Part shown: one piece after another, positions 1 through 64,000 of the stretch
How the letters are laid out: each line of letters opens with the position of its first letter
Numbering within the stretch: the first letter of the stretch is position 1
Assembly: GCF_900465055.1 (NCBI RefSeq)
Contig: NZ_LS483250.1
Location: 3,348,001 to 3,412,000 of the forward strand
DNA length: 64,000 bases
Source of the DNA: Moritella yayanosii
Lineage (GTDB): Bacteria; Pseudomonadota; Gammaproteobacteria; Enterobacterales; Moritellaceae
Direction of reading: 5' to 3'
Notes under the pieces: model-generated
The model's input: only the letters and a program-made list of their open reading frames with translations
Databases searched by the model: none
Told to the model about the DNA's origin: nothing
Program-made: the position numbers and the translations under genes

Positions 1-785
1 TGGTATTGGGGATGGGTGGTTTTGCCAGTGGACCCGGAGGGGTAGCTGCATGGCTACAAGGTATTCCCGTAGTATTACACGAACAAAATGCGGCAGCAGG
101 TTTAACCAATCGATTATTAGCTAAAATTGCCAAACGGGTATTAATGGCCTTTCCGGGGGCGTTTGCTGATGGTCAGTTAGTCGGCAATCCTGTGCGTGAA
201 GATGTTTTAGCGTTGCATGATCAAGTGCGAATACAGAAAGACAAACTGACCGTACTAGTGGTTGGTGGTAGCTTAGGGGCCAAAATACTCAACGATACGT
301 TACCTGCTGCGCTGGCATTATTACCGCAAGAGCATATTTGTGTACGGCATCAGGTAGGTAAAAATAATGCTGCCAAGGTGATTCGTGCTTATCAAGCAGC
401 TGGTGTGACAGCTGAAATTGAGGTGACTGATTTTATTGATGATATGGCGCAAGCTTATGGTCAAGCCGATGTGGTAGTGTGCCGCGCTGGAGCATTAACT
501 GTGTCAGAAGTCGCGGTTGCTGGGCTGCCGGCTATTTTTATTCCATTACCACATGCTGTGGATGATCATCAGACGAAAAATGCGCAATCATTGGTACAAG
601 CAGGTGGCGCGGTATTGATACCACAACGGCAATTAAATGCCGTGGATTTAGCCACATTATTACAGCAATGGATGGATGATGAAGCGCATCTTGTGACCAT
701 GTCAACTGCAGCCAAAAGTGTTGCCATTCTAGATGCCACTGAGCAGGTCGCAACTGCCTGTTCAGCGTTAAGTGAAGAGAGATAG
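1..785 (+). CDS. murG: MurG, lipid II-forming GlcNAc transferase (5' end outside window)
   Basis: MurG adds GlcNAc from UDP-GlcNAc to lipid I on the inner face of the inner membrane, making lipid II for peptidoglycan. The reading frame is open to the left edge, so the first 90 or so residues are missing; the TTG at position 6 is internal. Visible family motifs are [11 protein letters not shown], the [12 protein letters not shown] segment, VVGGSLGA, and the UDP-GlcNAc pocket around [10 protein letters not shown] followed by [18 protein letters not shown]. The stop lies 3 nt before murC, as expected within the dcw operon. Identity is secure; only the start is unknown. Confidence 0.96.
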
Positions 786-788
786 ATA

Positions 789-2246
789 ATGCCTGAACAA
801 AAGATCGCACAATTAAGAACAATAGTGCCAGAGATGCGCCGTGTGAAAATTATTCATTTTGTTGGCATCGGAGGTGCTGGCATGGGTGGTATCGCAGAAG
901 TATTAGCCAATGAAGGTTATCAGATCACGGGTTCTGACCTCGCGCCAAATCCGGTGACTGAACGCCTAGTAAAATTAGGTGCAAAAATTAATTTTGAGCA
1001 TACTGCCGAAAATGTGCGGAATGCGAGTGTCGTGGTGGTATCAACAGCTATCGATGTAACTAATCCTGAAATTGTTGCCGCCCATGAAAACCGTATTCCG
1101 GTGATTAAACGTGCTGAAATGTTAGCTGAATTAATGCGTTTTCGTCATGGTATTGCGATTGCTGGTACCCACGGTAAAACATCGACTACAGCGTTGGTGA
1201 CCGGTATTTACCATGAAGCAGGCTTAGATCCTACATTCGTTAATGGCGGATTAGTAAAAAGCACTGGCACCAACGCGGGTTTAGGCACTAGCCGTTATTT
1301 GATTGCTGAAGCAGATGAGAGTGATGCGTCATTTTTATTATTACAACCAATGGTTGCTGTGGTCACCAATATTGAAGCTGACCATATGGATACTTATGGT
1401 GGTGATTTTGCTAAGTTAGAAAAAACCTTTATTGATTTTCTGCACAATTTACCATTTTACGGTTTAGCGGTGATGTGTGCCGATGATGCGGTGATTGAAA
1501 AACTTATTCCTGATGTTGGTCGTCAGGTGGTGACTTATGGTTTTTCTGAAAATGCCGATGTACGTATTATTGATTATGTGCAAAAAGGCCATAAAAGTCA
1601 CTTTACTATTTGTCGTAAAGATCGTGATGATTTGCGGGTGAGTTTAAACTCACCGGGTCAACATAATGCCTTAAATGCCACTGCTGCGGTTGCGGTGGCC
1701 ACTGAAGATGGCATTGATGATAGTGCAATTGTTACCGCATTAGCTAATTTTGCGGGCACTGCTCGACGCTTTGATATGCTGGGTGAGTTTGATTCAGGTG
1801 CCGGTAATGTGATGTTGGTAGACGATTATGGTCATCACCCGACCGAGGTTGATGTTACCATTACTGCAGCACGTGCAGGCTGGCCTGAAAAACGGTTAGT
1901 ATCGGTATTCCAACCACACCGATATACCCGAACCCGTGATTTGTATGAAGACTTTGCCAACGTGTTATCCAAGGTTGATTTGTTATTCTTATTAGAAGTA
2001 TACCCAGCAGGTGAAGAGCCAATACCGGGCGCAGATAGCCGCTCATTATGTCGTAGCATTCGACAGCGCGGTATTATTGAGCCTATTTTCGTATCAAGTC
2101 CTGATGAATTACCGGCTATTTTAGCGGAGCATTTACAAGACGGTGATTTGGTATTGACCCAAGGTGCTGGTAATGTGGGGACGCTGGCTAAGGAACTAGC
2201 TGCAATGGAAATGAATGTTAGTACGATGAAACAATGGAAGAAGTAA
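789..2246 (+). CDS. murC: UDP-N-acetylmuramate--L-alanine ligase MurC
   Basis: Cytoplasmic ATP-dependent ligase that adds L-alanine to UDP-MurNAc, the first step of the stem peptide. The 485 aa length matches the family (E. coli about 491). An N-terminal Rossmann-type motif GIGGAGMGG is followed by the Mur ligase P-loop GTHGKTSTT near residues 126-134, then [12 protein letters not shown] and the HPTEV segment. The ATG follows a purine-rich GAAGAGAG ribosome site and sits 3 nt after murG, so the two are probably translated together. The 3' end, up to the TAA, carries the ribosome site for ddlB. Confidence 0.97.
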
Positions 2247-2248
2247 TC

Positions 2249-3172
2249 ATGAGCGTAACAAGCACTAAAAAAGTAGCGGTATTATTTGGTGGGCATTCTG
2301 CCGAACGTGAAGTATCACTAAAATCAGGTGCCGCGGTGACCGCCGGATTACTGCGTGCGGGTGTCGATGCGCATGCATTAGATACTGCTGAGTACGATGT
2401 GCATCAACTTGGTCGGGATGGCTTTACCCATGTGTTTATTGCCTTACATGGTCGTGGTGGAGAAGATGGTGTGATGCAAGGCGCATTAGAGCTGATGGGC
2501 ATTCCGTATACTGGCAGCCGGGTGTTAGGTGCTGCATTAGCGATGGACAAGATCCGAACTAAGCAAATTTGGCAATCGCAAGGTTTACCAACAGCACTAT
2601 ACCGTATTGTGACACCGATTAATTTTAATCCTACAATGGCGAGTGATATTATCGCTGATCTTGGTTCGCCAGTTATCATTAAACCGGCGAAAGAAGGGTC
2701 AAGTATTGGCATGGCAAAAGTGCATAATGTGGCAGAGTTAGAAATTGCGGTGAAGGCTGCATTTGCCTATGATAACGAGATCCTCGTTGAGCAATGGATT
2801 GAAGGTCCAGAGTTTACTGTGGCTATTCTCGGTGATGAAGTATTACCGGTTATTCAACTTAAAACGCCAAATACCTTTTATGATTACCAAGCTAAGTATC
2901 AATCAAATACCACCGAATACTTGTGTCCGGCCCCCATTACCGATGAACAACGTCAGCAATTACAAGCTTATGCATTAAAAGCGTTTCATGCGGTAGCTGC
3001 CGAAGGCTGGGGTCGTGTTGATGCCATGCTGGATGCGCAAGGTCAGTTCCAATTACTGGAGGTGAATACGGTGCCAGGTATGACCGAAAAAAGTTTAGTG
3101 CCAATGGCTGCGCATGCCGCGGGTTATAACTTTGATACTTTAGTGTCTAAGGTATTAGCGCTCGCGCATTAA
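2249..3172 (+). CDS. ddlB: D-alanine--D-alanine ligase DdlB
   Basis: ATP-grasp ligase that makes D-Ala-D-Ala for the peptidoglycan stem. I chose the ATG at 2249 rather than the in-frame ATG at 2234. It has GGAAG about 8 nt upstream, does not overlap murC, and gives 307 aa, the usual Ddl length. Motifs seen are GGHSAEREVSLKSG at the N-terminus, the ATP-grasp stretch IIKPAKEGSSIGM, and the C-terminal LLEVNTVPGMTEKS that binds metal and D-Ala. The place between murC and ftsQ is the classical dcw order. Confidence 0.96.
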   Translation: MSVTSTKKVAVLFGGHSAEREVSLKSGAAVTAGLLRAGVDAHALDTAEYDVHQLGRDGFTHVFIALHGRGGEDGVMQGALELMGIPYTGSRVLGAALAMDKIRTKQIWQSQGLPTALYRIVTPINFNPTMASDIIADLGSPVIIKPAKEGSSIGMAKVHNVAELEIAVKAAFAYDNEILVEQWIEGPEFTVAILGDEVLPVIQLKTPNTFYDYQAKYQSNTTEYLCPAPITDEQRQQLQAYALKAFHAVAAEGWGRVDAMLDAQGQFQLLEVNTVPGMTEKSLVPMAAHAAGYNFDTLVSKVLALAH

Positions 3173-3175
3173 TCG

Positions 3176-3997
3176 ATGATGACCACCGCGACTGTTACGC
3201 CGTTACCAGACACACTTGATGATAATATCTATGCGCTCACCGAACTTGAAATTCAAGCGGATGAGTCCTGCGTTGAAGAGTTAGCGTCGTCACGGTTACA
3301 ACGTGGTTTAGGTCTGTTTTTCTTCTTTATGGTGATAGTCTTTTTTAGCTGGATGTTTAGCAGCATGGAAGCCTATCTAACTGATGCCAGTAAGATGCCA
3401 ATGTCAGCGCTGATTATTCAAGGTGAGCGTCATTATGTCAGCGATGATGATATCCGTGGGGTATTGTTACAAAAACCGGCCATAGAGAATTATTTTTCAG
3501 TAAACGTTGATGATATTCAACGAAAAATAGAATCATTACCTTGGGTTTATCATGCCTCGGTGCGTAAAAGTTGGCCGGACTTATTACGGGTATATATTCA
3601 AGAACAACCGGTTGTTGCAGTGTGGAATGATACCCAGTTATTGAATGCAGACGGTATTGTTTTTGATGCTCAGATTAACAGTGTGTCGAAATCATTAGTG
3701 AAACTTTATAGTCCCGGTGATAGAATCGAACAAACATTATCTAAATACAATCAATTCAATGGGCTACTGCAGCTTAATGAGTATAAAATCGTTTCCATGA
3801 CACTTAATTTGCGAAATGCAATAACGGTTGTATTAAGTAATGGTATTATGTTGCGCTTAGGCCGTGAAGATGCGATATCACGGATCCAGCGCTACATCGA
3901 TTATGTTGCAGTATTAGATAAAGACAAAATAGCCTATATAGATTTACGTTACGATACAGGTTTCTCAGTTGGCTGGAAAAATGACAATAAAGAGTAA
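3176..3997 (+). CDS. ftsQ: Cell division protein FtsQ
   Basis: Bitopic inner-membrane divisome protein that links early and late division proteins through FtsB/FtsL. About 44 cytoplasmic residues precede a single membrane segment (GLFFFFMVIVFFSWMFSS, about residues 46-63). A periplasmic POTRA-like domain follows (ALIIQGERHYVSDDDIRGVL), then the FtsQ beta domain with LPWVYHASVRKSWPDLL and EQPVVAVWND. At 273 aa it is normal in size. ATG codons at 3176 and 3179 are both possible starts and no strong ribosome site separates them. The stop TAA shares its last base with a possible ftsA ATG. Confidence 0.95.
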   Translation: MMTTATVTPLPDTLDDNIYALTELEIQADESCVEELASSRLQRGLGLFFFFMVIVFFSWMFSSMEAYLTDASKMPMSALIIQGERHYVSDDDIRGVLLQKPAIENYFSVNVDDIQRKIESLPWVYHASVRKSWPDLLRVYIQEQPVVAVWNDTQLLNADGIVFDAQINSVSKSLVKLYSPGDRIEQTLSKYNQFNGLLQLNEYKIVSMTLNLRNAITVVLSNGIMLRLGREDAISRIQRYIDYVAVLDKDKIAYIDLRYDTGFSVGWKNDNKE

Positions 3998-4002
3998 TGA
4001 TA

Positions 4003-5250
4003 ATGACTAAGTCGATGGAACGAAAATTAATTGTAGGTTTGGATATCGGCACCTCAAAAATTGCCGTTGTCGTAGGTGAGTTGCTACCTGACGGCGAACT
4101 CAACATCATCGGTTTAGGCGAAAGTGCGTCGAGAGGTATGGACAAAGGTGGTGTGAACGACCTTGAATCTGTGGTTAAAGCCGTACAACGTGCATTACAA
4201 GAAGCTGAAATGATGGCTGATATGAAAATATCATCTGTCTATCTGAGTATTTCTGGCAAACATATCAGTAGTCAAGATGAAATTGGCATGGTGGCGATCT
4301 CTGAGGATGAAGTCACACAAGATGATGTTGATAATGTGATCTATACAGCAAGGTCTGTGCGCATTCGTGACGAACATCGAATTTTGCATGTAATACCACA
4401 AGAATATGCTATTGATTATCAAGAACGGATTAAAAATCCTGTTGGTTTATCAGGCGTTCGCATGAAAGCCAAGGTACATTTGATTACGTGTCACAATGAC
4501 ATGGCAAAAAATATTGTAAAATGTGCCGAACGTTGTCAATTGCAAGTGGATAAATTAATTTTTTCTGCACTTGCATCAAGCTATGCTGTAGTCACTGATG
4601 ATGAAAAAGAACTGGGTGTTTGTGTTGTCGATATCGGTGGTGGCACGATTGATATCGCTGTTTTTTATGACGGTTCGTTACGTCATACATCGGTATTTTC
4701 TTATGCAGGCAATGCAGTTACTAGTGATATTGCGTATGCATTTGGTACCCCCCCTGCAGATGCCGAAAATATTAAAGTTAACTTTGGCTGTGCACACGCG
4801 AATTTATTACAACGTGATGATACTATCGAAGTGGCGAGTGTTGGCGGTCGACCGTCGCGCACTTTACAACGACAAACACTTGCAGAAGTGATAGAACCTC
4901 GATATTCTGAACTGTTCGGAATGGTTGAAGATGAATTGAAAACTGTTTTGATCTCATTAAAACTGGAAAAATTGGCAGCGGGGATTGTCCTCACTGGTGG
5001 TGCTGCACAAATTGAAGGTTTGGTTGAATGCGCCGAAGGCGTATTTAACTCCCAAGTTAGAATAGGTAGCCCCTTGAATATTTATGGGCTAACTGAATAT
5101 GTGAATACGCCAGTGTATTCAACAGCGGTTGGCTTACTTCAGTTTGGTAAAGAACAACAGTTCGAACCAACAACAGAAGTAGTCGTAGAAAAGAATAGTT
5201 GTAATCAGCTACTTAAGAAAATAACGAGCTGGTTCAAAGGCGGGTTTTAA
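4003..5250 (+). CDS. ftsA: Cell division protein FtsA
   Basis: Actin-like ATPase that anchors FtsZ filaments to the membrane and recruits later division proteins. Visible are the phosphate-1 motif GLDIGTSKIAVVVGE, the 1C-domain region GKHISSQDEIGMV, phosphate-2 VVDIGGGTIDIAV, the adenosine motif LTGGAAQIEGL, and a C-terminal amphipathic tail (KKITSWFKGGF) that serves as the membrane tether in this family. ATG 4003 has AGAG 8 nt upstream. ATG 3997, overlapping the ftsQ stop, has the same motif only 2 nt away, so 4003 looks better. The product is 415 aa. Confidence 0.96.
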   Translation: MTKSMERKLIVGLDIGTSKIAVVVGELLPDGELNIIGLGESASRGMDKGGVNDLESVVKAVQRALQEAEMMADMKISSVYLSISGKHISSQDEIGMVAISEDEVTQDDVDNVIYTARSVRIRDEHRILHVIPQEYAIDYQERIKNPVGLSGVRMKAKVHLITCHNDMAKNIVKCAERCQLQVDKLIFSALASSYAVVTDDEKELGVCVVDIGGGTIDIAVFYDGSLRHTSVFSYAGNAVTSDIAYAFGTPPADAENIKVNFGCAHANLLQRDDTIEVASVGGRPSRTLQRQTLAEVIEPRYSELFGMVEDELKTVLISLKLEKLAAGIVLTGGAAQIEGLVECAEGVFNSQVRIGSPLNIYGLTEYVNTPVYSTAVGLLQFGKEQQFEPTTEVVVEKNSCNQLLKKITSWFKGGF

Positions 5251-5277
5251 ACCCCAATAAGATTTTGGAGAATTACC

Positions 5278-6465
5278 ATGTTTGAACTACTAGATGATAG
5301 TCACGATGAAGCTGTCATTAAAGTCATTGGTGTTGGTGGCGGCGGCGGTAATGCTGTTGATCATATGGTCAATGAGACAATTGAAGGTGTTGAATTTATT
5401 GTGATTAATACGGATGCGCAAGCATTACGTAATTCAGCCGCTGGAACTGTTATTCAAATCGGTAACACAATAACGAAAGGTTTAGGTGCCGGTGCAAACC
5501 CTCAGGTAGGTCGTGAATCTGCAATGGAAGATCGAGATACCATCCGTGAGCACCTACAAGGCTCTGATATGATCTTTATTGCCGCCGGTATGGGGGGCGG
5601 TACAGGAACTGGTGCTGCGCCTGTGGTTGCCGAAATTGCCAAAGAATTAGGCATATTAACCGTTGCTGTTGTGACTAAACCTTTCTCGTTTGAAGGTAAA
5701 CGTCGTCTTAATTACGCGCAAGCGGGTATTGATGCATTAAGTGAACATGTAGATTCTTTAATCACAATCCCTAACGACAAATTACTGAAAGTATTGGGTC
5801 GTGGTGTGAGCTTATTAGACGCCTTCAAAGCAGCAAATAATGTATTACTTGGTGCTGTACAAGGTATTGCCGAGTTAATTACCCGTCCGGGTCTGATCAA
5901 CGTGGATTTCGCCGATGTGCGTACCGTAATGAGCGAAATGGGCACCGCAATGATGGGTACGGGTGTGGCTTCTGGTGAAGATCGCGCGGAAGAAGCGGCT
6001 GAAGCGGCAATTTCAAGCCCATTACTTGACGATGTCGATTTAGCGGGTGCACGCGGTATTCTGGTTAATATTACAGCGGGTTTAGATATCAACATCGAAG
6101 AATTCGAAACTGTTGGTAATTCAATTAAAGCCTTTGCATCTGATAATGCAATCGTTGTTGTGGGTGCGGTCATTGACCCTGAAATGACGGATGAACTCCG
6201 TGTAACTGTGGTTGTTACGGGTATTGGTGCGGAAAATAAACCTGATATTACCTTAGTTCCAACACCGGTGAAGAAAGTTGAAGAAGCCAAAGTTGAACCA
6301 ATGAAAGTTGAAGAAACAGCTAAAGCAACAGTTGTTCCAGCCGATACCCAAGTAGATATGCAGAATGTTGCAGTTGCGGTTGGTGAGAGTAACACTACGA
6401 CGGCAACCAAGAGTGAACCGGACTATCTTGATATTCCCGCGTTCTTACGTCGTCAAGCAGACTGA
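5278..6465 (+). CDS. ftsZ: Cell division protein FtsZ
   Basis: Tubulin-like GTPase that forms the Z-ring. The GTP-binding signature GGGTGTGAAPV lies near residues 105-115. The catalytic T7 loop is NVDFADVR, and the C-terminal conserved peptide DYLDIPAFLRRQAD is the docking site for FtsA and ZipA. The linker before it is rich in Val, Glu, Thr and Lys. The ribosome site TTTGGAGAA lies 8-10 nt before ATG. The gene follows ftsA after 27 nt and is separated from lpxC by a 168-nt gap holding a large inverted repeat. Confidence 0.98.
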   Translation: MFELLDDSHDEAVIKVIGVGGGGGNAVDHMVNETIEGVEFIVINTDAQALRNSAAGTVIQIGNTITKGLGAGANPQVGRESAMEDRDTIREHLQGSDMIFIAAGMGGGTGTGAAPVVAEIAKELGILTVAVVTKPFSFEGKRRLNYAQAGIDALSEHVDSLITIPNDKLLKVLGRGVSLLDAFKAANNVLLGAVQGIAELITRPGLINVDFADVRTVMSEMGTAMMGTGVASGEDRAEEAAEAAISSPLLDDVDLAGARGILVNITAGLDINIEEFETVGNSIKAFASDNAIVVVGAVIDPEMTDELRVTVVVTGIGAENKPDITLVPTPVKKVEEAKVEPMKVEETAKATVVPADTQVDMQNVAVAVGESNTTTATKSEPDYLDIPAFLRRQAD

Positions 6466-6490
6466 TACTTTATGGTATAGTCGCTAGCAT

Positions 6491-6535
6491 ATGATTCAGT
6501 CTTACGGATTATGTTTAGCCCTAAGACTGAATTAT
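6491..6535. repeat. 14-bp inverted repeat between ftsZ and lpxC
   Basis: Arms at 6491-6504 and 6522-6535 are complementary over 14 bp with one G-U pair, around a 17-nt loop. The core arms are ATTCAGTCTTA and TAAGACTGAAT. No run of T follows on the + strand, so this is not a classical terminator. It could be a processing site, a partial attenuator, or a binding site affecting lpxC expression. Confidence 0.7.
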
Positions 6536-6633
6536 GTAAGCTGTGTGTGGATTGGTGATTTTGCATTTCCAGTAGGGCTGTGGTAAATTGCTCGGCCTCG
6601 CGCTGGAGTGTGGGATTTAAATAGGGTGACTTC

Positions 6634-7557
6634 ATGATTAAACAAAGAACATTAAAACAGGCGGTACGTGGCACCGGCATTGGTCTGCATTCTGGCAACA
6701 AGGTTACCCTAAATCTGCGCCCCGCCGCAGCCAATACTGGTATTATTTATCGTCGTATCGATCTTGATCCGGTTGTTGATTTTAAAGCATCAGCAGAGAT
6801 GGTCAAAGATACCATGTTGTGTACTTGTCTCATTAGTGACGATGGTCATCGTATTTCTACCGTCGAGCATATCAATGCGGCACTAGCGGGTCTAGGCATT
6901 GATAATATTATTATTGAAGTAGACGCCGCAGAAATTCCAATTATGGATGGCAGCGCTAGTCCTTTTATTTTCTTACTGCAAAGTGCGGGAATTGAAGAAC
7001 TTAACTGTGCGAAGAAATTTATTAAAATCAAACAACCGATCCGGGTTGAAGATGGCGATAAATGGGCTGAATTCTTACCGTCGAATCATGGTTTTATCAT
7101 AGATTTACGGATTGAGTTTGATCATCCGGTATTTGAAGGTCAAAACCAGCATATTCGCGCAAACTTTTCAGGTGATTGGTTCCATCAAGAAATCAGTCGA
7201 GCACGTACTTTTGGTTTCATGAAAGATATTGAATACTTACAATCACAAAATCTGGCACTCGGCGGTAGCTTAGATAATGCTATCGTGATTGATGAATTCC
7301 GTATTCTCAATGATGACGGATTACGTTATCACGATGAGTTTGTGAAGCATAAAGTTCTTGATGCGGTTGGTGATCTATACTTATCAGGCCATTCAATCTT
7401 AGGTGAGTTCAGAGCATTCAAAACTGGCCATGGCATGAATAATTTATTGTTAAGAGCATTGCTTGCAAATCAAGAAGCGTGGGAATTCACCACGGTTGAT
7501 GAAACGCAAGATTCGCCAATTCGTTGGTTAGAACCAAATTTAGAATTGGCGTTATAA
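6634..7557 (+). CDS. lpxC: UDP-3-O-acyl-N-acetylglucosamine deacetylase LpxC
   Basis: Zinc enzyme of the first committed step of lipid A synthesis, removing acetyl from UDP-3-O-acyl-GlcNAc. Expected ligands and catalytic residues are in place: His79 in [10 protein letters not shown], His239 and Asp243 in [15 protein letters not shown], and His266 in KTGHGMNN. The 307 aa length is normal (E. coli 305). It follows ftsZ as in E. coli. The hairpin upstream and another downstream isolate it somewhat from its neighbours. Confidence 0.97.
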
Positions 7558-7576
7558 TCTGACCAAACCTGCGTTG

Positions 7577-7613
7577 TATCTCGAACTGACATGAGTTAGT
7601 CCGGTTCGAGATA
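7577..7613. repeat. Inverted repeat between lpxC and the M23 peptidase gene
   Basis: Perfect 10-bp arms TATCTCGAAC (7577-7586) and GTTCGAGATA (7604-7613). A further GAC/GTC pairing inside the loop makes a longer hairpin. It begins 20 nt after the lpxC stop. No T-run follows, so a processing or partial termination role is only a guess. Confidence 0.65.
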
Positions 7614-7683
7614 AATACAGATAGAATTTTGACACCAAATTGTTTATATTTAGTGTTACAAATTCATTAGTTAATAAAAGATT

Positions 7684-8595
7684 ATGAGCGTTACAGTTAC
7701 TTACTCGAATGGTAAACATACCTATTTTAAATTATGTAATATCTACTGGTTAATCGCTGCATTCATTGCTGTTATTGCTGTTTCGATCGCGTTTTCTGGG
7801 TTTATCTATTCAAATTACTCTTCTCAAGCCATCCAACTCAAGATTGCCAAAGCACAGCAAAAACATCAGCAACAAGCCGATCGAATCCTGTCTTTACGTC
7901 AAGAAACTAATTTGAAAATTGCGGTATTTGCGAGTAGAGTTGGTATGCTGCAAGCTGAGGTTAACCGTTTGAGTTTACTGAGTGATGAGTTGGCTAAGAA
8001 TGCTAACTTAACGCGTGGTGAATTTGATTTTACAGGCGCTGCAATTGGCGGTCCGATTGATACTGATTCAAGCTATGCTGTTGATTTACAAACTTTGCTT
8101 GAAGAGATGGATTTACTGTCATTGGAAATAAATAATCGCTCACAACAGCTGTCACTACTTGAAACTATGCTATTGAATCACAATATAACTGATGAGGCGG
8201 TTTTATCTGGACGTCCAGTTATTCAACGTGGTTCTTGGTTATCGTCTCCTTATGGCGTGCGAAAAGACCCTTTTACAGGCCAAGCGACCATGCACAAAGG
8301 TATTGATTTTGCTGGTAATAATGGTATGAATATTATCGCAACTGGCGCTGGTGTTGTAACATGGTCGGGAAGACGTTCTGGGTATGGGTTGTTAATCGAA
8401 ATTAACCACGGAAATGGTCTGTCGTCACGTTATGCCCACGCTAAAGAGTTGATTGCTAAAGAAGGCGATGTGGTTGGTAAAGGGCAAACTATTGCTATTA
8501 TGGGGAGTTCAGGACGCTCTACTGGACCTCATGTGCACTACGAAGTGCTAAAATCGGGACGACAAGTCGATCCTAAACGCTATGTTTATCGCTAA
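7684..8595 (+). CDS. M23 family (LytM-type) metallopeptidase, membrane-anchored
   Basis: Predicted periplasmic peptidoglycan endopeptidase or an activator of amidases. The 303 aa protein has one membrane anchor (about residues 21-42), a glutamine- and leucine-rich coiled coil (about 50-165), and a C-terminal LytM domain. The M23 zinc ligands are all present: His204 and Asp208 in MHKGIDFAG, and His283 and His285 in TGPHVHYE, so it is probably an active enzyme. It occupies the lpxC-secA interval, where E. coli carries the secretion monitor secM. In Vibrio and Shewanella relatives a peptidase is, as I recall, commonly found here. Confidence 0.9.
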   Translation: MSVTVTYSNGKHTYFKLCNIYWLIAAFIAVIAVSIAFSGFIYSNYSSQAIQLKIAKAQQKHQQQADRILSLRQETNLKIAVFASRVGMLQAEVNRLSLLSDELAKNANLTRGEFDFTGAAIGGPIDTDSSYAVDLQTLLEEMDLLSLEINNRSQQLSLLETMLLNHNITDEAVLSGRPVIQRGSWLSSPYGVRKDPFTGQATMHKGIDFAGNNGMNIIATGAGVVTWSGRRSGYGLLIEINHGNGLSSRYAHAKELIAKEGDVVGKGQTIAIMGSSGRSTGPHVHYEVLKSGRQVDPKRYVYR

Positions 8596-8641
8596 AATGC
8601 TTTAAATTTCAAATAGATTCACAATAACTTTTGGTCATAAA

Positions 8642-11359
8642 ATGTTAACTAATATAATTACAAAAATAGTCGGTAGCCGCAATGACCGCATTTTAAAAAA
8701 ATTGCACAAAGTTGTAAAACAAGTTAATCAATTAGAAGCAGATTTCGAAGCATTATCAGATGCAGAACTAAAAGCAAAAACAGTTGACTTTCAACAACGT
8801 GTAGCTGATGGTGAGTCACTTGATAGCATTTTAGCGGAAGCATTCGCGGTTGTTCGTGAAGGCTCTAAACGTGTATTTGGCATGCGCCACTTCGATGTAC
8901 AGTTACTCGGTGGTATGGTTTTAAATAATAATCAGATTGCCGAAATGCGAACCGGTGAAGGTAAAACCCTCACCGCAACCTTACCCGCCTATTTAAATGC
9001 CTTAACAGGTAAAAGCGTACATATTATTACCGTGAATGATTACCTTGCTGCACGTGATGCGGAATGGAACCGTGAACTATTTGAATTTTTAGGGTTAACC
9101 GTTGGTTTAAACATTTCTGGCATGGATAACATGGCCAAACGTGACGCTTATGCTGCCGATGTTACTTACGGAACCAATAATGAATTTGGTTTTGATTACC
9201 TGCGTGACAACATGGCGTTTGAACCGCAACAACGTGTTATGCGTCCGTTATACTACGCGGTAATCGATGAAGTGGATTCTATTTTAATTGATGAAGCACG
9301 TACCCCGCTTATTATTTCAGGTCCAGCTGACGATAGCTCTGACCTATACACTAAGATCAATACCATTATTCCATTGCTAGAACAGCAAGAGAAAGAAGAT
9401 ACCGAAGAATATACCGGTGATGGTCACTTCACGGTCGATGAAAAAAACAAGCAAGTATTACTGACTGAAAACGGTCAAATCATAGTTGAAGAAATGCTTA
9501 AAGAGCGTGGCTTATTAAGCAAAGAGGACAATTTATTCTCTGCGGCGAATATTTCATTACTACATCACATCAATGCGGCATTACGTGCGCATACGTTATT
9601 TGAAAAAGACGTGGATTATATCGTGAGTGATGAAGGCGAGATTGTTATTGTCGATGAACACACGGGTCGTACTATGCCGGGTCGTCGTTGGTCTGAAGGT
9701 CTACACCAAGCGGTAGAAGCACGTGAAGGTGTGAAGATCCAAAATGAAAACCAAACATTAGCATCGATTACATTCCAGAATTACTTCCGAATGTATGAGA
9801 AACTGTCAGGTATGACAGGTACAGCAGATACTGAAGCCTTCGAATTCCAATCTATCTATAACCTCGAAACAGTGGTAGTGCCAACCAATAAACCCATGAC
9901 GCGTAAAGATTTTGGTGATCTGGTTTATCTGACTGCTGCTGAGAAGCATGTTGCGATCATTGAAGATATCAAAGATTGTGTAGCAAGACAGCAGCCAGTG
10001 CTAGTGGGTACCGTATCTATTGAGAGTTCTGAACTGCTTTCGAAATTACTGAAAAAAGACAAGATCAAACATAACGTATTAAACGCCAAATTTCACGAAC
10101 GTGAAGCCGAAATTATTGCCGATGCGGGTCGTTCTGGCGCTGTGACTATTGCCACCAACATGGCTGGTCGTGGAACTGATATCGTATTGGGAGGTAACTG
10201 GCAAACCGAAATTGATGCGCTGAAGAATCCAACTGCAGCACAAATTGAGCATATTAAAGCCCAATGGCAAGTTCGTCACGAAGCTGTTCTTGCCGCGGGT
10301 GGTTTACACATCATCGGTACCGAACGTCATGAATCACGTCGTATTGATAACCAGTTACGTGGTCGTTCTGGTCGTCAAGGAGATGCAGGTTCAACGCGTT
10401 TTTACTTATCAATGACAGATCCTCTGATGCGTATTTTCACTTCAGACCGTATTACTGGCATGATGAAGAAACTGGGTATGGAAGAAGGCGAAGCGATTGA
10501 GCATAAGTGGGTAACGCGCGCGATTGAAAACGCCCAACGTAAAGTTGAAGGGCGTAACTTCGATATTCGTAAATCGTTACTTGAATTTGATGACGTCGCC
10601 AATGAGCAACGTAAAGTGGTTTATGAGCAACGTAACGAATTGATGGAAGCGGAAGACATCAGTGAAACCATGATCGCGATCCGTGAAGACGTGATCAATG
10701 CGGTAATGGATGCTTACATTCCACCCCAATCATTGCATGAAATGTGGGATATATCAGGTCTAGAACAACGTTTACGTGCTGATTTCATGCTGGAATTACC
10801 TATTCAGCAGTGGCTCGATGACGATACTAAGTTATACGAAGAAAAGCTCCGTGAACGTATCATGACAGCGGCTAATGACGCTTATGTAGCAAAAGAAGAT
10901 GCTGTGGGTGCACAAGTGATCCGTCAGTTTGAAAAAGCAGTAATGTTACAAACACTGGATGGTTTATGGAAAGAGCATTTAGCGGCAATGGATCATTTAC
11001 GTCAAGGTATTCATTTACGTGGCTATGCCCAGAAAAACCCGAAACAAGAATACAAGCGTGAGTCGTTTGAACTGTTTACTGAAATGTTAGAAAACTTGAA
11101 ATCAGATGTGGTTGGTGTGGTTTCTAAAGTGCAAGTGCAAGCGCCGGAAGACGTAGACGCAGTGGAAGCACACCGTCGCCGTGGCGAGTCATTACCACAG
11201 AACATGAGTCACGCAACAGCTGAAAACCAGCTAGCAGATAAATCGGCAACGGCTGAATCAGAAACATTTGTACGTAAAGGTCAGAAAATCGGTCGTAATG
11301 ATCCTTGCCCTTGTGGTTCCGGTGCTAAGTTTAAACAGTGTCATGGTAAATTAAAGTAA
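8642..11359 (+). CDS. secA: Preprotein translocase ATPase SecA
   Basis: Motor ATPase that drives unfolded preproteins through SecYEG. The 905 aa protein has Walker [10 protein letters not shown] near residue 102, the DEAD-like [28 protein letters not shown] in nucleotide-binding domain 2, and a C-terminal zinc motif [13 protein letters not shown] (about 889-901) that binds SecB and phospholipid. Length and domain order are normal. No SecM-like arrest peptide was seen upstream, so any secretion-dependent control must work differently here. Confidence 0.98.
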
Positions 11360-11425
11360 TAACGATAACTCGCTATCAGTCATCGTCATTATTGGTGATA
11401 GCTAATAGACGTTAAAGTTAAAATT

Positions 11426-11460
11426 AAAAGCGTTAAAACAGCAATGTTTTAGCGCTTTTT
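11426..11460 (+). terminator. Rho-independent terminator-like hairpin after secA
   Basis: Arms of about 15 nt (11426-11440 and 11445-11459, one G-U pair) close a GCAA tetraloop, and the descending arm runs into TTTTT at 11456-11460. The hairpin is 66 nt downstream of the secA stop and 48 nt upstream of mutT, so it should separate most secA transcripts from mutT. Confidence 0.8.
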
Positions 11461-11507
11461 GTTAATTAAATTTAATACAATACAACTATCCAATAAGAGA
11501 ACTCATA

Positions 11508-11900
11508 ATGAAAGTCGTTCATGTTGCTGCCGGTATTATCGTTCGTGATCAGCAAGTCTTTATCAGTAAACGTAGCTCAGCGCAACACCAAGGTGATAAG
11601 TGGGAGTTTCCAGGTGGTAAGGTAGAGTCTGGCGAATCTGTGCTTGAGGCGTTAACCAGAGAGCTGAAAGAAGAAGTTAACCTTGATGTGATCAATGCGC
11701 AGGCATTTCATCAGTTAGAATTTGATTATGGCGATAAAATCGTGCAATTAGATTTCTATCTGGTCGATAAGTTTGCGGGTGTCGGCAGGGGACTTGAAGG
11801 ACAGCAAACGGCTTGGGTAAATATCAGTGAGTTAGCTGATTATACTTTTCCAGCCGCAAATCAAATAATTGTCGAGATGTTAATGGCTCAGTTTGCCTGA
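11508..11900 (+). CDS. mutT: 8-oxo-dGTP diphosphatase MutT
   Basis: Nudix hydrolase that cleans oxidised guanine nucleotides (8-oxo-dGTP to the monophosphate), preventing A:T to C:G mutations. The 130 aa length is typical. The Nudix box GGKVESGESVLEALTRELKE continues with EVNL (about residues 36-59) and has all the catalytic Glu/Arg positions of GX5EX7REUXEEXGU apart from a variable last Gly. The secA-mutT order is the same as in E. coli. The convergent yacG gene ends 31 nt downstream. Confidence 0.94.
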   Translation: MKVVHVAAGIIVRDQQVFISKRSSAQHQGDKWEFPGGKVESGESVLEALTRELKEEVNLDVINAQAFHQLEFDYGDKIVQLDFYLVDKFAGVGRGLEGQQTAWVNISELADYTFPAANQIIVEMLMAQFA

Positions 11901-11931
11901 GCCATTCAGCAATATATACCCAGTTAATAGG

Positions 11932-12117
11932 CTAATCGAATTCGTAACCTTTAGGTTGTGATTCTTGTGGTGAGGCATCTTCACCTGGAATGACACGTTC
12001 TCCACTTGCCCATTCGCCAAGATCAATCAGTTTGCAGCGTTCACAACAAAACGGGCGAAATTCGCTAGTGGCAACCCATTCAACAGGCTTTTGACAGGTT
12101 GGGCAATTTACTTGCAT
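11932..12117 (-). CDS. yacG: DNA gyrase inhibitor YacG (zinc protein)
   Basis: Small zinc-finger protein; the E. coli homologue binds GyrB and inhibits DNA gyrase. The 61 aa protein has the four expected cysteines, Cys5, Cys8, Cys24 and Cys28, with the conserved [20 protein letters not shown] segment. The acidic C-terminal tail is variable in this family. It is last in the minus-strand set pilA-pilB-pilC-pilD-coaE-yacG, a conserved gammaproteobacterial arrangement. Confidence 0.94.
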
Positions 12118-12151
12118 GATTATTTCCTAAATAAACTGTACTTGAAAGTGG

Positions 12152-12757
12152 CTAGTCTGCCATGCCTGCCGTTGCTAACTCAAGAAATTTCTGATGTAAA
12201 ACTGCAACATCGCTTGTAAGCTGTTGACGGCCATTATTGACCACCACTGAGTCCGCGGCAGCAAGGCGTTGTTCACGCGTTGCTTGTGATTGTAATATCG
12301 CCTTAACTTGCTGTACAGATACGTTATCGCGTGCGATAGTTCGTGTTATCTGGACTTGTTCTTCAACATCAACAACCAGCACATGATCGCATAGCGTGGT
12401 GAGCTTGTTCTCAACTAGCAGTGGCACCACTAACAAGGTATAAGGGGAATTGCTGGCGGCTAATTGCGCTAATAATTCAGCACGTATCATCGGGTGTAAT
12501 AAATGATTTAACCACTGTTTATTGGCATTATTTGAAAATATTGTATCACGTAATAACGCGCGATTTAAGCTGCCATCATCTTGCAATATCTGTTCACCAA
12601 AATGCGTGCTTATCTGTTTTAAGCCATCACTGCCGATTGCAACCACTTCTCTGGCGACAATGTCAGCGTCGACTAAATTAATGCCTTGGGCTGCGATAAG
12701 AGCGGCGACCGTGGTTTTACCTGATGCGATCCCACCTGTTAATCCAACAACATACAT
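12152..12757 (-). CDS. coaE: Dephospho-CoA kinase CoaE
   Basis: Last enzyme of coenzyme A synthesis, phosphorylating the 3'-OH of dephospho-CoA. The 201 aa protein starts with the P-loop GLTGGIASGKTT (residues 5-16). The substrate region LVDADIVAREVV and the lid-region motif ARDNVS follow. It sits between pilD and yacG, 30 nt downstream of pilD, the usual order in gammaproteobacteria, and may be co-transcribed with the pilus genes. Confidence 0.96.
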   Translation of the reverse strand: MYVVGLTGGIASGKTTVAALIAAQGINLVDADIVAREVVAIGSDGLKQISTHFGEQILQDDGSLNRALLRDTIFSNNANKQWLNHLLHPMIRAELLAQLAASNSPYTLLVVPLLVENKLTTLCDHVLVVDVEEQVQITRTIARDNVSVQQVKAILQSQATREQRLAAADSVVVNNGRQQLTSDVAVLHQKFLELATAGMAD

Positions 12758-12787
12758 AGCGCTTACCTTAACAAGTTTGATTGAGTG

Positions 12788-13675
12788 TTAATAAACAAAG
12801 TTAACTAAATAAAAATCAACTAATTGATCGCCCCAGATAAGGTACAACCAGCCTGCGATGGCCAGATAAGGACCAAATGGAATAGGGTTGCCTTGAGTAT
12901 GTTTTTTTAATGCGATTTGGGTAATACCAATAATTGCGCCAGCAAAAGAAGATAACAGCACAATGGCTAAAATTGATTGCCAGCCGAACCAAGCACCAAA
13001 CGCAGCTAAGAGTTTGAAATCCCCATAACCCATGCCTTCTTTGCCGGTGAGTAATTTGAACCCCCAATACACAGACCACAGTGATAAGTAACCAACGATA
13101 GCGCCGATGATGGCATCGGATGGTGTTACCCAAGCATAATTAACGTTAATAAATAGACCTAACCACAATAATGGTAGCGTCATTTGATCGGGTAATAACA
13201 TTTTATCAATGTCGATAAAGGTCAGTGCGACTAAGGTCCAGGTTAAGATGAGTGCCCCAGCTAATTGAATGCCGTACGGGATATACACGGCGACCACGAG
13301 TGATAATAACCCGGTTAATAGCTCAATGCTTGGATAACGTGCTGAAATAGGATTGGCACAATTGCTACATTTCCCCCTTAATACTAGCCAGCTGATCACC
13401 GGGATATTTTCTAATGCCGTAATTTGATGATCACACTTAGGGCAAGCAGAGCGGGGTAACAATAAGTTAAATTTAGTGGTTTCAGGTCCTGTTTCAGCGG
13501 TTTTGCATTTATCACTAAAATAAACCGTGCACTCTTGTTTCCACTCGCGCTCCATCATGATGGGTAAGCGGTAAATCACCACATTTAAGAAACTGCCCAC
13601 TAACAGACCGAGAAGGGCAACTGATAACCATAATAGCCAAGGGGTGAGTTGAAAAAGAAGCGCTAAGTCTTGCAT
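12788..13675 (-). CDS. pilD: Prepilin peptidase / N-methyltransferase PilD
   Basis: Inner-membrane bifunctional enzyme that cleaves the leader of type IV prepilins and methylates the new N-terminal Phe. Several membrane helices are evident. The cytoplasmic zinc loop has two CxxC pairs (Cys78/81 and Cys103/106). The catalytic aspartates fall in FIDIDKMLLPD (about residues 153-163) and in the GMGYGDFK motif (about 214-221), so both activities look intact. At 295 aa it is full length. It probably also processes type II secretion pseudopilins if the genome has them. Confidence 0.96.
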   Translation of the reverse strand: MQDLALLFQLTPWLLWLSVALLGLLVGSFLNVVIYRLPIMMEREWKQECTVYFSDKCKTAETGPETTKFNLLLPRSACPKCDHQITALENIPVISWLVLRGKCSNCANPISARYPSIELLTGLLSLVVAVYIPYGIQLAGALILTWTLVALTFIDIDKMLLPDQMTLPLLWLGLFINVNYAWVTPSDAIIGAIVGYLSLWSVYWGFKLLTGKEGMGYGDFKLLAAFGAWFGWQSILAIVLLSSFAGAIIGITQIALKKHTQGNPIPFGPYLAIAGWLYLIWGDQLVDFYLVNFVY

Positions 13676-13762
13676 TAGAATTACCTGTACGAATCAAATT
13701 GATAGATAAATGTTAACTGAAATAAGATGATAGCAAACCCACTACAGAAAAGCTGTTAAAGC

Positions 13763-15019
13763 TTACATGATGCTACCCATTTTAAAGATAGGTAAATACA
13801 TCGCAATCACCAGACCGCCAATGATGACACCCAGTACCACCATGATCATCGGTTCGATTAAACTGGTTAAGCCATCGACGGCATCATCAACTTGTTGCTC
13901 ATAAATATGCGCAACTTTGGCTAACATATCATCGAGTGACCCAGACTCTTCACCGATCATCACCATTTGCGTCACCATGTCAGGGAATAAATTGGTTGAG
14001 CGCATGGCGATGTGCATTGGTAATCCGGCGATCACTTCATTACGCATTTCCATTACCGCATTTTTATAAACAATATTGCCCGATGCGCCTGCCGCAGAGG
14101 TTAGCGAGTCTACCAGGGGAATACCGGCTGCAAATGTGGTGGATAGCGTTCTGGCGAAACGTGCCAACGCGCCTTTATGCATGATTGGTCCAATTGCAGG
14201 GATCTTGAGGATAGTGCGTTCGGTGATATGTTTGACTTTCATTGAACGTTGATTCGCTTTAAGGTAAATAATCGGTATTCCAAATAATATGCCAATCACC
14301 AAATACCAAAATTGACTGACGAAATCAGAAATCGATAGCACAAACAAGGTGAAAGGCGGCAGTTCTGCGCCAAAACCGGCGAAGATGTCTTTGAACTGCG
14401 GTATGACATACAGCAATAAAATAAGCGTGACGATAGTCGCAACGGCGACTACCATAGCCGGGTAAAGCATGGCTTTTTTAATCTTAGATTTGAGTGCTTC
14501 GGCTTTTTCTTTATAGGTGGCGATACGATCATACATAGTGTCCAATGAACCTGATTGTTCGCCTGCGCTGATCAAATCACAATACAAATCATCAAAATAA
14601 ATGGGATGTTTGCGCAAGGTATTAGACAGCGATGTACCGGTAGACACCTCTGCTGCCACCTCGCCGATTAACGAGCGCATGGCGGGGTTGTCATTACTGC
14701 GGGCTATAATTTCTAAACTTTGCACCAAGGGCACACCGGCATTCAGCATGGTGGAAATCTGTCGTGATATGAGGGCAATGTCCATCGCTTTAATTTTTTT
14801 GCTACCGACAGAGAACAAGCCTGTTGATTTGCGCTTGGCTTTTAAAACGTTGATACCCTGACGGCGAAGTTCTACCTTCAGGTTACTGATGCTTTCTGCT
14901 TGCATTTCACCACTGACTTTTTTGCCTTTACGGTTAACGCCTTGCCAGTGATACGGATAGCGTTTTTTTACTGCTGATGGTTTGCGACGATTATGGGTTG
15001 TTTTGGTTACTGCGACCAT
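13763..15019 (-). CDS. pilC: Type IV pilus inner-membrane platform protein PilC
   Basis: Polytopic inner-membrane platform that couples the PilB and PilT ATPases to pilin assembly. The 418 aa protein has two T2SF domains, with the conserved RQISTMLNAGVPLVQSLEI in the first and FARTLSTTFAAGIPLVDSL in the second, and membrane segments near residues 180-250 and at the C-terminus. A basic N-terminus (RKPSAVKKRYPYHWQG) is typical. It lies between pilB and pilD with short gaps. Confidence 0.95.
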   Translation of the reverse strand: MVAVTKTTHNRRKPSAVKKRYPYHWQGVNRKGKKVSGEMQAESISNLKVELRRQGINVLKAKRKSTGLFSVGSKKIKAMDIALISRQISTMLNAGVPLVQSLEIIARSNDNPAMRSLIGEVAAEVSTGTSLSNTLRKHPIYFDDLYCDLISAGEQSGSLDTMYDRIATYKEKAEALKSKIKKAMLYPAMVVAVATIVTLILLLYVIPQFKDIFAGFGAELPPFTLFVLSISDFVSQFWYLVIGILFGIPIIYLKANQRSMKVKHITERTILKIPAIGPIMHKGALARFARTLSTTFAAGIPLVDSLTSAAGASGNIVYKNAVMEMRNEVIAGLPMHIAMRSTNLFPDMVTQMVMIGEESGSLDDMLAKVAHIYEQQVDDAVDGLTSLIEPMIMVVLGVIIGGLVIAMYLPIFKMGSIM

Positions 15020-15095
15020 GAGGCTATCCTTAGCGAATGGTGGACGATAAAATCCTTATTAATAAACAGAGGGGCTGCTTAATTATTATGGCGTC

Positions 15096-16799
15096 TTAAT
15101 GACTGGTGATACGTTCAACTTCAAGCAAACTGGTGATCCCGTCTATGACTTTGTTTAATGCGGATTGGCGTAAGGTATCCATGCCTTCCTGCTGAGCTTG
15201 ATCGTGGAGTGCCATGGAGTTACTGCCGGTTAAGATCATCCGTGAGATCGTATCAGACATGGGCATGACTTCGTAGATCCCCACGCGACCTTTATAACCC
15301 TTGGTGCACTGGTTACAACCGACGGCTTTAAACGGGGTAATGCCGTGATCAATTTGTGGTTGACTAAAGCCAAATTTAGCTAATTCACTTGCCGGAATAT
15401 CTTCCTGTTGTTTACACTCATTACAAAGCCGACGACCAAGGCGCTGAGCGATGATCAAGCTGACGGATGAACCAATATTATAAGCCGGCACCCCCATATT
15501 TGATAAACGGGTCAGAGTTTCTGCGGCGGAGTTGGTATGCAATGTCGATAACACTAAATGACCGGTTTGCGCGGCTTTGATGGCAATCTCTGCTGTTTCT
15601 ATATCGCGGATCTCACCGACCATTACCACATCTGGATCTTGACGTAAGAATGAACGTAATGCGACGGGAAAAGTAAGTCCTGCTTTGAGGTTGATCTGCA
15701 CCTGATTAATGCCGCTGAGATTGATCTCGATAGGATCCTCGGCGGTGGAGATGTTACGTTCCACGGTATTCAGAATATTTAATCCGCTGTACAAAGACAC
15801 GGTTTTACCACTACCGGTTGGTCCGGTGATCAGGATCATGCCTTGCGGTTTGGTGAGTGCTTTAAGATAGAGCGCTTTTTGTTTTTCGTCATAACCGAGT
15901 ATATCGATATTGAGACTGGCTTGGTTGGAATCTAAGATCCGCATCACTACTTTTTCACCCCACATGGTGGGTAGGGTGCTGACACGTAGATCAATGGATT
16001 TATTCTTGGATAATTTTAATTTTATCCGCCCATCTTGTGGCACTCTGCGCTCGGCAATATCTAATTTGGCCATGACTTTCAAACGCGCGGAAAAGCGCAT
16101 GGCTAAGTTAACCGGTGGCGATACCATTTCATGTAAGATCCCGTCAATACGAAAGCGTACGCGATATTTAAACTCATAGGGTTCGAAATGAATATCAGAG
16201 GCGCCTTTTTTAATCGCATCGAGTAGAATTTTATTCACAAATTTAACGATTGGCGCGTCATCCGCGCCGTCTTTACTTTCTTGCTCTAAACGTGACTCGC
16301 TATTATCCACTTCCAAGTCACCGATATCGGCATCATTAAGATCGCCTAGGGCATCAATATCACTTTCTAATACAGTGTCTAAGGCTTTTTGTAATTGTAG
16401 TTCATCAACCAATAGAACTTCGGTATGTAAACTAAAGCTAAAGGCAAACTCTTCTAGTGCGCTTACATTTGTTGGATCTGACATCGCTAGGTATAGAGTT
16501 TGGCCCTGCATATAAATAGGTAAGGCATGATGTTTCTCAATGAGTTTTTCATTGAGCAGATTATCGGGGATTTCTTCGAGATTAAAGGTATCTAAGTCGA
16601 GCAGTGGCACGCCGTATTCACGTTCTAATAATTGCGCTAATATTTGACTGTCGATGATACTATTGTCGACGATATAAGTCGTGAAGGCTTTACCTTCCTG
16701 TTTGGCGCTTTGCAGAAGTTGTGGGATCTCTTCTACATCGAGGTATGAATGTGCGACCAGGCTATGTGCCAGGCCGCTCGCGTTATGCTGGTGTGGCAT
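15096..16799 (-). CDS. pilB: Type IV pilus assembly ATPase PilB
   Basis: Hexameric cytoplasmic ATPase that powers pilus extension. The 567 aa protein has an N-terminal MshEN-type domain (a c-di-GMP-binding fold in some relatives; binding here is untested), Walker A GPTGSGKT near residue 326, the Asp box [16 protein letters not shown], the His box [17 protein letters not shown], and a tetracysteine zinc site made of CNECKQQ and CNQCTKG (about 457-500). It starts 6 nt downstream of pilA, so the two are likely co-transcribed. Confidence 0.96.
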
Positions 16800-16805
16800 T
16801 AGGGC

Positions 16806-17246
16806 TTAGCAGTAACCTAGAGAATCACAACCACCGCCAGATATCCAAGTTACTCGACCTTGACTTACTGTGCCTGTGAGCGTGTATGTAACCGCAGTGG
16901 TATCATTATTTGATGCGGTAATGACAATATCTTTTGAGGAGAGACTTAATGCTATTGATTTTAATTCGACAGAAGCTGCAGGTGCTGATGGAATACCTTT
17001 TTCGCCAAGTTCACCACAGCCTGCTGCAGTCAATTTGAATTCAGTAATACCTTCGATTTGCGCACAAAGTTCAATACCTGTTTTGATCGGTGCTGTTGCA
17101 GCTACCACTTCCGTGAATTTTGCTCGGTCAGTATAGTTCTGATAAGCAGGCATACCAATGCCGGCCAAGATTGCTACAATCGCGACGACGATCATCAATT
17201 CAATTAACGTAAAACCTTGTTGTTGTGCTTTCTGTTGTACTCTCAT
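16806..17246 (-). CDS. pilA: Type IVa major pilin PilA
   Basis: Structural pilin subunit. A short basic leader ends in Gly11, followed by Phe12-Thr-Leu-Ile-Glu and a hydrophobic N-terminal helix ([20 protein letters not shown]), the classic type IVa prepilin pattern, with Glu5 of the mature protein present. The 146 aa length is typical. Two cysteines near the C-terminus ([10 protein letters not shown]) probably close the D-loop disulfide. AAGGA lies about 9 nt before ATG. I looked for a -24/-12 sigma-54 promoter upstream and did not find a convincing one. Confidence 0.95.
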
Positions 17247-17636
17247 TTTTTATATCCTTATAAAATTAGCTAATAGTCCTTTAGTCATCAAATGGTATGA
17301 GGTATCTGATGAGTTAATTTATTTAAACCCTGATTTAACATTTTGTACACACTTATTTAACGATCCAGGTCAAGTTATAAGGCAATACGTCGAAATAACC
17401 CGTTGATTTGTTGATATATAATTATCTTGTACTAAGTGTTTGTAGGGTAAGTGAGGTGATTAGAGCGTTATTACTAGATGAATAACTAAAATGCGTGGTG
17501 CTATATAGTCGTTCATTTTATTTTTGCAGTCTGATTTAGAGTATAAAAAAAGCACTACTCCTTACGGGGTGGTGCTTGCGATTGAACTATTTCTTTAGAA
17601 TTACGGCTTTAGAGCTGGCTTAGGTAATTTATAAGC
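17247..17636. other. 390-nt gap upstream of pilA, downstream of nadC
   Basis: AT-rich intergenic stretch holding the pilA promoter region (unresolved) and the nadC terminator hairpin at 17544-17575. I see no open frame with a credible start and ribosome site, and no RNA gene. Confidence 0.6.
17544..17575 (-). terminator. Rho-independent terminator of nadC
   Basis: Read on the minus strand, an 11-bp stem (17551-17561 with 17565-17575, including G-U pairs) is followed by seven T residues. It lies about 60 nt after the nadC stop, and so separates nadC from the pilA operon. Confidence 0.82.
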
Positions 17637-18503
<867 letters not shown>

Positions 18504-19010
18504 CTAATACTCACTTAAGGTGAGGGTTTTGCCTTGCTGGACTAATTTAACTTGTTTCAATGCATTCATACCAAGCAGAATAATATCACCTTGCATGTAG
18601 GGATTGATATTCGCACTTAGGTCGTAGAAGATCAGTTCACCAATAGCTAAATTATCGAGGCGTGTTGAAAATACCTCGATCACACCATTGGCAGTATTCA
18701 CAGATTGACTATAACCAGCCTCGAGGCCAATTTTTTCGGCGATACTTGCTGGTATCGACACCTGTGTTGCGCCGGTATCGAGTAAAAATTTTACCTGATA
18801 ACCGTTTATATAACCATTAGTAACATAGTGTCCGACGCGATTTTGTTGCAAAATAACCACGGCATTGCCATTTTGTCGATAACTTTTAGGCCGGGTATTT
18901 GGGTTTTCTTGCTTGGCTAAATAATCATTAAAGAATAAGGTCATGACAATTAACCCACTGATCCAGGCGATGTAAGTCATGGCTTTGGCGATTTTTTGAT
19001 TTCCATCCAT
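18504..19010 (-). CDS. Retropepsin-like clan AA aspartic protease, membrane-anchored
   Basis: Predicted single-domain aspartic protease that would act as a dimer. From the ATG at 19010 (GGAG 8 nt upstream) it has 168 aa. A more upstream in-frame ATG at 19052 lacks such a site and lies inside a dispersed repeat, so I prefer 19010. One membrane segment near residues 12-30 is followed by a periplasmic domain with the active-site motif FLLDTGATQVSIP (Asp near residue 76) and the flap-like region. It matches the bacterial family often labelled TIGR02281; its substrate is unknown to me. Confidence 0.8.
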   Translation of the reverse strand: MDGNQKIAKAMTYIAWISGLIVMTLFFNDYLAKQENPNTRPKSYRQNGNAVVILQQNRVGHYVTNGYINGYQVKFLLDTGATQVSIPASIAEKIGLEAGYSQSVNTANGVIEVFSTRLDNLAIGELIFYDLSANINPYMQGDIILLGMNALKQVKLVQQGKTLTLSEY

Positions 19011-19037
19011 TGTCTTTCTCCATACTATGTCAGCCAA

Positions 19038-19057
19038 TCTCTGATATAGCATCTTGA
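19038..19057 (-). repeat. Copy 1 of a dispersed 20-bp repeat core
   Basis: Exact copy, on the minus strand, of TCAAGATGCTATATCAGAGA, also found at 20775-20794 (minus) and 58442-58461 (plus). Flanking bases resemble the left arm of the hairpin at 58428-58496, but the right arm is not recognisable, so it looks like a decayed half element. Confidence 0.75.
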
Positions 19058-19220
19058 ATTAGCGTGGGGATAAAGCGGGTTAATTTATTTTACTGGCTTC
19101 GCTTTGTATTTTACTGACGTCACTATGTTATTGCTAACGATATCATTGTAAAGTGAAGCAATGGTGAGTGGTAGTCTTGCATAGCATTAAATTCGATTAT
19201 AGTCAGAAGGTGTAAATATC

Positions 19221-19784
19221 GTGGTAAATAGACAACCAAGGTCAGATTTATTGGCAAATGCACAGTTTTTGGCATCGCCACATTATGATGATCGTCCGAT
19301 GGACGCTGATATTGATTTATTAGTCATCCATTGTATCAGTTTACCACCAGAGCAATATGGCGCTGACTATGTTGAAGATTTTTTTATGGGTAAACTCGAT
19401 TGCAGTCTGCACCCTTATTTTCAGCAGTTAATTTCGGTGCGGGTATCTGCACATATATACATTAAACGTGACGGGCAATTGATCCAGTTTGTGCCGTTGG
19501 CTAAACGCGCCTGGCATGCTGGACTGTCAGCATTTGCTGGTCAATCTCGTTGTAATGACTTTTCTATTGGTATCGAACTGGAAGGGGATGTTAATCATGC
19601 ATATACATCCATGCAGTATCAATGCTTAGCGACGGTCACAGCGGACATCCAGCAAGGCTACCCTTTAATTACCCGAGATCGTATTACCGGTCACAGTAAT
19701 ATTGCCCCTGCTCGCAAAGATGATCCGGGACCGCATTTCGACTGGTCACATTATTTTTCGTGCTTAGATCTGAAGGACAATTAA
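19221..19784 (+). CDS. ampD: 1,6-anhydro-N-acetylmuramyl-L-alanine amidase AmpD
   Basis: Cytoplasmic zinc amidase that cleaves anhydro-muropeptides during cell-wall recycling; in bacteria with AmpR/AmpC its loss induces beta-lactamase. Starts at GTG with AGAAGG about 10 nt upstream. The 187 aa protein carries the expected zinc ligands His37 (LLVIHCIS), His158 (TGHSNIAP) and Asp168 (DDPGP), with catalytic Glu119 (GIELEG) and Lys166. It is 1 nt from ampE, so the pair is an operon as in E. coli. Confidence 0.95.
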   Translation: MVNRQPRSDLLANAQFLASPHYDDRPMDADIDLLVIHCISLPPEQYGADYVEDFFMGKLDCSLHPYFQQLISVRVSAHIYIKRDGQLIQFVPLAKRAWHAGLSAFAGQSRCNDFSIGIELEGDVNHAYTSMQYQCLATVTADIQQGYPLITRDRITGHSNIAPARKDDPGPHFDWSHYFSCLDLKDN

Positions 19785-19785
19785 G

Positions 19786-20634
19786 ATGGCATTAATCGCT
19801 TTGCTGCTGGCATTACTGATTGAACGCGTGGTGCATTTGAGCGCTAAACTTCAGCTCGATAACGTATTACAACGTTATCTTTTTCCGTTATTACCCACCT
19901 TTATCAATGCTGGCTTATTTGGCACTTTGGTGATCATCGCGTTACCAGCAATGCTGATGTACAGCTTACTTGATGCATTAACCGGCCTTTATTATGGCAT
20001 TTTTACGCTAGTCACTTGGCTGCTATTATTATTGATGAGTTTTGGTGGTAGTGACTATCGTCGTGATTATCGTCAATACCTCAAAGCATTAAGTCGTAAT
20101 GATTTAGTAGCCAAAGGCATGTATGCCGGTTGTTTAGATGTCAACAGTGAACGTTTCTGTTCTACATTACTCACCCAAGCGGTAGCACAGCAATTGGTAT
20201 GGATTAATTATCGTTTTTATTTTGCGGTGATCTTTTATTTTGTGGTTGCAGGGCCGATTGGTTTAACCATGTACGTGGTGGCACGTAGTTACCATAAATA
20301 TGTTATTCAGCAGCATAGCAAGCGATTAAACCGCAGTGGTATTCACCGAATTATGCGTATTATGGATTGGTTACCAGCGCGATTAACTATGTTCGGTTTC
20401 GCGCTGGTGGCGGAAGAGCAGGCGGCGTTACCACAGAGTTTACGTAGCTGGCGTGATCTATCCACGCCTGAATTTGATTTATTAGGCAAGGTGGTATACC
20501 TCGCCAGTAAAGCCAACGTTGAAACCGATAAATGTTATGACTATACCTGTTATTTGGTGCAACTGGCCAAGCGTAATATAATCTTGTTTGTGACCGTCAT
20601 TGCTCTGCTTACCATTAACGGTACTATCATTTAG
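19786..20634 (+). CDS. ampE: Inner-membrane regulatory protein AmpE
   Basis: Integral membrane protein of the CobD/CbiB-like AmpE family, genetically linked to AmpD in beta-lactamase control; its biochemical role is unclear. Of 282 aa, the N-terminus (LLALLIERVVHLSAKLQLD), a mid-protein helix pair (about 40-85), the LVWINYRFYFAVIFYFVVAGP segment in two pieces and a C-terminal helix are hydrophobic. The conserved MDWLPARLTMFGFALV stretch is present. Starts 1 nt after ampD. Confidence 0.93.
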   Translation: MALIALLLALLIERVVHLSAKLQLDNVLQRYLFPLLPTFINAGLFGTLVIIALPAMLMYSLLDALTGLYYGIFTLVTWLLLLLMSFGGSDYRRDYRQYLKALSRNDLVAKGMYAGCLDVNSERFCSTLLTQAVAQQLVWINYRFYFAVIFYFVVAGPIGLTMYVVARSYHKYVIQQHSKRLNRSGIHRIMRIMDWLPARLTMFGFALVAEEQAALPQSLRSWRDLSTPEFDLLGKVVYLASKANVETDKCYDYTCYLVQLAKRNIILFVTVIALLTINGTII

Positions 20635-20774
20635 TCAATTATATCGTTAAAAGTATCGGTAACGATTATTTTACCAAGTGGATTAACGAGTCGTAGATTG
20701 GACTGGCTCGTTAATAACTTCGGTTCCTTCCTTCCTTACATTCAAATTATGCCTTGTGCTGATATTCCAGCTAG

Positions 20775-20794
20775 TCTCTGATATAGCATCTTGA
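20775..20794 (-). repeat. Copy 2 of the dispersed 20-bp repeat core
   Basis: Exact minus-strand copy of the 20-mer at 58442-58461. The flank towards 20812 (ending GGGGTATA) resembles the outer arm of the full element; the other arm is absent or degenerate. Confidence 0.75.
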
Positions 20795-20932
20795 CATAAC
20801 TGGGGTATATAGTTAGTGGTCAGACTGTTTACCAAGACGGCTCTATGACGCTTAACGCTTGTTATTTAATTATTTTTAATTTTACCTTTGGGCTTCTACG
20901 GGGCTGTTCATCGGTGTCTAAACCACTATATC

Positions 20933-20949
20933 TAGTGGTAAGACCAATG
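20933..20949. promoter_or_regulatory. Possible second, weaker PdhR-type site
   Basis: TAGTGGT-AAG-ACCAATG matches the consensus AATTGGTnnnACCAATT at 5/7 and 6/7 positions. It lies about 240 nt upstream of the perfect operator. Chance matches of this quality are plausible. Confidence 0.3.
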
Positions 20950-21175
20950 CATCAAAGCTATTACTTTAGGGGTATTTTTTCGCTGGTTTATTTTGAAGAA
21001 TGAGTCATTTAAACTGGATTAAATAGACAACACCCCATTTACATGCTTTGTTTTTGGGCTTTTTCAGGCTTATTTATACTGACTATTTTGATTTAAACGC
21101 TATAAATACGAACAAAGATGTCTATTTTTAATGACAATCGAGCGTGGTTTTGGTAAATTGTCATGACTTAACATT

Positions 21176-21194
21176 AAATTGGTCTGACCAATTT
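21176..21194. promoter_or_regulatory. PdhR operator upstream of pdhR
   Basis: AAATTGGTCTGACCAATTT is a perfect palindrome around CTG and matches the known E. coli PdhR box (ATTGGTnnnACCAAT). It ends 24 nt before the pdhR ATG, so PdhR binding here should repress its own operon, relieved by pyruvate in characterised homologues. Confidence 0.9.
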
Positions 21195-21218
21195 ACCACT
21201 GGTCATTTTGAGGTTCAC

Positions 21219-21980
21219 ATGGTCTATCGAAAAATTCAGCCGCCGAAGTTGTCCGATGCGATTGCAGAGCAACTGGAGCAAATGATTTTGGAAGGTAGCT
21301 TAGAGGCTGGCCAGCGCCTACCTTCAGAGCGTGATTTAGCCCTGCAGTTTGAGGTTTCTCGCCCAACTTTGCGCGATGCCATCTTACGGTTGGAAAGCAA
21401 AGGTTTATTGGAACGTCGTCAAGGACGTGGTACCTGGGTGAAAAAGGTCATGGACCAAACGCTGATGGAACCATTATTTCAACTATTGACGACACACCCA
21501 GAAGCGCAATTAGACCTATTAGAATTTCGTCATGCGTTGGAAGGTATTTCAGCGTATTACGCAGCGTTACGTGGTACTGAAACCGACTTTCAGCAATTAC
21601 GTGTTGCGCTCGATGCCATTAGTGCATCTGAATTAGCACATGATCCGCAGCTACAAGCACAAGCAGTGAGTGCGTTTAATATCGCGGTCACCGCAGCATC
21701 ACACAATATTGTGTTGCTGCATCTTATGCGTGGGTTGAACCCATTGTTAGAAGATAATATCTGCCAAAATTTTAGGTTGTTGGAAAAGCGTCAACGTGTG
21801 GTTGAACAAATTAGCCAACATCGCAGTGATATGCTCACTGCAATTCTTAACCGACAGCCAGAAACAGCCAGAGAAGCATGTCATGCCCATCTGGCTTATA
21901 TCGAGCAAGCATTGCTGGATATTGGGCGTGAAGATAGCCGCATTAATCGTGCGTCACGCCGTATACAACAGGCTAAATAG
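21219..21980 (+). CDS. pdhR: Pyruvate dehydrogenase complex repressor PdhR
   Basis: GntR/FadR-family regulator, released from DNA by pyruvate in E. coli. I chose ATG 21219. GAGGT lies just upstream, it gives 253 aa like E. coli PdhR, and the protein starts MVYRKIQPPKLSDAI as in the family. A longer frame from 21144 would read through the operator. The winged helix is seen in LPSERDLALQFEVSRPTLRD, followed by an all-helical FCD sensor domain with His residues. It heads pdhR-aceE-aceF-lpd, with a hairpin after its stop. Confidence 0.95.
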   Translation: MVYRKIQPPKLSDAIAEQLEQMILEGSLEAGQRLPSERDLALQFEVSRPTLRDAILRLESKGLLERRQGRGTWVKKVMDQTLMEPLFQLLTTHPEAQLDLLEFRHALEGISAYYAALRGTETDFQQLRVALDAISASELAHDPQLQAQAVSAFNIAVTAASHNIVLLHLMRGLNPLLEDNICQNFRLLEKRQRVVEQISQHRSDMLTAILNRQPETAREACHAHLAYIEQALLDIGREDSRINRASRRIQQAK

Positions 21981-21991
21981 TGTTACTAATG

Positions 21992-22025
21992 AATATTCTT
22001 AAACATGCCTATGCTTAAGAATATT
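21992..22025 (+). repeat. Strong hairpin between pdhR and aceE
   Basis: Perfect 11-bp arms (21992-22002 and 22015-22025) extended by a CAT/ATG pairing around a GCCT loop. Only TCTTT follows, so it is at best a leaky terminator. Equally it could stabilise the aceE message after cleavage. Confidence 0.7.
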
Positions 22026-22065
22026 TCTTTAATATTGTAGAGATCTAATTAGTAAGGAATCTCAT

Positions 22066-24723
22066 ATGTCCGACATCTTAAAGCATGATGTAGACCCAAT
22101 CGAAACTACCGAATGGCTAGAATCAATCGAATCAGTAATTCGTGAAGAAGGTCTTGAACGTGCGCAGTATCTATTAGAAAAAGTAATTGCAAAAGCACAT
22201 CAAGACGGCGTTAAACTAGGCCAAGGCGGCATCACTACGGATTACATTAATACTATCCGTACTGAAGACCAACCGGTATACCCAGGTGACGAGAAACTAG
22301 AACGTCGTATTCGTTCGATTATCCGCTGGAATGCTTTAATGATCGTACTACGTGCATCAAAGAAAGATTTAGAGTTAGGTGGCCACATGGCGTCTTTCCA
22401 GTCTTCAGCTGCACTTTACGATGTATGTTTCAACCACTTCTTCCGTGCACCAACGGAAAAAGACGGTGGCGATTTAGTTTATTACCAAGGTCATATTTCT
22501 CCTGGTATTTACGCGCGTTCATTTGTGGAAGGTCGTTTAACTGAAGAACAACTAAACAACTTCCGTCAAGAAGTTGATGGTAAAGGTATCCCGTCATATC
22601 CACATCCTAAGTTGATGCCTGAATACTGGCAGTTCCCTACAGTATCTATGGGTCTTGGTCCATTTTCTGCTATTTATCAAGCGCGTTTCTTGAAATACTT
22701 AGCTGGCCGTGGTCTAAAACAAACTGAAGATCAAACTGTATACGCTTTCCTAGGTGATGGCGAGATGGATGAGCCTGAATCACGTGGCGCATTATCATTC
22801 GCTGCACGTGAAGGTTTAGACAACTTAGTATTTATTGTTAACTGTAACTTACAACGTCTAGATGGCCCTGTAATGGGTAACGGTAAGATCATCCAAGAAC
22901 TAGAAAGCCTATTTAAAGGCGCTGGTTGGAATGTGATTAAAGTTATCTGGGGTGAAGAGTGGGATGAACTTCTTGCTAAAGACACCACGGGTAAACTACT
23001 GCAGTTAATGAATGAAACTGTGGATGGTGATTACCAAACGTTGAAAGCTAAAGGCGGCGCTTATGTACGTGAGCACTTCTTTGGTCGTTACCCTGAAACT
23101 GCTGCATTAGTTAAAGATATGACTGATGAGCAAATCTGGGAACTTAAACGTGGTGGTCATTCTACCAGTAAACTATACGCGGCTTATGCAAAAGCAAAAG
23201 CAACCGTAGGTCTACCAACTGTGATCCTAGCTAAAACTGTAAAAGGTTATGGCATGGGTGAAGCGGCGGAAGGTAAAAACATCGCGCACGGCGTGAAAAA
23301 AATGAAAACGGATACGCTTAAGCAATTCCGTGATCGTTTCGATGTACCTGTTTCTGATGAAGACCTACTATCATTACCGTACGTTAAGCTTGAAGAAGGT
23401 TCGCCTGAGCACGAGTACTTACACGCACGTCGTAAAGAATTAAACGGTTACTTACCACAACGTAAACCTGCATTTACGGGTAAATTAGACATCCCGACTG
23501 TTGCAGATTTTGGCGTACTCCTTGGTGAGCAAAAACGTGAAATATCGACAACAATGGCTTATGTTCGTGCCCTAAATGTGCTGCTTAAGCATAAAGGTAT
23601 TGGCAAAAACATCGTACCAATTATCGCCGATGAAGCGCGTACATTTGGTATGGAAGGTCTATTCCGTCAAGTTGGTATTTACAACCCGAAAGGTCAAGTA
23701 TATACACCTCAAGATCGCGAAATCGTTTCTTACTATAAAGAAACGACCAATGGTCAAGTACTGCAAGAAGGTATTAATGAGCTAGGTGCTATGTCTTCTT
23801 GGGTTGCAGCGGCTACATCATACAGTACCAATGACGTACCTATGATCCCACTGTACATCTACTACTCAATGTTTGGTTTCCAACGTATTGGCGACACTGC
23901 ATGGATGGCTGGCGATCAAATGGCACGTGGTTTCCTATTAGGTGCTACAGCCGGTCGTACCACGCTAAACGGTGAAGGTCTACAACACGAAGATGGTCAC
24001 AGCTTAGTACAAGCAGGGCTTATTCCTAACTGTGTGTCTTACGACCCAACGTTCGCTTATGAAGTTGCTGTGGTATTACAAGACGGTTTACGTCGTATGT
24101 ATGGCGAACAAGAGAACGTTTTCTACTACATTACCTTGATGAATGAAAACTATGCGCATCCTGCAATGCCTGAAGGTGCTGAAGTTGGTATCCGTAAAGG
24201 TATGTATAAGTTAGAAACTTATACTGGCGACAAAGCAAAAGTACAACTATTAAGTTCAGGTACGATCATGATGCAAGTTCGCGAAGCGGCTCGTATTCTA
24301 AGTGAAGACTATGGTATTGGTTCGGACGTATTCTCGGTAACTTCATTCAATGAAATTACACGTGATGGTCAAGACGTAGAACGTTACAATATGCTACACC
24401 CTGAAGCAGAGCAAAAAGTACCGTACATCACTACACTAATGAGTGATGCGCCTGCTATTGCCGCGACAGATTATATCAAAAACTATGCAGAACAAGTGCG
24501 TGCATACGTACCGACTTCATACAAAGTGCTTGGTACTGACGGTTTTGGTCGTTCAGACAGCCGTGCAAACTTACGTCGTCATTTCGAAGTTAACGCGCAA
24601 TACGTAGTTGTTGCTGCATTATCTGAATTAGTGAAGAAAGGCGATCTAGAAAATCAAGTTGTTGTTGATGCAATTGCAAAATATAACATCGACGCTGATA
24701 AATTAAACCCTCTATACGCATAA
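22066..24723 (+). CDS. aceE: Pyruvate dehydrogenase E1 component AceE
   Basis: Homodimeric thiamine-diphosphate enzyme that decarboxylates pyruvate and passes the acetyl group to the lipoyl arms of AceF. The 885 aa protein is the size of E. coli AceE (887) and collinear with it. The TPP/Mg motif is seen at GDGEMDEPES followed by NCNLQRLDGPVMGN. Other conserved stretches are HFFGRYPE and YYSMFGFQRIGD. Codon use is strongly biased towards what look like favoured codons, fitting a highly expressed gene. It lies 10 nt upstream of aceF. Confidence 0.98.
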   Translation: MSDILKHDVDPIETTEWLESIESVIREEGLERAQYLLEKVIAKAHQDGVKLGQGGITTDYINTIRTEDQPVYPGDEKLERRIRSIIRWNALMIVLRASKKDLELGGHMASFQSSAALYDVCFNHFFRAPTEKDGGDLVYYQGHISPGIYARSFVEGRLTEEQLNNFRQEVDGKGIPSYPHPKLMPEYWQFPTVSMGLGPFSAIYQARFLKYLAGRGLKQTEDQTVYAFLGDGEMDEPESRGALSFAAREGLDNLVFIVNCNLQRLDGPVMGNGKIIQELESLFKGAGWNVIKVIWGEEWDELLAKDTTGKLLQLMNETVDGDYQTLKAKGGAYVREHFFGRYPETAALVKDMTDEQIWELKRGGHSTSKLYAAYAKAKATVGLPTVILAKTVKGYGMGEAAEGKNIAHGVKKMKTDTLKQFRDRFDVPVSDEDLLSLPYVKLEEGSPEHEYLHARRKELNGYLPQRKPAFTGKLDIPTVADFGVLLGEQKREISTTMAYVRALNVLLKHKGIGKNIVPIIADEARTFGMEGLFRQVGIYNPKGQVYTPQDREIVSYYKETTNGQVLQEGINELGAMSSWVAAATSYSTNDVPMIPLYIYYSMFGFQRIGDTAWMAGDQMARGFLLGATAGRTTLNGEGLQHEDGHSLVQAGLIPNCVSYDPTFAYEVAVVLQDGLRRMYGEQENVFYYITLMNENYAHPAMPEGAEVGIRKGMYKLETYTGDKAKVQLLSSGTIMMQVREAARILSEDYGIGSDVFSVTSFNEITRDGQDVERYNMLHPEAEQKVPYITTLMSDAPAIAATDYIKNYAEQVRAYVPTSYKVLGTDGFGRSDSRANLRRHFEVNAQYVVVAALSELVKKGDLENQVVVDAIAKYNIDADKLNPLYA

Positions 24724-24733
24724 GGTATAAAAA

Positions 24734-26350
24734 ATGAGTATTGAAATTTTCGTTCCAGACATTGGTGATGATGAAGTAGAAGTAACTGAGATCTCCGTTC
24801 AAATCGGGGATACCGTTGCAGAAGAAGATACTTTGCTGGCTGTTGAGGGTGACAAAGCGTCTATGGAAGTTCCTGCGCCACAAGCTGGTGTAGTACAAGA
24901 AATCCGTGTAAATGTTGGTGACACAGTTAAAACTGGTTCATTAATCTTTATCTTTGCTGATGCAGCAAGCGCAGCAGCTCCTGTAGCTCCTGTTGTAGCT
25001 GACGCAACGGCTGTTGCAGTTGAAGCAGCGCCTGCGGCGGCAGTTCAAGTATTAGAAGTTCACATTCCAGACATCGGCGACGATGAAGTGGAAGTAACTG
25101 AGATTTCAGTTAAAGTTGGCGATACTGTTGCTGAAGAAGACACCTTAATGGCTGTTGAAGGCGATAAAGCGTCAATGGAAGTACCAGCACCATTCGCTGG
25201 TGTTGTGAAAGAAATTAAAGCAGCTGTAGGCGATAAAGTTACAACTGGTTCTTTCATCATGACCTTTGAAGTTGCTGGCGCGGCACCTGCTGTTGCTCCT
25301 GTAGCTCCTGTTGTAGCTGACGCCGCTTCGGCTCCGGCTGCACCTGTTGTAGCTAACGCAGAAGCACCGAAAACTGCTCCAGCGCCTGCTGCAAAAGCTC
25401 CAGAAGTAACTGGTTTCGTTGAAAACGACGCTTACCACCATGCTTCACCAGTCGTTCGTCGTCTAGCACGCGAATTCGGTGTTAACTTAGATAACGTTGG
25501 CGCAACGGGTCGTAAAGGTCGCATTGCAAAAGAAGACGTACAAACTTACGTTAAAAATGCAGTTAAACGTTTAGAATCTGGCGCGACAGGCGGCAACGGT
25601 TCTGGTATGGACGTACTTGCGTGGCCGAAAGTTGATTTCGCTAAATTTGGTGAAATCGAAGTAATTAAGATGACTCGCATCCAGAAAATTTCTGGTCCGA
25701 ACCTGCACCGTAACTGGGTTAAAATCCCACATGTTACACAATTTGACGAAGCAGATATCACTGAACTAGAAGCGTTCCGTAAAATTGAGAACAACAAACT
25801 TGTTAAGCAAGATAAAGGCTTCAAGATCTCTCCACTTATCTTCATCGTTAAAGCAGTCGCTAAAGCGTTAGCTGATTATCCGAAGTTCAATACTTCAATC
25901 GGCGAAGATGGCGCAACTATCATTCAGAAGAAATACATCAACATTGGTGTTGCTGTGGATACGCCAAACGGTCTAGTCGTTCCGGTTATCCGTAACGTTG
26001 ATCAGAAAGGTATCTACGAGCTTAGCCAAGATCTTGCTGTTATCTCTAAAAAAGCACGTGCGGGTAAACTGACTTCTTCTGACATGCAAGGTGGTTGTTT
26101 CACAATTTCTAGCCTTGGCGGTATCGGTGGTACGCAGTTCACACCAATCGTTAATGCACCAGAAGTTGCAATTTTAGGCGTATCACGCTCTGAAATTAAA
26201 CCTAAGTGGGATGGCAAAGACTTTGTTCCTCGTCTTATGTTACCACTGGCACTTTCATATGATCACCGTGTGATCGATGGTGCTGACGGTGCTCGTTTTG
26301 TTACAGCATTAAACGGATATCTTTCAGATCTTCGTCAACTAGTACTTTAA
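24734..26350 (+). CDS. aceF: Dihydrolipoamide acetyltransferase E2 (AceF) with two lipoyl domains
   Basis: E2 core of the pyruvate dehydrogenase complex. The 538 aa protein has two lipoyl domains with lipoyl lysines at Lys41 and Lys145 in [11 protein letters not shown], Ala/Pro/Val-rich swinging linkers, a peripheral subunit-binding domain ([15 protein letters not shown]), and the catalytic acyltransferase domain ending in [12 protein letters not shown] with the active-site His. E. coli AceF has three lipoyl domains. The two here are almost identical over their first 50 residues, indicating duplication or homogenisation. Confidence 0.97.
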
Positions 26351-26474
26351 TTTTAGTTAGATAAAAGTTTTAGTATTTAATTAGATAAGTGTTTAGTATT
26401 AAATAGAGAGGGGTTATCGCATTTTTGTAATGTTTTAACTCTTTTTACTTCTCATTTATTTAACATATATGTAA

Positions 26475-26554
26475 AATTATCTGGAATTGAACATCATTAC
26501 TCAGAAGCTTTAAATTGTGCCTCTGAGTGAGGTAATCCGCTATTCCAGATAATT
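26475..26554 (+). promoter_or_regulatory. Nested inverted-repeat leader directly upstream of lpd
   Basis: Outer arms 26475-26487 and 26542-26554 pair perfectly over 13 bp. Inside, ACTCAGA (26499-26505) and TCTGAGT (26522-26528) form a second hairpin. The structure ends 19 nt before the lpd ATG and leaves the ribosome site (GAGG, 26565-26568) free. No T-run follows. It may be a folded 5' leader or an extended DNA operator; its class is not one I recognise. Confidence 0.6.
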
Positions 26555-26573
26555 AAATGACAACGAGGTCATA

Positions 26574-28004
26574 ATGAGTAATGAAGTTAAAGCTCAGGTA
26601 GTAGTACTAGGTGCTGGTCCTGCAGGTTATTCTGCTGCATTCCGTGCGGCAGATCTAGGTTTAGACACTGTAATCATCGAACGTTACCACACCCTAGGTG
26701 GTGTTTGTCTTAACGTTGGTTGTATCCCTTCAAAAGCGTTACTACACGTAGCAAAAGTAATTGAAGAAGCAAAATCATTAGCAGATCACGGTATCGTGTT
26801 CGGCGAGCCAAAAACTGACATCAACAAAATCCGTTCATGGAAAGAAAAAGTTGTTGGTCAATTAACGGGTGGTCTTGGCGGTATGGCTAAGATGCGTAAC
26901 GTTAAAGTGGTTGAAGGTTTAGCACAATTTACTGGTGCTAACACTATCGAGGCAACAGACCGTGACGGTAACGTTACAACTGTTACCTTTGATAACGCAA
27001 TCATTGCAGCGGGTTCACGCCCAGTTAAACTACCATTTATCCCGCATGAAGATCCACGCGTTTGGGATTCAACTGATGCACTAGAACTGAAAGAAGTTCC
27101 TGGTAAATTGCTTGTGCTTGGTGGTGGTATTATCGGTCTAGAAATGGGTACAGTGTACTCTGCACTCGGTTCTGATATTGACGTTGTTGAGTTTGCAGAT
27201 CAATTAGTACCTGCCGCGGATAAAGACATCGTTAAAGTTTACGCTAAAGCAGTTAAAAACAAATTTAACGTAATGCTAAGCACAAAAGTAACCGCTGTTG
27301 ACGCTAAAGAAGATGGCCTATATGTTACGTTTGAAGGCAAAAAAGCGCCTGCGGAACCAGTACGTTATGACGCAGTGCTGGTTGCTGTTGGTCGTGTACC
27401 AAATGGTCTTGGCCTCGCCGCTGAAAAAGCCGGTATTACTGTGACTGAACGTGGTTTCATCGAAACGGATAAAACCATGAGCACGAACGTGCCACACATC
27501 TATGCAATCGGCGATATCGTTGGTCAACCTATGTTGGCGCATAAAGGTGTGCATGAAGGTCACGTTGCTGCAGAAAACATTGCTGGCAAGAAACACTTCT
27601 TCGATCCTAAAGTTATTCCTTCAATTGCTTACACTGAGCCAGAAATGGCGTGGGCTGGTCTAACTGAAAAAGAAGCGAAAGAGCAAGGCGTAAACTACGA
27701 AGCTGCTGTATTCCCTTGGGCTGCATCAGGTCGTGCGATCGCTTCTGACGCATCTAACGGTATGACTAAGTTATTATTCAACAAAGACACTAACCGTATT
27801 ATCGGTGGTGCTATGGTTGGTACTAACGCAGGTGAATTACTCGGTGAAGTTTGTCTCGCAATTGAAATGGGTTGTGATGCAGAAGATATCGCATTAACAA
27901 TTCATGCTCACCCAACGTTACACGAATCAGTTGGTATGGCTGCAGAAATTTATGAAGGGTCTATTACTGACCTTCCTAATGCGAAAGCGATGAAGAAAAA
28001 ATAA
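26574..28004 (+). CDS. lpdA: Dihydrolipoyl dehydrogenase E3 (Lpd)
   Basis: FAD flavoprotein that reoxidises dihydrolipoamide with NAD, serving the pyruvate and 2-oxoglutarate dehydrogenase complexes and glycine cleavage. The 476 aa protein has FAD-binding GAGPAGYSAAFRAADLG, the redox disulfide Cys45/Cys50 in GGVCLNVGCIPSK, NAD-binding GGGIIGLEMG, a second FAD contact YAIGDIVGQPMLAHK, and the catalytic base region HAHPTLHESV. A 223-nt gap with a folded leader separates it from aceF, so it may have its own promoter, as in E. coli. Confidence 0.98.
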   Translation: MSNEVKAQVVVLGAGPAGYSAAFRAADLGLDTVIIERYHTLGGVCLNVGCIPSKALLHVAKVIEEAKSLADHGIVFGEPKTDINKIRSWKEKVVGQLTGGLGGMAKMRNVKVVEGLAQFTGANTIEATDRDGNVTTVTFDNAIIAAGSRPVKLPFIPHEDPRVWDSTDALELKEVPGKLLVLGGGIIGLEMGTVYSALGSDIDVVEFADQLVPAADKDIVKVYAKAVKNKFNVMLSTKVTAVDAKEDGLYVTFEGKKAPAEPVRYDAVLVAVGRVPNGLGLAAEKAGITVTERGFIETDKTMSTNVPHIYAIGDIVGQPMLAHKGVHEGHVAAENIAGKKHFFDPKVIPSIAYTEPEMAWAGLTEKEAKEQGVNYEAAVFPWAASGRAIASDASNGMTKLLFNKDTNRIIGGAMVGTNAGELLGEVCLAIEMGCDAEDIALTIHAHPTLHESVGMAAEIYEGSITDLPNAKAMKKK

Positions 28005-28043
28005 TTTAACGCGTTAATCGTTAACTTTTTATTGTAATAGCAG

Positions 28044-28069
28044 AAAGCGACCTGATGGTCGCTTTTTTT
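28044..28069 (+). terminator. Rho-independent terminator of the pdh operon
   Basis: Stem AGCGACC / GGTCGCT (28046-28052 with 28057-28063) around a TGAT loop, followed by a T-run to 28069, 40 nt after the lpd stop. Confidence 0.92.
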
Positions 28070-28185
28070 ATGCCTGCAATTAGGTGTTTTAAAACAGGAA
28101 CTGCTAATATAGTTAAGTTATATGCAATATAACGTGTTGTTCCCATTGGATGGGATGGATTAATTTTTAGGATTTTCATTTAGCT

Positions 28186-30510
28186 ATGTTACAGATTAAA
28201 CGGATTTTTGGTGCTTCATTTAAAATAATCAATTGGTTATTATTCTCCTTCATCAGCCTGAATTTTCATACAGCCATTGCCGCAGAAACGGTTTCAGATA
28301 GTGATAATAACTATAATTATAACAATAATAATGTACCGCAACGGCCTAAAATTGGTCTCGCGTTGAGTGGTGGGGGGGCCAAAGGTGCGGCGCATTTAGG
28401 GGTCATCAAATATTTAGAACAACATAATATTCCGGTCGATTACGTATCTGGCACCAGCATGGGCTCATTTATCGGTGGTATGTATGCCATGGGGCGTTCG
28501 TCTGCCGAGATTGAAATTATCTTAGCCGAGTATGATTGGAACCAAGGTTACAATGATGATGTGCCACGTGAGTCACTTTCAGTCAGAGAGAAACAACGTC
28601 AGGATTCATTTCAAATTCAAACCCATATTGGTTTTGACGGCACCAATGTGGAATACCCATCCGGTTTCGTTCAAGGTCAAGGCATGGCTAAGTTATTACG
28701 TTTATCAACCAATAGTTTGCCTTATGTTAGTCACTTTGACTTGTTGCCGATCCCGTATCGGGCCATTGCCACCAATGTCGAAACTATGCGGGAAGTGGTC
28801 TTAGACCATGGTGATCTATCCAAAGTCATGCAGGCGAGTATGTCGATCCCAGGCGCGTTAACCCCGGTTATTATTGATGGAAAGCATCTTGTTGATGGCG
28901 GTATGGTGAATAATTTGCCTATTGGCATATTGCAGGAGATGGGGGCGGATATTATTATTGCGGTTGATATTGGTTCACAGCTTTATCGACAAGAAGAGAT
29001 CACCAGTGCATTTTTAATTTTTGATCAACTCTCGAGTTCGATGACACGGACCAGTGCTAATCAACAAATCGCTAAATTAACTGAGCAAGATATTCTACTT
29101 AGCCCTGACATTGATGGTATCGGTACGGCTGATTTTGATTTAATGCCCGATGCGGTAGACCGTGGTGAGAAAGCCGCCGAACATGCCAGTGCTAAACTGC
29201 TGGCGCTGTCATTATCAGATGCTGATTACGCATTATACCAACAACAAAAGCAACGTAAAAAACAGCAGTTAGCACAAATAGACATTATCGACATTAATAA
29301 CATTACTATTAATACCGATACTCGTTTAAGCCCGAGAGTGATCGAAAATAAGTTAAGTTTAAAACGCGGCGATAAGATCACGGTCGCTGAGTTAGAGCAG
29401 CAAATAGATGCGCTTTATGCGTTAAATCTATTTCAAAAAGTCGATTACAGTATCACTGAACAAAATGGTGTGCATGACTTGCATATTAATGTGGTTGAAA
29501 AAAGCTGGGGTCCGGGTTATGTGGATTTTAAATTTAATATTCAAGAGTCAACCACCAGTGATGACCGCCAACAAATAGGCTTGCAATACATACTGACTGA
29601 TTTAAATAGATTGGGCGGGGAATGGCGTACCGAGTTCGTGTATGGCTCTGATTCAAATATCAGTACCGAATTCTATTCACCGATTGATTACAACCAACAC
29701 TTCTTCTTTAAAGCTGGTGTACGTCTAGAAGATTATGAAAGTAAGTTATACGTAAGTTCCGTTAATGATCCTGTACTAGAGTCGCTTGGTTCGGTATTTG
29801 AATATTTCCCGGTTAAAACCGAGCAAGTTGGTGTCTATGCCGAGTTAGGCGTTATCCCGTTTGATTGGGCGCAGATTGCGATAGGCAGTTATTATCAATC
29901 GGGCAGCGCTGAAATTATTGGTGCCAATATTAACAGTGATTTTGATAGTCAGGGGTGGTATTTACAACTGCGTTTAGATTCATTTGATAATATCTCTTTT
30001 CCAACCAAAGGTTTCAAGCTTGATGCTGATGTTTACATTGATACCGGCGATTATTTAAATAGTAACGAAAATAATGTATTTTTTAGTTTGGACTGGCGTA
30101 ATGCGCTGTCTTTCAATCGCTCGACCGTTGAGTTTAAAGCATCAATGGCGAGTTATGATGGTCCGCCTATTTCCCCAACCTTTCAAGTCGGGCTCGGTGG
30201 TTTCCAAAATTTATCGGGCTATGGTATTAACGAGATCACCGGTAATTATAAAGGTCTCGTGGCATTAATCTATCGTCACCGTTTATTGGATAACAATTTG
30301 GGCGCATTTTCATTGCCGCTGTATATGGGCGCGTCAATTGAACAGGGCAATGTCTGGAATGATAAAGATGACGTCAGCTTTGCTTCAACCATTTCAGCCG
30401 GTAGCGTGTTTATTGCCTTAGATACCGGTATTGGCCCGGTGATGTTGTCTTACGGTTATGCCGAAGGTGGCCATGCTTCTGGCTATCTATTTATTGGTAA
30501 TAATTTCTAA
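28186..30510 (+). CDS. Patatin-like phospholipase with POTRA and beta-barrel (type Vd autotransporter-like)
   Basis: The 774 aa protein begins with a signal peptide (hydrophobic run about 15-30, ending near AIAAE) and an Asn/Tyr-rich linker. The patatin domain follows with oxyanion loop SGGGAKGAAHLG, nucleophile Ser in GTSMGS (about residue 90) and catalytic Asp in VDGGMVNNLP (about 236), so the Ser-Asp dyad is intact. A POTRA-like domain (about 365-440) and a BamA/TpsB-type outer-membrane barrel to the C-terminus complete it. This is the PlpD-type architecture, in which the lipase is carried to the surface by its own barrel. The lipid substrate is unknown. Confidence 0.88.
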   Translation: MLQIKRIFGASFKIINWLLFSFISLNFHTAIAAETVSDSDNNYNYNNNNVPQRPKIGLALSGGGAKGAAHLGVIKYLEQHNIPVDYVSGTSMGSFIGGMYAMGRSSAEIEIILAEYDWNQGYNDDVPRESLSVREKQRQDSFQIQTHIGFDGTNVEYPSGFVQGQGMAKLLRLSTNSLPYVSHFDLLPIPYRAIATNVETMREVVLDHGDLSKVMQASMSIPGALTPVIIDGKHLVDGGMVNNLPIGILQEMGADIIIAVDIGSQLYRQEEITSAFLIFDQLSSSMTRTSANQQIAKLTEQDILLSPDIDGIGTADFDLMPDAVDRGEKAAEHASAKLLALSLSDADYALYQQQKQRKKQQLAQIDIIDINNITINTDTRLSPRVIENKLSLKRGDKITVAELEQQIDALYALNLFQKVDYSITEQNGVHDLHINVVEKSWGPGYVDFKFNIQESTTSDDRQQIGLQYILTDLNRLGGEWRTEFVYGSDSNISTEFYSPIDYNQHFFFKAGVRLEDYESKLYVSSVNDPVLESLGSVFEYFPVKTEQVGVYAELGVIPFDWAQIAIGSYYQSGSAEIIGANINSDFDSQGWYLQLRLDSFDNISFPTKGFKLDADVYIDTGDYLNSNENNVFFSLDWRNALSFNRSTVEFKASMASYDGPPISPTFQVGLGGFQNLSGYGINEITGNYKGLVALIYRHRLLDNNLGAFSLPLYMGASIEQGNVWNDKDDVSFASTISAGSVFIALDTGIGPVMLSYGYAEGGHASGYLFIGNNF

Positions 30511-30537
30511 TTACTCACTCGTGTGACTTTCAATATG

Positions 30538-30581
30538 ACGCCATACTTTGCTCGTTATTTGTAACGGGAAAAGTATGGTGT
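30538..30581. repeat. Long inverted repeat after the patatin gene
   Basis: Arms 30538-30549 and 30570-30581 pair over 12 bp with one G-U, and CGTTA/TAACG pairs inside the loop. No T-run follows on the + strand, so termination is uncertain. Confidence 0.55.
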
Positions 30582-30770
30582 TATATATGCAGCATCATGA
30601 TTTACATTCGACATCGCGTTATTTTTCCTTTTATATCCTTTCAACATTAACCGCCAATTAAGACCTAAATACCTAAGTAATAACTTTATGTAACATTAAC
30701 CCGTCGACGCAGTACGTTATTTGGATGTTATCATTCAATATTGAAGTATGAAACTGCATTTAATGCATTG

Positions 30771-30796
30771 ATAGTACTTGTTTTTTGTATAGTACT
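30771..30796. repeat. Twin ATAGTACT boxes upstream of the wcaJ-like gene
   Basis: ATAGTACT occurs at 30771-30778 and 30789-30796, 18 bp apart, each holding the palindrome AGTACT. They are about 50-75 nt upstream of the start codon, where a regulator of exopolysaccharide transcription could bind. Function is not shown. Confidence 0.45.
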
Positions 30797-30844
30797 AACA
30801 CAAGTAGGAACCTGGTTTCAATCATTTAATACGGACATTAAATA

Positions 30845-32239
30845 ATGAAAGCATCGAGAACATTTAAAATTAGTAGTAATACATATTCTTTTTTATATCG
30901 CTTATTGGATATCGCTACCATAGTGGGATCATTTTGGTTGGCACTGGCTATTTATGGCATCACGTCACATGACAATTATCTTATCGCGATGTTAATTACC
31001 TTGGTTGTATATTTATATACGGCTGAGTTCTTTGAAATTTATAGAACCTGGCGGGTTAATCAATTTCAACAAATGGTCTTAACAACATGGGCAGCACTTA
31101 TTGTCGCTTTTCTTTCATTAATTCTGTCATTATTTTTAGTTAAGCAAACCAGTGATTTTTCTAGAGTTACTATCGCCATTTGGTTTTCTCAGGCATTTGT
31201 ACTGATGTTTTCGTGGCGTTACCTTAATCATAAATGGAAAGTAACACGTCGTAAATTAGGCTTTAATTTACAAAAAATGGCCATTATTGGTGCCACAGAA
31301 CGCGGCGAGAAACTCTTTAATGAAGTCGCTAAGCACAATGAACTTGGCTATGATTTTGTTGGTTTTTATGATGATCGTGATGAGTCGAGAACGTATAATA
31401 ATTTAACTATTATGGGTAATATTGACCAAGCAGTTGATGAAGCCCGTGATGGTAAGGTAGACGTATTATTTATCGCGTTACCGAGTATTGCAGAGCAGCG
31501 ACTATTAGATATTATATTAAAATTGGGTGATACCACCGTGGACGTGCATATTGTACCTGACCTGGTGATGTCTGGTTTAATGCATGCCCGTATTGATCAT
31601 ATCGGTCAGGTCGATACACTTAGTGTGTTTGAATCACCCTATTTGGGCGCAAAAAACTGGATCAAGCGCTTGGAAGATATCATTGTTAGTCTTTTGATCA
31701 TATTGTTGATCGCACCTCTTCTACTCGCCATTGCCGTAGGCATTAAGCTAACCTCAAAAGGTCCGGTATTATTCAAACAACGTCGTTATGGCTTACGTGG
31801 CGAAGAAATTCAGGTATGGAAGTTCCGTTCTATGACGGTAATGGAAGATAATGACAAAGTGATACAAGCAACAAGAAATGATGCACGGATCACCCCCTTC
31901 GGCGGATTTTTACGTCGAACTTCTTTAGATGAACTGCCGCAATTTTTTAATGTATTGGCTGGGCATATGTCTGTCGTTGGTCCTAGGCCTCATGCTGTTG
32001 CCCATAATGAAGAATACCGAGGGCAGGTGCAATATTATATGCTGCGTCATCAGGTAAAACCTGGGATCACCGGATGGGCACAAATAAGTGGTTGGCGTGG
32101 AGAAACCGATACCTTAGAGAAAATGGAAAAACGTATTGAGTTTGATTTACAATATATCCGTCACTGGACTGTATTTTTCGATATTAAAATTATCTTCTTA
32201 ACCATATTTAAAGGTTTTGTGAATAAGAACGCGTATTAA
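30845..32239 (+). CDS. Undecaprenyl-phosphate glucose phosphotransferase (WcaJ/VpsL-like)
   Basis: Initiating enzyme of exopolysaccharide synthesis: it would transfer a hexose-1-phosphate, probably glucose, from UDP-sugar to undecaprenyl phosphate. The 464 aa protein has about four N-terminal membrane helices (to about 115), a Rossmann-like domain (MAIIGATERGEKLFNEV), one further hydrophobic segment (about 280-300), and the C-terminal bacterial sugar transferase domain with KFRSM, RRTSLDELPQFFNVL and VGPRPHA. Length and layout fit the TIGR03023/WcaJ group, which includes Vibrio VpsL. Its 3' end overlaps the convergent Wzy/WaaL-like gene by 32 nt. Confidence 0.92.
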   Translation: MKASRTFKISSNTYSFLYRLLDIATIVGSFWLALAIYGITSHDNYLIAMLITLVVYLYTAEFFEIYRTWRVNQFQQMVLTTWAALIVAFLSLILSLFLVKQTSDFSRVTIAIWFSQAFVLMFSWRYLNHKWKVTRRKLGFNLQKMAIIGATERGEKLFNEVAKHNELGYDFVGFYDDRDESRTYNNLTIMGNIDQAVDEARDGKVDVLFIALPSIAEQRLLDIILKLGDTTVDVHIVPDLVMSGLMHARIDHIGQVDTLSVFESPYLGAKNWIKRLEDIIVSLLIILLIAPLLLAIAVGIKLTSKGPVLFKQRRYGLRGEEIQVWKFRSMTVMEDNDKVIQATRNDARITPFGGFLRRTSLDELPQFFNVLAGHMSVVGPRPHAVAHNEEYRGQVQYYMLRHQVKPGITGWAQISGWRGETDTLEKMEKRIEFDLQYIRHWTVFFDIKIIFLTIFKGFVNKNAY

Positions 32240-33512
32240 GCCTGCCCACAATCAAACTCAATGATAAAATACTCACAAACATCACCGCAATAGCCGGTGA
32301 TTGCAACGAAAAATCAACCGTTGAATGCAACAGCATATGTAATATCGCAATGCAGGATCCAAACGCAATACCTTGAAATAAAGGGGTTCGCCTTGTTTTT
32401 ATGGTGCGTACTGATAGTAATAAGCAGTACAGCATCATACCACCTAACATCAGCGTTATCGGTAATCCTAACTCTACTGCGAACTGAATATAATCATTGT
32501 GTGCATGGTCGTAAAAGCCCGAATACACCTCCGGATGATAACGCGGAAAGCTTGAATAGAAACTGCCACCACCGCTGCCAAATATTGGCTGGTCTTGGAT
32601 CATAGGCAATGCATCTCGTACGACTTCATCGCGTGTTTCGGATGCGAGCGATGTTTCCACTAAACGCTGCCTTACTTTTTCAACGCCAAAGATAGAGCCA
32701 ATTAAAATTAAATCTAACACAAAGAAGCTAATGATTAATAGCTTGAGGTTTTTCGGCGGATGGTTATAGATAAACAGCGCCAGCAAGCTTACCGTGGCTA
32801 ACGCCATAAAGAATGCGGAGTTGCCCATCCGTGAACGCGTTAAAATTAAACCGATAAACATAATGATCAAGCCCAAGCGGATCACCATCTTAGCGCTTAA
32901 TAATATGTTGGCTAAGGCTCTAATTCTGTCTCGCAGGCGAGAGCGGCTATGATCGTAGGATAATTGGCTGATCAAAATACCAATGCCAATTGATAACGTT
33001 AGCGCTAAATAGTTGGCCAGTTGGTTTTGATATACAAACGTACCATTCGCTCTATTACCATAAGGAATACCAAATACCGGACTGGAGCTGCCCACACTCA
33101 AGTTTAACCAGCTAGCGTAAATACCTTGATATACACCGGCTAAGAACAAGGCTAATGCAAATTGGTAGACTGTTTTTTTGTCGGTCACATAACAGAAAAT
33201 TAACCACGCGAGTAAGGTTAACGCTAAGGTCTTTAATAACATCAACTGTGTCGCGGCCGGGTCTAAAGACAGTCCGGCTAAGATTTGTAATAGCAACCAT
33301 ACACAAGTCACCGTAAGAGGGATTAATACCGGCAGCGAATAACGAGGCGGAAGGAGCGGTTTATCGCATTTTACTACCGTCATTAGATGAACAATAAAAA
33401 TAGCAAAAACCCAAAATTCGATACTTGAACTTGCCCAGATACGATTCGCACCTAGCGGGATCGGCGCATAAAAAATGACAGCACAAATGTTATAAAAAAT
33501 AAATTTTTGCAA
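32208..33512 (-). CDS. O-antigen ligase / polymerase family (Wzy_C) membrane protein
   Basis: Polytopic protein of 434 aa with about eleven hydrophobic segments and a large periplasmic loop holding the Wzy_C pattern (GSGGGSFYSSFPRYHPE, then DHAHNDYIQFAVELGLP). It would polymerise undecaprenyl-linked repeat units or ligate them to an acceptor; the sequence alone does not decide which. The start is TTG at 33512 with AGGTG a few bases upstream; the next ATG would remove the first membrane helix. The locus also has a second Wzy-like protein at 43518. Confidence 0.82.
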   Translation of the reverse strand: MQKFIFYNICAVIFYAPIPLGANRIWASSSIEFWVFAIFIVHLMTVVKCDKPLLPPRYSLPVLIPLTVTCVWLLLQILAGLSLDPAATQLMLLKTLALTLLAWLIFCYVTDKKTVYQFALALFLAGVYQGIYASWLNLSVGSSSPVFGIPYGNRANGTFVYQNQLANYLALTLSIGIGILISQLSYDHSRSRLRDRIRALANILLSAKMVIRLGLIIMFIGLILTRSRMGNSAFFMALATVSLLALFIYNHPPKNLKLLIISFFVLDLILIGSIFGVEKVRQRLVETSLASETRDEVVRDALPMIQDQPIFGSGGGSFYSSFPRYHPEVYSGFYDHAHNDYIQFAVELGLPITLMLGGMMLYCLLLSVRTIKTRRTPLFQGIAFGSCIAILHMLLHSTVDFSLQSPAIAVMFVSILSLSLIVGRLNTRSYSQNL

Positions 33513-33529
33513 TATGTAGCACCTAATAA

Positions 33530-33556
33530 AAACAAAAAGGCCCTAACAGGGCCTTT
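33530..33556 (-). terminator. Rho-independent terminator of the repeat-protein gene
   Basis: Stem AAAGGCCC / GGGCCTTT (33536-33543 with 33549-33556) around TAACA. On the minus strand it is followed by a T-rich tract (TTTTTGTTTTT, within and just past the stem). It lies 35 nt after the stop of the 57-bp repeat gene and just upstream of the Wzy-like gene. Confidence 0.85.
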
Positions 33557-33590
33557 GAAAAATACGTATTTGTTGCATCAATGACGATGT

Positions 33591-34544
33591 TTAAACATTC
33601 TTCGAGATACCACCATTGCCACCATTACCTGGATTACTTGGTGTTTTACGTGGAGAGACGCTAGCTTCCGCGGCTCTCGCTGCTGCTACTTCTGCAACGG
33701 TTAAGCCTGCTGCCGTGGCTTCTGATACTAATGTCGCATCGATACCCTGGGCGACGGCTAATGCCACAATTGTATCTGAGTCAACGCCAGCCTCAATCAT
33801 CGCGGCGGCAACTGATTGAACTAAAATTGGATCGTCAGCGCTAAGTGCAAGTATATTGGATAATAGTGTTTCCATTTCTTCGCCACTGTTCATCGATGCA
33901 AATGCTTGTGCAATAATTTCTTGGGCATTATCTGGATCATTAGCAATGGCTTGAATAATTAACTCAGCTGGTGATAATTCAGCAGTAACACTGTCAACTT
34001 CAGTCGGTAAACTGGCTAATGTAATGGTGTTTTCTGTATTTGATAATGCGGGTACATTTTCTTGCACCATTGATTCTGCTTGTGCGAGTTCGTTACTAAT
34101 GACTGGGACGGTATGGTCTTTAGCAAGTGGTTCTGCTTGTGCGAGTTCGTTGCTAATGACTGGGACGGTATTGTCTTTAGCAAGTGGTTCTGCTTGTGCG
34201 AGTTCGTTACTAATGACTGGGACGGTATTGTCTTTAGCAAGTGGTTCTGCTTGTGCGAGTTCGTTACTAATGACTGGGACGGTATTGTCTTTAGCAAGTG
34301 GTTCTGCTTGTGCGAGTTCGTTGCTAATGACTGGGACGGTATTGTCTTTAGCAAGTGGTTCTGCTTGTGCGAGTTCGTTGCTAATGACTGGGACGGTATT
34401 GTCTTTAGCAAGTGGTTCTGCTTGTGCGAGTTCGGTGCTAGTCACTGCGTCCGTATTTTCTGTCGTTGCAACGTCTGCCGCTGTCGCGAGCATCGGGGCA
34501 CTCAATGATGTAAGAAGTAAACTAGCTAAAGTTAGTTTTTTCAT
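33591..34544 (-). CDS. Secreted protein with six 19-residue tandem repeats, function unknown
   Basis: I do not recognise a named family. The 317 aa protein starts with a Sec signal peptide (MKKLTLASLLLTSLSAPMLA, likely cut after ATA at residue 22). Residues 38-151 are six copies of ELAQAEPLAKDNTVPVISN plus a decayed seventh. The rest is an Ala/Glu/Ile-rich, apparently helical domain with loosely repeated segments (IIQAIANDPDNAQEIIAQAF, VAAAMIEAGVDSDTIVALAV), ending in a Gly/Asn tail (NPGNGGNGGISKNV). It is acidic and has no cysteines. The setting among exopolysaccharide and lapDG genes suggests a surface or matrix role, which is inference only. Confidence 0.75.
   Translation of the reverse strand: MKKLTLASLLLTSLSAPMLATAADVATTENTDAVTSTELAQAEPLAKDNTVPVISNELAQAEPLAKDNTVPVISNELAQAEPLAKDNTVPVISNELAQAEPLAKDNTVPVISNELAQAEPLAKDNTVPVISNELAQAEPLAKDHTVPVISNELAQAESMVQENVPALSNTENTITLASLPTEVDSVTAELSPAELIIQAIANDPDNAQEIIAQAFASMNSGEEMETLLSNILALSADDPILVQSVAAAMIEAGVDSDTIVALAVAQGIDATLVSEATAAGLTVAEVAAARAAEASVSPRKTPSNPGNGGNGGISKNV
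34071..34433 (-). repeat. 57-bp tandem repeats, six full copies plus a partial
   Basis: Six units of 57 bp fill 34092-34433, with a partial seventh to about 34071. Units differ at only a few bases (for example GTTACTAATG versus GTTGCTAATG), indicating recent expansion. The period is a multiple of three, so gain or loss of a unit keeps the reading frame. This is also why several other frames stay open across the tract. Confidence 0.93.
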
Positions 34545-34774
34545 TAAATAAATCCTTATCTATAAATATAGTTAACAGGTAAGTATTTAACAGCTGCCTA
34601 CGTACCTAATCAGTAACATGCTACCATGAAAATCGTTGGTTTTTAAAGCTGTTTAGCTTGATAGTTAATTGTTAAGTCATTGAATATTAATAATATACCG
34701 TCTCGAATATCGTCTTGGCTGTTAATCGCTACATTAGCCGGATAAACCGATATACATGGTTGTCATTAACGGAA

Positions 34775-36790
34775 TTATGGTTGTATCGACTCTTCAATGG
34801 CTGCATAAGTCATTGCATGGCTGGATTTAGCTAATTCGAATTGCTTATGAATGTAGATACCTTGGCCTGCATCGCAATTTAGTTCTTTAATGAGGTTAAA
34901 AATACCTTCGCTTTCAATATGTGCAGCTAACACTTTGATTCCGACACTGTGAGCAATGTGAATAATAGCTTGAATGAAAGCGTTGTTTTCTGGTTCTACG
35001 TCAAGGTGGCGAATATAAGAACCATCAATTTTTAAGTATTGAATATTTAGCCCTTTTAAATATTTGAATGAGGTAAAGCTAGAACCAAAATGGTCAATAC
35101 AGACTTTAATGCCGAGTGAGTTAACAAAGGTAATGAAAGCGCTACTTGATTCGATCGACGACAGTACCGCACCTTCATTCACTTCAAAGACTAAATGAGG
35201 TAATTTCTCGCGATTTTGCGCATAGAAATTGGTTAACCAATCCCTAAATTCTAAGCAGTGCAGGGACTGATGGGTTAAGTTAATACCGATGACATCAAAG
35301 CGGTCATTAAGGTTAAGCTGCGCTAATTTTAGTAACACAATTTTGTCTAACGCTTCAGACTTATTTAAACGTTCTGCCATCGCAAATAATTGGCTGTTAG
35401 GTAGATGTATTTTTTCAAATAAGAATTGGCTAAATATCTCATGGTACAAGGGGGCATTAGTATCACACATTACCGTTGGTTGGCACACCAATTCAACTTC
35501 GTTATTGGTTACTAGGGTGTCGATGATATGGCTCCATTGTTGAAAACCAAACTCTGGTGAGTTTGTCTGGTCAGTATAAATAATACCTTGTTTATTGGCC
35601 GATATTTCTTGTGTATGCAAGGTATCAAGCTTGGCTAACAAGTTTGCTAGTTTTTCGCGTTGAGTAAATGATGTCGCAATCACATTTGCAAAGCCGTCAC
35701 TGTATGCTAACGAATTTAACATCGCGAACTGGGTATTGAGTTGATGGCATATATCAATACTGCCCACATCACTACTCTTAATGGTAAACAGCAAGCTACC
35801 TCCGTGTGAACGAAATAACTGAGTGATCATAATGGGCTTAAATATGGCTTGAATGACGGCCACCGCGCGTTTTATATATTCGTCACCAGCATGATAACCA
35901 GATTGAGCATTAATGGTATTCAATGAGGGCAATAATACCATGCCGATAATATATTGATCATCATGGCTCATGGTGTGCTGTACATGACTAAAGTGTTTGT
36001 CGAATGCTTTTCGATTTCCTAACTCAGTGAGTTGGTCGATATAAATTTGACGACAGAGTTTTTCTGCATGTTGATTTAGCTCATCAAAATTGGCTTGGAT
36101 ATTAGTAACCATGTTATTCATGGCGGTAGTCACTGAACTGATTTCCCGCGTAAAAGCAGTATTATTAATCAGTGAGAATTGTTTTTGACATACTGAATTG
36201 GCTTGCTGCTCTAACCTGGCTAATGGGGCTAGTACAGCTTTAATAATATAATGGGCAAGCAATAATGATATAAACGAAATGATCAATGATAAGAAAAAAT
36301 GATCACGAGTTTGCTGCCATAGCTTGGCATAGGATACGCCGGTATTCGCTTGCACACTTAACGTTGCCACGATATCCCAACCGTCATTAATCTCAGAGAA
36401 TACAATAGGGGCGGTTAAGGTATTGGTATTCATAAAGTGGCTGGGAACCCCTTCAACATAATAATCATTGTAAGCAGAAAATATGACGCTATCGGCTAAG
36501 TCAGTTAAAATAATTGATTGGTAATAACCGGAATCAAAAATTGCCGAAATCATGGTTTCGGCAATGACAATATTGTCTTTATCCATATAAGGAGAAATAG
36601 ATAAACCTAAGCTGGTGGCAGTATCTTGGGCGTGTGATTGTAATTGTTGGTTGAGATAATCACGGGTGGTTGTGACATTGATGATTTGCGAACCGATAAA
36701 ACTAATGCTCACGATAGTTAAAACAAGGGTATAGAGTTGGGTACTCAAACTTAGTTTAGATTTTTTGATAAAACAGTTCCTTTGTTTCAT
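34775..36790 (-). CDS. lapD: LapD-like c-di-GMP receptor with degenerate GGDEF and EAL domains
   Basis: Inner-membrane protein of about 671 aa. Layout (numbered from the GTG at 36799): membrane helix about 21-40, periplasmic LapD/MoxY-type domain about 41-165, second helix about 168-185, HAMP, GGDEF-like about 250-400, EAL-like about 425-665. The GGDEF site reads RSHGGSLLF, the EAL site reads HEIFSQF, and the DDFG motif reads DHFG. All are degenerate, so it should bind rather than make or break c-di-GMP. In Pseudomonas, LapD sequesters LapG when c-di-GMP is high. I chose ATG 36790 (AGAAAG 8 nt upstream). It lies 75 nt downstream of lapG. Confidence 0.88.
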   Translation of the reverse strand: MKQRNCFIKKSKLSLSTQLYTLVLTIVSISFIGSQIINVTTTRDYLNQQLQSHAQDTATSLGLSISPYMDKDNIVIAETMISAIFDSGYYQSIILTDLADSVIFSAYNDYYVEGVPSHFMNTNTLTAPIVFSEINDGWDIVATLSVQANTGVSYAKLWQQTRDHFFLSLIISFISLLLAHYIIKAVLAPLARLEQQANSVCQKQFSLINNTAFTREISSVTTAMNNMVTNIQANFDELNQHAEKLCRQIYIDQLTELGNRKAFDKHFSHVQHTMSHDDQYIIGMVLLPSLNTINAQSGYHAGDEYIKRAVAVIQAIFKPIMITQLFRSHGGSLLFTIKSSDVGSIDICHQLNTQFAMLNSLAYSDGFANVIATSFTQREKLANLLAKLDTLHTQEISANKQGIIYTDQTNSPEFGFQQWSHIIDTLVTNNEVELVCQPTVMCDTNAPLYHEIFSQFLFEKIHLPNSQLFAMAERLNKSEALDKIVLLKLAQLNLNDRFDVIGINLTHQSLHCLEFRDWLTNFYAQNREKLPHLVFEVNEGAVLSSIESSSAFITFVNSLGIKVCIDHFGSSFTSFKYLKGLNIQYLKIDGSYIRHLDVEPENNAFIQAIIHIAHSVGIKVLAAHIESEGIFNLIKELNCDAGQGIYIHKQFELAKSSHAMTYAAIEESIQP

Positions 36791-36865
36791 TAAATACACT
36801 TTCTAATTGAGGTGTGATGCTAAGCAGGGTAGCAGATATTATTTTAAATAAAGACTGAGTTAATA

Positions 36866-37522
36866 TTAAATATTATTTTTTTCAATTTTGGTCACAAGAT
36901 CTCGCCATGCCGATACACCACGACTATTGGTTATTTTTTTCCCTCGGCTTTTTGCCTTTGCTGTCCATAGACCTTGGCCATTAAAGCTGTAAATCGGTTT
37001 TAAATCTCGACGCAAACTGGTCGGTAATATCTGCGGATTAAAATTGTCTAATACCACCGTTTTTGCTGTTTTATTCTCGGTATATAACAATACCATATGT
37101 GGCTGATTAACCTTGAGATGGCGAACGTACATTAAGCGTAGTTTGTCTTCAGGGATGCCTAATGCGATCAAGCTAAAGAATTTAGCAATCACAAAATCTT
37201 CACAATCTCCCATGCCTTGGCCAATTGTTTCGGCTGGTGAAGCCCAATAATCATGTTTTTTCCATAATTCAATATCGGTTTTGTAAATAATTTCACGATT
37301 AAAAAAATTATTTATTTTATTCACTTTATCCCAGTCCGAGCTTAATTTTGATGATTCGAGCAGTGACTGCCAGCGCTTAGCTCTTGCAGTTGCATCATCA
37401 CCATATTCCAATGTTAATTGGTGATAAAAATCATAACTAAAAGATTGGCTGATATATGCGGTGGCTGGAGAGACGCTTAACGCGATAATCAACCAGGGTA
37501 AATGCAGGTGTTTAGAAATCAT
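36866..37522 (-). CDS. lapG: LapG-like periplasmic cysteine protease (BTLCP family)
   Basis: Bacterial transglutaminase-like cysteine protease. In Pseudomonas and Shewanella it cuts large RTX adhesins near the N-terminus to release biofilm cells. The 218 aa protein has a signal peptide (LPWLIIALSVSPATAY) and the catalytic triad Cys107 (GMGDCEDFVIAK), His142 (NQPHMVLLY) and Asp159 (VVLDNFNPQ). The spacing is close to that of characterised LapG. It is followed by lapD in the usual order. No RTX adhesin or type I secretion gene lies in the window, so the substrate is elsewhere. Confidence 0.9.
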   Translation of the reverse strand: MISKHLHLPWLIIALSVSPATAYISQSFSYDFYHQLTLEYGDDATARAKRWQSLLESSKLSSDWDKVNKINNFFNREIIYKTDIELWKKHDYWASPAETIGQGMGDCEDFVIAKFFSLIALGIPEDKLRLMYVRHLKVNQPHMVLLYTENKTAKTVVLDNFNPQILPTSLRRDLKPIYSFNGQGLWTAKAKSRGKKITNSRGVSAWRDLVTKIEKNNI

Positions 37523-38075
37523 GAATTATAAAGATCCATTCTGTCAGCCCACATCATAGCTAAAATAATAGTAGAAAAATCACAGTATATTAGCAAGTCA
37601 TCCCAAATACTCAAACTTATCTAATACTATATCAGTCGATTATTCTGTACTGGGTAGATGTGATCATTAATTGAAAGTTAATTTAGAAATGTCAACTAAT
37701 GCGCAGGTGATGTTGCGTTATGACGTTAAGTAATTGGGTGTTTTAATCTTTCTGTAATATACCTGCCGCTACATATATCTTTGAACTATAGACAGTTTGA
37801 CGCATGTGCTGTAACGTATTTATAGCGCTGGTGATTTATCTGTGTCACGTTAATAGACAATTTAGAGAGTCTTGGTTGATGAATTAAGTTGTTGTTAAAG
37901 ACTATATTCATGAGCGAGTAAATGCATTGCTGGTTTATATAATAACGTATGTATTAAATATATAGCGTAAACGTTTTTTTAACGGGTTTTTTAAAACTAC
38001 AAATAATAGCGGTAGCGTGGCCGAATGTTTAACTTTACCTAGAGTCATGTCTTAACCTTATAGAGAGAACATATC
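37523..38075. other. 553-nt gap between divergent lapG and galU
   Basis: AT-rich intergenic region between divergent genes. It holds an ops-like element at 38008-38019, and a weak promoter candidate (TTGACG at 37797-37802, 17-nt spacer, TTATAG). The long distance to galU implies a long untranslated leader for the polysaccharide operon. No small gene was seen. Confidence 0.6.
38008..38019 (+). promoter_or_regulatory. ops-like element (RfaH recruitment site)
   Basis: AGCGGTAGCGTG matches the ops element of JUMPstart leaders (GGCGGTAGCGTG in E. coli) at 11 of 12 positions. It lies on the coding strand about 57 nt before galU. In enterics RfaH binds ops in the paused transcription complex and lets polymerase run through long polysaccharide operons. 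That fits the roughly 15-20 kb co-directional run downstream. Confidence 0.8.
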
Positions 38076-38963
38076 ATGATCAAAAAATGTTTATTCCCTG
38101 CTGCTGGTTACGGCACACGTTTTTTACCCGCCACCAAATCAATGCCAAAAGAAATGATGCCTGTCGTTAACAAGCCGTTAATTGAATACGGTGTCGAAGA
38201 AGCGATTGCAGCGGGTATGAACGGCATGTGTATTGTCACTGGTCGAGGTAAGCATTCATTAATAGATCATTTTGATAAAAACTACGAATTAGAAGACCAA
38301 ATCAAAGGCACCAATAAAGAAGAATTGCTCGACGATATACGTGGCATTATCGAATCGGCGCACTTTACCTACATTCGTCAAAGTGAAATGAAAGGCTTAG
38401 GTCATGCCATTTTAACGGGACGAGAACTTGTGGGTGACGAACCGTTTGCGGTGGTACTGGCCGATGACCTTTGTGTCAATGATGGCAAAGGCGTACTCGA
38501 ACAAATGGTGGCACTGTACAAGCAATTCCGTTGTTCTATTGTCGCAGTTGAAGAAGTGCCTGCAGGTGAAACCCATAAATACGGGGTGATTGCCGGTGAC
38601 CAAATTCGTGACGATCTATACCGCGTGACTAACATGGTAGAAAAACCAGCACCCGGCACTGAACCAAGCAACCTTGCGATTATTGGCCGTTATATTCTTA
38701 CCCCAGATATCTTTGAGTACATTGAGAATACCCAACCCGGTAAAGGTGGCGAGATCCAAATTACCGATGCCTTGCTTAAACAGGCGCAGGAAGGTTGTGT
38801 GATCGCATACAAGTTTAAAGGTAAGCGGTTTGACTGTGGCTCAGTAGAGGGTTACATCGATGCGATCAACTACTGTTACGAAAACGTATATCTGCAAGAT
38901 TCTAAGGCAGAATTAAATAAAAAGAAAACCGAGAAACAAAAGAGATTACTCGCAGTAACCTGA
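38076..38963 (+). CDS. galU: UTP--glucose-1-phosphate uridylyltransferase GalU
   Basis: Makes UDP-glucose from UTP and glucose-1-phosphate. The 295 aa protein has the nucleotidyltransferase signature AAGYGTRFLPATKSMPKEMM at the N-terminus, VLADDLCVN and VEKPAPGTEPSNLAI. ATG follows TAGAGAGAAC. It is the first gene after the ops-like site and directly precedes ugd, so the pair would supply UDP-glucose and UDP-glucuronate for the polymer. It may also serve the whole cell. Confidence 0.96.
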   Translation: MIKKCLFPAAGYGTRFLPATKSMPKEMMPVVNKPLIEYGVEEAIAAGMNGMCIVTGRGKHSLIDHFDKNYELEDQIKGTNKEELLDDIRGIIESAHFTYIRQSEMKGLGHAILTGRELVGDEPFAVVLADDLCVNDGKGVLEQMVALYKQFRCSIVAVEEVPAGETHKYGVIAGDQIRDDLYRVTNMVEKPAPGTEPSNLAIIGRYILTPDIFEYIENTQPGKGGEIQITDALLKQAQEGCVIAYKFKGKRFDCGSVEGYIDAINYCYENVYLQDSKAELNKKKTEKQKRLLAVT

Positions 38964-39035
38964 TCCGTAATGGGTAACAGCACTATTGGCGATAAATGAC
39001 AGCGGAGTCTGTCATCTTTATACATCAGGACGTTT

Positions 39036-40202
39036 ATGAATATTACGATAGCAGGGACTGGCTACGTTGGTCTGTCAAATGCGGTGTTATTAGCCCAGCA
39101 TAATAACGTTATAGCACTGGATATTATTGCAGACAAAGTCGCATTAATTAACGACCTAAAATCACCTATTGCGGATGCTGAAATAGAAGACTACCTCGCC
39201 AATAAAGCCTTAAACTTAATCGCGACGACCAATAAACATGATGCTTACGAAAATGCGGATTATGTCATTATTGCGACGCCGACAGATTATGATTCTGAGA
39301 ATAACTATTTTGATACTTCATCAGTAGAAGCGGTGATTAAAGATGTCATGTTAATTAACCCTACCGCGATCATGATCATCAAATCCACAGTGCCCGTGGG
39401 TTATACCAAACGTATTAAGCAAAAACTCTGCTGTAGTCACATTATATTTTCTCCGGAATTTTTACGCGAAGGCAAAGCGCTGTACGATAATTTACACCCC
39501 TCGCGTATTATCGTCGGTGAACAGTCGGAACGTGCAGAAGTGTTTGCTGGCCTGTTAGCGCAGGGCGCAATTAAACAAGACATCGACATCTTATTCACTG
39601 ACTCGACCGAAGCGGAAGCGGTGAAGTTGTTCTCGAACACTTACCTGGCCATGCGGGTATCTTATTTTAACGAATTAGATACTTATGCAGAAACACATAA
39701 CTTAAACGCCCGTCAAATCATCGAAGGTGTAGGGCTTGACCCGCGTATTGGTAACCACTACAACAACCCATCATTTGGTTATGGCGGTTATTGCTTACCG
39801 AAAGACACTAAGCAACTACGTGCCAACTTTGAAGATGTGCCAAACACCTTAATCAGCTCGATTGTTGAATCAAACACAGTGCGTAAAGACTACATAGCGT
39901 CTTCGATTATTAGCCGACAACCAAAAGTCGTGGGTATCTACCGCCTTATTATGAAGACAGGTTCGGATAATTTCCGTGCATCATCTATTCAAGGCGTGAT
40001 GAAACGGATTAAAGCCAAGGGCATTGAAGTGGTTATTTATGAGCCAGTGTTAAATGAAGACACCTTCTTTAACTCTAAAGTAATTACTGACTTTGAAGAG
40101 TTTAAAGCAATGTCAGATGTGATTGTATCGAACCGTATGGAAGCTGCGTTGGAAAGTGTGGTTGATAAGGTTTATACGCGTGATTTGTTTGGTAGTGATT
40201 AG
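39036..40202 (+). CDS. ugd: UDP-glucose 6-dehydrogenase Ugd
   Basis: NAD-dependent oxidation of UDP-glucose to UDP-glucuronate. The 388 aa protein has the N-terminal dinucleotide motif [15 protein letters not shown] and the catalytic cysteine in [15 protein letters not shown]. Length fits the single-domain-pair Ugd of gammaproteobacteria. The ribosome site CAGGA lies upstream of ATG. Its presence implies a uronic acid or uronic-acid-derived sugar in the polysaccharide. Confidence 0.96.
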
Positions 40203-40302
40203 GCTGGCAGTGATAAGAGCACTATTACTTTAAATAAACGAATTTTACAGAATAATATAATTGTTGTTATAAACAATTAACGACAAATACTCGGAGTAAT
40301 TA

Positions 40303-41217
40303 ATGGAAATATCACAAGCAAGAATGACTCATCTTAAGCAATTAGAGGCTGAGTCTATTCATATCATGCGTGAAGTAGCGGCAGAGTTTGATAACCCTGT
40401 GATGTTGTATTCAGTGGGTAAAGATTCTGCGGTAATGTTACATCTATGCATGAAGGCATTTTATCCGGCGAAACCGCCATTCCCATTAATGCACATTGAT
40501 ACCACATTCAAATTCAAAGAAATGATTGAATTTAGAGACCAAGCCGTTAAAAAATACGGTATGGATTTAATCGTACATAAAAATGAAGAAGGCATTGCCG
40601 CTAATATTAATCCTTTCGATCACGGCAGTGCAAAATACACTGACGTAATGAAAACTGAAGGCTTGAAGCAAGCATTAAATAAATATGAGTTTGATGCTGC
40701 ATTTGGTGGTGCTCGACGTGATGAAGAAAAATCGCGTGCGAAAGAACGTGTATATTCATTCCGTGATAAGAATCACCGTTGGGACCCTAAATGCCAACGT
40801 CCTGAGTTGTGGAATACGTACAACGGTAAAGTGAATAAAGGCGAAAGCATTCGAGTATTCCCATTGTCAAACTGGACTGAGCTTGATATTTGGCAGTATA
40901 TCTACCTTGAAGGTATCGAGATTGTACCGCTGTATTTAGCTAAGAAACGCCCAGTGGTAGAACGTGACGGTGCATTAATCATGGTTGATGATGAACGCTT
41001 ACCGTTACACGAAGGTGAAGTACCTATGATGAAGAGTGTACGTTTCCGTACCCTAGGTTGTTACCCATTAACAGGTGCGGTTGAGTCTGAAGCAGCAACG
41101 TTACCTGAGATTATTCAAGAAATGTTATTAACTAAAACATCGGAACGTCAAGGTCGTGTCATCGATCATGATTCGTCAGGTTCAATGGAAAAGAAAAAAA
41201 TGGAAGGTTACTTTTAA
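40303..41217 (+). CDS. cysD: Sulfate adenylyltransferase small subunit CysD
   Basis: Catalytic subunit of ATP sulfurylase, making adenosine 5'-phosphosulfate from ATP and sulfate with CysN. The 304 aa protein has the PP-loop [29 protein letters not shown] and the C-terminal [15 protein letters not shown] typical of CysD. It is 100 nt after ugd and 79 nt before cysN, all on the same strand. Its place inside a polysaccharide operon suggests APS is made here for PAPS-dependent sulfation, although an assimilatory role is not excluded. Confidence 0.96.
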
Positions 41218-41296
41218 TCGCACAGTGATTGAGAGACGCTGCTTATAACCCAAATATCTTAACCTTTAATTTAATAACAAATTTTGAGAATTTAAC

Positions 41297-42727
41297 ATGA
41301 CAACACAAACGACAAACGAACAATCGTTACTCGAAAACGATATTGAAGCCTATTTACAAAAGCATGAAGACAAAGACATGCTGCGCTTTTTAACCTGCGG
41401 TAACGTGGATGACGGTAAATCAACACTGATTGGCCGCCTGTTACATGACTCAAAATTGATTTTTGAAGATCACATGGCCGCCATTATAAGCGACTCTAAA
41501 AAATACAACACCACAGATGGTGAGTTTGATTTAGCACTATTAGTAGATGGCCTACAAGCTGAACGTGAGCAAGGTATTACCATTGATGTTGCTTACCGTT
41601 ATTTTGCGACAGAAAGCCGTAAGTTTATTATTGCCGATTGCCCTGGGCATGAACAATACACGCGTAACATGGTGACGGGTGCATCTAACTGTGACCTCGC
41701 TATTGTGATGATTGATGCGCGTTATGGTGTGCAAACACAAACAAAACGTCATTCTTACATTGCGTCGTTGTTAGGGCTGAAACACGTTATTGTTGCTGTA
41801 AATAAGATGGATTTAGTTGATTTTAGCCAAGAAGAATACCGTAAGATTAAAGCGGATTACAAAGCCTTTGCGCAAGATCTTAATATTCCTGATATTCGCT
41901 TTGTGCCGATTTCAGCATTAAAAGGCGATAACGTAGTAAACAAGTCTGAATCAATGGATTGGTATCCTGGTGCGACGTTAATGGAGCTGCTTAATTCAGT
42001 GACAATTAATGAAGACAAAAACCTAGATGATTTCCGTTTCCCTGTGCAGTTTGTTACCCGTCCTAATTTAGACTTCCGTGGCTTCTGCGGTACGGTTGCG
42101 GCTGGTGTGATTAACGTTGGTGATGTGATCACTGCTATGCCATCGGGTAAGTCGTCAACGGTTGCGCGTATTGTCACTGCGGATGGCGATTTAGCCAATG
42201 CATTTGCGGGTCAAGCGATTACGATTACCACCAATGATGAAATAGACATTTCTCGTGGTGATGTGCTCGTTAAATCAAACAAACTTGCGACAGCGTCAGA
42301 CCACTTCGAAGCAACCATCGTCTGGATGGATGATGCAGCACTGCAACCAGATAAAGAATACGAGTTCAAAGTAGGTACTAAAAATACTTACGGCCGTATC
42401 GAAAGTATTAATCACAAAATAGATGTTAATACGCTAGAACACGTTGAAGTGAATGAAATGCAACTTAACGAGATTGCGTCTTGTAATATTCGCACATCAA
42501 GCCCTGTCGTGATTGATGAATACAACACCGTGAAAGGCACTGGCTCGTTTGTGGTGATTGACCGCTTAACTAATGTGACTGTTGGTGCTGGGATGATTAC
42601 TAAGACGAATGTTGATAGTGATGGTGCTGAACAAGTTAAAAGAGAATATACGCAGGCTGAGGTTGAGTTGAATGCGTATGTTAGGAAGTGTTTTCCTGAG
42701 TGGAACTGTACTCCTATAGATGTTTAA
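41297..42727 (+). CDS. cysN: Sulfate adenylyltransferase large subunit CysN (GTPase)
   Basis: EF-Tu-like GTPase whose GTP hydrolysis drives APS synthesis by CysD. The 476 aa protein has G1 GNVDDGKSTLIGRL, G3 DCPGHEQYTRNM, G4 NKMD and beta-barrel domains behind. It has no fused APS-kinase domain (unlike CysNC proteins), consistent with a separate cysC at 51077. It ends 45 nt before the sulfotransferase start. Base composition drops abruptly straight after it. Confidence 0.96.
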   Translation: MTTQTTNEQSLLENDIEAYLQKHEDKDMLRFLTCGNVDDGKSTLIGRLLHDSKLIFEDHMAAIISDSKKYNTTDGEFDLALLVDGLQAEREQGITIDVAYRYFATESRKFIIADCPGHEQYTRNMVTGASNCDLAIVMIDARYGVQTQTKRHSYIASLLGLKHVIVAVNKMDLVDFSQEEYRKIKADYKAFAQDLNIPDIRFVPISALKGDNVVNKSESMDWYPGATLMELLNSVTINEDKNLDDFRFPVQFVTRPNLDFRGFCGTVAAGVINVGDVITAMPSGKSSTVARIVTADGDLANAFAGQAITITTNDEIDISRGDVLVKSNKLATASDHFEATIVWMDDAALQPDKEYEFKVGTKNTYGRIESINHKIDVNTLEHVEVNEMQLNEIASCNIRTSSPVVIDEYNTVKGTGSFVVIDRLTNVTVGAGMITKTNVDSDGAEQVKREYTQAEVELNAYVRKCFPEWNCTPIDV

Positions 42728-42772
42728 GATCGTCAAGTCATTTATATGGTCGTTTATAAACAGGAATGTAGG

Positions 42773-43531
42773 ATGAAAAAAATATTTAAAGACCTCAGTA
42801 CATCATATAATAAATATAGAAATGAAGACGCAATACTGGTCTATCAAATGGGTAAAGTGGGTTCAACTAGTTTTGAACAATCGTTACCAAACTCAATACA
42901 TCTTCATACACTATTCGGTAATTCACCTTGTTATTTGCATCAAAACCTGAGAGATAAATATAAACTTGGTTTGTTAAAAAGGTTGTTTTTTGAGTTTGTA
43001 AAACGAATAGCGATAAAGAAAAGAAATAAAATAAAAATTATAAGTTTAATTCGAGAACCGATATCGAGAGATAAGTCAATGTTTTTTCAAAACATACAAC
43101 ATTGGTTGTATAAATATTCTGAGGATCCTTCTACTGATATAAGATCAGAAGGAAATGAATATTTAGTTGATGCTTTTTATAAAATTTATGATTTTGATTA
43201 TGGATTGAATTGGTATAGCCGTGAATTTAAAAAATTTACCGGAATTGACGTATATCAATATGAATATAATGTAAAAGAAGGTTATACGATTATTAATGAA
43301 GGTAAGTTTGAAGTTTTAATTATAAATTTGGCTAATTTAAATGAATTGAATGCAGTTATTACAAACTTTACCGGTCAAGATATATCTCAAGTAAAAGGTA
43401 ACTCAGGAGATAAAAAATGGTATAGCGAAGTATATAAAGCATTCAATAAAGGTTTTGTTATTAGAACTGAATATAGGGAAAAAATTCAAAACAGTATTTT
43501 TTATAGGCATTTTTTTTATGAAAAGCCATAG
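42773..43531 (+). CDS. NKWYS-type polysaccharide sulfotransferase (putative)
   Basis: The 252 aa protein resembles the family labelled putative capsular polysaccharide synthesis protein (NKWYS). It has a PAPS 5'-phosphosulfate-loop-like motif VYQMGKVGSTS (about 23-33), a 3'-phosphate-like motif SLIREPISRDKSMFF (about 91-105), and the name-giving DKKWYSEVYKAF (about 213-224). I infer transfer of sulfate from PAPS to a sugar. I chose ATG 42773 (AGGA 7 nt upstream) over 42746. It is directly downstream of cysDN, which supports the role. It is soluble and basic, with no membrane helix. Confidence 0.75.
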   Translation: MKKIFKDLSTSYNKYRNEDAILVYQMGKVGSTSFEQSLPNSIHLHTLFGNSPCYLHQNLRDKYKLGLLKRLFFEFVKRIAIKKRNKIKIISLIREPISRDKSMFFQNIQHWLYKYSEDPSTDIRSEGNEYLVDAFYKIYDFDYGLNWYSREFKKFTGIDVYQYEYNVKEGYTIINEGKFEVLIINLANLNELNAVITNFTGQDISQVKGNSGDKKWYSEVYKAFNKGFVIRTEYREKIQNSIFYRHFFYEKP

Positions 43532-44654
43532 AGATTATTTATCTAATTTATTAATAGTAATTATTATTTCTAGTGCTTTTTTAGATGGTGTATTTGGCGA
43601 TACCTTTGAAGTACTTCAACAGGCTGTATTATTAGTCGTCTTATTATTATCTACAATATTGACAGTGGATATATTTTTCAGTCGAATACAGTATCTACAA
43701 TTAGAATTTTGGGTTTTTTTACTATCAATAATATATGCAATATCAGCAATATATTATGGTTATGGTTTTAAATACAGCGTGTACCTTATTTTTTGTATGT
43801 CGGCTTGTATATTATCCTCTGAAAATAATTTTAGCTCTAATTTTTTATCCATAGTAAAAATAATAATAATATTTTTCATAGCTCTAATTTTTATTGTTGG
43901 CTTGTTTGGATTTTGGGGTACACCTAAAAATACAATCGGTGGAAATATTATTGCATTAGGTATCTTACTTTTAATTTTCTCTTCATATGATAAAGATAAT
44001 TTTGTTTTTATTGCAAGTTATTTTTTTATATTAGTATCGATGTGTTTATTTATTGATTTTCGAGGTGGAACAATACAATTAGTCATCGTGTTTTTAGGGA
44101 TACTAATTGGTTCTAAATTTGAATTTAAGATTAATCCACTAATCGTTTTTATTAGTTCTATATCAATAGCTTTTTCTATTGTATTTATCTTGTCTGATTT
44201 GGAATATTTTTTTTATATATCAGGACTAGGGGATACCGTAATTGAAATAAGTCATCGAGGCTTATCTTCTGGTCGGGAATTAATATGGCCGTTAGCTATA
44301 GAGTTGATATTTGAAGCCCCATTAATAGGACATGGTGCTGGATTTCTAATTAGAGATATTTTCACTGAAGAAACCTGGTCGTCTCATAACTTATTCATAC
44401 AAGTATGGTTACAGGTCGGATTAATTGGACTAGGTGTTTTATCCATGATTTTATATAAAATCATGATAGCTTTATATAAAAATGAAAATAATCATATCTA
44501 TATAGTTTCTTTATTTTATTGGATTAGCCTTATTGTATACAATTCGTTTGAGGTCTCATTTTTTCAAAACTCTATGCCTATAGCAATATTACAATGGTTA
44601 ATTGTTGGAATCCTTTTGAATAAACAAAGTGGAAAAGTAATTACGAATGAATAA
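43518..44654 (+). CDS. wzy: Wzy-like polysaccharide polymerase (O-antigen ligase family)
   Basis: Very hydrophobic protein of 378 aa with about ten membrane helices. The periplasmic loop has LSSGRELIWPLAIELIFEAP then IGHGAGFL and SSHNLFIQVWLQVGLIG, the Wzy_C/O-antigen-ligase pattern. I chose the internal ATG 43518 (MKSHRDYL), overlapping the sulfotransferase stop by 14 nt; the longer frame from 43455 lies inside that gene. A T-rich stretch before ATG gives a weak ribosome site, so translation is probably coupled. It likely joins repeat units flipped by the Wzx at 47952. Confidence 0.8.
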   Translation: MKSHRDYLSNLLIVIIISSAFLDGVFGDTFEVLQQAVLLVVLLLSTILTVDIFFSRIQYLQLEFWVFLLSIIYAISAIYYGYGFKYSVYLIFCMSACILSSENNFSSNFLSIVKIIIIFFIALIFIVGLFGFWGTPKNTIGGNIIALGILLLIFSSYDKDNFVFIASYFFILVSMCLFIDFRGGTIQLVIVFLGILIGSKFEFKINPLIVFISSISIAFSIVFILSDLEYFFYISGLGDTVIEISHRGLSSGRELIWPLAIELIFEAPLIGHGAGFLIRDIFTEETWSSHNLFIQVWLQVGLIGLGVLSMILYKIMIALYKNENNHIYIVSLFYWISLIVYNSFEVSFFQNSMPIAILQWLIVGILLNKQSGKVITNE

Positions 44655-45699
44655 AGTAATAATAATTTCAAATGCGTCATCAACTCATACAGTTCGTTGG
44701 GTAAATGCAATAGCATTAAAAAAGTTTGATGTTTATTTAATTACACAACATGATGTAATGAAGGGGGTTAGTAAAAATGTGAATGTAATAAAATTACCTT
44801 TTAGTGGATTTAAAGGGTATTTTTTTAATGTTTTTGCATTACGAAAAATAATAGGCGAGCTAAAACCTGATAATATACATGTTCATTTTGCGAGTGGCTA
44901 TGGAACGTTAGCTTTAAATGCTCGAATTAAATATTTATTGTCAGTTTGGGGTTCAGATGTTTTTCGATTTCCACAGCAAAATAAATTGAATAAATTCTTA
45001 CTTGAGAGAGTGTTAAATAATGCAACTCAGATATTTTCTACAAGTTTTGCAATGAAAGACGAAACTTTGAAATATACAAGTAAAGATATTCAGGTGATAC
45101 CATTTGGTGTATCTCCTGATCTATATTCCAATCCGAATTATTCAGAGCGAAGTGGAACAGTTACTTTTGGTTTAGCTAAGGTCTTAGAGGCTCGTTATGG
45201 GGTTGATACGTTATTACAATCATTTGCGAAGTTAAAAAAAGAAACTGATATACAGCTAAAATTGGAAATTGCAGGAGATGGTCCAGAGAGAAGGAATTTA
45301 GAGATATTATCAAAAAAACTTAATATTGAAAGTAGCGTGAAATTTCTAGGTTGGATTCATAATGCAGACTTACATAAGTTTTATAAAAACATAGATGTAA
45401 TGGTTGTACCTTCAAGAGAGGAAAGTTTTGGTGTAGTTGCTGTTGAAGCTGGAGCTGCACATTTACCATGTATTGTTACCGATGTAGGAGGGCTACCAGA
45501 GGTCATTCTACATGATAAAACAGGAATTGTGGTCCCTGTTGATGATGTTTATTTGATGTCTAGAGCTATGCATAAATTAGCTAAAGACAAACCTTTAAGA
45601 ATACAACTAGGTCAAAAGGCATATAATAACGTGATAGTTAAATATGACTGGAATAAAAATGTTGACGAAATGTGTAATTGGTATGAGAGAGGGAAGTAA
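44647..45699 (+). CDS. GT4-family glycosyltransferase
   Basis: GT-B fold transferase of 350 aa. The N-terminus IISNASSTHTVRWVNAIALK is typical of GT4 acceptor-binding domains. The donor domain shows the EX7E motif in PSREESFGVVAVEAGA (about 255-270) and TDVGGLPEVI. It overlaps wzy by 8 nt (start inside the previous stop region), so the two are coupled. The sugar and linkage cannot be read from the sequence. Composition is AT-rich like its neighbours. Confidence 0.88.
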   Translation: MNKVIIISNASSTHTVRWVNAIALKKFDVYLITQHDVMKGVSKNVNVIKLPFSGFKGYFFNVFALRKIIGELKPDNIHVHFASGYGTLALNARIKYLLSVWGSDVFRFPQQNKLNKFLLERVLNNATQIFSTSFAMKDETLKYTSKDIQVIPFGVSPDLYSNPNYSERSGTVTFGLAKVLEARYGVDTLLQSFAKLKKETDIQLKLEIAGDGPERRNLEILSKKLNIESSVKFLGWIHNADLHKFYKNIDVMVVPSREESFGVVAVEAGAAHLPCIVTDVGGLPEVILHDKTGIVVPVDDVYLMSRAMHKLAKDKPLRIQLGQKAYNNVIVKYDWNKNVDEMCNWYERGK

Positions 45700-45732
45700 T
45701 ATGTTTGTAATTCGTAAAGGAGTGATTGGTTT

Positions 45733-46890
45733 ATGATATATATATTTGGATTTTCAGTGTTTTTACTTGTTTATATATACATACTCTACCCAATTATTAT
45801 CTTCTGTATAAAGCAGCCTCAAATAAAAAAAATAATTGAGCTGAAAGAACCATCCATTGTAATAATAGTTCCCGCACATAATGAAGAACAAGTTATTCAA
45901 GAAAAACTTGATAACCATCTTAAATTGAACTACAAAAATTATAAAGTTTTAGTTATTTCTGATACATCTACAGATCAAACATCAAATATTGTTTCGAAAT
46001 ATGTGAAACAATATCCTGAAAAAATAATGCTGAATGAAGTGTTTGATGGATTGGGAAAAACAAATGCGATAAATAAGTCATTAAAAGGACTTGATTGCGA
46101 TATTTTAGTTTTTTCTGATGCTAACGTATATCTTAAAAATGATGCATTACAGCAAGTTTCAAAGTCATTTTGCGATAATAATGTTGGAGGTGTTGCAGGG
46201 CAACTTATATATACTAACGATGATCTGGAAGGCTCTGCAGAATCGAATGGCTTATACTGGAAGTATGAAGAATCAATTAAAATGTCAGAATCTAATACTG
46301 GTTCAATGATGGGAGCTGACGGGTCTATATTTGCTATTCGTCGTGATTTATATAGAGAGTTACCTGTTCATGTTCTAGATGATTTTTGCACTTCAACAGG
46401 AATTATTACTCAGGGTTATGAACTTAAATTTAATGATGACATTGTTGCTTACGAAAAGGGAGCTGAATCTACCAATGAAGAATTCCCAAGGAAAATAAGA
46501 ATTAGTAATAGATCATATAATAGTTACAAGTTTATGAAATCTGAATTTTTGAAAGAACTGTCTTTATTTAATTTATGGAAAATGTATTCACATAAAGTTC
46601 TCAGGTGGTATAGCTTATTATTTATGGTTATAGCTTTAATTTCAAATATCTATTTATCTATAACATTAGCTTCACCATTTTGGTTATCAACTGCAATATC
46701 ACATATAACTTTTTATCTTGTCGCAATAATTTCATGGATGGGTTATTTCCCGAGAATACCGATATTAAAAAAATTAGCAACTATCATTGAATATTTTGTA
46801 ATGGTTAATGTTGCTGCAGGGATTGGTGTTTCTCAATCAATTCTAGGTGTAAAAACAATAACGTGGAAAAAGGCGAGTTCAACTCGTTGA
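45733..46890 (+). CDS. Membrane GT2-family glycosyltransferase
   Basis: Processive-type or monofunctional GT2 enzyme of 385 aa. An N-terminal membrane helix is followed by the GT-A domain with IVIIVPAHNEEQVI, the nucleotide/metal motif FSDANV, then DGSIFAIRRDLY and the acceptor-side DDFCTSTGI. C-terminal helices (about 295-315, 320-340) and YSHKVLRWYS precede the end. It is similar in layout to hyaluronan- or cellulose-synthase relatives but lacks a clear QXXRW, reading SHKVLRW instead. It probably adds one sugar of the repeat unit. Confidence 0.84.
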   Translation: MIYIFGFSVFLLVYIYILYPIIIFCIKQPQIKKIIELKEPSIVIIVPAHNEEQVIQEKLDNHLKLNYKNYKVLVISDTSTDQTSNIVSKYVKQYPEKIMLNEVFDGLGKTNAINKSLKGLDCDILVFSDANVYLKNDALQQVSKSFCDNNVGGVAGQLIYTNDDLEGSAESNGLYWKYEESIKMSESNTGSMMGADGSIFAIRRDLYRELPVHVLDDFCTSTGIITQGYELKFNDDIVAYEKGAESTNEEFPRKIRISNRSYNSYKFMKSEFLKELSLFNLWKMYSHKVLRWYSLLFMVIALISNIYLSITLASPFWLSTAISHITFYLVAIISWMGYFPRIPILKKLATIIEYFVMVNVAAGIGVSQSILGVKTITWKKASSTR

Positions 46891-46948
46891 TTTTTAATGT
46901 ATCATTTTAGGTTAATAGCCTATTTATTATTTAGGGGGTTTTATTTAG

Positions 46949-47905
46949 ATGGCAACGATAATTATATTTGGTGGTTCGGGATTCATTGGTACACATTTAT
47001 CTCATAAACTTATTTCTGATGATTACAACGTTATAATTATTGACTTAAATAAACCTCGGTTTAGTCATGAACAGTTAACTTATATAAAATGTGATGTGAG
47101 GGATTTATCTAAATTAGATATAAATGTCCCAATTGAACGTATTTATAATTTTGCTGCTGTCCATACTACCCCTGGACATCCAACACATGAATACTACGAC
47201 ACAAACATTGCAGGAGCTAGTTCAGTTTGTGAACTCGCAGAAAAACATGATGTAAATGAAATTATTTTTACAAGCTCAATTTCTGTTTATGGACCTGACG
47301 AAGAACAAAAAGATGAAAATACAGAATTAACCCCGAATTCTGCATACGGTTACTCTAAAATGTTGGCTGAGAAAATTCATAAATCTTGGTATAAAAGTCG
47401 CGATAACAGAAAATTAACAATCGTTCGTCCAGCTGTTGTTTTTGGTCCGGGTGAAGGTGGTAACTTTACTCGGCTAGCGACTATGATGGGTAAAGGTATA
47501 TTTATTTATCCGGGACGGAAAAATACGATCAAAGCATGTATTTATGTTGAAGACTTAATATCTGCGATTGAGTCGGCAAGATATACAGATAACTCATTTG
47601 AACTGTTTAATGGTGCATATCCTGAGCGCTATACACTTGAAAACATAATCGAATGTTTTAAAAAAAATCATTTTCCTAATGTGAAATTATTTATGGTTCC
47701 AAAGCAAGTCGTACTTTGTGCTGCAAGTTTGTTTAAAATAGTAAATTTCTTGAATATAGGTATTCACCCAGATCGAGTGATGAAGTTAATTCGTTCAACC
47801 AATATCTACCCTAGTTGGATAGTTGAGAATGAAATTCAGTTACCGGGTGATCTTGAAAGTGCTTTGCAGCGTTGGTCTGATTCTACAAATGGTCGTTTTG
47901 ATTAG
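46949..47905 (+). CDS. NAD-dependent epimerase/dehydratase (extended SDR)
   Basis: Nucleotide-sugar modifying enzyme of 318 aa. It has NAD-binding GGSGFIGTHL (residues 8-17), the catalytic YxxxK as Tyr133-Lys137 in SAYGYSKMLAEK, the catalytic Ser/Thr region TSSISVYGPDE, and a substrate-binding region VRPAVVFGPGEGG. Which sugar it acts on is not clear; a UDP-glucuronate or UDP-hexose epimerase would fit the neighbouring galU and ugd. It sits between the GT2 gene and wzx. Confidence 0.85.
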   Translation: MATIIIFGGSGFIGTHLSHKLISDDYNVIIIDLNKPRFSHEQLTYIKCDVRDLSKLDINVPIERIYNFAAVHTTPGHPTHEYYDTNIAGASSVCELAEKHDVNEIIFTSSISVYGPDEEQKDENTELTPNSAYGYSKMLAEKIHKSWYKSRDNRKLTIVRPAVVFGPGEGGNFTRLATMMGKGIFIYPGRKNTIKACIYVEDLISAIESARYTDNSFELFNGAYPERYTLENIIECFKKNHFPNVKLFMVPKQVVLCAASLFKIVNFLNIGIHPDRVMKLIRSTNIYPSWIVENEIQLPGDLESALQRWSDSTNGRFD

Positions 47906-47951
47906 GTTGTAAGTCAGTTTATCTTTCATACATATTTAGTTAGTCGGCATA

Positions 47952-49298
47952 ATGTTATCTAAAATAAAATCTGTATTATCTCATTCGGAACATCGAAATA
48001 CGGCCATTAATGCATTTATTGCATTGTTTATTCGTATTCTCGGTGCTGGCATGGCGTTCATTTTTAATTTATTGGTCGCAAGATCGTTAGGTGCAGAGAA
48101 ATCGGGTTATTTCTTCTTAGCATTTGCACTGATTATGTTCTTGTCCGCTTTTTGCCGCATGGGTTTTGAGAATACGATTTTACGATTTTCGGGGATCGCG
48201 GCAAAGCAGCAACAGGGCAAGTCAATTTCAGCAATATTACATTATGCATTTAAATACACACTGCCTTTAGCAGTTTTGATGAGTGTATTTTTGTATTTGA
48301 TTGCAGAGCCTTTAGCTGTATACGGCTTTAGTAAACCTGAAATGATAAATACATTAAAAGCGATATCGCCTGCTATATTCGCTATATCGGTGGTGACGCT
48401 ACTTGCAATGAGCCTACAAGCGCAGCAACGTTTAACGGCTTCGATCCCTTGCCAAAATATTGTTCACCTTGTTTTAACCTCTGTAGCTATTTTAGCGTTC
48501 AGCCTATCGACCGCAACAGAAGTGAGTGCTGTATTTTCAATCGCATTGATTATTTCCTCAATTATATTTTATGGAATATGGTCAAAAGGACTAAATCAAG
48601 AAGGGCAGTTGTCTGGCAATAATAAAAAGTTACTAGACAAAAAAGAACGATTACCTAACAAAAATGAACTATGGAAAAGTGCCAAATCAAATTGGCTAAT
48701 CAGCATGATGGGCCAGACTGTTCAATGGATAGGCCCATTAATTACAGGTATGTGGTTAATGGCTGAAGACGTTGCATATTTGTCTGTTGCCATGCGTATT
48801 GCCATGCTCACTAGTTTTATCTTAATGGCGATTAACTTAGTGGTGGCTCCTAAGTTCGCGGCATTCCATGCCAGTAATGATATGAGCGGTTTGCGTAGTA
48901 CGGCATTATTTTCGGTGCGATTATTAATATTATCTGCAGTACCAATTGTTTCATTCATGTTTGTATTCCCCGAATTTTTAATGGGGTTGTTTGGTGAAGA
49001 CTTTGTGAGCGCCGCAGGATTATTACAAATATTGGTCTTAGGTCAGTTTATTAATGTCGTCACAGGTTCGGTGGGTTATCTGCTTACCATGTCAGGACAT
49101 GAACGTGATATGCGTAATATTTCGTTAGTATCAGGTATTATGGCTGTCGTGTTGACCTTATTTCTGACGAAGCATTACGGCGTAACAGGTTGTGCAATTG
49201 CGACAGCAGCAAGCCTTGCATTTCAGAATTTAGCCGCGGTTTACTTTGTCAAAAAACGGCTAGGATTTAACACTCTACTGTTTTGGCAAAAAATCTAA
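47952..49298 (+). CDS. wzx: Wzx-type oligosaccharide flippase
   Basis: Polysaccharide-specific transporter of the MOP superfamily, 448 aa with about twelve to fourteen helices. It would move undecaprenyl-linked repeat units to the periplasm. The N-terminus (INAFIALFIRILGAGMAFIFNLLVARSLG in two overlapping helices) and the FMFVFPEFLMGLFGEDF segment are typical. A charged cytoplasmic loop (NNKKLLDKKERLPNKNELWK) lies mid-protein. Its composition is closer to the flanking chromosome than the preceding five genes. Confidence 0.87.
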   Translation: MLSKIKSVLSHSEHRNTAINAFIALFIRILGAGMAFIFNLLVARSLGAEKSGYFFLAFALIMFLSAFCRMGFENTILRFSGIAAKQQQGKSISAILHYAFKYTLPLAVLMSVFLYLIAEPLAVYGFSKPEMINTLKAISPAIFAISVVTLLAMSLQAQQRLTASIPCQNIVHLVLTSVAILAFSLSTATEVSAVFSIALIISSIIFYGIWSKGLNQEGQLSGNNKKLLDKKERLPNKNELWKSAKSNWLISMMGQTVQWIGPLITGMWLMAEDVAYLSVAMRIAMLTSFILMAINLVVAPKFAAFHASNDMSGLRSTALFSVRLLILSAVPIVSFMFVFPEFLMGLFGEDFVSAAGLLQILVLGQFINVVTGSVGYLLTMSGHERDMRNISLVSGIMAVVLTLFLTKHYGVTGCAIATAASLAFQNLAAVYFVKKRLGFNTLLFWQKI

Positions 49299-49321
49299 TA
49301 GATGAGTTGTAAGTTATCATC

Positions 49322-51049
49322 ATGAATCTCGAACAATTAACTATTATCGGAATTTTCGCTTGTACCCTTATCGGTCTAGTCAAGTTCCAAAAAGTCCCCG
49401 AACGGGTATTCGCAGCAGCCTGTTTGGCCTGTTTAGGTTTATCATTTATATCCAGTGACGAGCTATTACACAATGCGGTAAATCCGGGATTAGTGACGCT
49501 GATGTTATTGGTTGTTTGCTCCTATGCGTTTGAACGTACAAGCTTGCTTAGGCGTTTATCCAAGGTGCTATTTAATGGGTCGAAATCGAAAAGTTATTTA
49601 AAAATATTAGTCGGTACAGCGTTCGCATCCGGTTTACTTAACAATACTGCGGTTGTTGCAACGCTTATTAATCCAGTTAAACAAAACAAACTGATCAATC
49701 CAGGTAAATTATTATTACCACTGTCCTATGCGGCAATCCTTGGTGGTACGCTAACCCTGATTGGAACATCAACTAACTTAATCGTTAACTCCATGCTGTT
49801 AGCGCGGGGTAAACAAGGTTTCGCATTCTTTGACTTCTTCCTTGTCGGGATCGTTGTTTTAACCGCTTGTTTAATTGTCATCGCATTCACCATTCGTTTT
49901 CTGCCTCGCAGTTTGCTTGAAGAATCTAAAATTCGTGAATATTTTGTTGAAGCGGAAGTTAAAACAACCTCGTCATTATGCGGTAAAAGCGTAGAGGAAA
50001 ATGGGCTGCGTAACCTTGAGTCGTTATTCCTTGTAGAGATAATTCGTCAAGGGCGCTTAATTACTCCTGTTACCCCCGATGAAATAATCCAAAGAAAAGA
50101 TAAACTCATTTTCTCGGGTGATGTATCCAAGGTGAAAGTATTACGTCAGTTTGACGGTTTAACCATGTTTGCCGAGCAAGATGGTTTACTGCGTGACAAC
50201 CTAACCGAAGTGGTCATCAAGCCCGGTGCATCTATCGCAGGTAAAACACTTAAAGCGGCAAGTTTCAGAGCAAGGTTTGATGCCGCTGTTGTGGCAATCC
50301 GTCGGGAAGGTGAACCGTTATCAGGTAAGCTCGGCGATGTTGTGATCCAAAGTGGTGATTTCCTGGTATTAGCCGTCGGTCGTGACTTTGCCGAACGCAC
50401 CAATCTGGCGAAAAACTTCTTTGTCATTAGTGACGTGGCAACGACAAACATGTTAACCGGGGTTAAAGAACGCATCGTACTGTGGGGGTTCATGATCACC
50501 ATAGCCACATCCATCGTGTTTAACGTAGCGTTATTTACCTGCTTTGTATTTTATCTCGCGGTATTACTGGTCACAAAATGTTTATCGATCAACGAAATAA
50601 AACGTCGATTACCCATTGAACTGTGGGCAATCGTCGCCAGTGCCCTTTGCCTTGCTACGGCACTCGATAATACCGGCGTAACGGCCTTACTGTCAGACTT
50701 CGTCAAGTTATACTTACAAGATCAAAGTGCTTATATCGCATTTATTGGGGTATTTATATTAACCCTTATACTGACCGAGTTAATCACCAATAACGGTGCA
50801 GCGGCATTAACCTTTCCCATCGCATTTAGTATCGCAACAGGTTTGGATGTCAGTTACCTGCCCTTTGTGATGGCCGTTGCTTTTGGTGCCAGTGGTAGTT
50901 TTATTAGCCCCTATGGCTATCAAACCAATTTAATGGTGTTTAATGCGGGTAATTATAAATTAATCGACTTTGTTAAGTTTGGATTACCGGTATCTATCAC
51001 TTACAGTATTGCGGTCATCATCATGATCCCCATTGTTTTTCCTTTTTAA
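49322..51049 (+). CDS. SLC13-family permease with RCK domains (probable sulfate importer)
   Basis: DASS/SLC13 transporter of 575 aa. Two membrane halves surround a cytoplasmic insert (about 200-375) with two RCK-C/TrkA-C-type repeats (IIRQGRLITPVTPDEIIQR; AVVAIRREGEPLSGKLGDVV). Signature motifs of the SLC13 hairpins are LNNTAVVATLINP, GTSTNLIVNS, TNNGAAALTFPIAF and ASGSFISPYGYQTN. From the cysC neighbour I infer sulfate as substrate. In Vibrio and Shewanella the usual order, as I recall, is cysD-cysN-SLC13-cysC without interruption. Confidence 0.87.
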   Translation: MNLEQLTIIGIFACTLIGLVKFQKVPERVFAAACLACLGLSFISSDELLHNAVNPGLVTLMLLVVCSYAFERTSLLRRLSKVLFNGSKSKSYLKILVGTAFASGLLNNTAVVATLINPVKQNKLINPGKLLLPLSYAAILGGTLTLIGTSTNLIVNSMLLARGKQGFAFFDFFLVGIVVLTACLIVIAFTIRFLPRSLLEESKIREYFVEAEVKTTSSLCGKSVEENGLRNLESLFLVEIIRQGRLITPVTPDEIIQRKDKLIFSGDVSKVKVLRQFDGLTMFAEQDGLLRDNLTEVVIKPGASIAGKTLKAASFRARFDAAVVAIRREGEPLSGKLGDVVIQSGDFLVLAVGRDFAERTNLAKNFFVISDVATTNMLTGVKERIVLWGFMITIATSIVFNVALFTCFVFYLAVLLVTKCLSINEIKRRLPIELWAIVASALCLATALDNTGVTALLSDFVKLYLQDQSAYIAFIGVFILTLILTELITNNGAAALTFPIAFSIATGLDVSYLPFVMAVAFGASGSFISPYGYQTNLMVFNAGNYKLIDFVKFGLPVSITYSIAVIIMIPIVFPF

Positions 51050-51076
51050 ACTTACAACTACGTCTCAGGATCTTAA

Positions 51077-51712
51077 ATGTCAGAACAACCTTACAAAAAC
51101 ATCGACGTTGATGGCGACAAATCATCAGACGTAGTTTGGCATCAAGCCAGTGTTAGCCATGAAGAACGTGTCTCGGGCAACGGCCACAAACCTGCGGTAC
51201 TTTGGTTCACTGGCTTAAGTGGTTCGGGCAAGTCAACCGTCGCGAATGCCGTGGATAAAATGCTGCACGATCTGAGCTGTAAAACCTATGTGCTTGACGG
51301 TGACAATGTTCGTCATGGCTTAAATGGTGATTTGAGCTTTACCGACACTGACCGCATTGAAAACATCCGCCGTATTGGCGAAGTATCAAAACTGTTTGTC
51401 GATGCCGGATTGTTAGTATGCACTGCATTTATCTCCCCCTTCATTGTCGACCGTGAAATGGTACGCAAACAATTAGCAGAGGGTCAGTTTGTTGAAGTGT
51501 TTATCGACACACCACTGGCAGTATGTGAACAACGTGATCCCAAAGGCTTATACAAGAAAGCCCGCACCGGCGAAATCAAAAACTTCACCGGCATAGACTC
51601 TGCTTATGAAGCGCCAGAAAATGCCGAGATAGTGGTCAAAACAGCAGACCTATCCATCGAAGAATGCGCACAGCAAGTTGTACAGTATCTAAAGAAACAG
51701 CAATATATTTGA
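51077..51712 (+). CDS. cysC: Adenylylsulfate kinase CysC
   Basis: Phosphorylates APS to PAPS, the universal sulfate donor. The 211 aa protein has P-loop [12 protein letters not shown] (about 50-61), [25 protein letters not shown] and [20 protein letters not shown], all typical of active CysC. The ATG follows an AGGA site 28 nt after the SLC13 gene. Together with CysD and CysN it completes PAPS synthesis within this locus. Confidence 0.97.
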
Positions 51713-51779
51713 AGAGCTTAGACTTATTTTACTCGTAGCATGCAGCTCTGAGCTCACCGCTATCACTACAAGGATTATT

Positions 51780-52736
51780 ATGCATTACGATGTATTCAAT
51801 GGTGATGCTGATGGCATCATCGCATTACTGCAATTACGTTTAAACGAACCAAAACAAAGTACATTAATTACCGGTGTTAAACGTGACAACAGCCTGTTAA
51901 AACATGTGGATGTAACCAAGGCGTCAGCGGTTGTTGCACTTGATATATCCATGGAGAAAAATACCGAGGCATTAACGTCAATTTTAGCCAATGATATACC
52001 CGTATTTTATTGTGATCACCACAGAACTGGGGCGATACCCCAATCAGATAAGTTAACCGCGCTTGTTGATACCTCGTCAGAGGTTTGCACTAGCTTATTA
52101 ATCAATAATAAATTAGGTAATAAATACATACACTGGGCTATCGCAGCAGCTTATGGTGATAACTTGGTTTCAACAGCTGATCAACTTGCAGATGAACATA
52201 AAGTAACAGCGCAGCAAGCTGATTTTTTATGTGAATTAGGCACGCTAATCAATTATAACGGCTACGGTGCGTCATTAGACGATTTACATTTTGACCCCGC
52301 GGTTCTCTATCGCCAACTATCACAATTTACCTCGCCATTTTCATTACAAGATGACCAATCATCGGTGTTCTATACATTGCAATCCGCTTATCGTCACGAT
52401 CATCAACGAGTGACTGGCATTACACCTTATATAAGTAATGATATTTGCGAAGTATATGTTTTACCTTGTGAGGCGTGGGCGAGGCGTATTAGTGGTGTTT
52501 ATGGCAATGAATTAGCTAACCGCAACCAAAGTAAAGCCCATGCGGTATTAACCCTTAATAGCGATGGATCTTATCTGGTCAGTGTTCGCGCGCCACTTGA
52601 AAATCGTGTTGGTGCGGATGACCTTTGCGCTCAATTTACCACAGGCGGTGGTCGTAAAGCGGCTGCAGGCATTAATAAATTACCAGCAGGTCAAATAGAT
52701 AAATTTGTAAATATGTTAGCTTCATCTTATGCATAA
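51780..52736 (+). CDS. DHH-family phosphoesterase (candidate pAp phosphatase)
   Basis: The 318 aa protein has motif I VFNGDADGIIALLQL, the DHH triad Asp79-His80-His81 in FYCDHHRTG, a third acidic site AAYGDN, and a C-terminal DHHA1-like domain with TGGGRKAAAGIN, in which Arg stands where most families have His (GGGH). DHH enzymes of the NrnA type hydrolyse 3'-phosphoadenosine 5'-phosphate and short oligonucleotides. Next to cysC and downstream of a sulfotransferase, removal of the pAp by-product is an attractive role, but it is inference. Other DHH functions remain possible. Confidence 0.72.
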   Translation: MHYDVFNGDADGIIALLQLRLNEPKQSTLITGVKRDNSLLKHVDVTKASAVVALDISMEKNTEALTSILANDIPVFYCDHHRTGAIPQSDKLTALVDTSSEVCTSLLINNKLGNKYIHWAIAAAYGDNLVSTADQLADEHKVTAQQADFLCELGTLINYNGYGASLDDLHFDPAVLYRQLSQFTSPFSLQDDQSSVFYTLQSAYRHDHQRVTGITPYISNDICEVYVLPCEAWARRISGVYGNELANRNQSKAHAVLTLNSDGSYLVSVRAPLENRVGADDLCAQFTTGGGRKAAAGINKLPAGQIDKFVNMLASSYA

Positions 52737-53253
52737 CAAGCCATAAACCGTGTCTTAAAGGCGAGGATATTTGTTTATGCTCTAGGCGATATTGGTTTGT
52801 GATCATAGAAAATAGAGTCATTTTATGGCTCTGCAGTGTTGAGCCTCATTATATTAAATAAGTTCGGCTACGTTTCTTCACCCGTTTCAACTTCAGTCCT
52901 TTTAAAGCTAATGCCACCTTCAAACTAAAGCATTAGAAAACGCTCATCAACCTAATCAATCCGTACCTTAATATGTTGATTTTGGTCACACTTCATATGT
53001 ACTCAATACCCGCTATGGTAGGGTTAAACTGTGTCTAAAAATAATGTAAACAGGTTGGGTATGCAGTATTAGCATACTAAATACCATTTCAATATTATCT
53101 GATTAGTATAATTAACCGTGTTGCTTTGTTGTTTAACATTAAGAAATAGTTGTTGTTAATTAAAGGATGTAATTACTTTTTAGCTCATTCATCGTTAATG
53201 AATTTTATTTATCAGTAGCATTTAAACTCACAATTAAGGGATTAAAATTAATT
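52737..53253. other. 517-nt gap before the export gene block
   Basis: AT-rich, with a short inverted repeat CTAATGC/GCATTAG (52908-52914 and 52930-52936). I saw no clear terminator, a second ops-like element or a small gene. It probably carries a promoter for the vpsMNOP-like block, not resolved by eye. Confidence 0.5.
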
Positions 53254-54477
53254 ATGACTAAGTTCAATCACACCACGCTAAGCGCCAAAAAAAGTGTCTT
53301 AGCGACGGCATTGCTTGCAATATTTAGCCTGCCAACTATTGCAGCACCTGACAGCAGCACTGACACATACACGACTAAATCTGGTATTCAAGTCACGCCG
53401 TCACTAAGTATAGACGCTAAATACGATGATAACATTTATAACCAAACGAATAATGAAACAAGTAGTGCGGTATTAATTGTAGCACCTGCGGTTAGTTTTA
53501 AAATTGATAATGGTATTAACACCTTCTCGTTTGATGTTGGCCTGAACGCTGGCACTTACGCAGAAAATGCGGATGATAACTATGTTGATGGTGACTTGGG
53601 TGTTGCTGTGCATATTGAAAACGGTAAATCACACCGTTTTGATTTTACTGCGTCGATAGCGAGTATTTCAGAGCAACGTGGTTCGGGATTAAGTGAAGGT
53701 GCTTTTGATCCGAATGCGGACTTGATCCGTTATTCAGACCTGTTGTTAACCGCAACCTATGAATATGGTATACGCAGCACGCAGGCGCGTATCGCATTTA
53801 CCACTGAAGCAGGTACCACAGATTATAACAACAACAATGTGTTTGCTACCGCCGACAGCAACGTATCAAACAACTTATTTGGTACCACGTTTTATTACAA
53901 TACCAACGCATTTACCGAAGTATCGCTGACCCTAAACGGTGATTACATTCGTTATGATACCGCATCACTAAAAGATTCTGATGTTTATAACGCGCTGCTG
54001 GGTTTGAAGTGGCAGAGTTCGTCAGTCATTACTCTCGATGGTAAGTTAGGTTTTGAATTTAAACAATTTGAGAACACTGCGGTTGACGATTTTGATGGCT
54101 TAACTTGGGATATCGGTGCTAAGTGGCAACCGCTACGTTATACCTCTTTCTACCTGTCAACGACACAGGCTTCACAAGACCCTGATTCTGCAGATGGCTC
54201 TTACTTAGTAGAGCGTGATGTTGATCTATCTTGGGTTCACGCCTGGAGTTCAAAAGTGGATACCTCACTGGCTGTGACTTATCAACAAGACGAATATGAA
54301 AATGAAGCGAATAACCGTTTAGATGAATACTTGAAATATACCGCGGCTGTTGATTACTCATTTACGCAATGGTTAGACGCGTCGCTGTATGCTGAAATGA
54401 TCAATAACGATTCTAACCAGCAAAACATTTCTTATGACAAATTTGTCACCGGTTTAAACCTTACATTTACCCTATAA
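53254..54477 (+). CDS. Outer-membrane beta-barrel of polysaccharide export (VpsM/EpsL-like)
   Basis: The 407 aa protein has a signal peptide (SVLATALLAIFSLPTIAAP) and then alternating short beta strands rich in Tyr, Asp, Asn and Thr. It opens with VTPSLSIDAKYDDNIYN, the start seen in BBP2_2/EpsL-type barrels, and ends in a strand closing with NLTFTL (C-terminal hydrophobic/Phe-Thr-Leu). It sits directly before a Wza-like gene, in the order of Vibrio vpsM-vpsN-vpsO-vpsP. I infer it is the outer-membrane channel for the polymer. Confidence 0.78.
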   Translation: MTKFNHTTLSAKKSVLATALLAIFSLPTIAAPDSSTDTYTTKSGIQVTPSLSIDAKYDDNIYNQTNNETSSAVLIVAPAVSFKIDNGINTFSFDVGLNAGTYAENADDNYVDGDLGVAVHIENGKSHRFDFTASIASISEQRGSGLSEGAFDPNADLIRYSDLLLTATYEYGIRSTQARIAFTTEAGTTDYNNNNVFATADSNVSNNLFGTTFYYNTNAFTEVSLTLNGDYIRYDTASLKDSDVYNALLGLKWQSSSVITLDGKLGFEFKQFENTAVDDFDGLTWDIGAKWQPLRYTSFYLSTTQASQDPDSADGSYLVERDVDLSWVHAWSSKVDTSLAVTYQQDEYENEANNRLDEYLKYTAAVDYSFTQWLDASLYAEMINNDSNQQNISYDKFVTGLNLTFTL

Positions 54478-54629
54478 CATGTTCAGCGCGATAGTGATCA
54501 TGACATGATTAGCATTGCGCCTCCGCTATGTTTAATACACAGGTTGTTACTGATACAAGGATTGCACTGATAGGTGCTGTCCCTGTAACTGCCCTCACGC
54601 CATTAATATCACCCCATTAAAGAGTCATT

Positions 54630-55151
54630 ATGAAAAAGTTGTACTTATGCCTTGTTTTATTCGCTGGCATTTTATTTTCGACCGTGCAGGCGGAAGATGC
54701 GTATGTGTTAGGCCCTGGCGATCAAATTGAATTTAAAGTGTATGGTCAAGACGATCTCACGGTAAATACGCTGTTAAGTAATAGTGGTTTAATTAATTAC
54801 CCTTTTTTGGGGCAAATTAAAGTGACTGGTTTATCCGTTAAAAAAGTGGAACAACTGATTTATCGTGGTTTGGTGGGGGATTATCTGATTGAACCAAACG
54901 TATATGTGCAAGTGACTAAATACCGTCCTTTTTATATTCACGGTGAAGTGAACAAGCCGGGTGGTTATTCTTATCAGCCCGGTATGACGGTGAACCAGGC
55001 GATTGCGTTAGCAGGTGGGTTCACCGACCGAGCATCAGAAGAAAAAGTGTTTATTTATAAAGAAAGTGATAAGGATAAACAAATTCACGCCAGCCTGACT
55101 TACCGGGTAAATGCGGGTGATACCATTACTATTGAACAAAGGTTCTTCTAA
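54630..55151 (+). CDS. Short Wza/VpsN-like polysaccharide export protein
   Basis: Periplasmic export protein of 173 aa with a cleavable signal (LCLVLFAGILFSTVQAE), the Poly_export motif YVLGPGDQIEFKVYGQDDL, and one SLBB domain (FYIHGEVNKPGGYSYQPGMT, AIALAGGFTDRAS). E. coli Wza is about 379 aa with a C-terminal helix that forms the outer-membrane pore. That part is missing here, as is a lipobox. It therefore probably works with the neighbouring beta-barrel. Its stop overlaps the next start (TAATG). Confidence 0.88.
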   Translation: MKKLYLCLVLFAGILFSTVQAEDAYVLGPGDQIEFKVYGQDDLTVNTLLSNSGLINYPFLGQIKVTGLSVKKVEQLIYRGLVGDYLIEPNVYVQVTKYRPFYIHGEVNKPGGYSYQPGMTVNQAIALAGGFTDRASEEKVFIYKESDKDKQIHASLTYRVNAGDTITIEQRFF

Positions 55152-57433
55152 TGACTGACATGACGAGTAGTAATAGCATGATAAAAAAACAGCCGGTGGA
55201 AGAGGTTATCAATCTCAGTAATTATTTTAAAATTATTAATCAGTTTAAATGGCGGATCTTTTTTCTGGCTACCGCCGTGGCTATTTTAACAGCCATTATT
55301 GTTAAAAATATCACGCCGACATTCCAAGCTACCTCAACCTTGTTGATTGAAGCTAATCAAGCCAAAGCGGTATCCTTCGAAGAGGTGATGGGCTTAGATT
55401 CCAATCGTAAAGAATATTATTTAACTCAATTTGAAATTTTAAAGTCGAACACCATTGCCGCTGCCGTTATTACTCAGCTTAACTTGCAGGATGAAGCTGA
55501 ATTCCAGCCGCAACAGGGTGAGTCGGTGATGGACATGTTGCGTGACGCGCTCCCTTTCTTACCAACAGATGTCGCTGAAGTATTAACAGAGCAAGAGCTT
55601 GAAGAGCGTAAATTACGGGCTTTAATTAGGCAATTTAGTGAGCAGTTAACCATCCAACCGGTCCGTAAAACGCAATTAGTGTCTATCTCGTTTGACAGTC
55701 AGGACCCAAGGCTAGCCGCTAAAGTAGCGAATGCCGTCGGTGATGTATATATACAGCAAGATTTGTTTGATAAAATTTCGGTGAATGAAAGTGCGTCAGG
55801 GTGGTTGCACTCACGCTTGTCAGACTTACGGGTGACCTTGAATAAGTCCGAAGCCAAACTGCAAACATACAGCAATAAAGAAAATCTGATTAGCCAAAGT
55901 GGCGAAGGAGTCTCTGCATTAATTTCCAAAGAACTTGATCAAACCTCGCAGCAATTAACGCAGGCCCGCAATGAGTATAATCAATTGCGTAGTATTGTTG
56001 CGTTAGTGAAAGAACAAGGGACGAAAGATTTAGCATTGTTAGAATCCATGCCTGAAATTAGCTCGCACCCGGCGATTGTGTCATTGCGAGATAATCAAAT
56101 TGAAGTGGAGTTGAAAATTTCCGATCTCTCTAAAGTGTATGGACCTAAACATCCAAAATTCAAGTCGGCACAATCAGAGTGGCACACAGTAACAAAACGC
56201 ATGAAATCGCGGATCCTGAAGATCGTTTCAGGACTGGATAAAAGTTTAATCACGAAAAAGCGCAACATTAACGCGTTAGAAAGAGATCTTGCGAGTATTA
56301 AAGCCAAATATCACCGTGTGGTCAGCAAAGAGAATATTTACCGTAAGCTACAACGTGAAGTGAATACCAACCGTAAGATCTTTGATACGTTCTTATCGCG
56401 CGCCAAGGAAACGGAAGTCACCAGTGACTTTAACTCGGCGGTTGCGCGTTTTACTGATCGCGCCTTCGCCCCGGAACGGCCAATTAAACCGAAAAAAGCA
56501 TTGATCGTGTTGTTGGCATTTGTGGCTACGTTTGGTTTAGGTATTGTGGCGGCGTTTGTGTTTGAATCGCTAAACGATAACTTTAAATCGGCAAAAGATA
56601 TTGAAGATAAATTGTCTTTCCGCATGTTAGGATTACTGCCGTTAGTTGTGCTTAAAAAACACCAAGACTTGGAACTGCATCACTTCTTTACTGATACCGG
56701 TCGTCGCTTTGCTGAATCGGTGCGCACCTTACGTACCAGTTATATTTTAACGCATCATGAAGACGATAAAGTCATTGCTATCACATCATCGATACCCGGT
56801 GAAGGCAAGTCAACGACATCGGTTAATTTAGCATTCTCATTGGGTCAAATGGGTAATGTCTTGTTGATTGATGGTGATATGCGTAAACCGAGTATTTGTA
56901 AACGTTTTTCGATCCCCAATTATCATGCGGGTTTATCCAATATGATCGCCCAAACTGAAGTATTGGACGACTGCTTATATTACGATGACCAGTCAAATAT
57001 TACCGTGATGCCATGTGGTAATTTACCGAGTAATCCACAGGAATTGTTGGCGTCTAAGCACTTTGCACAGCTCATTAAGCAGTTAAAACTGACTTACGAT
57101 TACATTATTATTGATACACCGCCGATTAACGCCGTCAGTGATGCACTGATCATTGCCAAGCAGGCTGATTCGTTAATTTATGTGGTTAAAAGTGATGATA
57201 CCCGCACTGGTGTGGTGAGAAACGGTGTTGGTCGTTTGGTTGATGCCAACATCAAAATTGCCGGTATTGTGCTAAATAAGGTGGATATCAGAGCAAGTTC
57301 AAATAGTGATTATTATTACGGTTATTACAGTGATAAAGCCTATGGTAGCGCTGTTAAGACTAATACATCGGCGAGTAATGATATTCTTACCGGCAAAGTT
57401 GATCCCGAGGGTAAGCTGCAATTGTTATCATGA
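55151..57433 (+). CDS. Wzc/VpsO-like tyrosine autokinase and chain-length regulator
   Basis: Inner-membrane co-polymerase of 760 aa that sets chain length and couples polymerisation to export. It has an N-terminal Wzz domain with helices at about 34-52 and about 450-473 and a long coiled-coil periplasmic part between. The cytoplasmic BY-kinase domain has Walker A SSIPGEGKSTTSVN (about 545-558), Walker A' LLIDGDMRKPS (about 572), Walker B YIIIDTPPINAVSDA (about 650), and a tyrosine cluster DYYYGYYSDKAYGS (about 720-735) for autophosphorylation. Upstream AAAGG gives the ribosome site. Confidence 0.93.
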   Translation: MTDMTSSNSMIKKQPVEEVINLSNYFKIINQFKWRIFFLATAVAILTAIIVKNITPTFQATSTLLIEANQAKAVSFEEVMGLDSNRKEYYLTQFEILKSNTIAAAVITQLNLQDEAEFQPQQGESVMDMLRDALPFLPTDVAEVLTEQELEERKLRALIRQFSEQLTIQPVRKTQLVSISFDSQDPRLAAKVANAVGDVYIQQDLFDKISVNESASGWLHSRLSDLRVTLNKSEAKLQTYSNKENLISQSGEGVSALISKELDQTSQQLTQARNEYNQLRSIVALVKEQGTKDLALLESMPEISSHPAIVSLRDNQIEVELKISDLSKVYGPKHPKFKSAQSEWHTVTKRMKSRILKIVSGLDKSLITKKRNINALERDLASIKAKYHRVVSKENIYRKLQREVNTNRKIFDTFLSRAKETEVTSDFNSAVARFTDRAFAPERPIKPKKALIVLLAFVATFGLGIVAAFVFESLNDNFKSAKDIEDKLSFRMLGLLPLVVLKKHQDLELHHFFTDTGRRFAESVRTLRTSYILTHHEDDKVIAITSSIPGEGKSTTSVNLAFSLGQMGNVLLIDGDMRKPSICKRFSIPNYHAGLSNMIAQTEVLDDCLYYDDQSNITVMPCGNLPSNPQELLASKHFAQLIKQLKLTYDYIIIDTPPINAVSDALIIAKQADSLIYVVKSDDTRTGVVRNGVGRLVDANIKIAGIVLNKVDIRASSNSDYYYGYYSDKAYGSAVKTNTSASNDILTGKVDPEGKLQLLS

Positions 57434-58161
57434 TAGTGCGCCGCGAACAAGAGGCAGTAACTGTAAAACGCACCGCAGTACCGCGAACTATGCTTGTTTT
57501 GCTGTTGTTACTTGGTTGTCTATATGCGGGTTATACGGCCTTTTATAAAGGGTATGCCAATGCCTGGTACTACCAAGCTGAGTTTGCTATCAATGCTTGG
57601 GCTAAGCAAGGCAAGGTAACCAGCCGGAGTGAATATGACTCGGCGTTGGCAGCGATTAATAAAGCCCATGCGCTTGATCCGAGTTATCCGCATTATGCCC
57701 ATATTAATGGCCGTATTTTACATTGGGGCATCATCAGTGGTTTTGAAGACGAGGCTCAATACACGACGGTAAGATCTCTCTATTTAGCTGCGGTTGCACG
57801 CCGCCCAATGTGGCCTGATGTATGGATTGATCTTGCCATCACCAATAATTATCTTGATGGTTACAATGTTGATACTCAGCAATACTTGGCTAATGCAATC
57901 GAAACGGGTCCTTATATTAAAGAGGTTATTTCAGGTTCGATGCAAATTTTGTTATCGAACTGGGCGCTATTATCAGGTAAAGACAAGCAGCTCATGTTTG
58001 ATCAATTTGCTAAGTCAGTTACACACCCTCATTTGTTAAAAGCTAACCTGGCTTTTGCTACATCAATCGGGAAACAAAAACTGTTGTGTTTGCAATTAAA
58101 ATTTAAACCTGAATACCAGACCGTAAAATCCACTTGGTCTTACAATAAATATTGTAAATAA
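57430..58161 (+). CDS. VpsP-like membrane-anchored polysaccharide biosynthesis protein
   Basis: The 243 aa protein has one N-terminal membrane helix (MLVLLLLLGCLYAGYTAFY, about 20-40) and a mostly helical periplasmic part with TPR-like wording (ALAAINKAHALDPSYPHYA). It overlaps the kinase gene by 4 nt (ATGA), so the pair is coupled. Size, topology and place after a Wzc-like gene fit Vibrio VpsP, whose exact function is not known to me. The assignment rests on synteny and a recalled family description. Confidence 0.68.
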   Translation: MIVRREQEAVTVKRTAVPRTMLVLLLLLGCLYAGYTAFYKGYANAWYYQAEFAINAWAKQGKVTSRSEYDSALAAINKAHALDPSYPHYAHINGRILHWGIISGFEDEAQYTTVRSLYLAAVARRPMWPDVWIDLAITNNYLDGYNVDTQQYLANAIETGPYIKEVISGSMQILLSNWALLSGKDKQLMFDQFAKSVTHPHLLKANLAFATSIGKQKLLCLQLKFKPEYQTVKSTWSYNKYCK

Positions 58162-58373
58162 ATCTTTATTTTCACTCTCTCTTCATTGGTCCTAATGGCT
58201 AAATACGCGTTATAACTATTCATATAAATTCGCTATGTTTTTACCCCCATAAGTTTGATGAATGTTGAGTATTTATGTAAAAATCCTTCGGCACATGCTG
58301 CTTTAATTTTAATTTTAGGTTAAAAATGTTATATTTGTGAACACTCTGCAAGAGGCTTTAACTTTATTATTGC

Positions 58374-58405
58374 TGAATTCACCTCAATAACCGTTGAATT
58401 CACCT
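58374..58405. repeat. Twin TGAATTCACCT boxes upstream of acnB
   Basis: The 11-mer TGAATTCACCT occurs at 58374-58384 and 58395-58405, a 21-bp spacing equal to two helical turns. It could be a tandem operator for acnB or a remnant of other origin; function is not shown. Confidence 0.5.
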
Positions 58406-58427
58406 ATCAAATGAGTAAGTTAGGGTG

Positions 58428-58496
58428 ATACCCAAGTTACTTCAAGATGCTATATCAGAGACGAGTAGGGTGTGCATCCTGAAGTAGCTTGGGTAT
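58428..58496 (+). repeat. REP-like hairpin element, full copy
   Basis: Arms at 58428-58450 and 58474-58496 pair over 23 bp with only two non-Watson-Crick positions, around a 23-nt loop. The left arm plus loop contains the 20-mer TCAAGATGCTATATCAGAGA, which recurs exactly at 19038-19057 and 20775-20794 on the other strand. It sits 52 nt upstream of the acnB GTG. It looks like a dispersed, possibly mobile, palindromic element of the REP or MITE kind. Confidence 0.85.
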
Positions 58497-58548
58497 ATAC
58501 ATAACAAGGATGTCCACCATGGGTGGCATAAACTAAGAGGAATGAGTC

Positions 58549-61128
58549 GTGTTAGAAGCTTATCGTAAACATGTCGAAGAACGTGCCGCTGCTGGGGTTG
58601 TGCCTAAACCTCTTGATGCAGAACAAGTTGCTGGTCTAGTTGAATTGCTGAAAGCACCAATCGCTGGCGAAGAAGAATTTTTGTTAGATCTTTTAACCAA
58701 TCGCGTACCACCGGGTGTGGATGAAGCTGCTTATGTTAAAGCGGGCTTTTTAACTGCGATTGTTAAAGGTGAGGCGACATCGCCGATCTTATCTGCAGAA
58801 CGTGCGACTGAACTACTTGGCACGATGCAAGGTGGTTACAACATCGAAACATTGGTTGAATTACTCGATGTTGACGCGCTGGCTCCGATTGCTGCAAAAG
58901 GTTTGTCACACACACTATTAATGTTCGATGCTTTCTATACGGTTGAAGAAAAAGCTAAAGCAGGTAATAAATTCGCACAGCAAGTGATGCAATCTTGGGC
59001 TGATGCTGAATGGTTCTTAAAGAAACCTGCAGTGGCGAAAAAACTCACTGTTACTGTATTTAAAGTACCTGGCGAAACCAATACCGATGACTTATCTCCG
59101 GCACCCGATGCATGGTCTCGCCCTGATATTCCATTGCATGCACTGGCAATGCTTAAAAATGAGCGTGAAGGTGTTTCTGCAAATCCATTGCAAGAAATTG
59201 AAAAACTAAAAGAAAAAGGCCATCAAGTTGCTTACGTTGGTGATGTTGTTGGTACTGGTTCTTCGCGTAAATCAGCAACTAACTCTGTGTTATGGTGCAT
59301 GGGTGATGATATCCCATTCGTACCGAACAAACGTGGTGGTGGTATTTGTATTGGTTCTAAGATCGCGCCAATTTTCTTCAATACCATGGAAGATTCAGGT
59401 GCACTACCACTCGAATTTGATGTAACTAGCTTAAATACTGGTGACGTTATCGATATCTTCCCTTATGAAGGTGTTGTTAAAAATCACGAAACTGGCACAG
59501 TGATCACTGAGTTCAAGATAAAAACTGATGTAATTCTTGATGAAGTGCGTGCTGGTGGTCGTATCCCACTGATTATTGGTCGTGGTTTAACGACGCGTGC
59601 GCGTATCGCCCTTGGTCTAGAAGATTCAACGGTATTCCGTTTACCTGCAGACGTTGCAGCTTCAAGCAAAGGTTATACCTTGGCGCAGAAGATGGTTGGT
59701 AAAGCATGTGGTGTAGCAGGCGTACGGCCTAACCAATATTGCGAACCAAAAATGACCACGGTTGGTTCTCAAGATACCACGGGTCCAATGACACGTGATG
59801 AGCTAAAAGATTTAGCTTGTCTGGGTTTCTCGGCTGACTTAGTGATGCAGTCTTTCTGCCATACGGCGGCTTATCCAAAACCAGTGGATGTTGAAACTCA
59901 CCATACACTGCCTGACTTTATCCGTAACCGCGCGGGTGTGTCGTTACGTCCAGGTGATGGTGTAATTCACTCTTGGTTAAACCGTATGTTACTACCTGAT
60001 ACAGTAGGTACTGGTGGTGATTCACATACCCGTTTCCCATTAGGTATTTCTTTCCCTGCGGGTTCTGGTCTGGTTGCATTCGCAGCAGCAACTGGCGTTA
60101 TGCCACTGGATATGCCTGAATCTATTTTGGTGCGCTTTAAAGGTGAACTACAACCGGGTATCACACTACGTGATCTCGTCAATGCAATCCCTTATTATGC
60201 GATTAAACAAGGCCTACTGACTGTTGAGAAAGCAGGTAAAATTAATGCATTCTCTGGTCGGATACTGGAAATTGAAGGTCTACCCGATCTAAAAGTTGAG
60301 CAAGCATTCGAATTATCGGATTCATCTGCTGAACGTTCTGCGGCAGGTTGTTCTATCAAGCTTAACGAAGCGCCAATCATTGAATACCTAGAGTCTAACA
60401 TCGTGATGTTAAAGTGGATGATTGCTGAAGGTTATGGCGATGCGAAGACGATTGCTCGTCGTGTAGTTGAAATGCAAGCATGGATCGCTAATCCACAATT
60501 GCTTGAAGCGGACGCGGATGCAGAATACGCTGAGATCATCGAAATCGATCTGGCGGATGTGACAGAGCCTATCCTAGCTTGTCCAAATGACCCAGATGAT
60601 GTGAAACTATTATCTGCTGTTGCGGGTGTTAAAATTGACGAAGTATTCGTGGGTTCCTGTATGACTAATATCGGTCATTTCCGTGCAGCGGGTAAACTAC
60701 TGGAGAAATTCAACGGTACACTGCCAACACGTATGTGGATTGTTCCACCAACGCGTATGGATGCCGCACAATTAAGTGATGAAGGTTACTATGCAATCTT
60801 CGGTAAAGCGGGCGCTCGTACCGAAATGCCAGGTTGTTCACTGTGTATGGGTAACCAAGCACGTGTGGGTGATAATACCACGGTTGTTTCTACGTCAACG
60901 CGTAACTTTCCGAACCGTTTAGGTAATGGTGCTAACGTTTACCTCAGTTCTGCTGAAGTTGCTGCAGTCGCGGCGATTAAAGGTAAGATCCCTACGGTTG
61001 CAGAGTACATGGAACTGGCGTCTGAGATTGATGCAACAGCGGCGGATACCTACCGTTACTTAAACTTCGATAAAATTTCGTCTTACATTGAAAAAGCGAA
61101 CGAAGTGATTGTTCAAGAAGCAGTTTAA
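58549..61128 (+). CDS. acnB: Aconitate hydratase B AcnB
   Basis: Iron-sulfur enzyme of the TCA cycle converting citrate to isocitrate; some homologues also act on 2-methylaconitate. Starts at GTG with AGAGG upstream. The 859 aa protein is collinear with E. coli AcnB (865). The 4Fe-4S ligands are Cys704 ([10 protein letters not shown]), Cys763 and Cys766 (GCSLCMGNQ). AcnB can be an mRNA-binding regulator when its cluster is lost (family knowledge). It lies directly after the polysaccharide region, whereas in E. coli it is next to lpd. Confidence 0.98.
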
Positions 61129-61190
61129 TTAGCATTCGGCTAACTTAAACGCTCGCTGCTTTAGTATAAGCGGCAAATTTGCTAAAATAA

Positions 61191-61228
61191 ACGGCGATCT
61201 ATGGTTCACATGGGTCGCCGTTTTTTTT
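61191..61228 (+). terminator. Rho-independent terminator of acnB
   Basis: Stem ACGGCGA / TCGCCGT (61191-61197 and 61215-61221), extended by ATG/CAT pairing within the loop, followed by a T-run to 61228. Confidence 0.92.
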
Positions 61229-61284
61229 GAATCGGGTATTAATATAAAATAGTATCGTAAGCTATCCTAATAGGAACATGCAGA

Positions 61285-61959
61285 GTGATCACACATAAAT
61301 TCATTGCTGAAAATCTGGTCGGTAGAGATTATTTTGTTGGTGACATCCACGGCGAGCTACCGCTATTAATGCGTGCCTTGACCCGCTGCCGTTTTGATTT
61401 TGATAACGACCGGTTATTTTCAGTCGGTGATATGATTGATCGCGGACCACAATCATTGCATACCTTAAACTTGCTCAATGAATCGTGGTTTTTTGCCGTA
61501 CTTGGTAACCATGAAGAGATGTTGCTTGCTGAAGATGAGCATAAGTTGACTCGTCTACATAAAAACGCCGGGGGAGAATGGTTTTATGCGCTTGCTCCAG
61601 AACAGCAAACTGCTTGTAAGTTACTAATTAAACAACATTGCAGTTATGCGCTAACGGTTAAAACGGCGCAGGGTTCTGTCGGCATTAGTCATGCGTTTGC
61701 GCCTGTTGATTGGCATGTGTTTTTGGATGAGAGCGGCATAGAGTCAAGTTTACTGGATGATTTAGTTTGGTCTACTGCCCCGTATGTAGCGGTTAAAAAA
61801 GGCGAATTTAGCCGGATTGACAATGTTGATGTCACCATTCATGGCCATGTTAATTGTAGCCAGGTAGTGACGAATCAGAACCAACTGTGGATTGATACGT
61901 TAAGTAAAACTAAACGTTTAACTGTGCTGTCGAGCAAGCAAATATTTTCGGTTATTTAA
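61285..61959 (+). CDS. Serine/threonine protein phosphatase, PrpA/PrpB-like (PPP family)
   Basis: Binuclear-metal phosphoesterase of 224 aa, similar to lambda phosphatase and E. coli PrpA/PrpB. Signature motifs are complete: GDIHGE (Asp20, His22), GDMIDRG (Asp49, Asp52, Arg53), LGNHEEM (Asn75, His76), ISHA and IHGHVN. The start is GTG; an ATG 7 nt upstream is out of frame. It stands alone after the acnB terminator. Substrates cannot be inferred. Confidence 0.88.
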   Translation: MITHKFIAENLVGRDYFVGDIHGELPLLMRALTRCRFDFDNDRLFSVGDMIDRGPQSLHTLNLLNESWFFAVLGNHEEMLLAEDEHKLTRLHKNAGGEWFYALAPEQQTACKLLIKQHCSYALTVKTAQGSVGISHAFAPVDWHVFLDESGIESSLLDDLVWSTAPYVAVKKGEFSRIDNVDVTIHGHVNCSQVVTNQNQLWIDTLSKTKRLTVLSSKQIFSVI

Positions 61960-62034
61960 TACTGCTGTTGTTGCTACAATCTCAGTGAGAGCACCTATTA
62001 AACTTTTTTCTATTAACTAAAAGCAGGCATAACC

Positions 62035-62397
62035 GTGGATTTTGAATTTCGTAAAGATACCCTAACTGATACCTATCGAGTAATAATATCAATGGAGCAG
62101 ACTGCGTTAGGTAGTTGGATACAAGGCACTTTAGGCACGGATAAAGCCACTATTGCGTTGATTCAAGCTGAAATTGATTTATTAAAAGTCCGTAAAAAAC
62201 AAGAGTATCGTTTAGTTGGTGATGAGATGACATTAACCCTGACCCAAGAAGATGCGTGTGCGTGTACTAATTCGGAGTTAATGGATTTTGGTGACGTGCT
62301 TGAAGACGACATGAATTTGTATGATGCAGAAACAATGGCTGTGTGTGGCCTGGAGGATTTTGAGATCATACTCCAAGCTTGGTTAGAGTTTATCTGA
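62035..62397 (+). CDS. yacL: YacL family protein (UPF0231)
   Basis: Small acidic cytoplasmic protein of 120 aa of unknown function. It starts at GTG as MDFEFRKD, similar to E. coli YacL (MDYEFLRD), and shares the VCGLEDFEIILQAW region near the C-terminus. Its occurrence downstream of acnB is conserved in E. coli and many gammaproteobacteria, although here the phosphatase gene lies between. No catalytic motif is evident. Confidence 0.88.
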   Translation: MDFEFRKDTLTDTYRVIISMEQTALGSWIQGTLGTDKATIALIQAEIDLLKVRKKQEYRLVGDEMTLTLTQEDACACTNSELMDFGDVLEDDMNLYDAETMAVCGLEDFEIILQAWLEFI

Positions 62398-62497
62398 TCG
62401 TTATGGGGGAGGTTAGACGAAAAACGACCTGAATAACAGGCCCTTATTGAGACGATATTTGAATATACGTAATCAGGAATTGTGTTCCAATTACAGG

Positions 62498-63112
62498 TTA
62501 AGCGACCTGATGCTTAAATAATGCTGAGATGCTGTTTTTTGCCTGAATTAAACTTTCAGTTGCCATCGATTCACTTATTCCCATGCCTTCAGCATAAATA
62601 AATTGCGTGGAAGACAATCCCATGAATCCTAAGATGTTCCTAAGCCATGGTGTTTGCGTATCCATATGAGCATTGTCACCGCCAAACATGCCTCCACGCG
62701 TACACAATATATAAACAGGTTTATTATTTAATAACCCCATTGGACCTTTTTCAGTGTATTTAAATGTCACTCCTGCTCGCAGAACATAGTCTAAATAAGT
62801 TTGAAATATGGAAGGCGCCGCTAAATTGTATAATGGCATTCCGATCACCACTGCATCAGCCTCTCTAAGCTCATCAATTAAATGACCAGACAGTGCCAAA
62901 GCTTCTTGTTGAGCTTGAGTTTCACTTTGCCCCTGTTTTAATGCATTAATTACCATTTCATTTAAGTGTGGTATTGGTGACTTAGCTAAATCTCTTTCAA
63001 CTACGTTACCGCCTTGCTCTAACCAATCTGCGATAAAATGCGAGACTAGTTTACCTGACTGCCCACCTGCATGTTGTAATGAAGTATTTATGGCTAATAA
63101 TTTTTTGGTCAT
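62498..63112 (-). CDS. azoR: FMN-dependent NADH-azoreductase AzoR
   Basis: Flavodoxin-fold quinone/azo reductase of 204 aa that uses NADH and FMN for two-electron reduction, protecting against thiol-reactive quinones in E. coli. Motifs seen are the N-terminal phosphate loop region LAINTSLQHAGGQSGKL, the flavin-binding MPLYNLAAPSIFQTYLDYV and TRGGMFGG. Length is normal. It is convergent with yacL and on the same strand as the AMP-binding gene upstream. Confidence 0.92.
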   Translation of the reverse strand: MTKKLLAINTSLQHAGGQSGKLVSHFIADWLEQGGNVVERDLAKSPIPHLNEMVINALKQGQSETQAQQEALALSGHLIDELREADAVVIGMPLYNLAAPSIFQTYLDYVLRAGVTFKYTEKGPMGLLNNKPVYILCTRGGMFGGDNAHMDTQTPWLRNILGFMGLSSTQFIYAEGMGISESMATESLIQAKNSISALFKHQVA

Positions 63113-63293
63113 TATTCGTTACTCCTTTATATATAGCTAAGTGTGTTAAATATTTTTCTTTGTTTTGATACTATCGGTCTACGACCATGCATTACTCGGG
63201 TATTATCCATTACACTTGAAATTGCGACTCGCGGTGAGATATACAATATCGTTTTCCACTGTAGTTATGATGTTCATTTACTTATATCCTTAT

Positions 63294-64000
63294 TTACAAA
63301 TTAGTGGTGAAATTGATCAAATTATGCTTTATACAAGCTTCGATGACATCGCGACGCGGTCGCCCCGTAATAGTAAAGTACTCGGTCATGAAGGCATTTC
63401 GGTCTTTTGGAATCAGGTAATTATTGAGCTGAGAAAACGAAGGTAATTCATTCGATAATGCTTTAATACTCAAATCCAATTCAGCTTTAGTCACTTTATC
63501 GTTAGCAGGTACGATAATACCTGACAGATAATCTTTGCCGTCACCAAAGATGACTATCTGCTCTATTAATTCACTTCCGCGATAAACAGACTCGACATGT
63601 TCTGGACAAATATTTCTAGCACTCGATAAAATGATAATATTCTTTTTTCGACCACTAATTCTTAAATAACCGTCATCATCCAACGAACCAATATCACCTG
63701 TAAAAAACAGCCCATTTTTTACGGGATTATTCACCTTTTCGCCATCTAGGTAACCGCAAAATAAACTGTTAGACCGTATTGCAATTTCTCCGTCGATAAT
63801 TTCTACTTGGGTATGCTTAAGTGGTTTACCTACCGTTCCTTTTTTTCTGCAAAGGCGAGTATTAAGCGATATAACAGATGTATTTTCGGAGACACCGTAC
63901 CCTTCATATACACAAATGCCCATTTCGTCCAAAAACTCAGTTGCTTCCTGATTTACAGTACCGCCCCCGGTTAATACATAGGTATCATTTTGCGGGAAGA
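63294..64000 (-). CDS. AMP-binding (acyl-CoA synthetase-like) enzyme, 3' part only
   Basis: The reading frame continues beyond the right edge, so only the C-terminal 235 or so residues are visible. An ANL-superfamily adenylating enzyme is clear: LTGGGTVNQEATEFL (pre-A5), YEGYGVSE (A5), FTGDIG with SLDDDGYLRISGRKKNIII (A7-A8) and ARNICPEHVE. The usual A10 lysine (in patterns like NGKxxR) appears as Arg in ITGRPRRDVIE, which could alter or abolish adenylation in this protein. The substrate, fatty or aryl acid, is unknown. The internal ATG at 63932 is not the real start. Confidence 0.85.
   Translation of the reverse strand, partial: FPQNDTYVLTGGGTVNQEATEFLDEMGICVYEGYGVSENTSVISLNTRLCRKKGTVGKPLKHTQVEIIDGEIAIRSNSLFCGYLDGEKVNNPVKNGLFFTGDIGSLDDDGYLRISGRKKNIIILSSARNICPEHVESVYRGSELIEQIVIFGDGKDYLSGIIVPANDKVTKAELDLSIKALSNELPSFSQLNNYLIPKDRNAFMTEYFTITGRPRRDVIEACIKHNLINFTTNL

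Follow-up and report, generated by a model that had tools for sequence, protein, structure and literature searches.

Gene organization of the locus

The window analysed here is a stretch of 64,000 nucleotides (64 kb) from contig NZ_LS483250.1 of Moritella yayanosii. All the genes named in the first-pass annotation, from cysD through the gene of the DHH phosphoesterase, were found in a run on one strand after galU-ugd (Table 1). The intergenic gaps from galU to the DHH gene are 100 bp at the largest, followed by a gap of 517 bp, and this spacing fits one operon. The element before galU was scored against an ops/JUMPstart consensus; the window contains eight such sites with at most one mismatch, versus 1.87 expected, and GGTAGC is absent from the stretch preceding the Shewanella and Pseudoalteromonas loci. 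The earlier description of the polymer as uronic-acid-containing agrees with the presence of galU-ugd, which is its one basis, but the ugd product is one of three UDP-sugar dehydrogenases in the genome over the PF03721 cut-off.

Table 1. Features of the locus and its surroundings, with positions counted from the first nucleotide of the window
Feature	Position	Strand	Basis or remark
Initiating sugar-phosphate transferase	30845-32239	+	PF02397; outside the gene run
O-antigen-ligase-type protein	32208-33512		PF04932
LapD-like GGDEF/EAL receptor, beside the locus	34775-36799	-	Also in S. hanedai
LapG-like cysteine proteinase (PF06035)	36866-37522	-	Also in S. hanedai
Weak ops/JUMPstart-like element AGCGGTAGCGT, 1 mismatch, 57 bp 5' of galU	38008-38018	+	Motif scan
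galU, UTP-glucose-1-phosphate uridylyltransferase	38076-38963	+	ORF list, PF00483
ugd-type UDP-sugar dehydrogenase	39036-40202	+	PF03721/PF00984/PF03720
cysD, second copy; left end of conserved frame	40303-41217	+	Over NCBIfam cut-off
cysN, second copy; last conserved gene before low-GC cassette	41297-42727	+	Over NCBIfam cut-off
Likely polysaccharide sulfotransferase using PAPS, NKWYS family (PF10364)	42773-43531	+	Pfam, motifs, model
wzy-like polymerase; start set at internal ATG	43518-44654	+	Wzy_C, Pfam over cut-off
Glycosyltransferase, GT4 type	44647-45699	+	Pfam over cut-off
Glycosyltransferase, GT2 type	45733-46890	+	Pfam over cut-off
NAD-dependent sugar epimerase/dehydratase; last gene of low-GC cassette	46949-47905	+	Pfam Epimerase over cut-off
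wzx flippase; right-hand frame	47952-49298	+	Pfam Polysacc_synt over cut-off
Presumed sulfate importer, an SLC13-type permease carrying TrkA_C domains	49322-51049	+	CitMHS/Na_sulph_symp over cut-off
cysC, APS kinase, second copy	51077-51712	+	Pfam APS_kinase and NCBIfam, over cut-offs
DHH-DHHA1 phosphoesterase, presumed pAp phosphatase	51780-52736	+	Invariant motifs, predicted fold
Outer-membrane beta-barrel polysaccharide protein	53254-54477	+	EpsL-like, below cut-off
Wza-like export protein (OPX)	54630-55151	+	EpsE/EpsY-like, below cut-offs
Wzc-like co-polymerase/tyrosine autokinase	55151-57433	+	TIGR01007 over cut-off
VpsP-family polysaccharide protein	57430-58161	+	NF038257 142.4, cut-off 125

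A second sulfate-activation set

A separate assimilatory set, cysD-cysN-SLC13-cysC-cysQ, is located at 2.37 Mb of the same genome and a cysJIH cluster at 2.42 Mb. The whole genome has two CysC proteins and one NKWYS protein, and its sole CysH-type match lies about 970 kb from the locus with cysJ and cysI adjoining. No CysH or CysIJ reductase was seen by eye in the list of open reading frames between positions 30000 and 60000, as the first-pass annotation had stated for the vicinity of the locus. The cysDNC genes of the locus, confirmed by NCBIfam models, are thus not the genome's only set and, because the genome encodes cysJIH and a complete, cysQ-containing assimilatory set elsewhere, need not serve cysteine synthesis. 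A second CysDNC set beside an intact assimilatory pathway is the arrangement expected of a dedicated PAPS supply.

The second set resembles that of Shewanella hanedai more than its assimilatory counterparts in the same genome, with identities of 96.7% versus 79.1% for CysD, 89.2% (to the matching locus) versus 58.5% for CysN, 81.0% versus 53.8% for CysC, and 80.5% versus 45.5% for SLC13. On a CysN tree, the assimilatory copy joins nine others without DHH (100), and the locus copy lies beside that of S. hanedai in the second group, which has 50 rows; sequences labelled by DHH linkage cluster on both the CysN and CysC trees. Because its CysN is closer to that of S. hanedai than to the assimilatory CysN, the locus set is, judged from these sequences, not a recent duplicate within the genome. 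The permease, previously taken as a sulfate importer, exceeds its Pfam cut-offs but not that of the DASS NCBIfam model (86.4 of 198.6), and sulfate is its presumed substrate.

The cysC-DHH module holds the sole cysD in eight of the 13 genomes examined, where CysD and CysH were separated by match length, and must therefore serve cysteine synthesis there; linkage to DHH is not by itself a sign of sulfation. In genome G071, too, the cysD-cysN-SLC13-cysC-cysQ block, about 15 kb after the NKWYS gene, is the only one. These eight genomes would suit a redundant cysteine set that came to lie in a polysaccharide locus by chance, next to an NKWYS gene that is an unrelated capsule gene. The gene order cysD-cysN-SLC13-cysC, shared with the assimilatory set, points in the same direction. 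The complete assimilatory pathway elsewhere argues against such redundancy, as do the cassette splitting the locus set, which opens with a sulfotransferase-like gene, and the different sulfotransferase at the equivalent place in S. hanedai. PAPS is also a precursor of cysteine, and a redundant set is therefore only partly countered, but we consider it very unlikely.

Candidate sulfotransferase and pAp phosphatase

The product of 42773-43531 matched the Pfam NKWYS family (PF10364) with 75.5 bits (cut-off 25.1). Its sequence YQMGKVGST (residues 24-32) connects a predicted strand (21-25) to a helix (31-34), as in the strand-loop-helix near the N-terminus that we take to be the 5'-phosphosulfate-binding motif of sulfotransferases. 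A second motif, REPISRDKS, places R94 and S102 after the predicted strand 87-93, similar to the Arg and Ser that presumably bind the 3'-phosphate in sulfotransferases and follow a strand further along the chain. Among 17 usable NKWYS proteins including this product (an 18th row, L181, was left out because it held a wrong ORF), the first-loop K/R and the second-motif Arg and Pro are found in all 17, the second-motif Ser in 16, and G-K/R-x-G-S in 14. The PAPS-like motifs of the first-pass annotation are thus both present and conserved in the family. The structural comparison proposed for this product gave a mixed outcome, with the cofactor motifs in place and a sulfotransferase match that, using a model of moderate quality (pLDDT 76.3, pTM 0.80), was weak by Foldseek (no match at E<=0.001; best E 9.3e-3). 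Structural alignment re-aligned only Foldseek's own matches; the 50 matches listed are all sulfotransferases, counting two structures titled just Teg12 and Teg14, with Z-scores of 7.0-8.4. The highest is close to the best scores of 7-8 that are said to be typical when a model has no clear relatives. The NKWYS member of Vibrio breoganii also touches PF03567 (E 0.0025, below the cut-off). NKWYS genes occur near cysDNC, in other gene orders, in V. breoganii and G071, and the surrounding sequence, as far as read, contained no cysDNC in three of four other NKWYS genomes of the order. Taken together, the sequence motifs and the model suggest that the NKWYS protein probably attaches sulfate to the polymer.

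The DHH protein remained below the cut-offs of PF01368 (17.8 of 28.1) and PF02272 (22.7 of 25.9), but its DHH motif and metal-binding aspartates (D9, D11, D55, D79-H80-H81, and D127) are invariant in seven of seven sequences. Its earlier identification as a DHH phosphoesterase thus holds by motifs and a strong fold match, not by Pfam scores; it is at most a divergent DHH-DHHA1 relative that probably works like one. Foldseek ranked an archaeal PAP phosphatase first (8a8k, E 1.9e-10), and the fold fits RecJ nucleases equally (Z 19.9 versus 17.9 for 8a8k), with Z 14.4 for V. cholerae PggH. The 8a8k enzyme, MtPAPP from Methanothermococcus thermolithotrophicus, has been assayed with PAP as substrate and is encoded near the genes of ATP sulfurylase and APS kinase (PMC10322725). 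The two proteins have in common the DHH-DHHA1 fold, the metal-binding aspartates and the DHH motif, whereas MtPAPP is archaeal and serves sulfate assimilation (PMC10322725), is 13-15% identical, and has the ligand His6 where, by sequence position, the locus protein has Asn7.

Among 80 kept relatives, 50 have cysC within 6 kb of the DHH gene, 44 of them together with cysN and cysD, and 30 have no cysC within that distance. In four DHH-less blocks read (L004, L170, L176, and L193), cysQ occupies the place adjoining cysC. The protein might instead be a nano-RNase, a pGpG hydrolase or similar, since RecJ, PggH, and NanoRNase A match as well and some relatives adjoin ugd or an epimerase without cysC. 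We regard such an activity as somewhat unlikely in view of the best Foldseek match, the frequent linkage to cysC, the cysQ position, and the clustering of CysN and CysC by DHH linkage. From fold and gene context, we infer that pAp could be the substrate. The earlier claim that pAp removal is encoded at the locus gains from the resemblance to an assayed PAP phosphatase.

Proposed polymer assembly, probable exchange of the cassette, and related systems

We are fairly confident that this is a Wzx/Wzy exopolysaccharide locus with cytoplasmic sulfation before export and its own dedicated PAPS supply. The SLC13 permease would import sulfate, CysDN would convert it to APS and CysC to PAPS, and the NKWYS protein would move the sulfuryl group onto a sugar of the lipid-linked repeat assembled by the GT4- and GT2-type glycosyltransferases. 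The DHH phosphoesterase would turn the by-product pAp, otherwise inhibitory to sulfotransferases, into AMP. Wzx would then flip the repeat unit, Wzy would polymerise it, and Wza/Wzc/VpsP-type machinery would export it; the polymer as sulfate acceptor and the order of steps are presumptive. The first-pass reading that uptake, activation, transfer, and pAp removal are encoded together is supported by the second set, the motifs, and the predicted folds, and the refuting conditions named with it did not apply as far as sequence and models reach.

An initiating transferase, flippase, polymerase, co-polymerase, and OPX protein (the last below cut-offs) are all present, and the VpsP model supports the vps-like export suggested before. 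The VpsP-family, Wzc-like, OPX, and barrel proteins are those of gammaproteobacterial Vps/EPS export, the difference being their linkage here to genes for sulfate activation and a sulfotransferase. In S. hanedai and Pseudoalteromonas sp. H71, relatives of the initiating transferase, barrel, wza, and wzc follow the DHH gene, with the initiating-transferase relative between DHH and barrel. Sulfation might be real but act on some other surface glycan than a secreted exopolysaccharide, such as LPS O-antigen or a glycolipid, considering that the genes build a Wzx/Wzy glycan, that an O-antigen-ligase-type protein is encoded in the window, and that one sulfotransferase of Vibrio sp. KMM 8419 was assigned to an O-antigen locus (PMC11641403). 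The exopolysaccharide export genes directly downstream, and their relatives after DHH in S. hanedai and H71, make such an acceptor unlikely.

The LapD-like gene adjoins both this locus and that of S. hanedai, which might hint at signalling: PAPS has been proposed to raise c-di-GMP in Vibrio vulnificus and thereby turn on exopolysaccharide genes, and its cysD and cysC mutants show no brp induction in calcium and do not turn rugose. Signalling as the reason for the extra set leaves the sulfotransferase-like gene right after cysN in two genera unexplained and seems highly improbable to us, although it could act alongside sulfation. Polymer sulfation could also be the cause of the PAPS need for rugosity when brp is induced.

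The frame cysD-cysN ... wzx-SLC13-cysC-DHH is kept in S. hanedai (wzx identity 88.8%), H71, and Vibrio maerlii, whereas the low-GC cassette within it differs. GC3 is 0.19 for NKWYS, 0.195 for wzy, 0.202 for GT4, 0.207 for GT2, and 0.232 for the epimerase, versus 0.379 for cysN and 0.363 for wzx outside, and it falls directly after cysN in the three other genomes as well. A PF03567 sulfotransferase is found directly 3' of cysN in S. hanedai and a PF13469 sulfotransferase inside the frame of V. maerlii; the H71 candidate is a 121-residue piece without Pfam match. By motif screen and Pfam, just 7 of 49 linked loci have a sulfotransferase over cut-off within about 10 kb, and the 31 others, as then grouped, gave a single flagged candidate, without Pfam family. 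The sulfotransferase, wzy, glycosyltransferases, and epimerase thus appear to be a cassette that can be exchanged while the frame around it stays fixed. We consider a wider view about as likely as not, in which a serotype-like locus moves between marine Gammaproteobacteria and has the genes for sulfate activation as its constant borders, cysD-cysN on one side and SLC13-cysC-DHH on the other. The cassette between them would be swapped along with its sulfotransferase, even for one of another family in the equivalent place, so that sulfation would stay constant and its sugar target would vary. NKWYS would then be an unrecognised sulfotransferase family, and a lineage of bacterial DHH-type pAp phosphatases would go with CysN and CysC lineages of its own.

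Sulfated polysaccharides are abundant at sea and of medical interest and, to our knowledge, few bacterial producers with known genes exist. The first-pass annotation expected such a polymer to be unusual, which is too strong, as sulfated capsules whose loci include PAPS genes have already been described in Vibrio and Cobetia. In Vibrio sp. KMM 8419, the sulfated-capsule cluster likewise has a second cysC, cysN, and cysD with sulfotransferase genes, its sulfated polymer was solved by NMR, and the authors call the gene combination a hallmark; it differs in ABC-transporter (Kps) export and a rhamnose/glucose repeat, and the word phosphoesterase is absent from the main text (PMC11641403). In Cobetia marina KMM 1449, the sulfated-capsule locus brings PAPS genes together with genes for a sulfate permease and a PAP phosphatase, and an identical sulfate economy is proposed for it, but with fused cysN/cysC, CysQ rather than DHH, and ABC-transporter export (PMC11766843). 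Synechan of Synechocystis PCC 6803 (xss) is a Wzx/Wzy exopolysaccharide with sulfotransferase genes and sulfate shown in the polymer, whereas its xss gene list names no PAPS-synthesis genes; sulfotransferases were searched there with PF00685, PF03567, and PF13469, not PF10364 (PMC8205485).

In summary, the locus is a variant on the published capsule loci combining PAPS genes with sulfotransferases, and what is likely new are the probable sulfotransferase role of NKWYS proteins, the partner of the DHH type, and the apparent cassette exchange. If true, sulfated polymers of the Wzx/Wzy type could be recognised in marine Gammaproteobacteria by a gene signature, PF10364, so far named only as putative capsule synthesis, would gain a function, and the locus would point to a non-CysQ enzyme clearing pAp in bacteria. 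It would also offer an alternative explanation for the PAPS need in rugose biofilms of V. vulnificus, in which the matrix itself might be sulfated.

A second PAPS-gene set in the polysaccharide locus

The first-pass annotation had read the genes at 40303-52736 as a locus for a sulfated exopolysaccharide with its own PAPS supply. The gene content and the single direction are real: we confirmed a run of 13 genes comprising galU, ugd, cysD, cysN, the gene for an NKWYS-family protein, wzy, two glycosyltransferase genes, an epimerase gene, wzx, an SLC13 permease gene, cysC, and the gene for a DHH protein, with no gap wider than 100 bp. Beyond the DHH gene, 517 bp precede genes for a barrel protein, OPX, a Wzc-like kinase, and a VpsP-family protein. 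The host genome is complete (4.43 Mb) and encodes two CysC proteins and one NKWYS protein. A second cysDNC set and cysH/cysIJ, for which a search had been proposed, are both present: an assimilatory block, cysD-cysN-SLC13-cysC-cysQ, lies at 2.37 Mb, apart from the set in the window, and cysJ-cysI-cysH lies at 2.42 Mb.

The window set could have arisen by duplication of the assimilatory set within this genome. The identities and the CysN tree rule this out. The window proteins are 79.1% (CysD), 58.5% (CysN), 45.5% (SLC13), and 53.8% (CysC) identical to their assimilatory counterparts, compared with 96.7%, 89.2%, 80.5%, and 81.0% to the Shewanella hanedai proteins. In the CysN tree (60 sequences, a quick method with SH-aLRT support only), the assimilatory copy groups with nine others lacking a DHH gene (support 100), and the window copy stands beside S. 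hanedai among the remaining 50. Three of these 50 carry a label for absence of DHH; for L162 and L164, the DHH gene lies in an adjoining fetched piece or past the 9-kb limit of the script, and within the sequence read L175 is the only exception. Two changes of the DHH label are needed in the CysC tree (62 rows). Both trees used the initial grouping of DHH loci, with 49 linked loci (a DHH relative with cysC within 6 kb) and 31 others. Judged by these comparisons, the window PAPS set is no recent duplicate.

Features of and beside the locus in the window
Feature	Position	Strand	Remarks
Probably exported repeat protein	33591-34544	-	six near-identical ELAQAEPLAKDNTVPVISN units
LapD-like GGDEF/EAL receptor and LapG-like proteinase	34775-37522		divergent, beside the locus; also left of the locus in S. 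hanedai
ops/JUMPstart-like site	38008-38018		before galU
13-gene run, galU to DHH	38076-52736	+	

The LapD/LapG-like pair, in which we take the PF06035 protein to be LapG-like, suggests that the same surface state is under the control of c-di-GMP. The corresponding position in S. hanedai and Pseudoalteromonas sp. H71 encodes a shorter protein that resembles the repeat protein at its N-terminus. Eight sites with at most one mismatch to the ops consensus were found in the window against 1.87 expected, one of them exact (at 7261); no such site was seen before two sister loci. Promoter-like matches were fewer than in shuffled sequences (37 versus 67.1) and terminator-like matches more numerous (21 versus 12.5). 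The Rfam scan found no family in the window.

The putative sulfotransferase and the DHH protein

The PF10364 match covers residues 121-248 of the NKWYS protein and is preceded by two segments that we take to be its cofactor motifs. In the predicted model, YQMGKVGST is part of a strand-loop-helix, and REPISRDKS comes after a strand further along. The motif region was read in 18 NKWYS rows including that of the window, one of which was dropped because a wrong ORF had been picked. All 17 remaining proteins have K or R in the first loop and the Arg and Pro of the second motif; G-K/R-x-G-S is found in 14 and the Ser of the second motif in 16. The model is of moderate quality (pLDDT 76.3, pTM 0.80, five sequences). 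Its top Foldseek match is human SULT1A3 (E 9.3e-3), with none at E<=0.001. On re-alignment of the Foldseek matches, the 50 shown are sulfotransferases, including heparan N-, 2-O-, and 3-O-sulfotransferases as well as Teg12/Teg14, which we take to be sulfotransferases. Because their Z-scores of 7.0-8.4 are near background taken alone, the evidential weight lies in the agreement of the fold matches with the motifs. A sequence search of the PDB with the NKWYS protein gave no match, and no paper naming NKWYS or PF10364 was found in open-licence PMC.

The DHH protein scores under the Pfam DHH cut-offs, but the DHH motif and the aspartates of the metal site do not vary among seven relatives. The top Foldseek match of its model is a PAP phosphatase from Methanothermococcus (E 1.9e-10, TM 0.62), which is reported to dephosphorylate PAP and whose gene lies close to those for ATP sulfurylase and APS kinase (PMC10322725). 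RecJ nucleases fit the model equally well or better (Z 19.9 versus 17.9), so that the fold indicates the class of the DHH protein and not its substrate. The PDB sequence search returned four weak matches, to antibody-like chains or their targets, and no paper joining DHH, adenylylsulfate kinase, Vibrio, and phosphoesterase was found in open-licence PMC.

By a frame-level count over the best 80 named DHH relatives kept of 345 found, cysC lies within 6 kb in 50, accompanied by cysD and cysN in 44 of these, and is absent from that distance in the other 30. Twelve further cysDNC blocks comprised ten without DHH (nine of the assimilatory type and L175) and two with it (L169 and L171). In four DHH-less blocks (the assimilatory one of M. 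yayanosii, L170, L176, and L193), cysQ adjoins cysC. The same position is thus occupied by either the DHH gene or cysQ, consistent with one task for the two proteins.

Other arrangements were also observed. In nine Vibrio/Aliivibrio loci (L097, L105, L111, L124, L127, L128, L137, L143, L146), ugd is directly followed by the gene for a DHH relative, and cysC is absent from the surrounding 6 kb. Eight Colwelliaceae/Alteromonadaceae loci (L130, L135, L144, L148, L154, L157, L158, L161) share the order galU-cysD-cysN-SLC13-cysC-DHH-epimerase, with one ORF after galU in three of them; the galU label rests there on 41-44% identity and the epimerase label on 24-29%. Sulfate-activation genes adjoin sugar-nucleotide genes in this set, and the motif screen described below flagged no sulfotransferase in it.

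A conserved frame around a variable cassette

In S. hanedai, cysD-cysN is followed by a PF03567 sulfotransferase gene, IspD-like and LicD genes, wzy and glycosyltransferase genes, manC, manB, and wzx-SLC13-cysC-DHH, with an initiating transferase, a barrel protein, wza, and wzc beyond. Its wzy and glycosyltransferase labels were given by eye and from weak similarity; the IspD-like, manB, and part of the glycosyltransferase labels in the relatives' cassettes, as well as manC in Vibrio maerlii, are likewise presumed by eye. The S. hanedai locus lacks a neighboring ugd, and the gene labelled galU in it shows 40% identity. The loci of H71 and V. maerlii are likewise bounded on opposite sides by cysD-cysN and wzx-SLC13-cysC-DHH. 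The cassette between them contains a PF13469 sulfotransferase gene in V. maerlii. The H71 candidate, which is either short or broken, carries a PKTATS motif and matched no Pfam family. In the window locus, cysN has a GC3 of 0.379 and wzx one of 0.363; between them, from the putative sulfotransferase gene through the epimerase gene, GC3 drops to 0.19-0.23. The drop after cysN recurs in all three relatives; the right border of low GC varies: it coincides with manC in S. hanedai and with a manC-like gene in V. maerlii, and is reached only past DHH in H71. The sulfotransferase family changes while the sulfate-activation genes remain, as expected if the activation genes serve the sulfotransferase.

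DHH linkage might by itself have marked sulfated polymers. We counted cysD in 13 genomes with a cysC-DHH module, using match length to separate CysD from CysH. Five have an extra cysD set; the linked set is the only one in eight, so that a DHH-type set can be assimilatory too, and linkage alone is ruled out as a marker. A motif screen for sulfotransferases, a crude filter over a flank of about 10 kb that polysaccharide loci exceed, flagged 17 candidate ORFs across 15 of the 49 initially linked loci and one across the 31 others; an earlier, stricter screen had flagged five ORFs. Five linked candidates were excluded by eye: presumably KdsB-like ORFs in L084, L089, and L109, a glycosyltransferase in L083, and one of the two in L159. 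Pfam placed seven of the remaining 12 above cut-off (L086, L091, L096, L101, L102, L107, and L147; for L091, L096, and L107, the scan was run on the same genes under the labels L164, L066, and L166). A Pfam sulfotransferase therefore lies within about 10 kb in 7/49 linked loci, a count without S. hanedai, whose sulfotransferase lies outside the flank. Candidates in L159 and L119 scored under cut-off, and those in L093, L098, and the unlinked L160, like the L084 piece, belonged to no Pfam family. Further weak matches, in L110 and L160, came from a local HMM search.

The NKWYS family is rare, with PF10364 in 5/394 genomes of the order and 11/369 of the class, M. yayanosii counted in each, and in none of the ten other genomes of the genus. 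A general rule that the NKWYS gene adjoins cysDNC is ruled out by three of the four other NKWYS genomes of the order, which have no cysDNC around it (about 20-35 kb read). In genome G071, the NKWYS gene belongs to a polysaccharide locus that ends, some 15 kb further downstream and in the same orientation, in cysD-cysN-SLC13-cysC-cysQ with the genome's only cysD; an intervening ORF (L193:1868) starts with PKAGSS, a motif of this type. The NKWYS protein of Vibrio breoganii is 43% identical and encoded about 5 kb from SLC13-cysD-cysC-DHH-cysN. Both cysD genes of V. breoganii, about 19 kb apart, lie beside the polysaccharide locus with NKWYS, so that one must be assimilatory. DHH-type cysDNC sets stand at both ends of that locus (L167 and L171).

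A second CysC was convincing only in Moritella dasanensis among the ten other genomes of the genus; the match in G008 (E 6.6e-4, 106 positions) reached 21.3 bits against a cut-off of 21.1. In M. dasanensis (L026), an SLC13-cysD-cysC-cysN-DHH block is flanked by ORFs 29-1492 and 9366-10814 (487 and 482 aa) with the same N-terminus, as if inserted with duplication.

Relation to known sulfated polysaccharides

According to published reports, Vibrio sp. KMM 8419 has a sulfated capsule whose locus holds second cysC, cysN, and cysD genes with sulfotransferase genes, a combination named a hallmark by its authors (PMC11641403), and the Cobetia marina capsule locus contains cysN/cysC, cysD, cysQ, and a permease gene (PMC11766843). 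Both are described there as exporting by an ABC transporter, in contrast to the Wzx/Wzy-Vps setting of the window. Synechan is a sulfated Wzx/Wzy polymer, for which the cluster as listed names no PAPS genes (PMC8205485), nor does the cluster legend of PMC7356697. In Vibrio vulnificus, PAPS production is reported to be required for brp expression in response to calcium and also, separately, for rugosity (PMC6113621).

Given the published Vibrio and Cobetia loci, the concept of a dedicated PAPS supply within a polysaccharide locus is already known. On the gene content and comparisons presented here, the reading of the M. yayanosii locus as one for a sulfated polymer with its own PAPS supply is very probably right. 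It would represent a variant of the known systems, new in its Wzx/Wzy-Vps setting, its putative NKWYS enzyme, its DHH partner, and the proposed exchange of its cassette.
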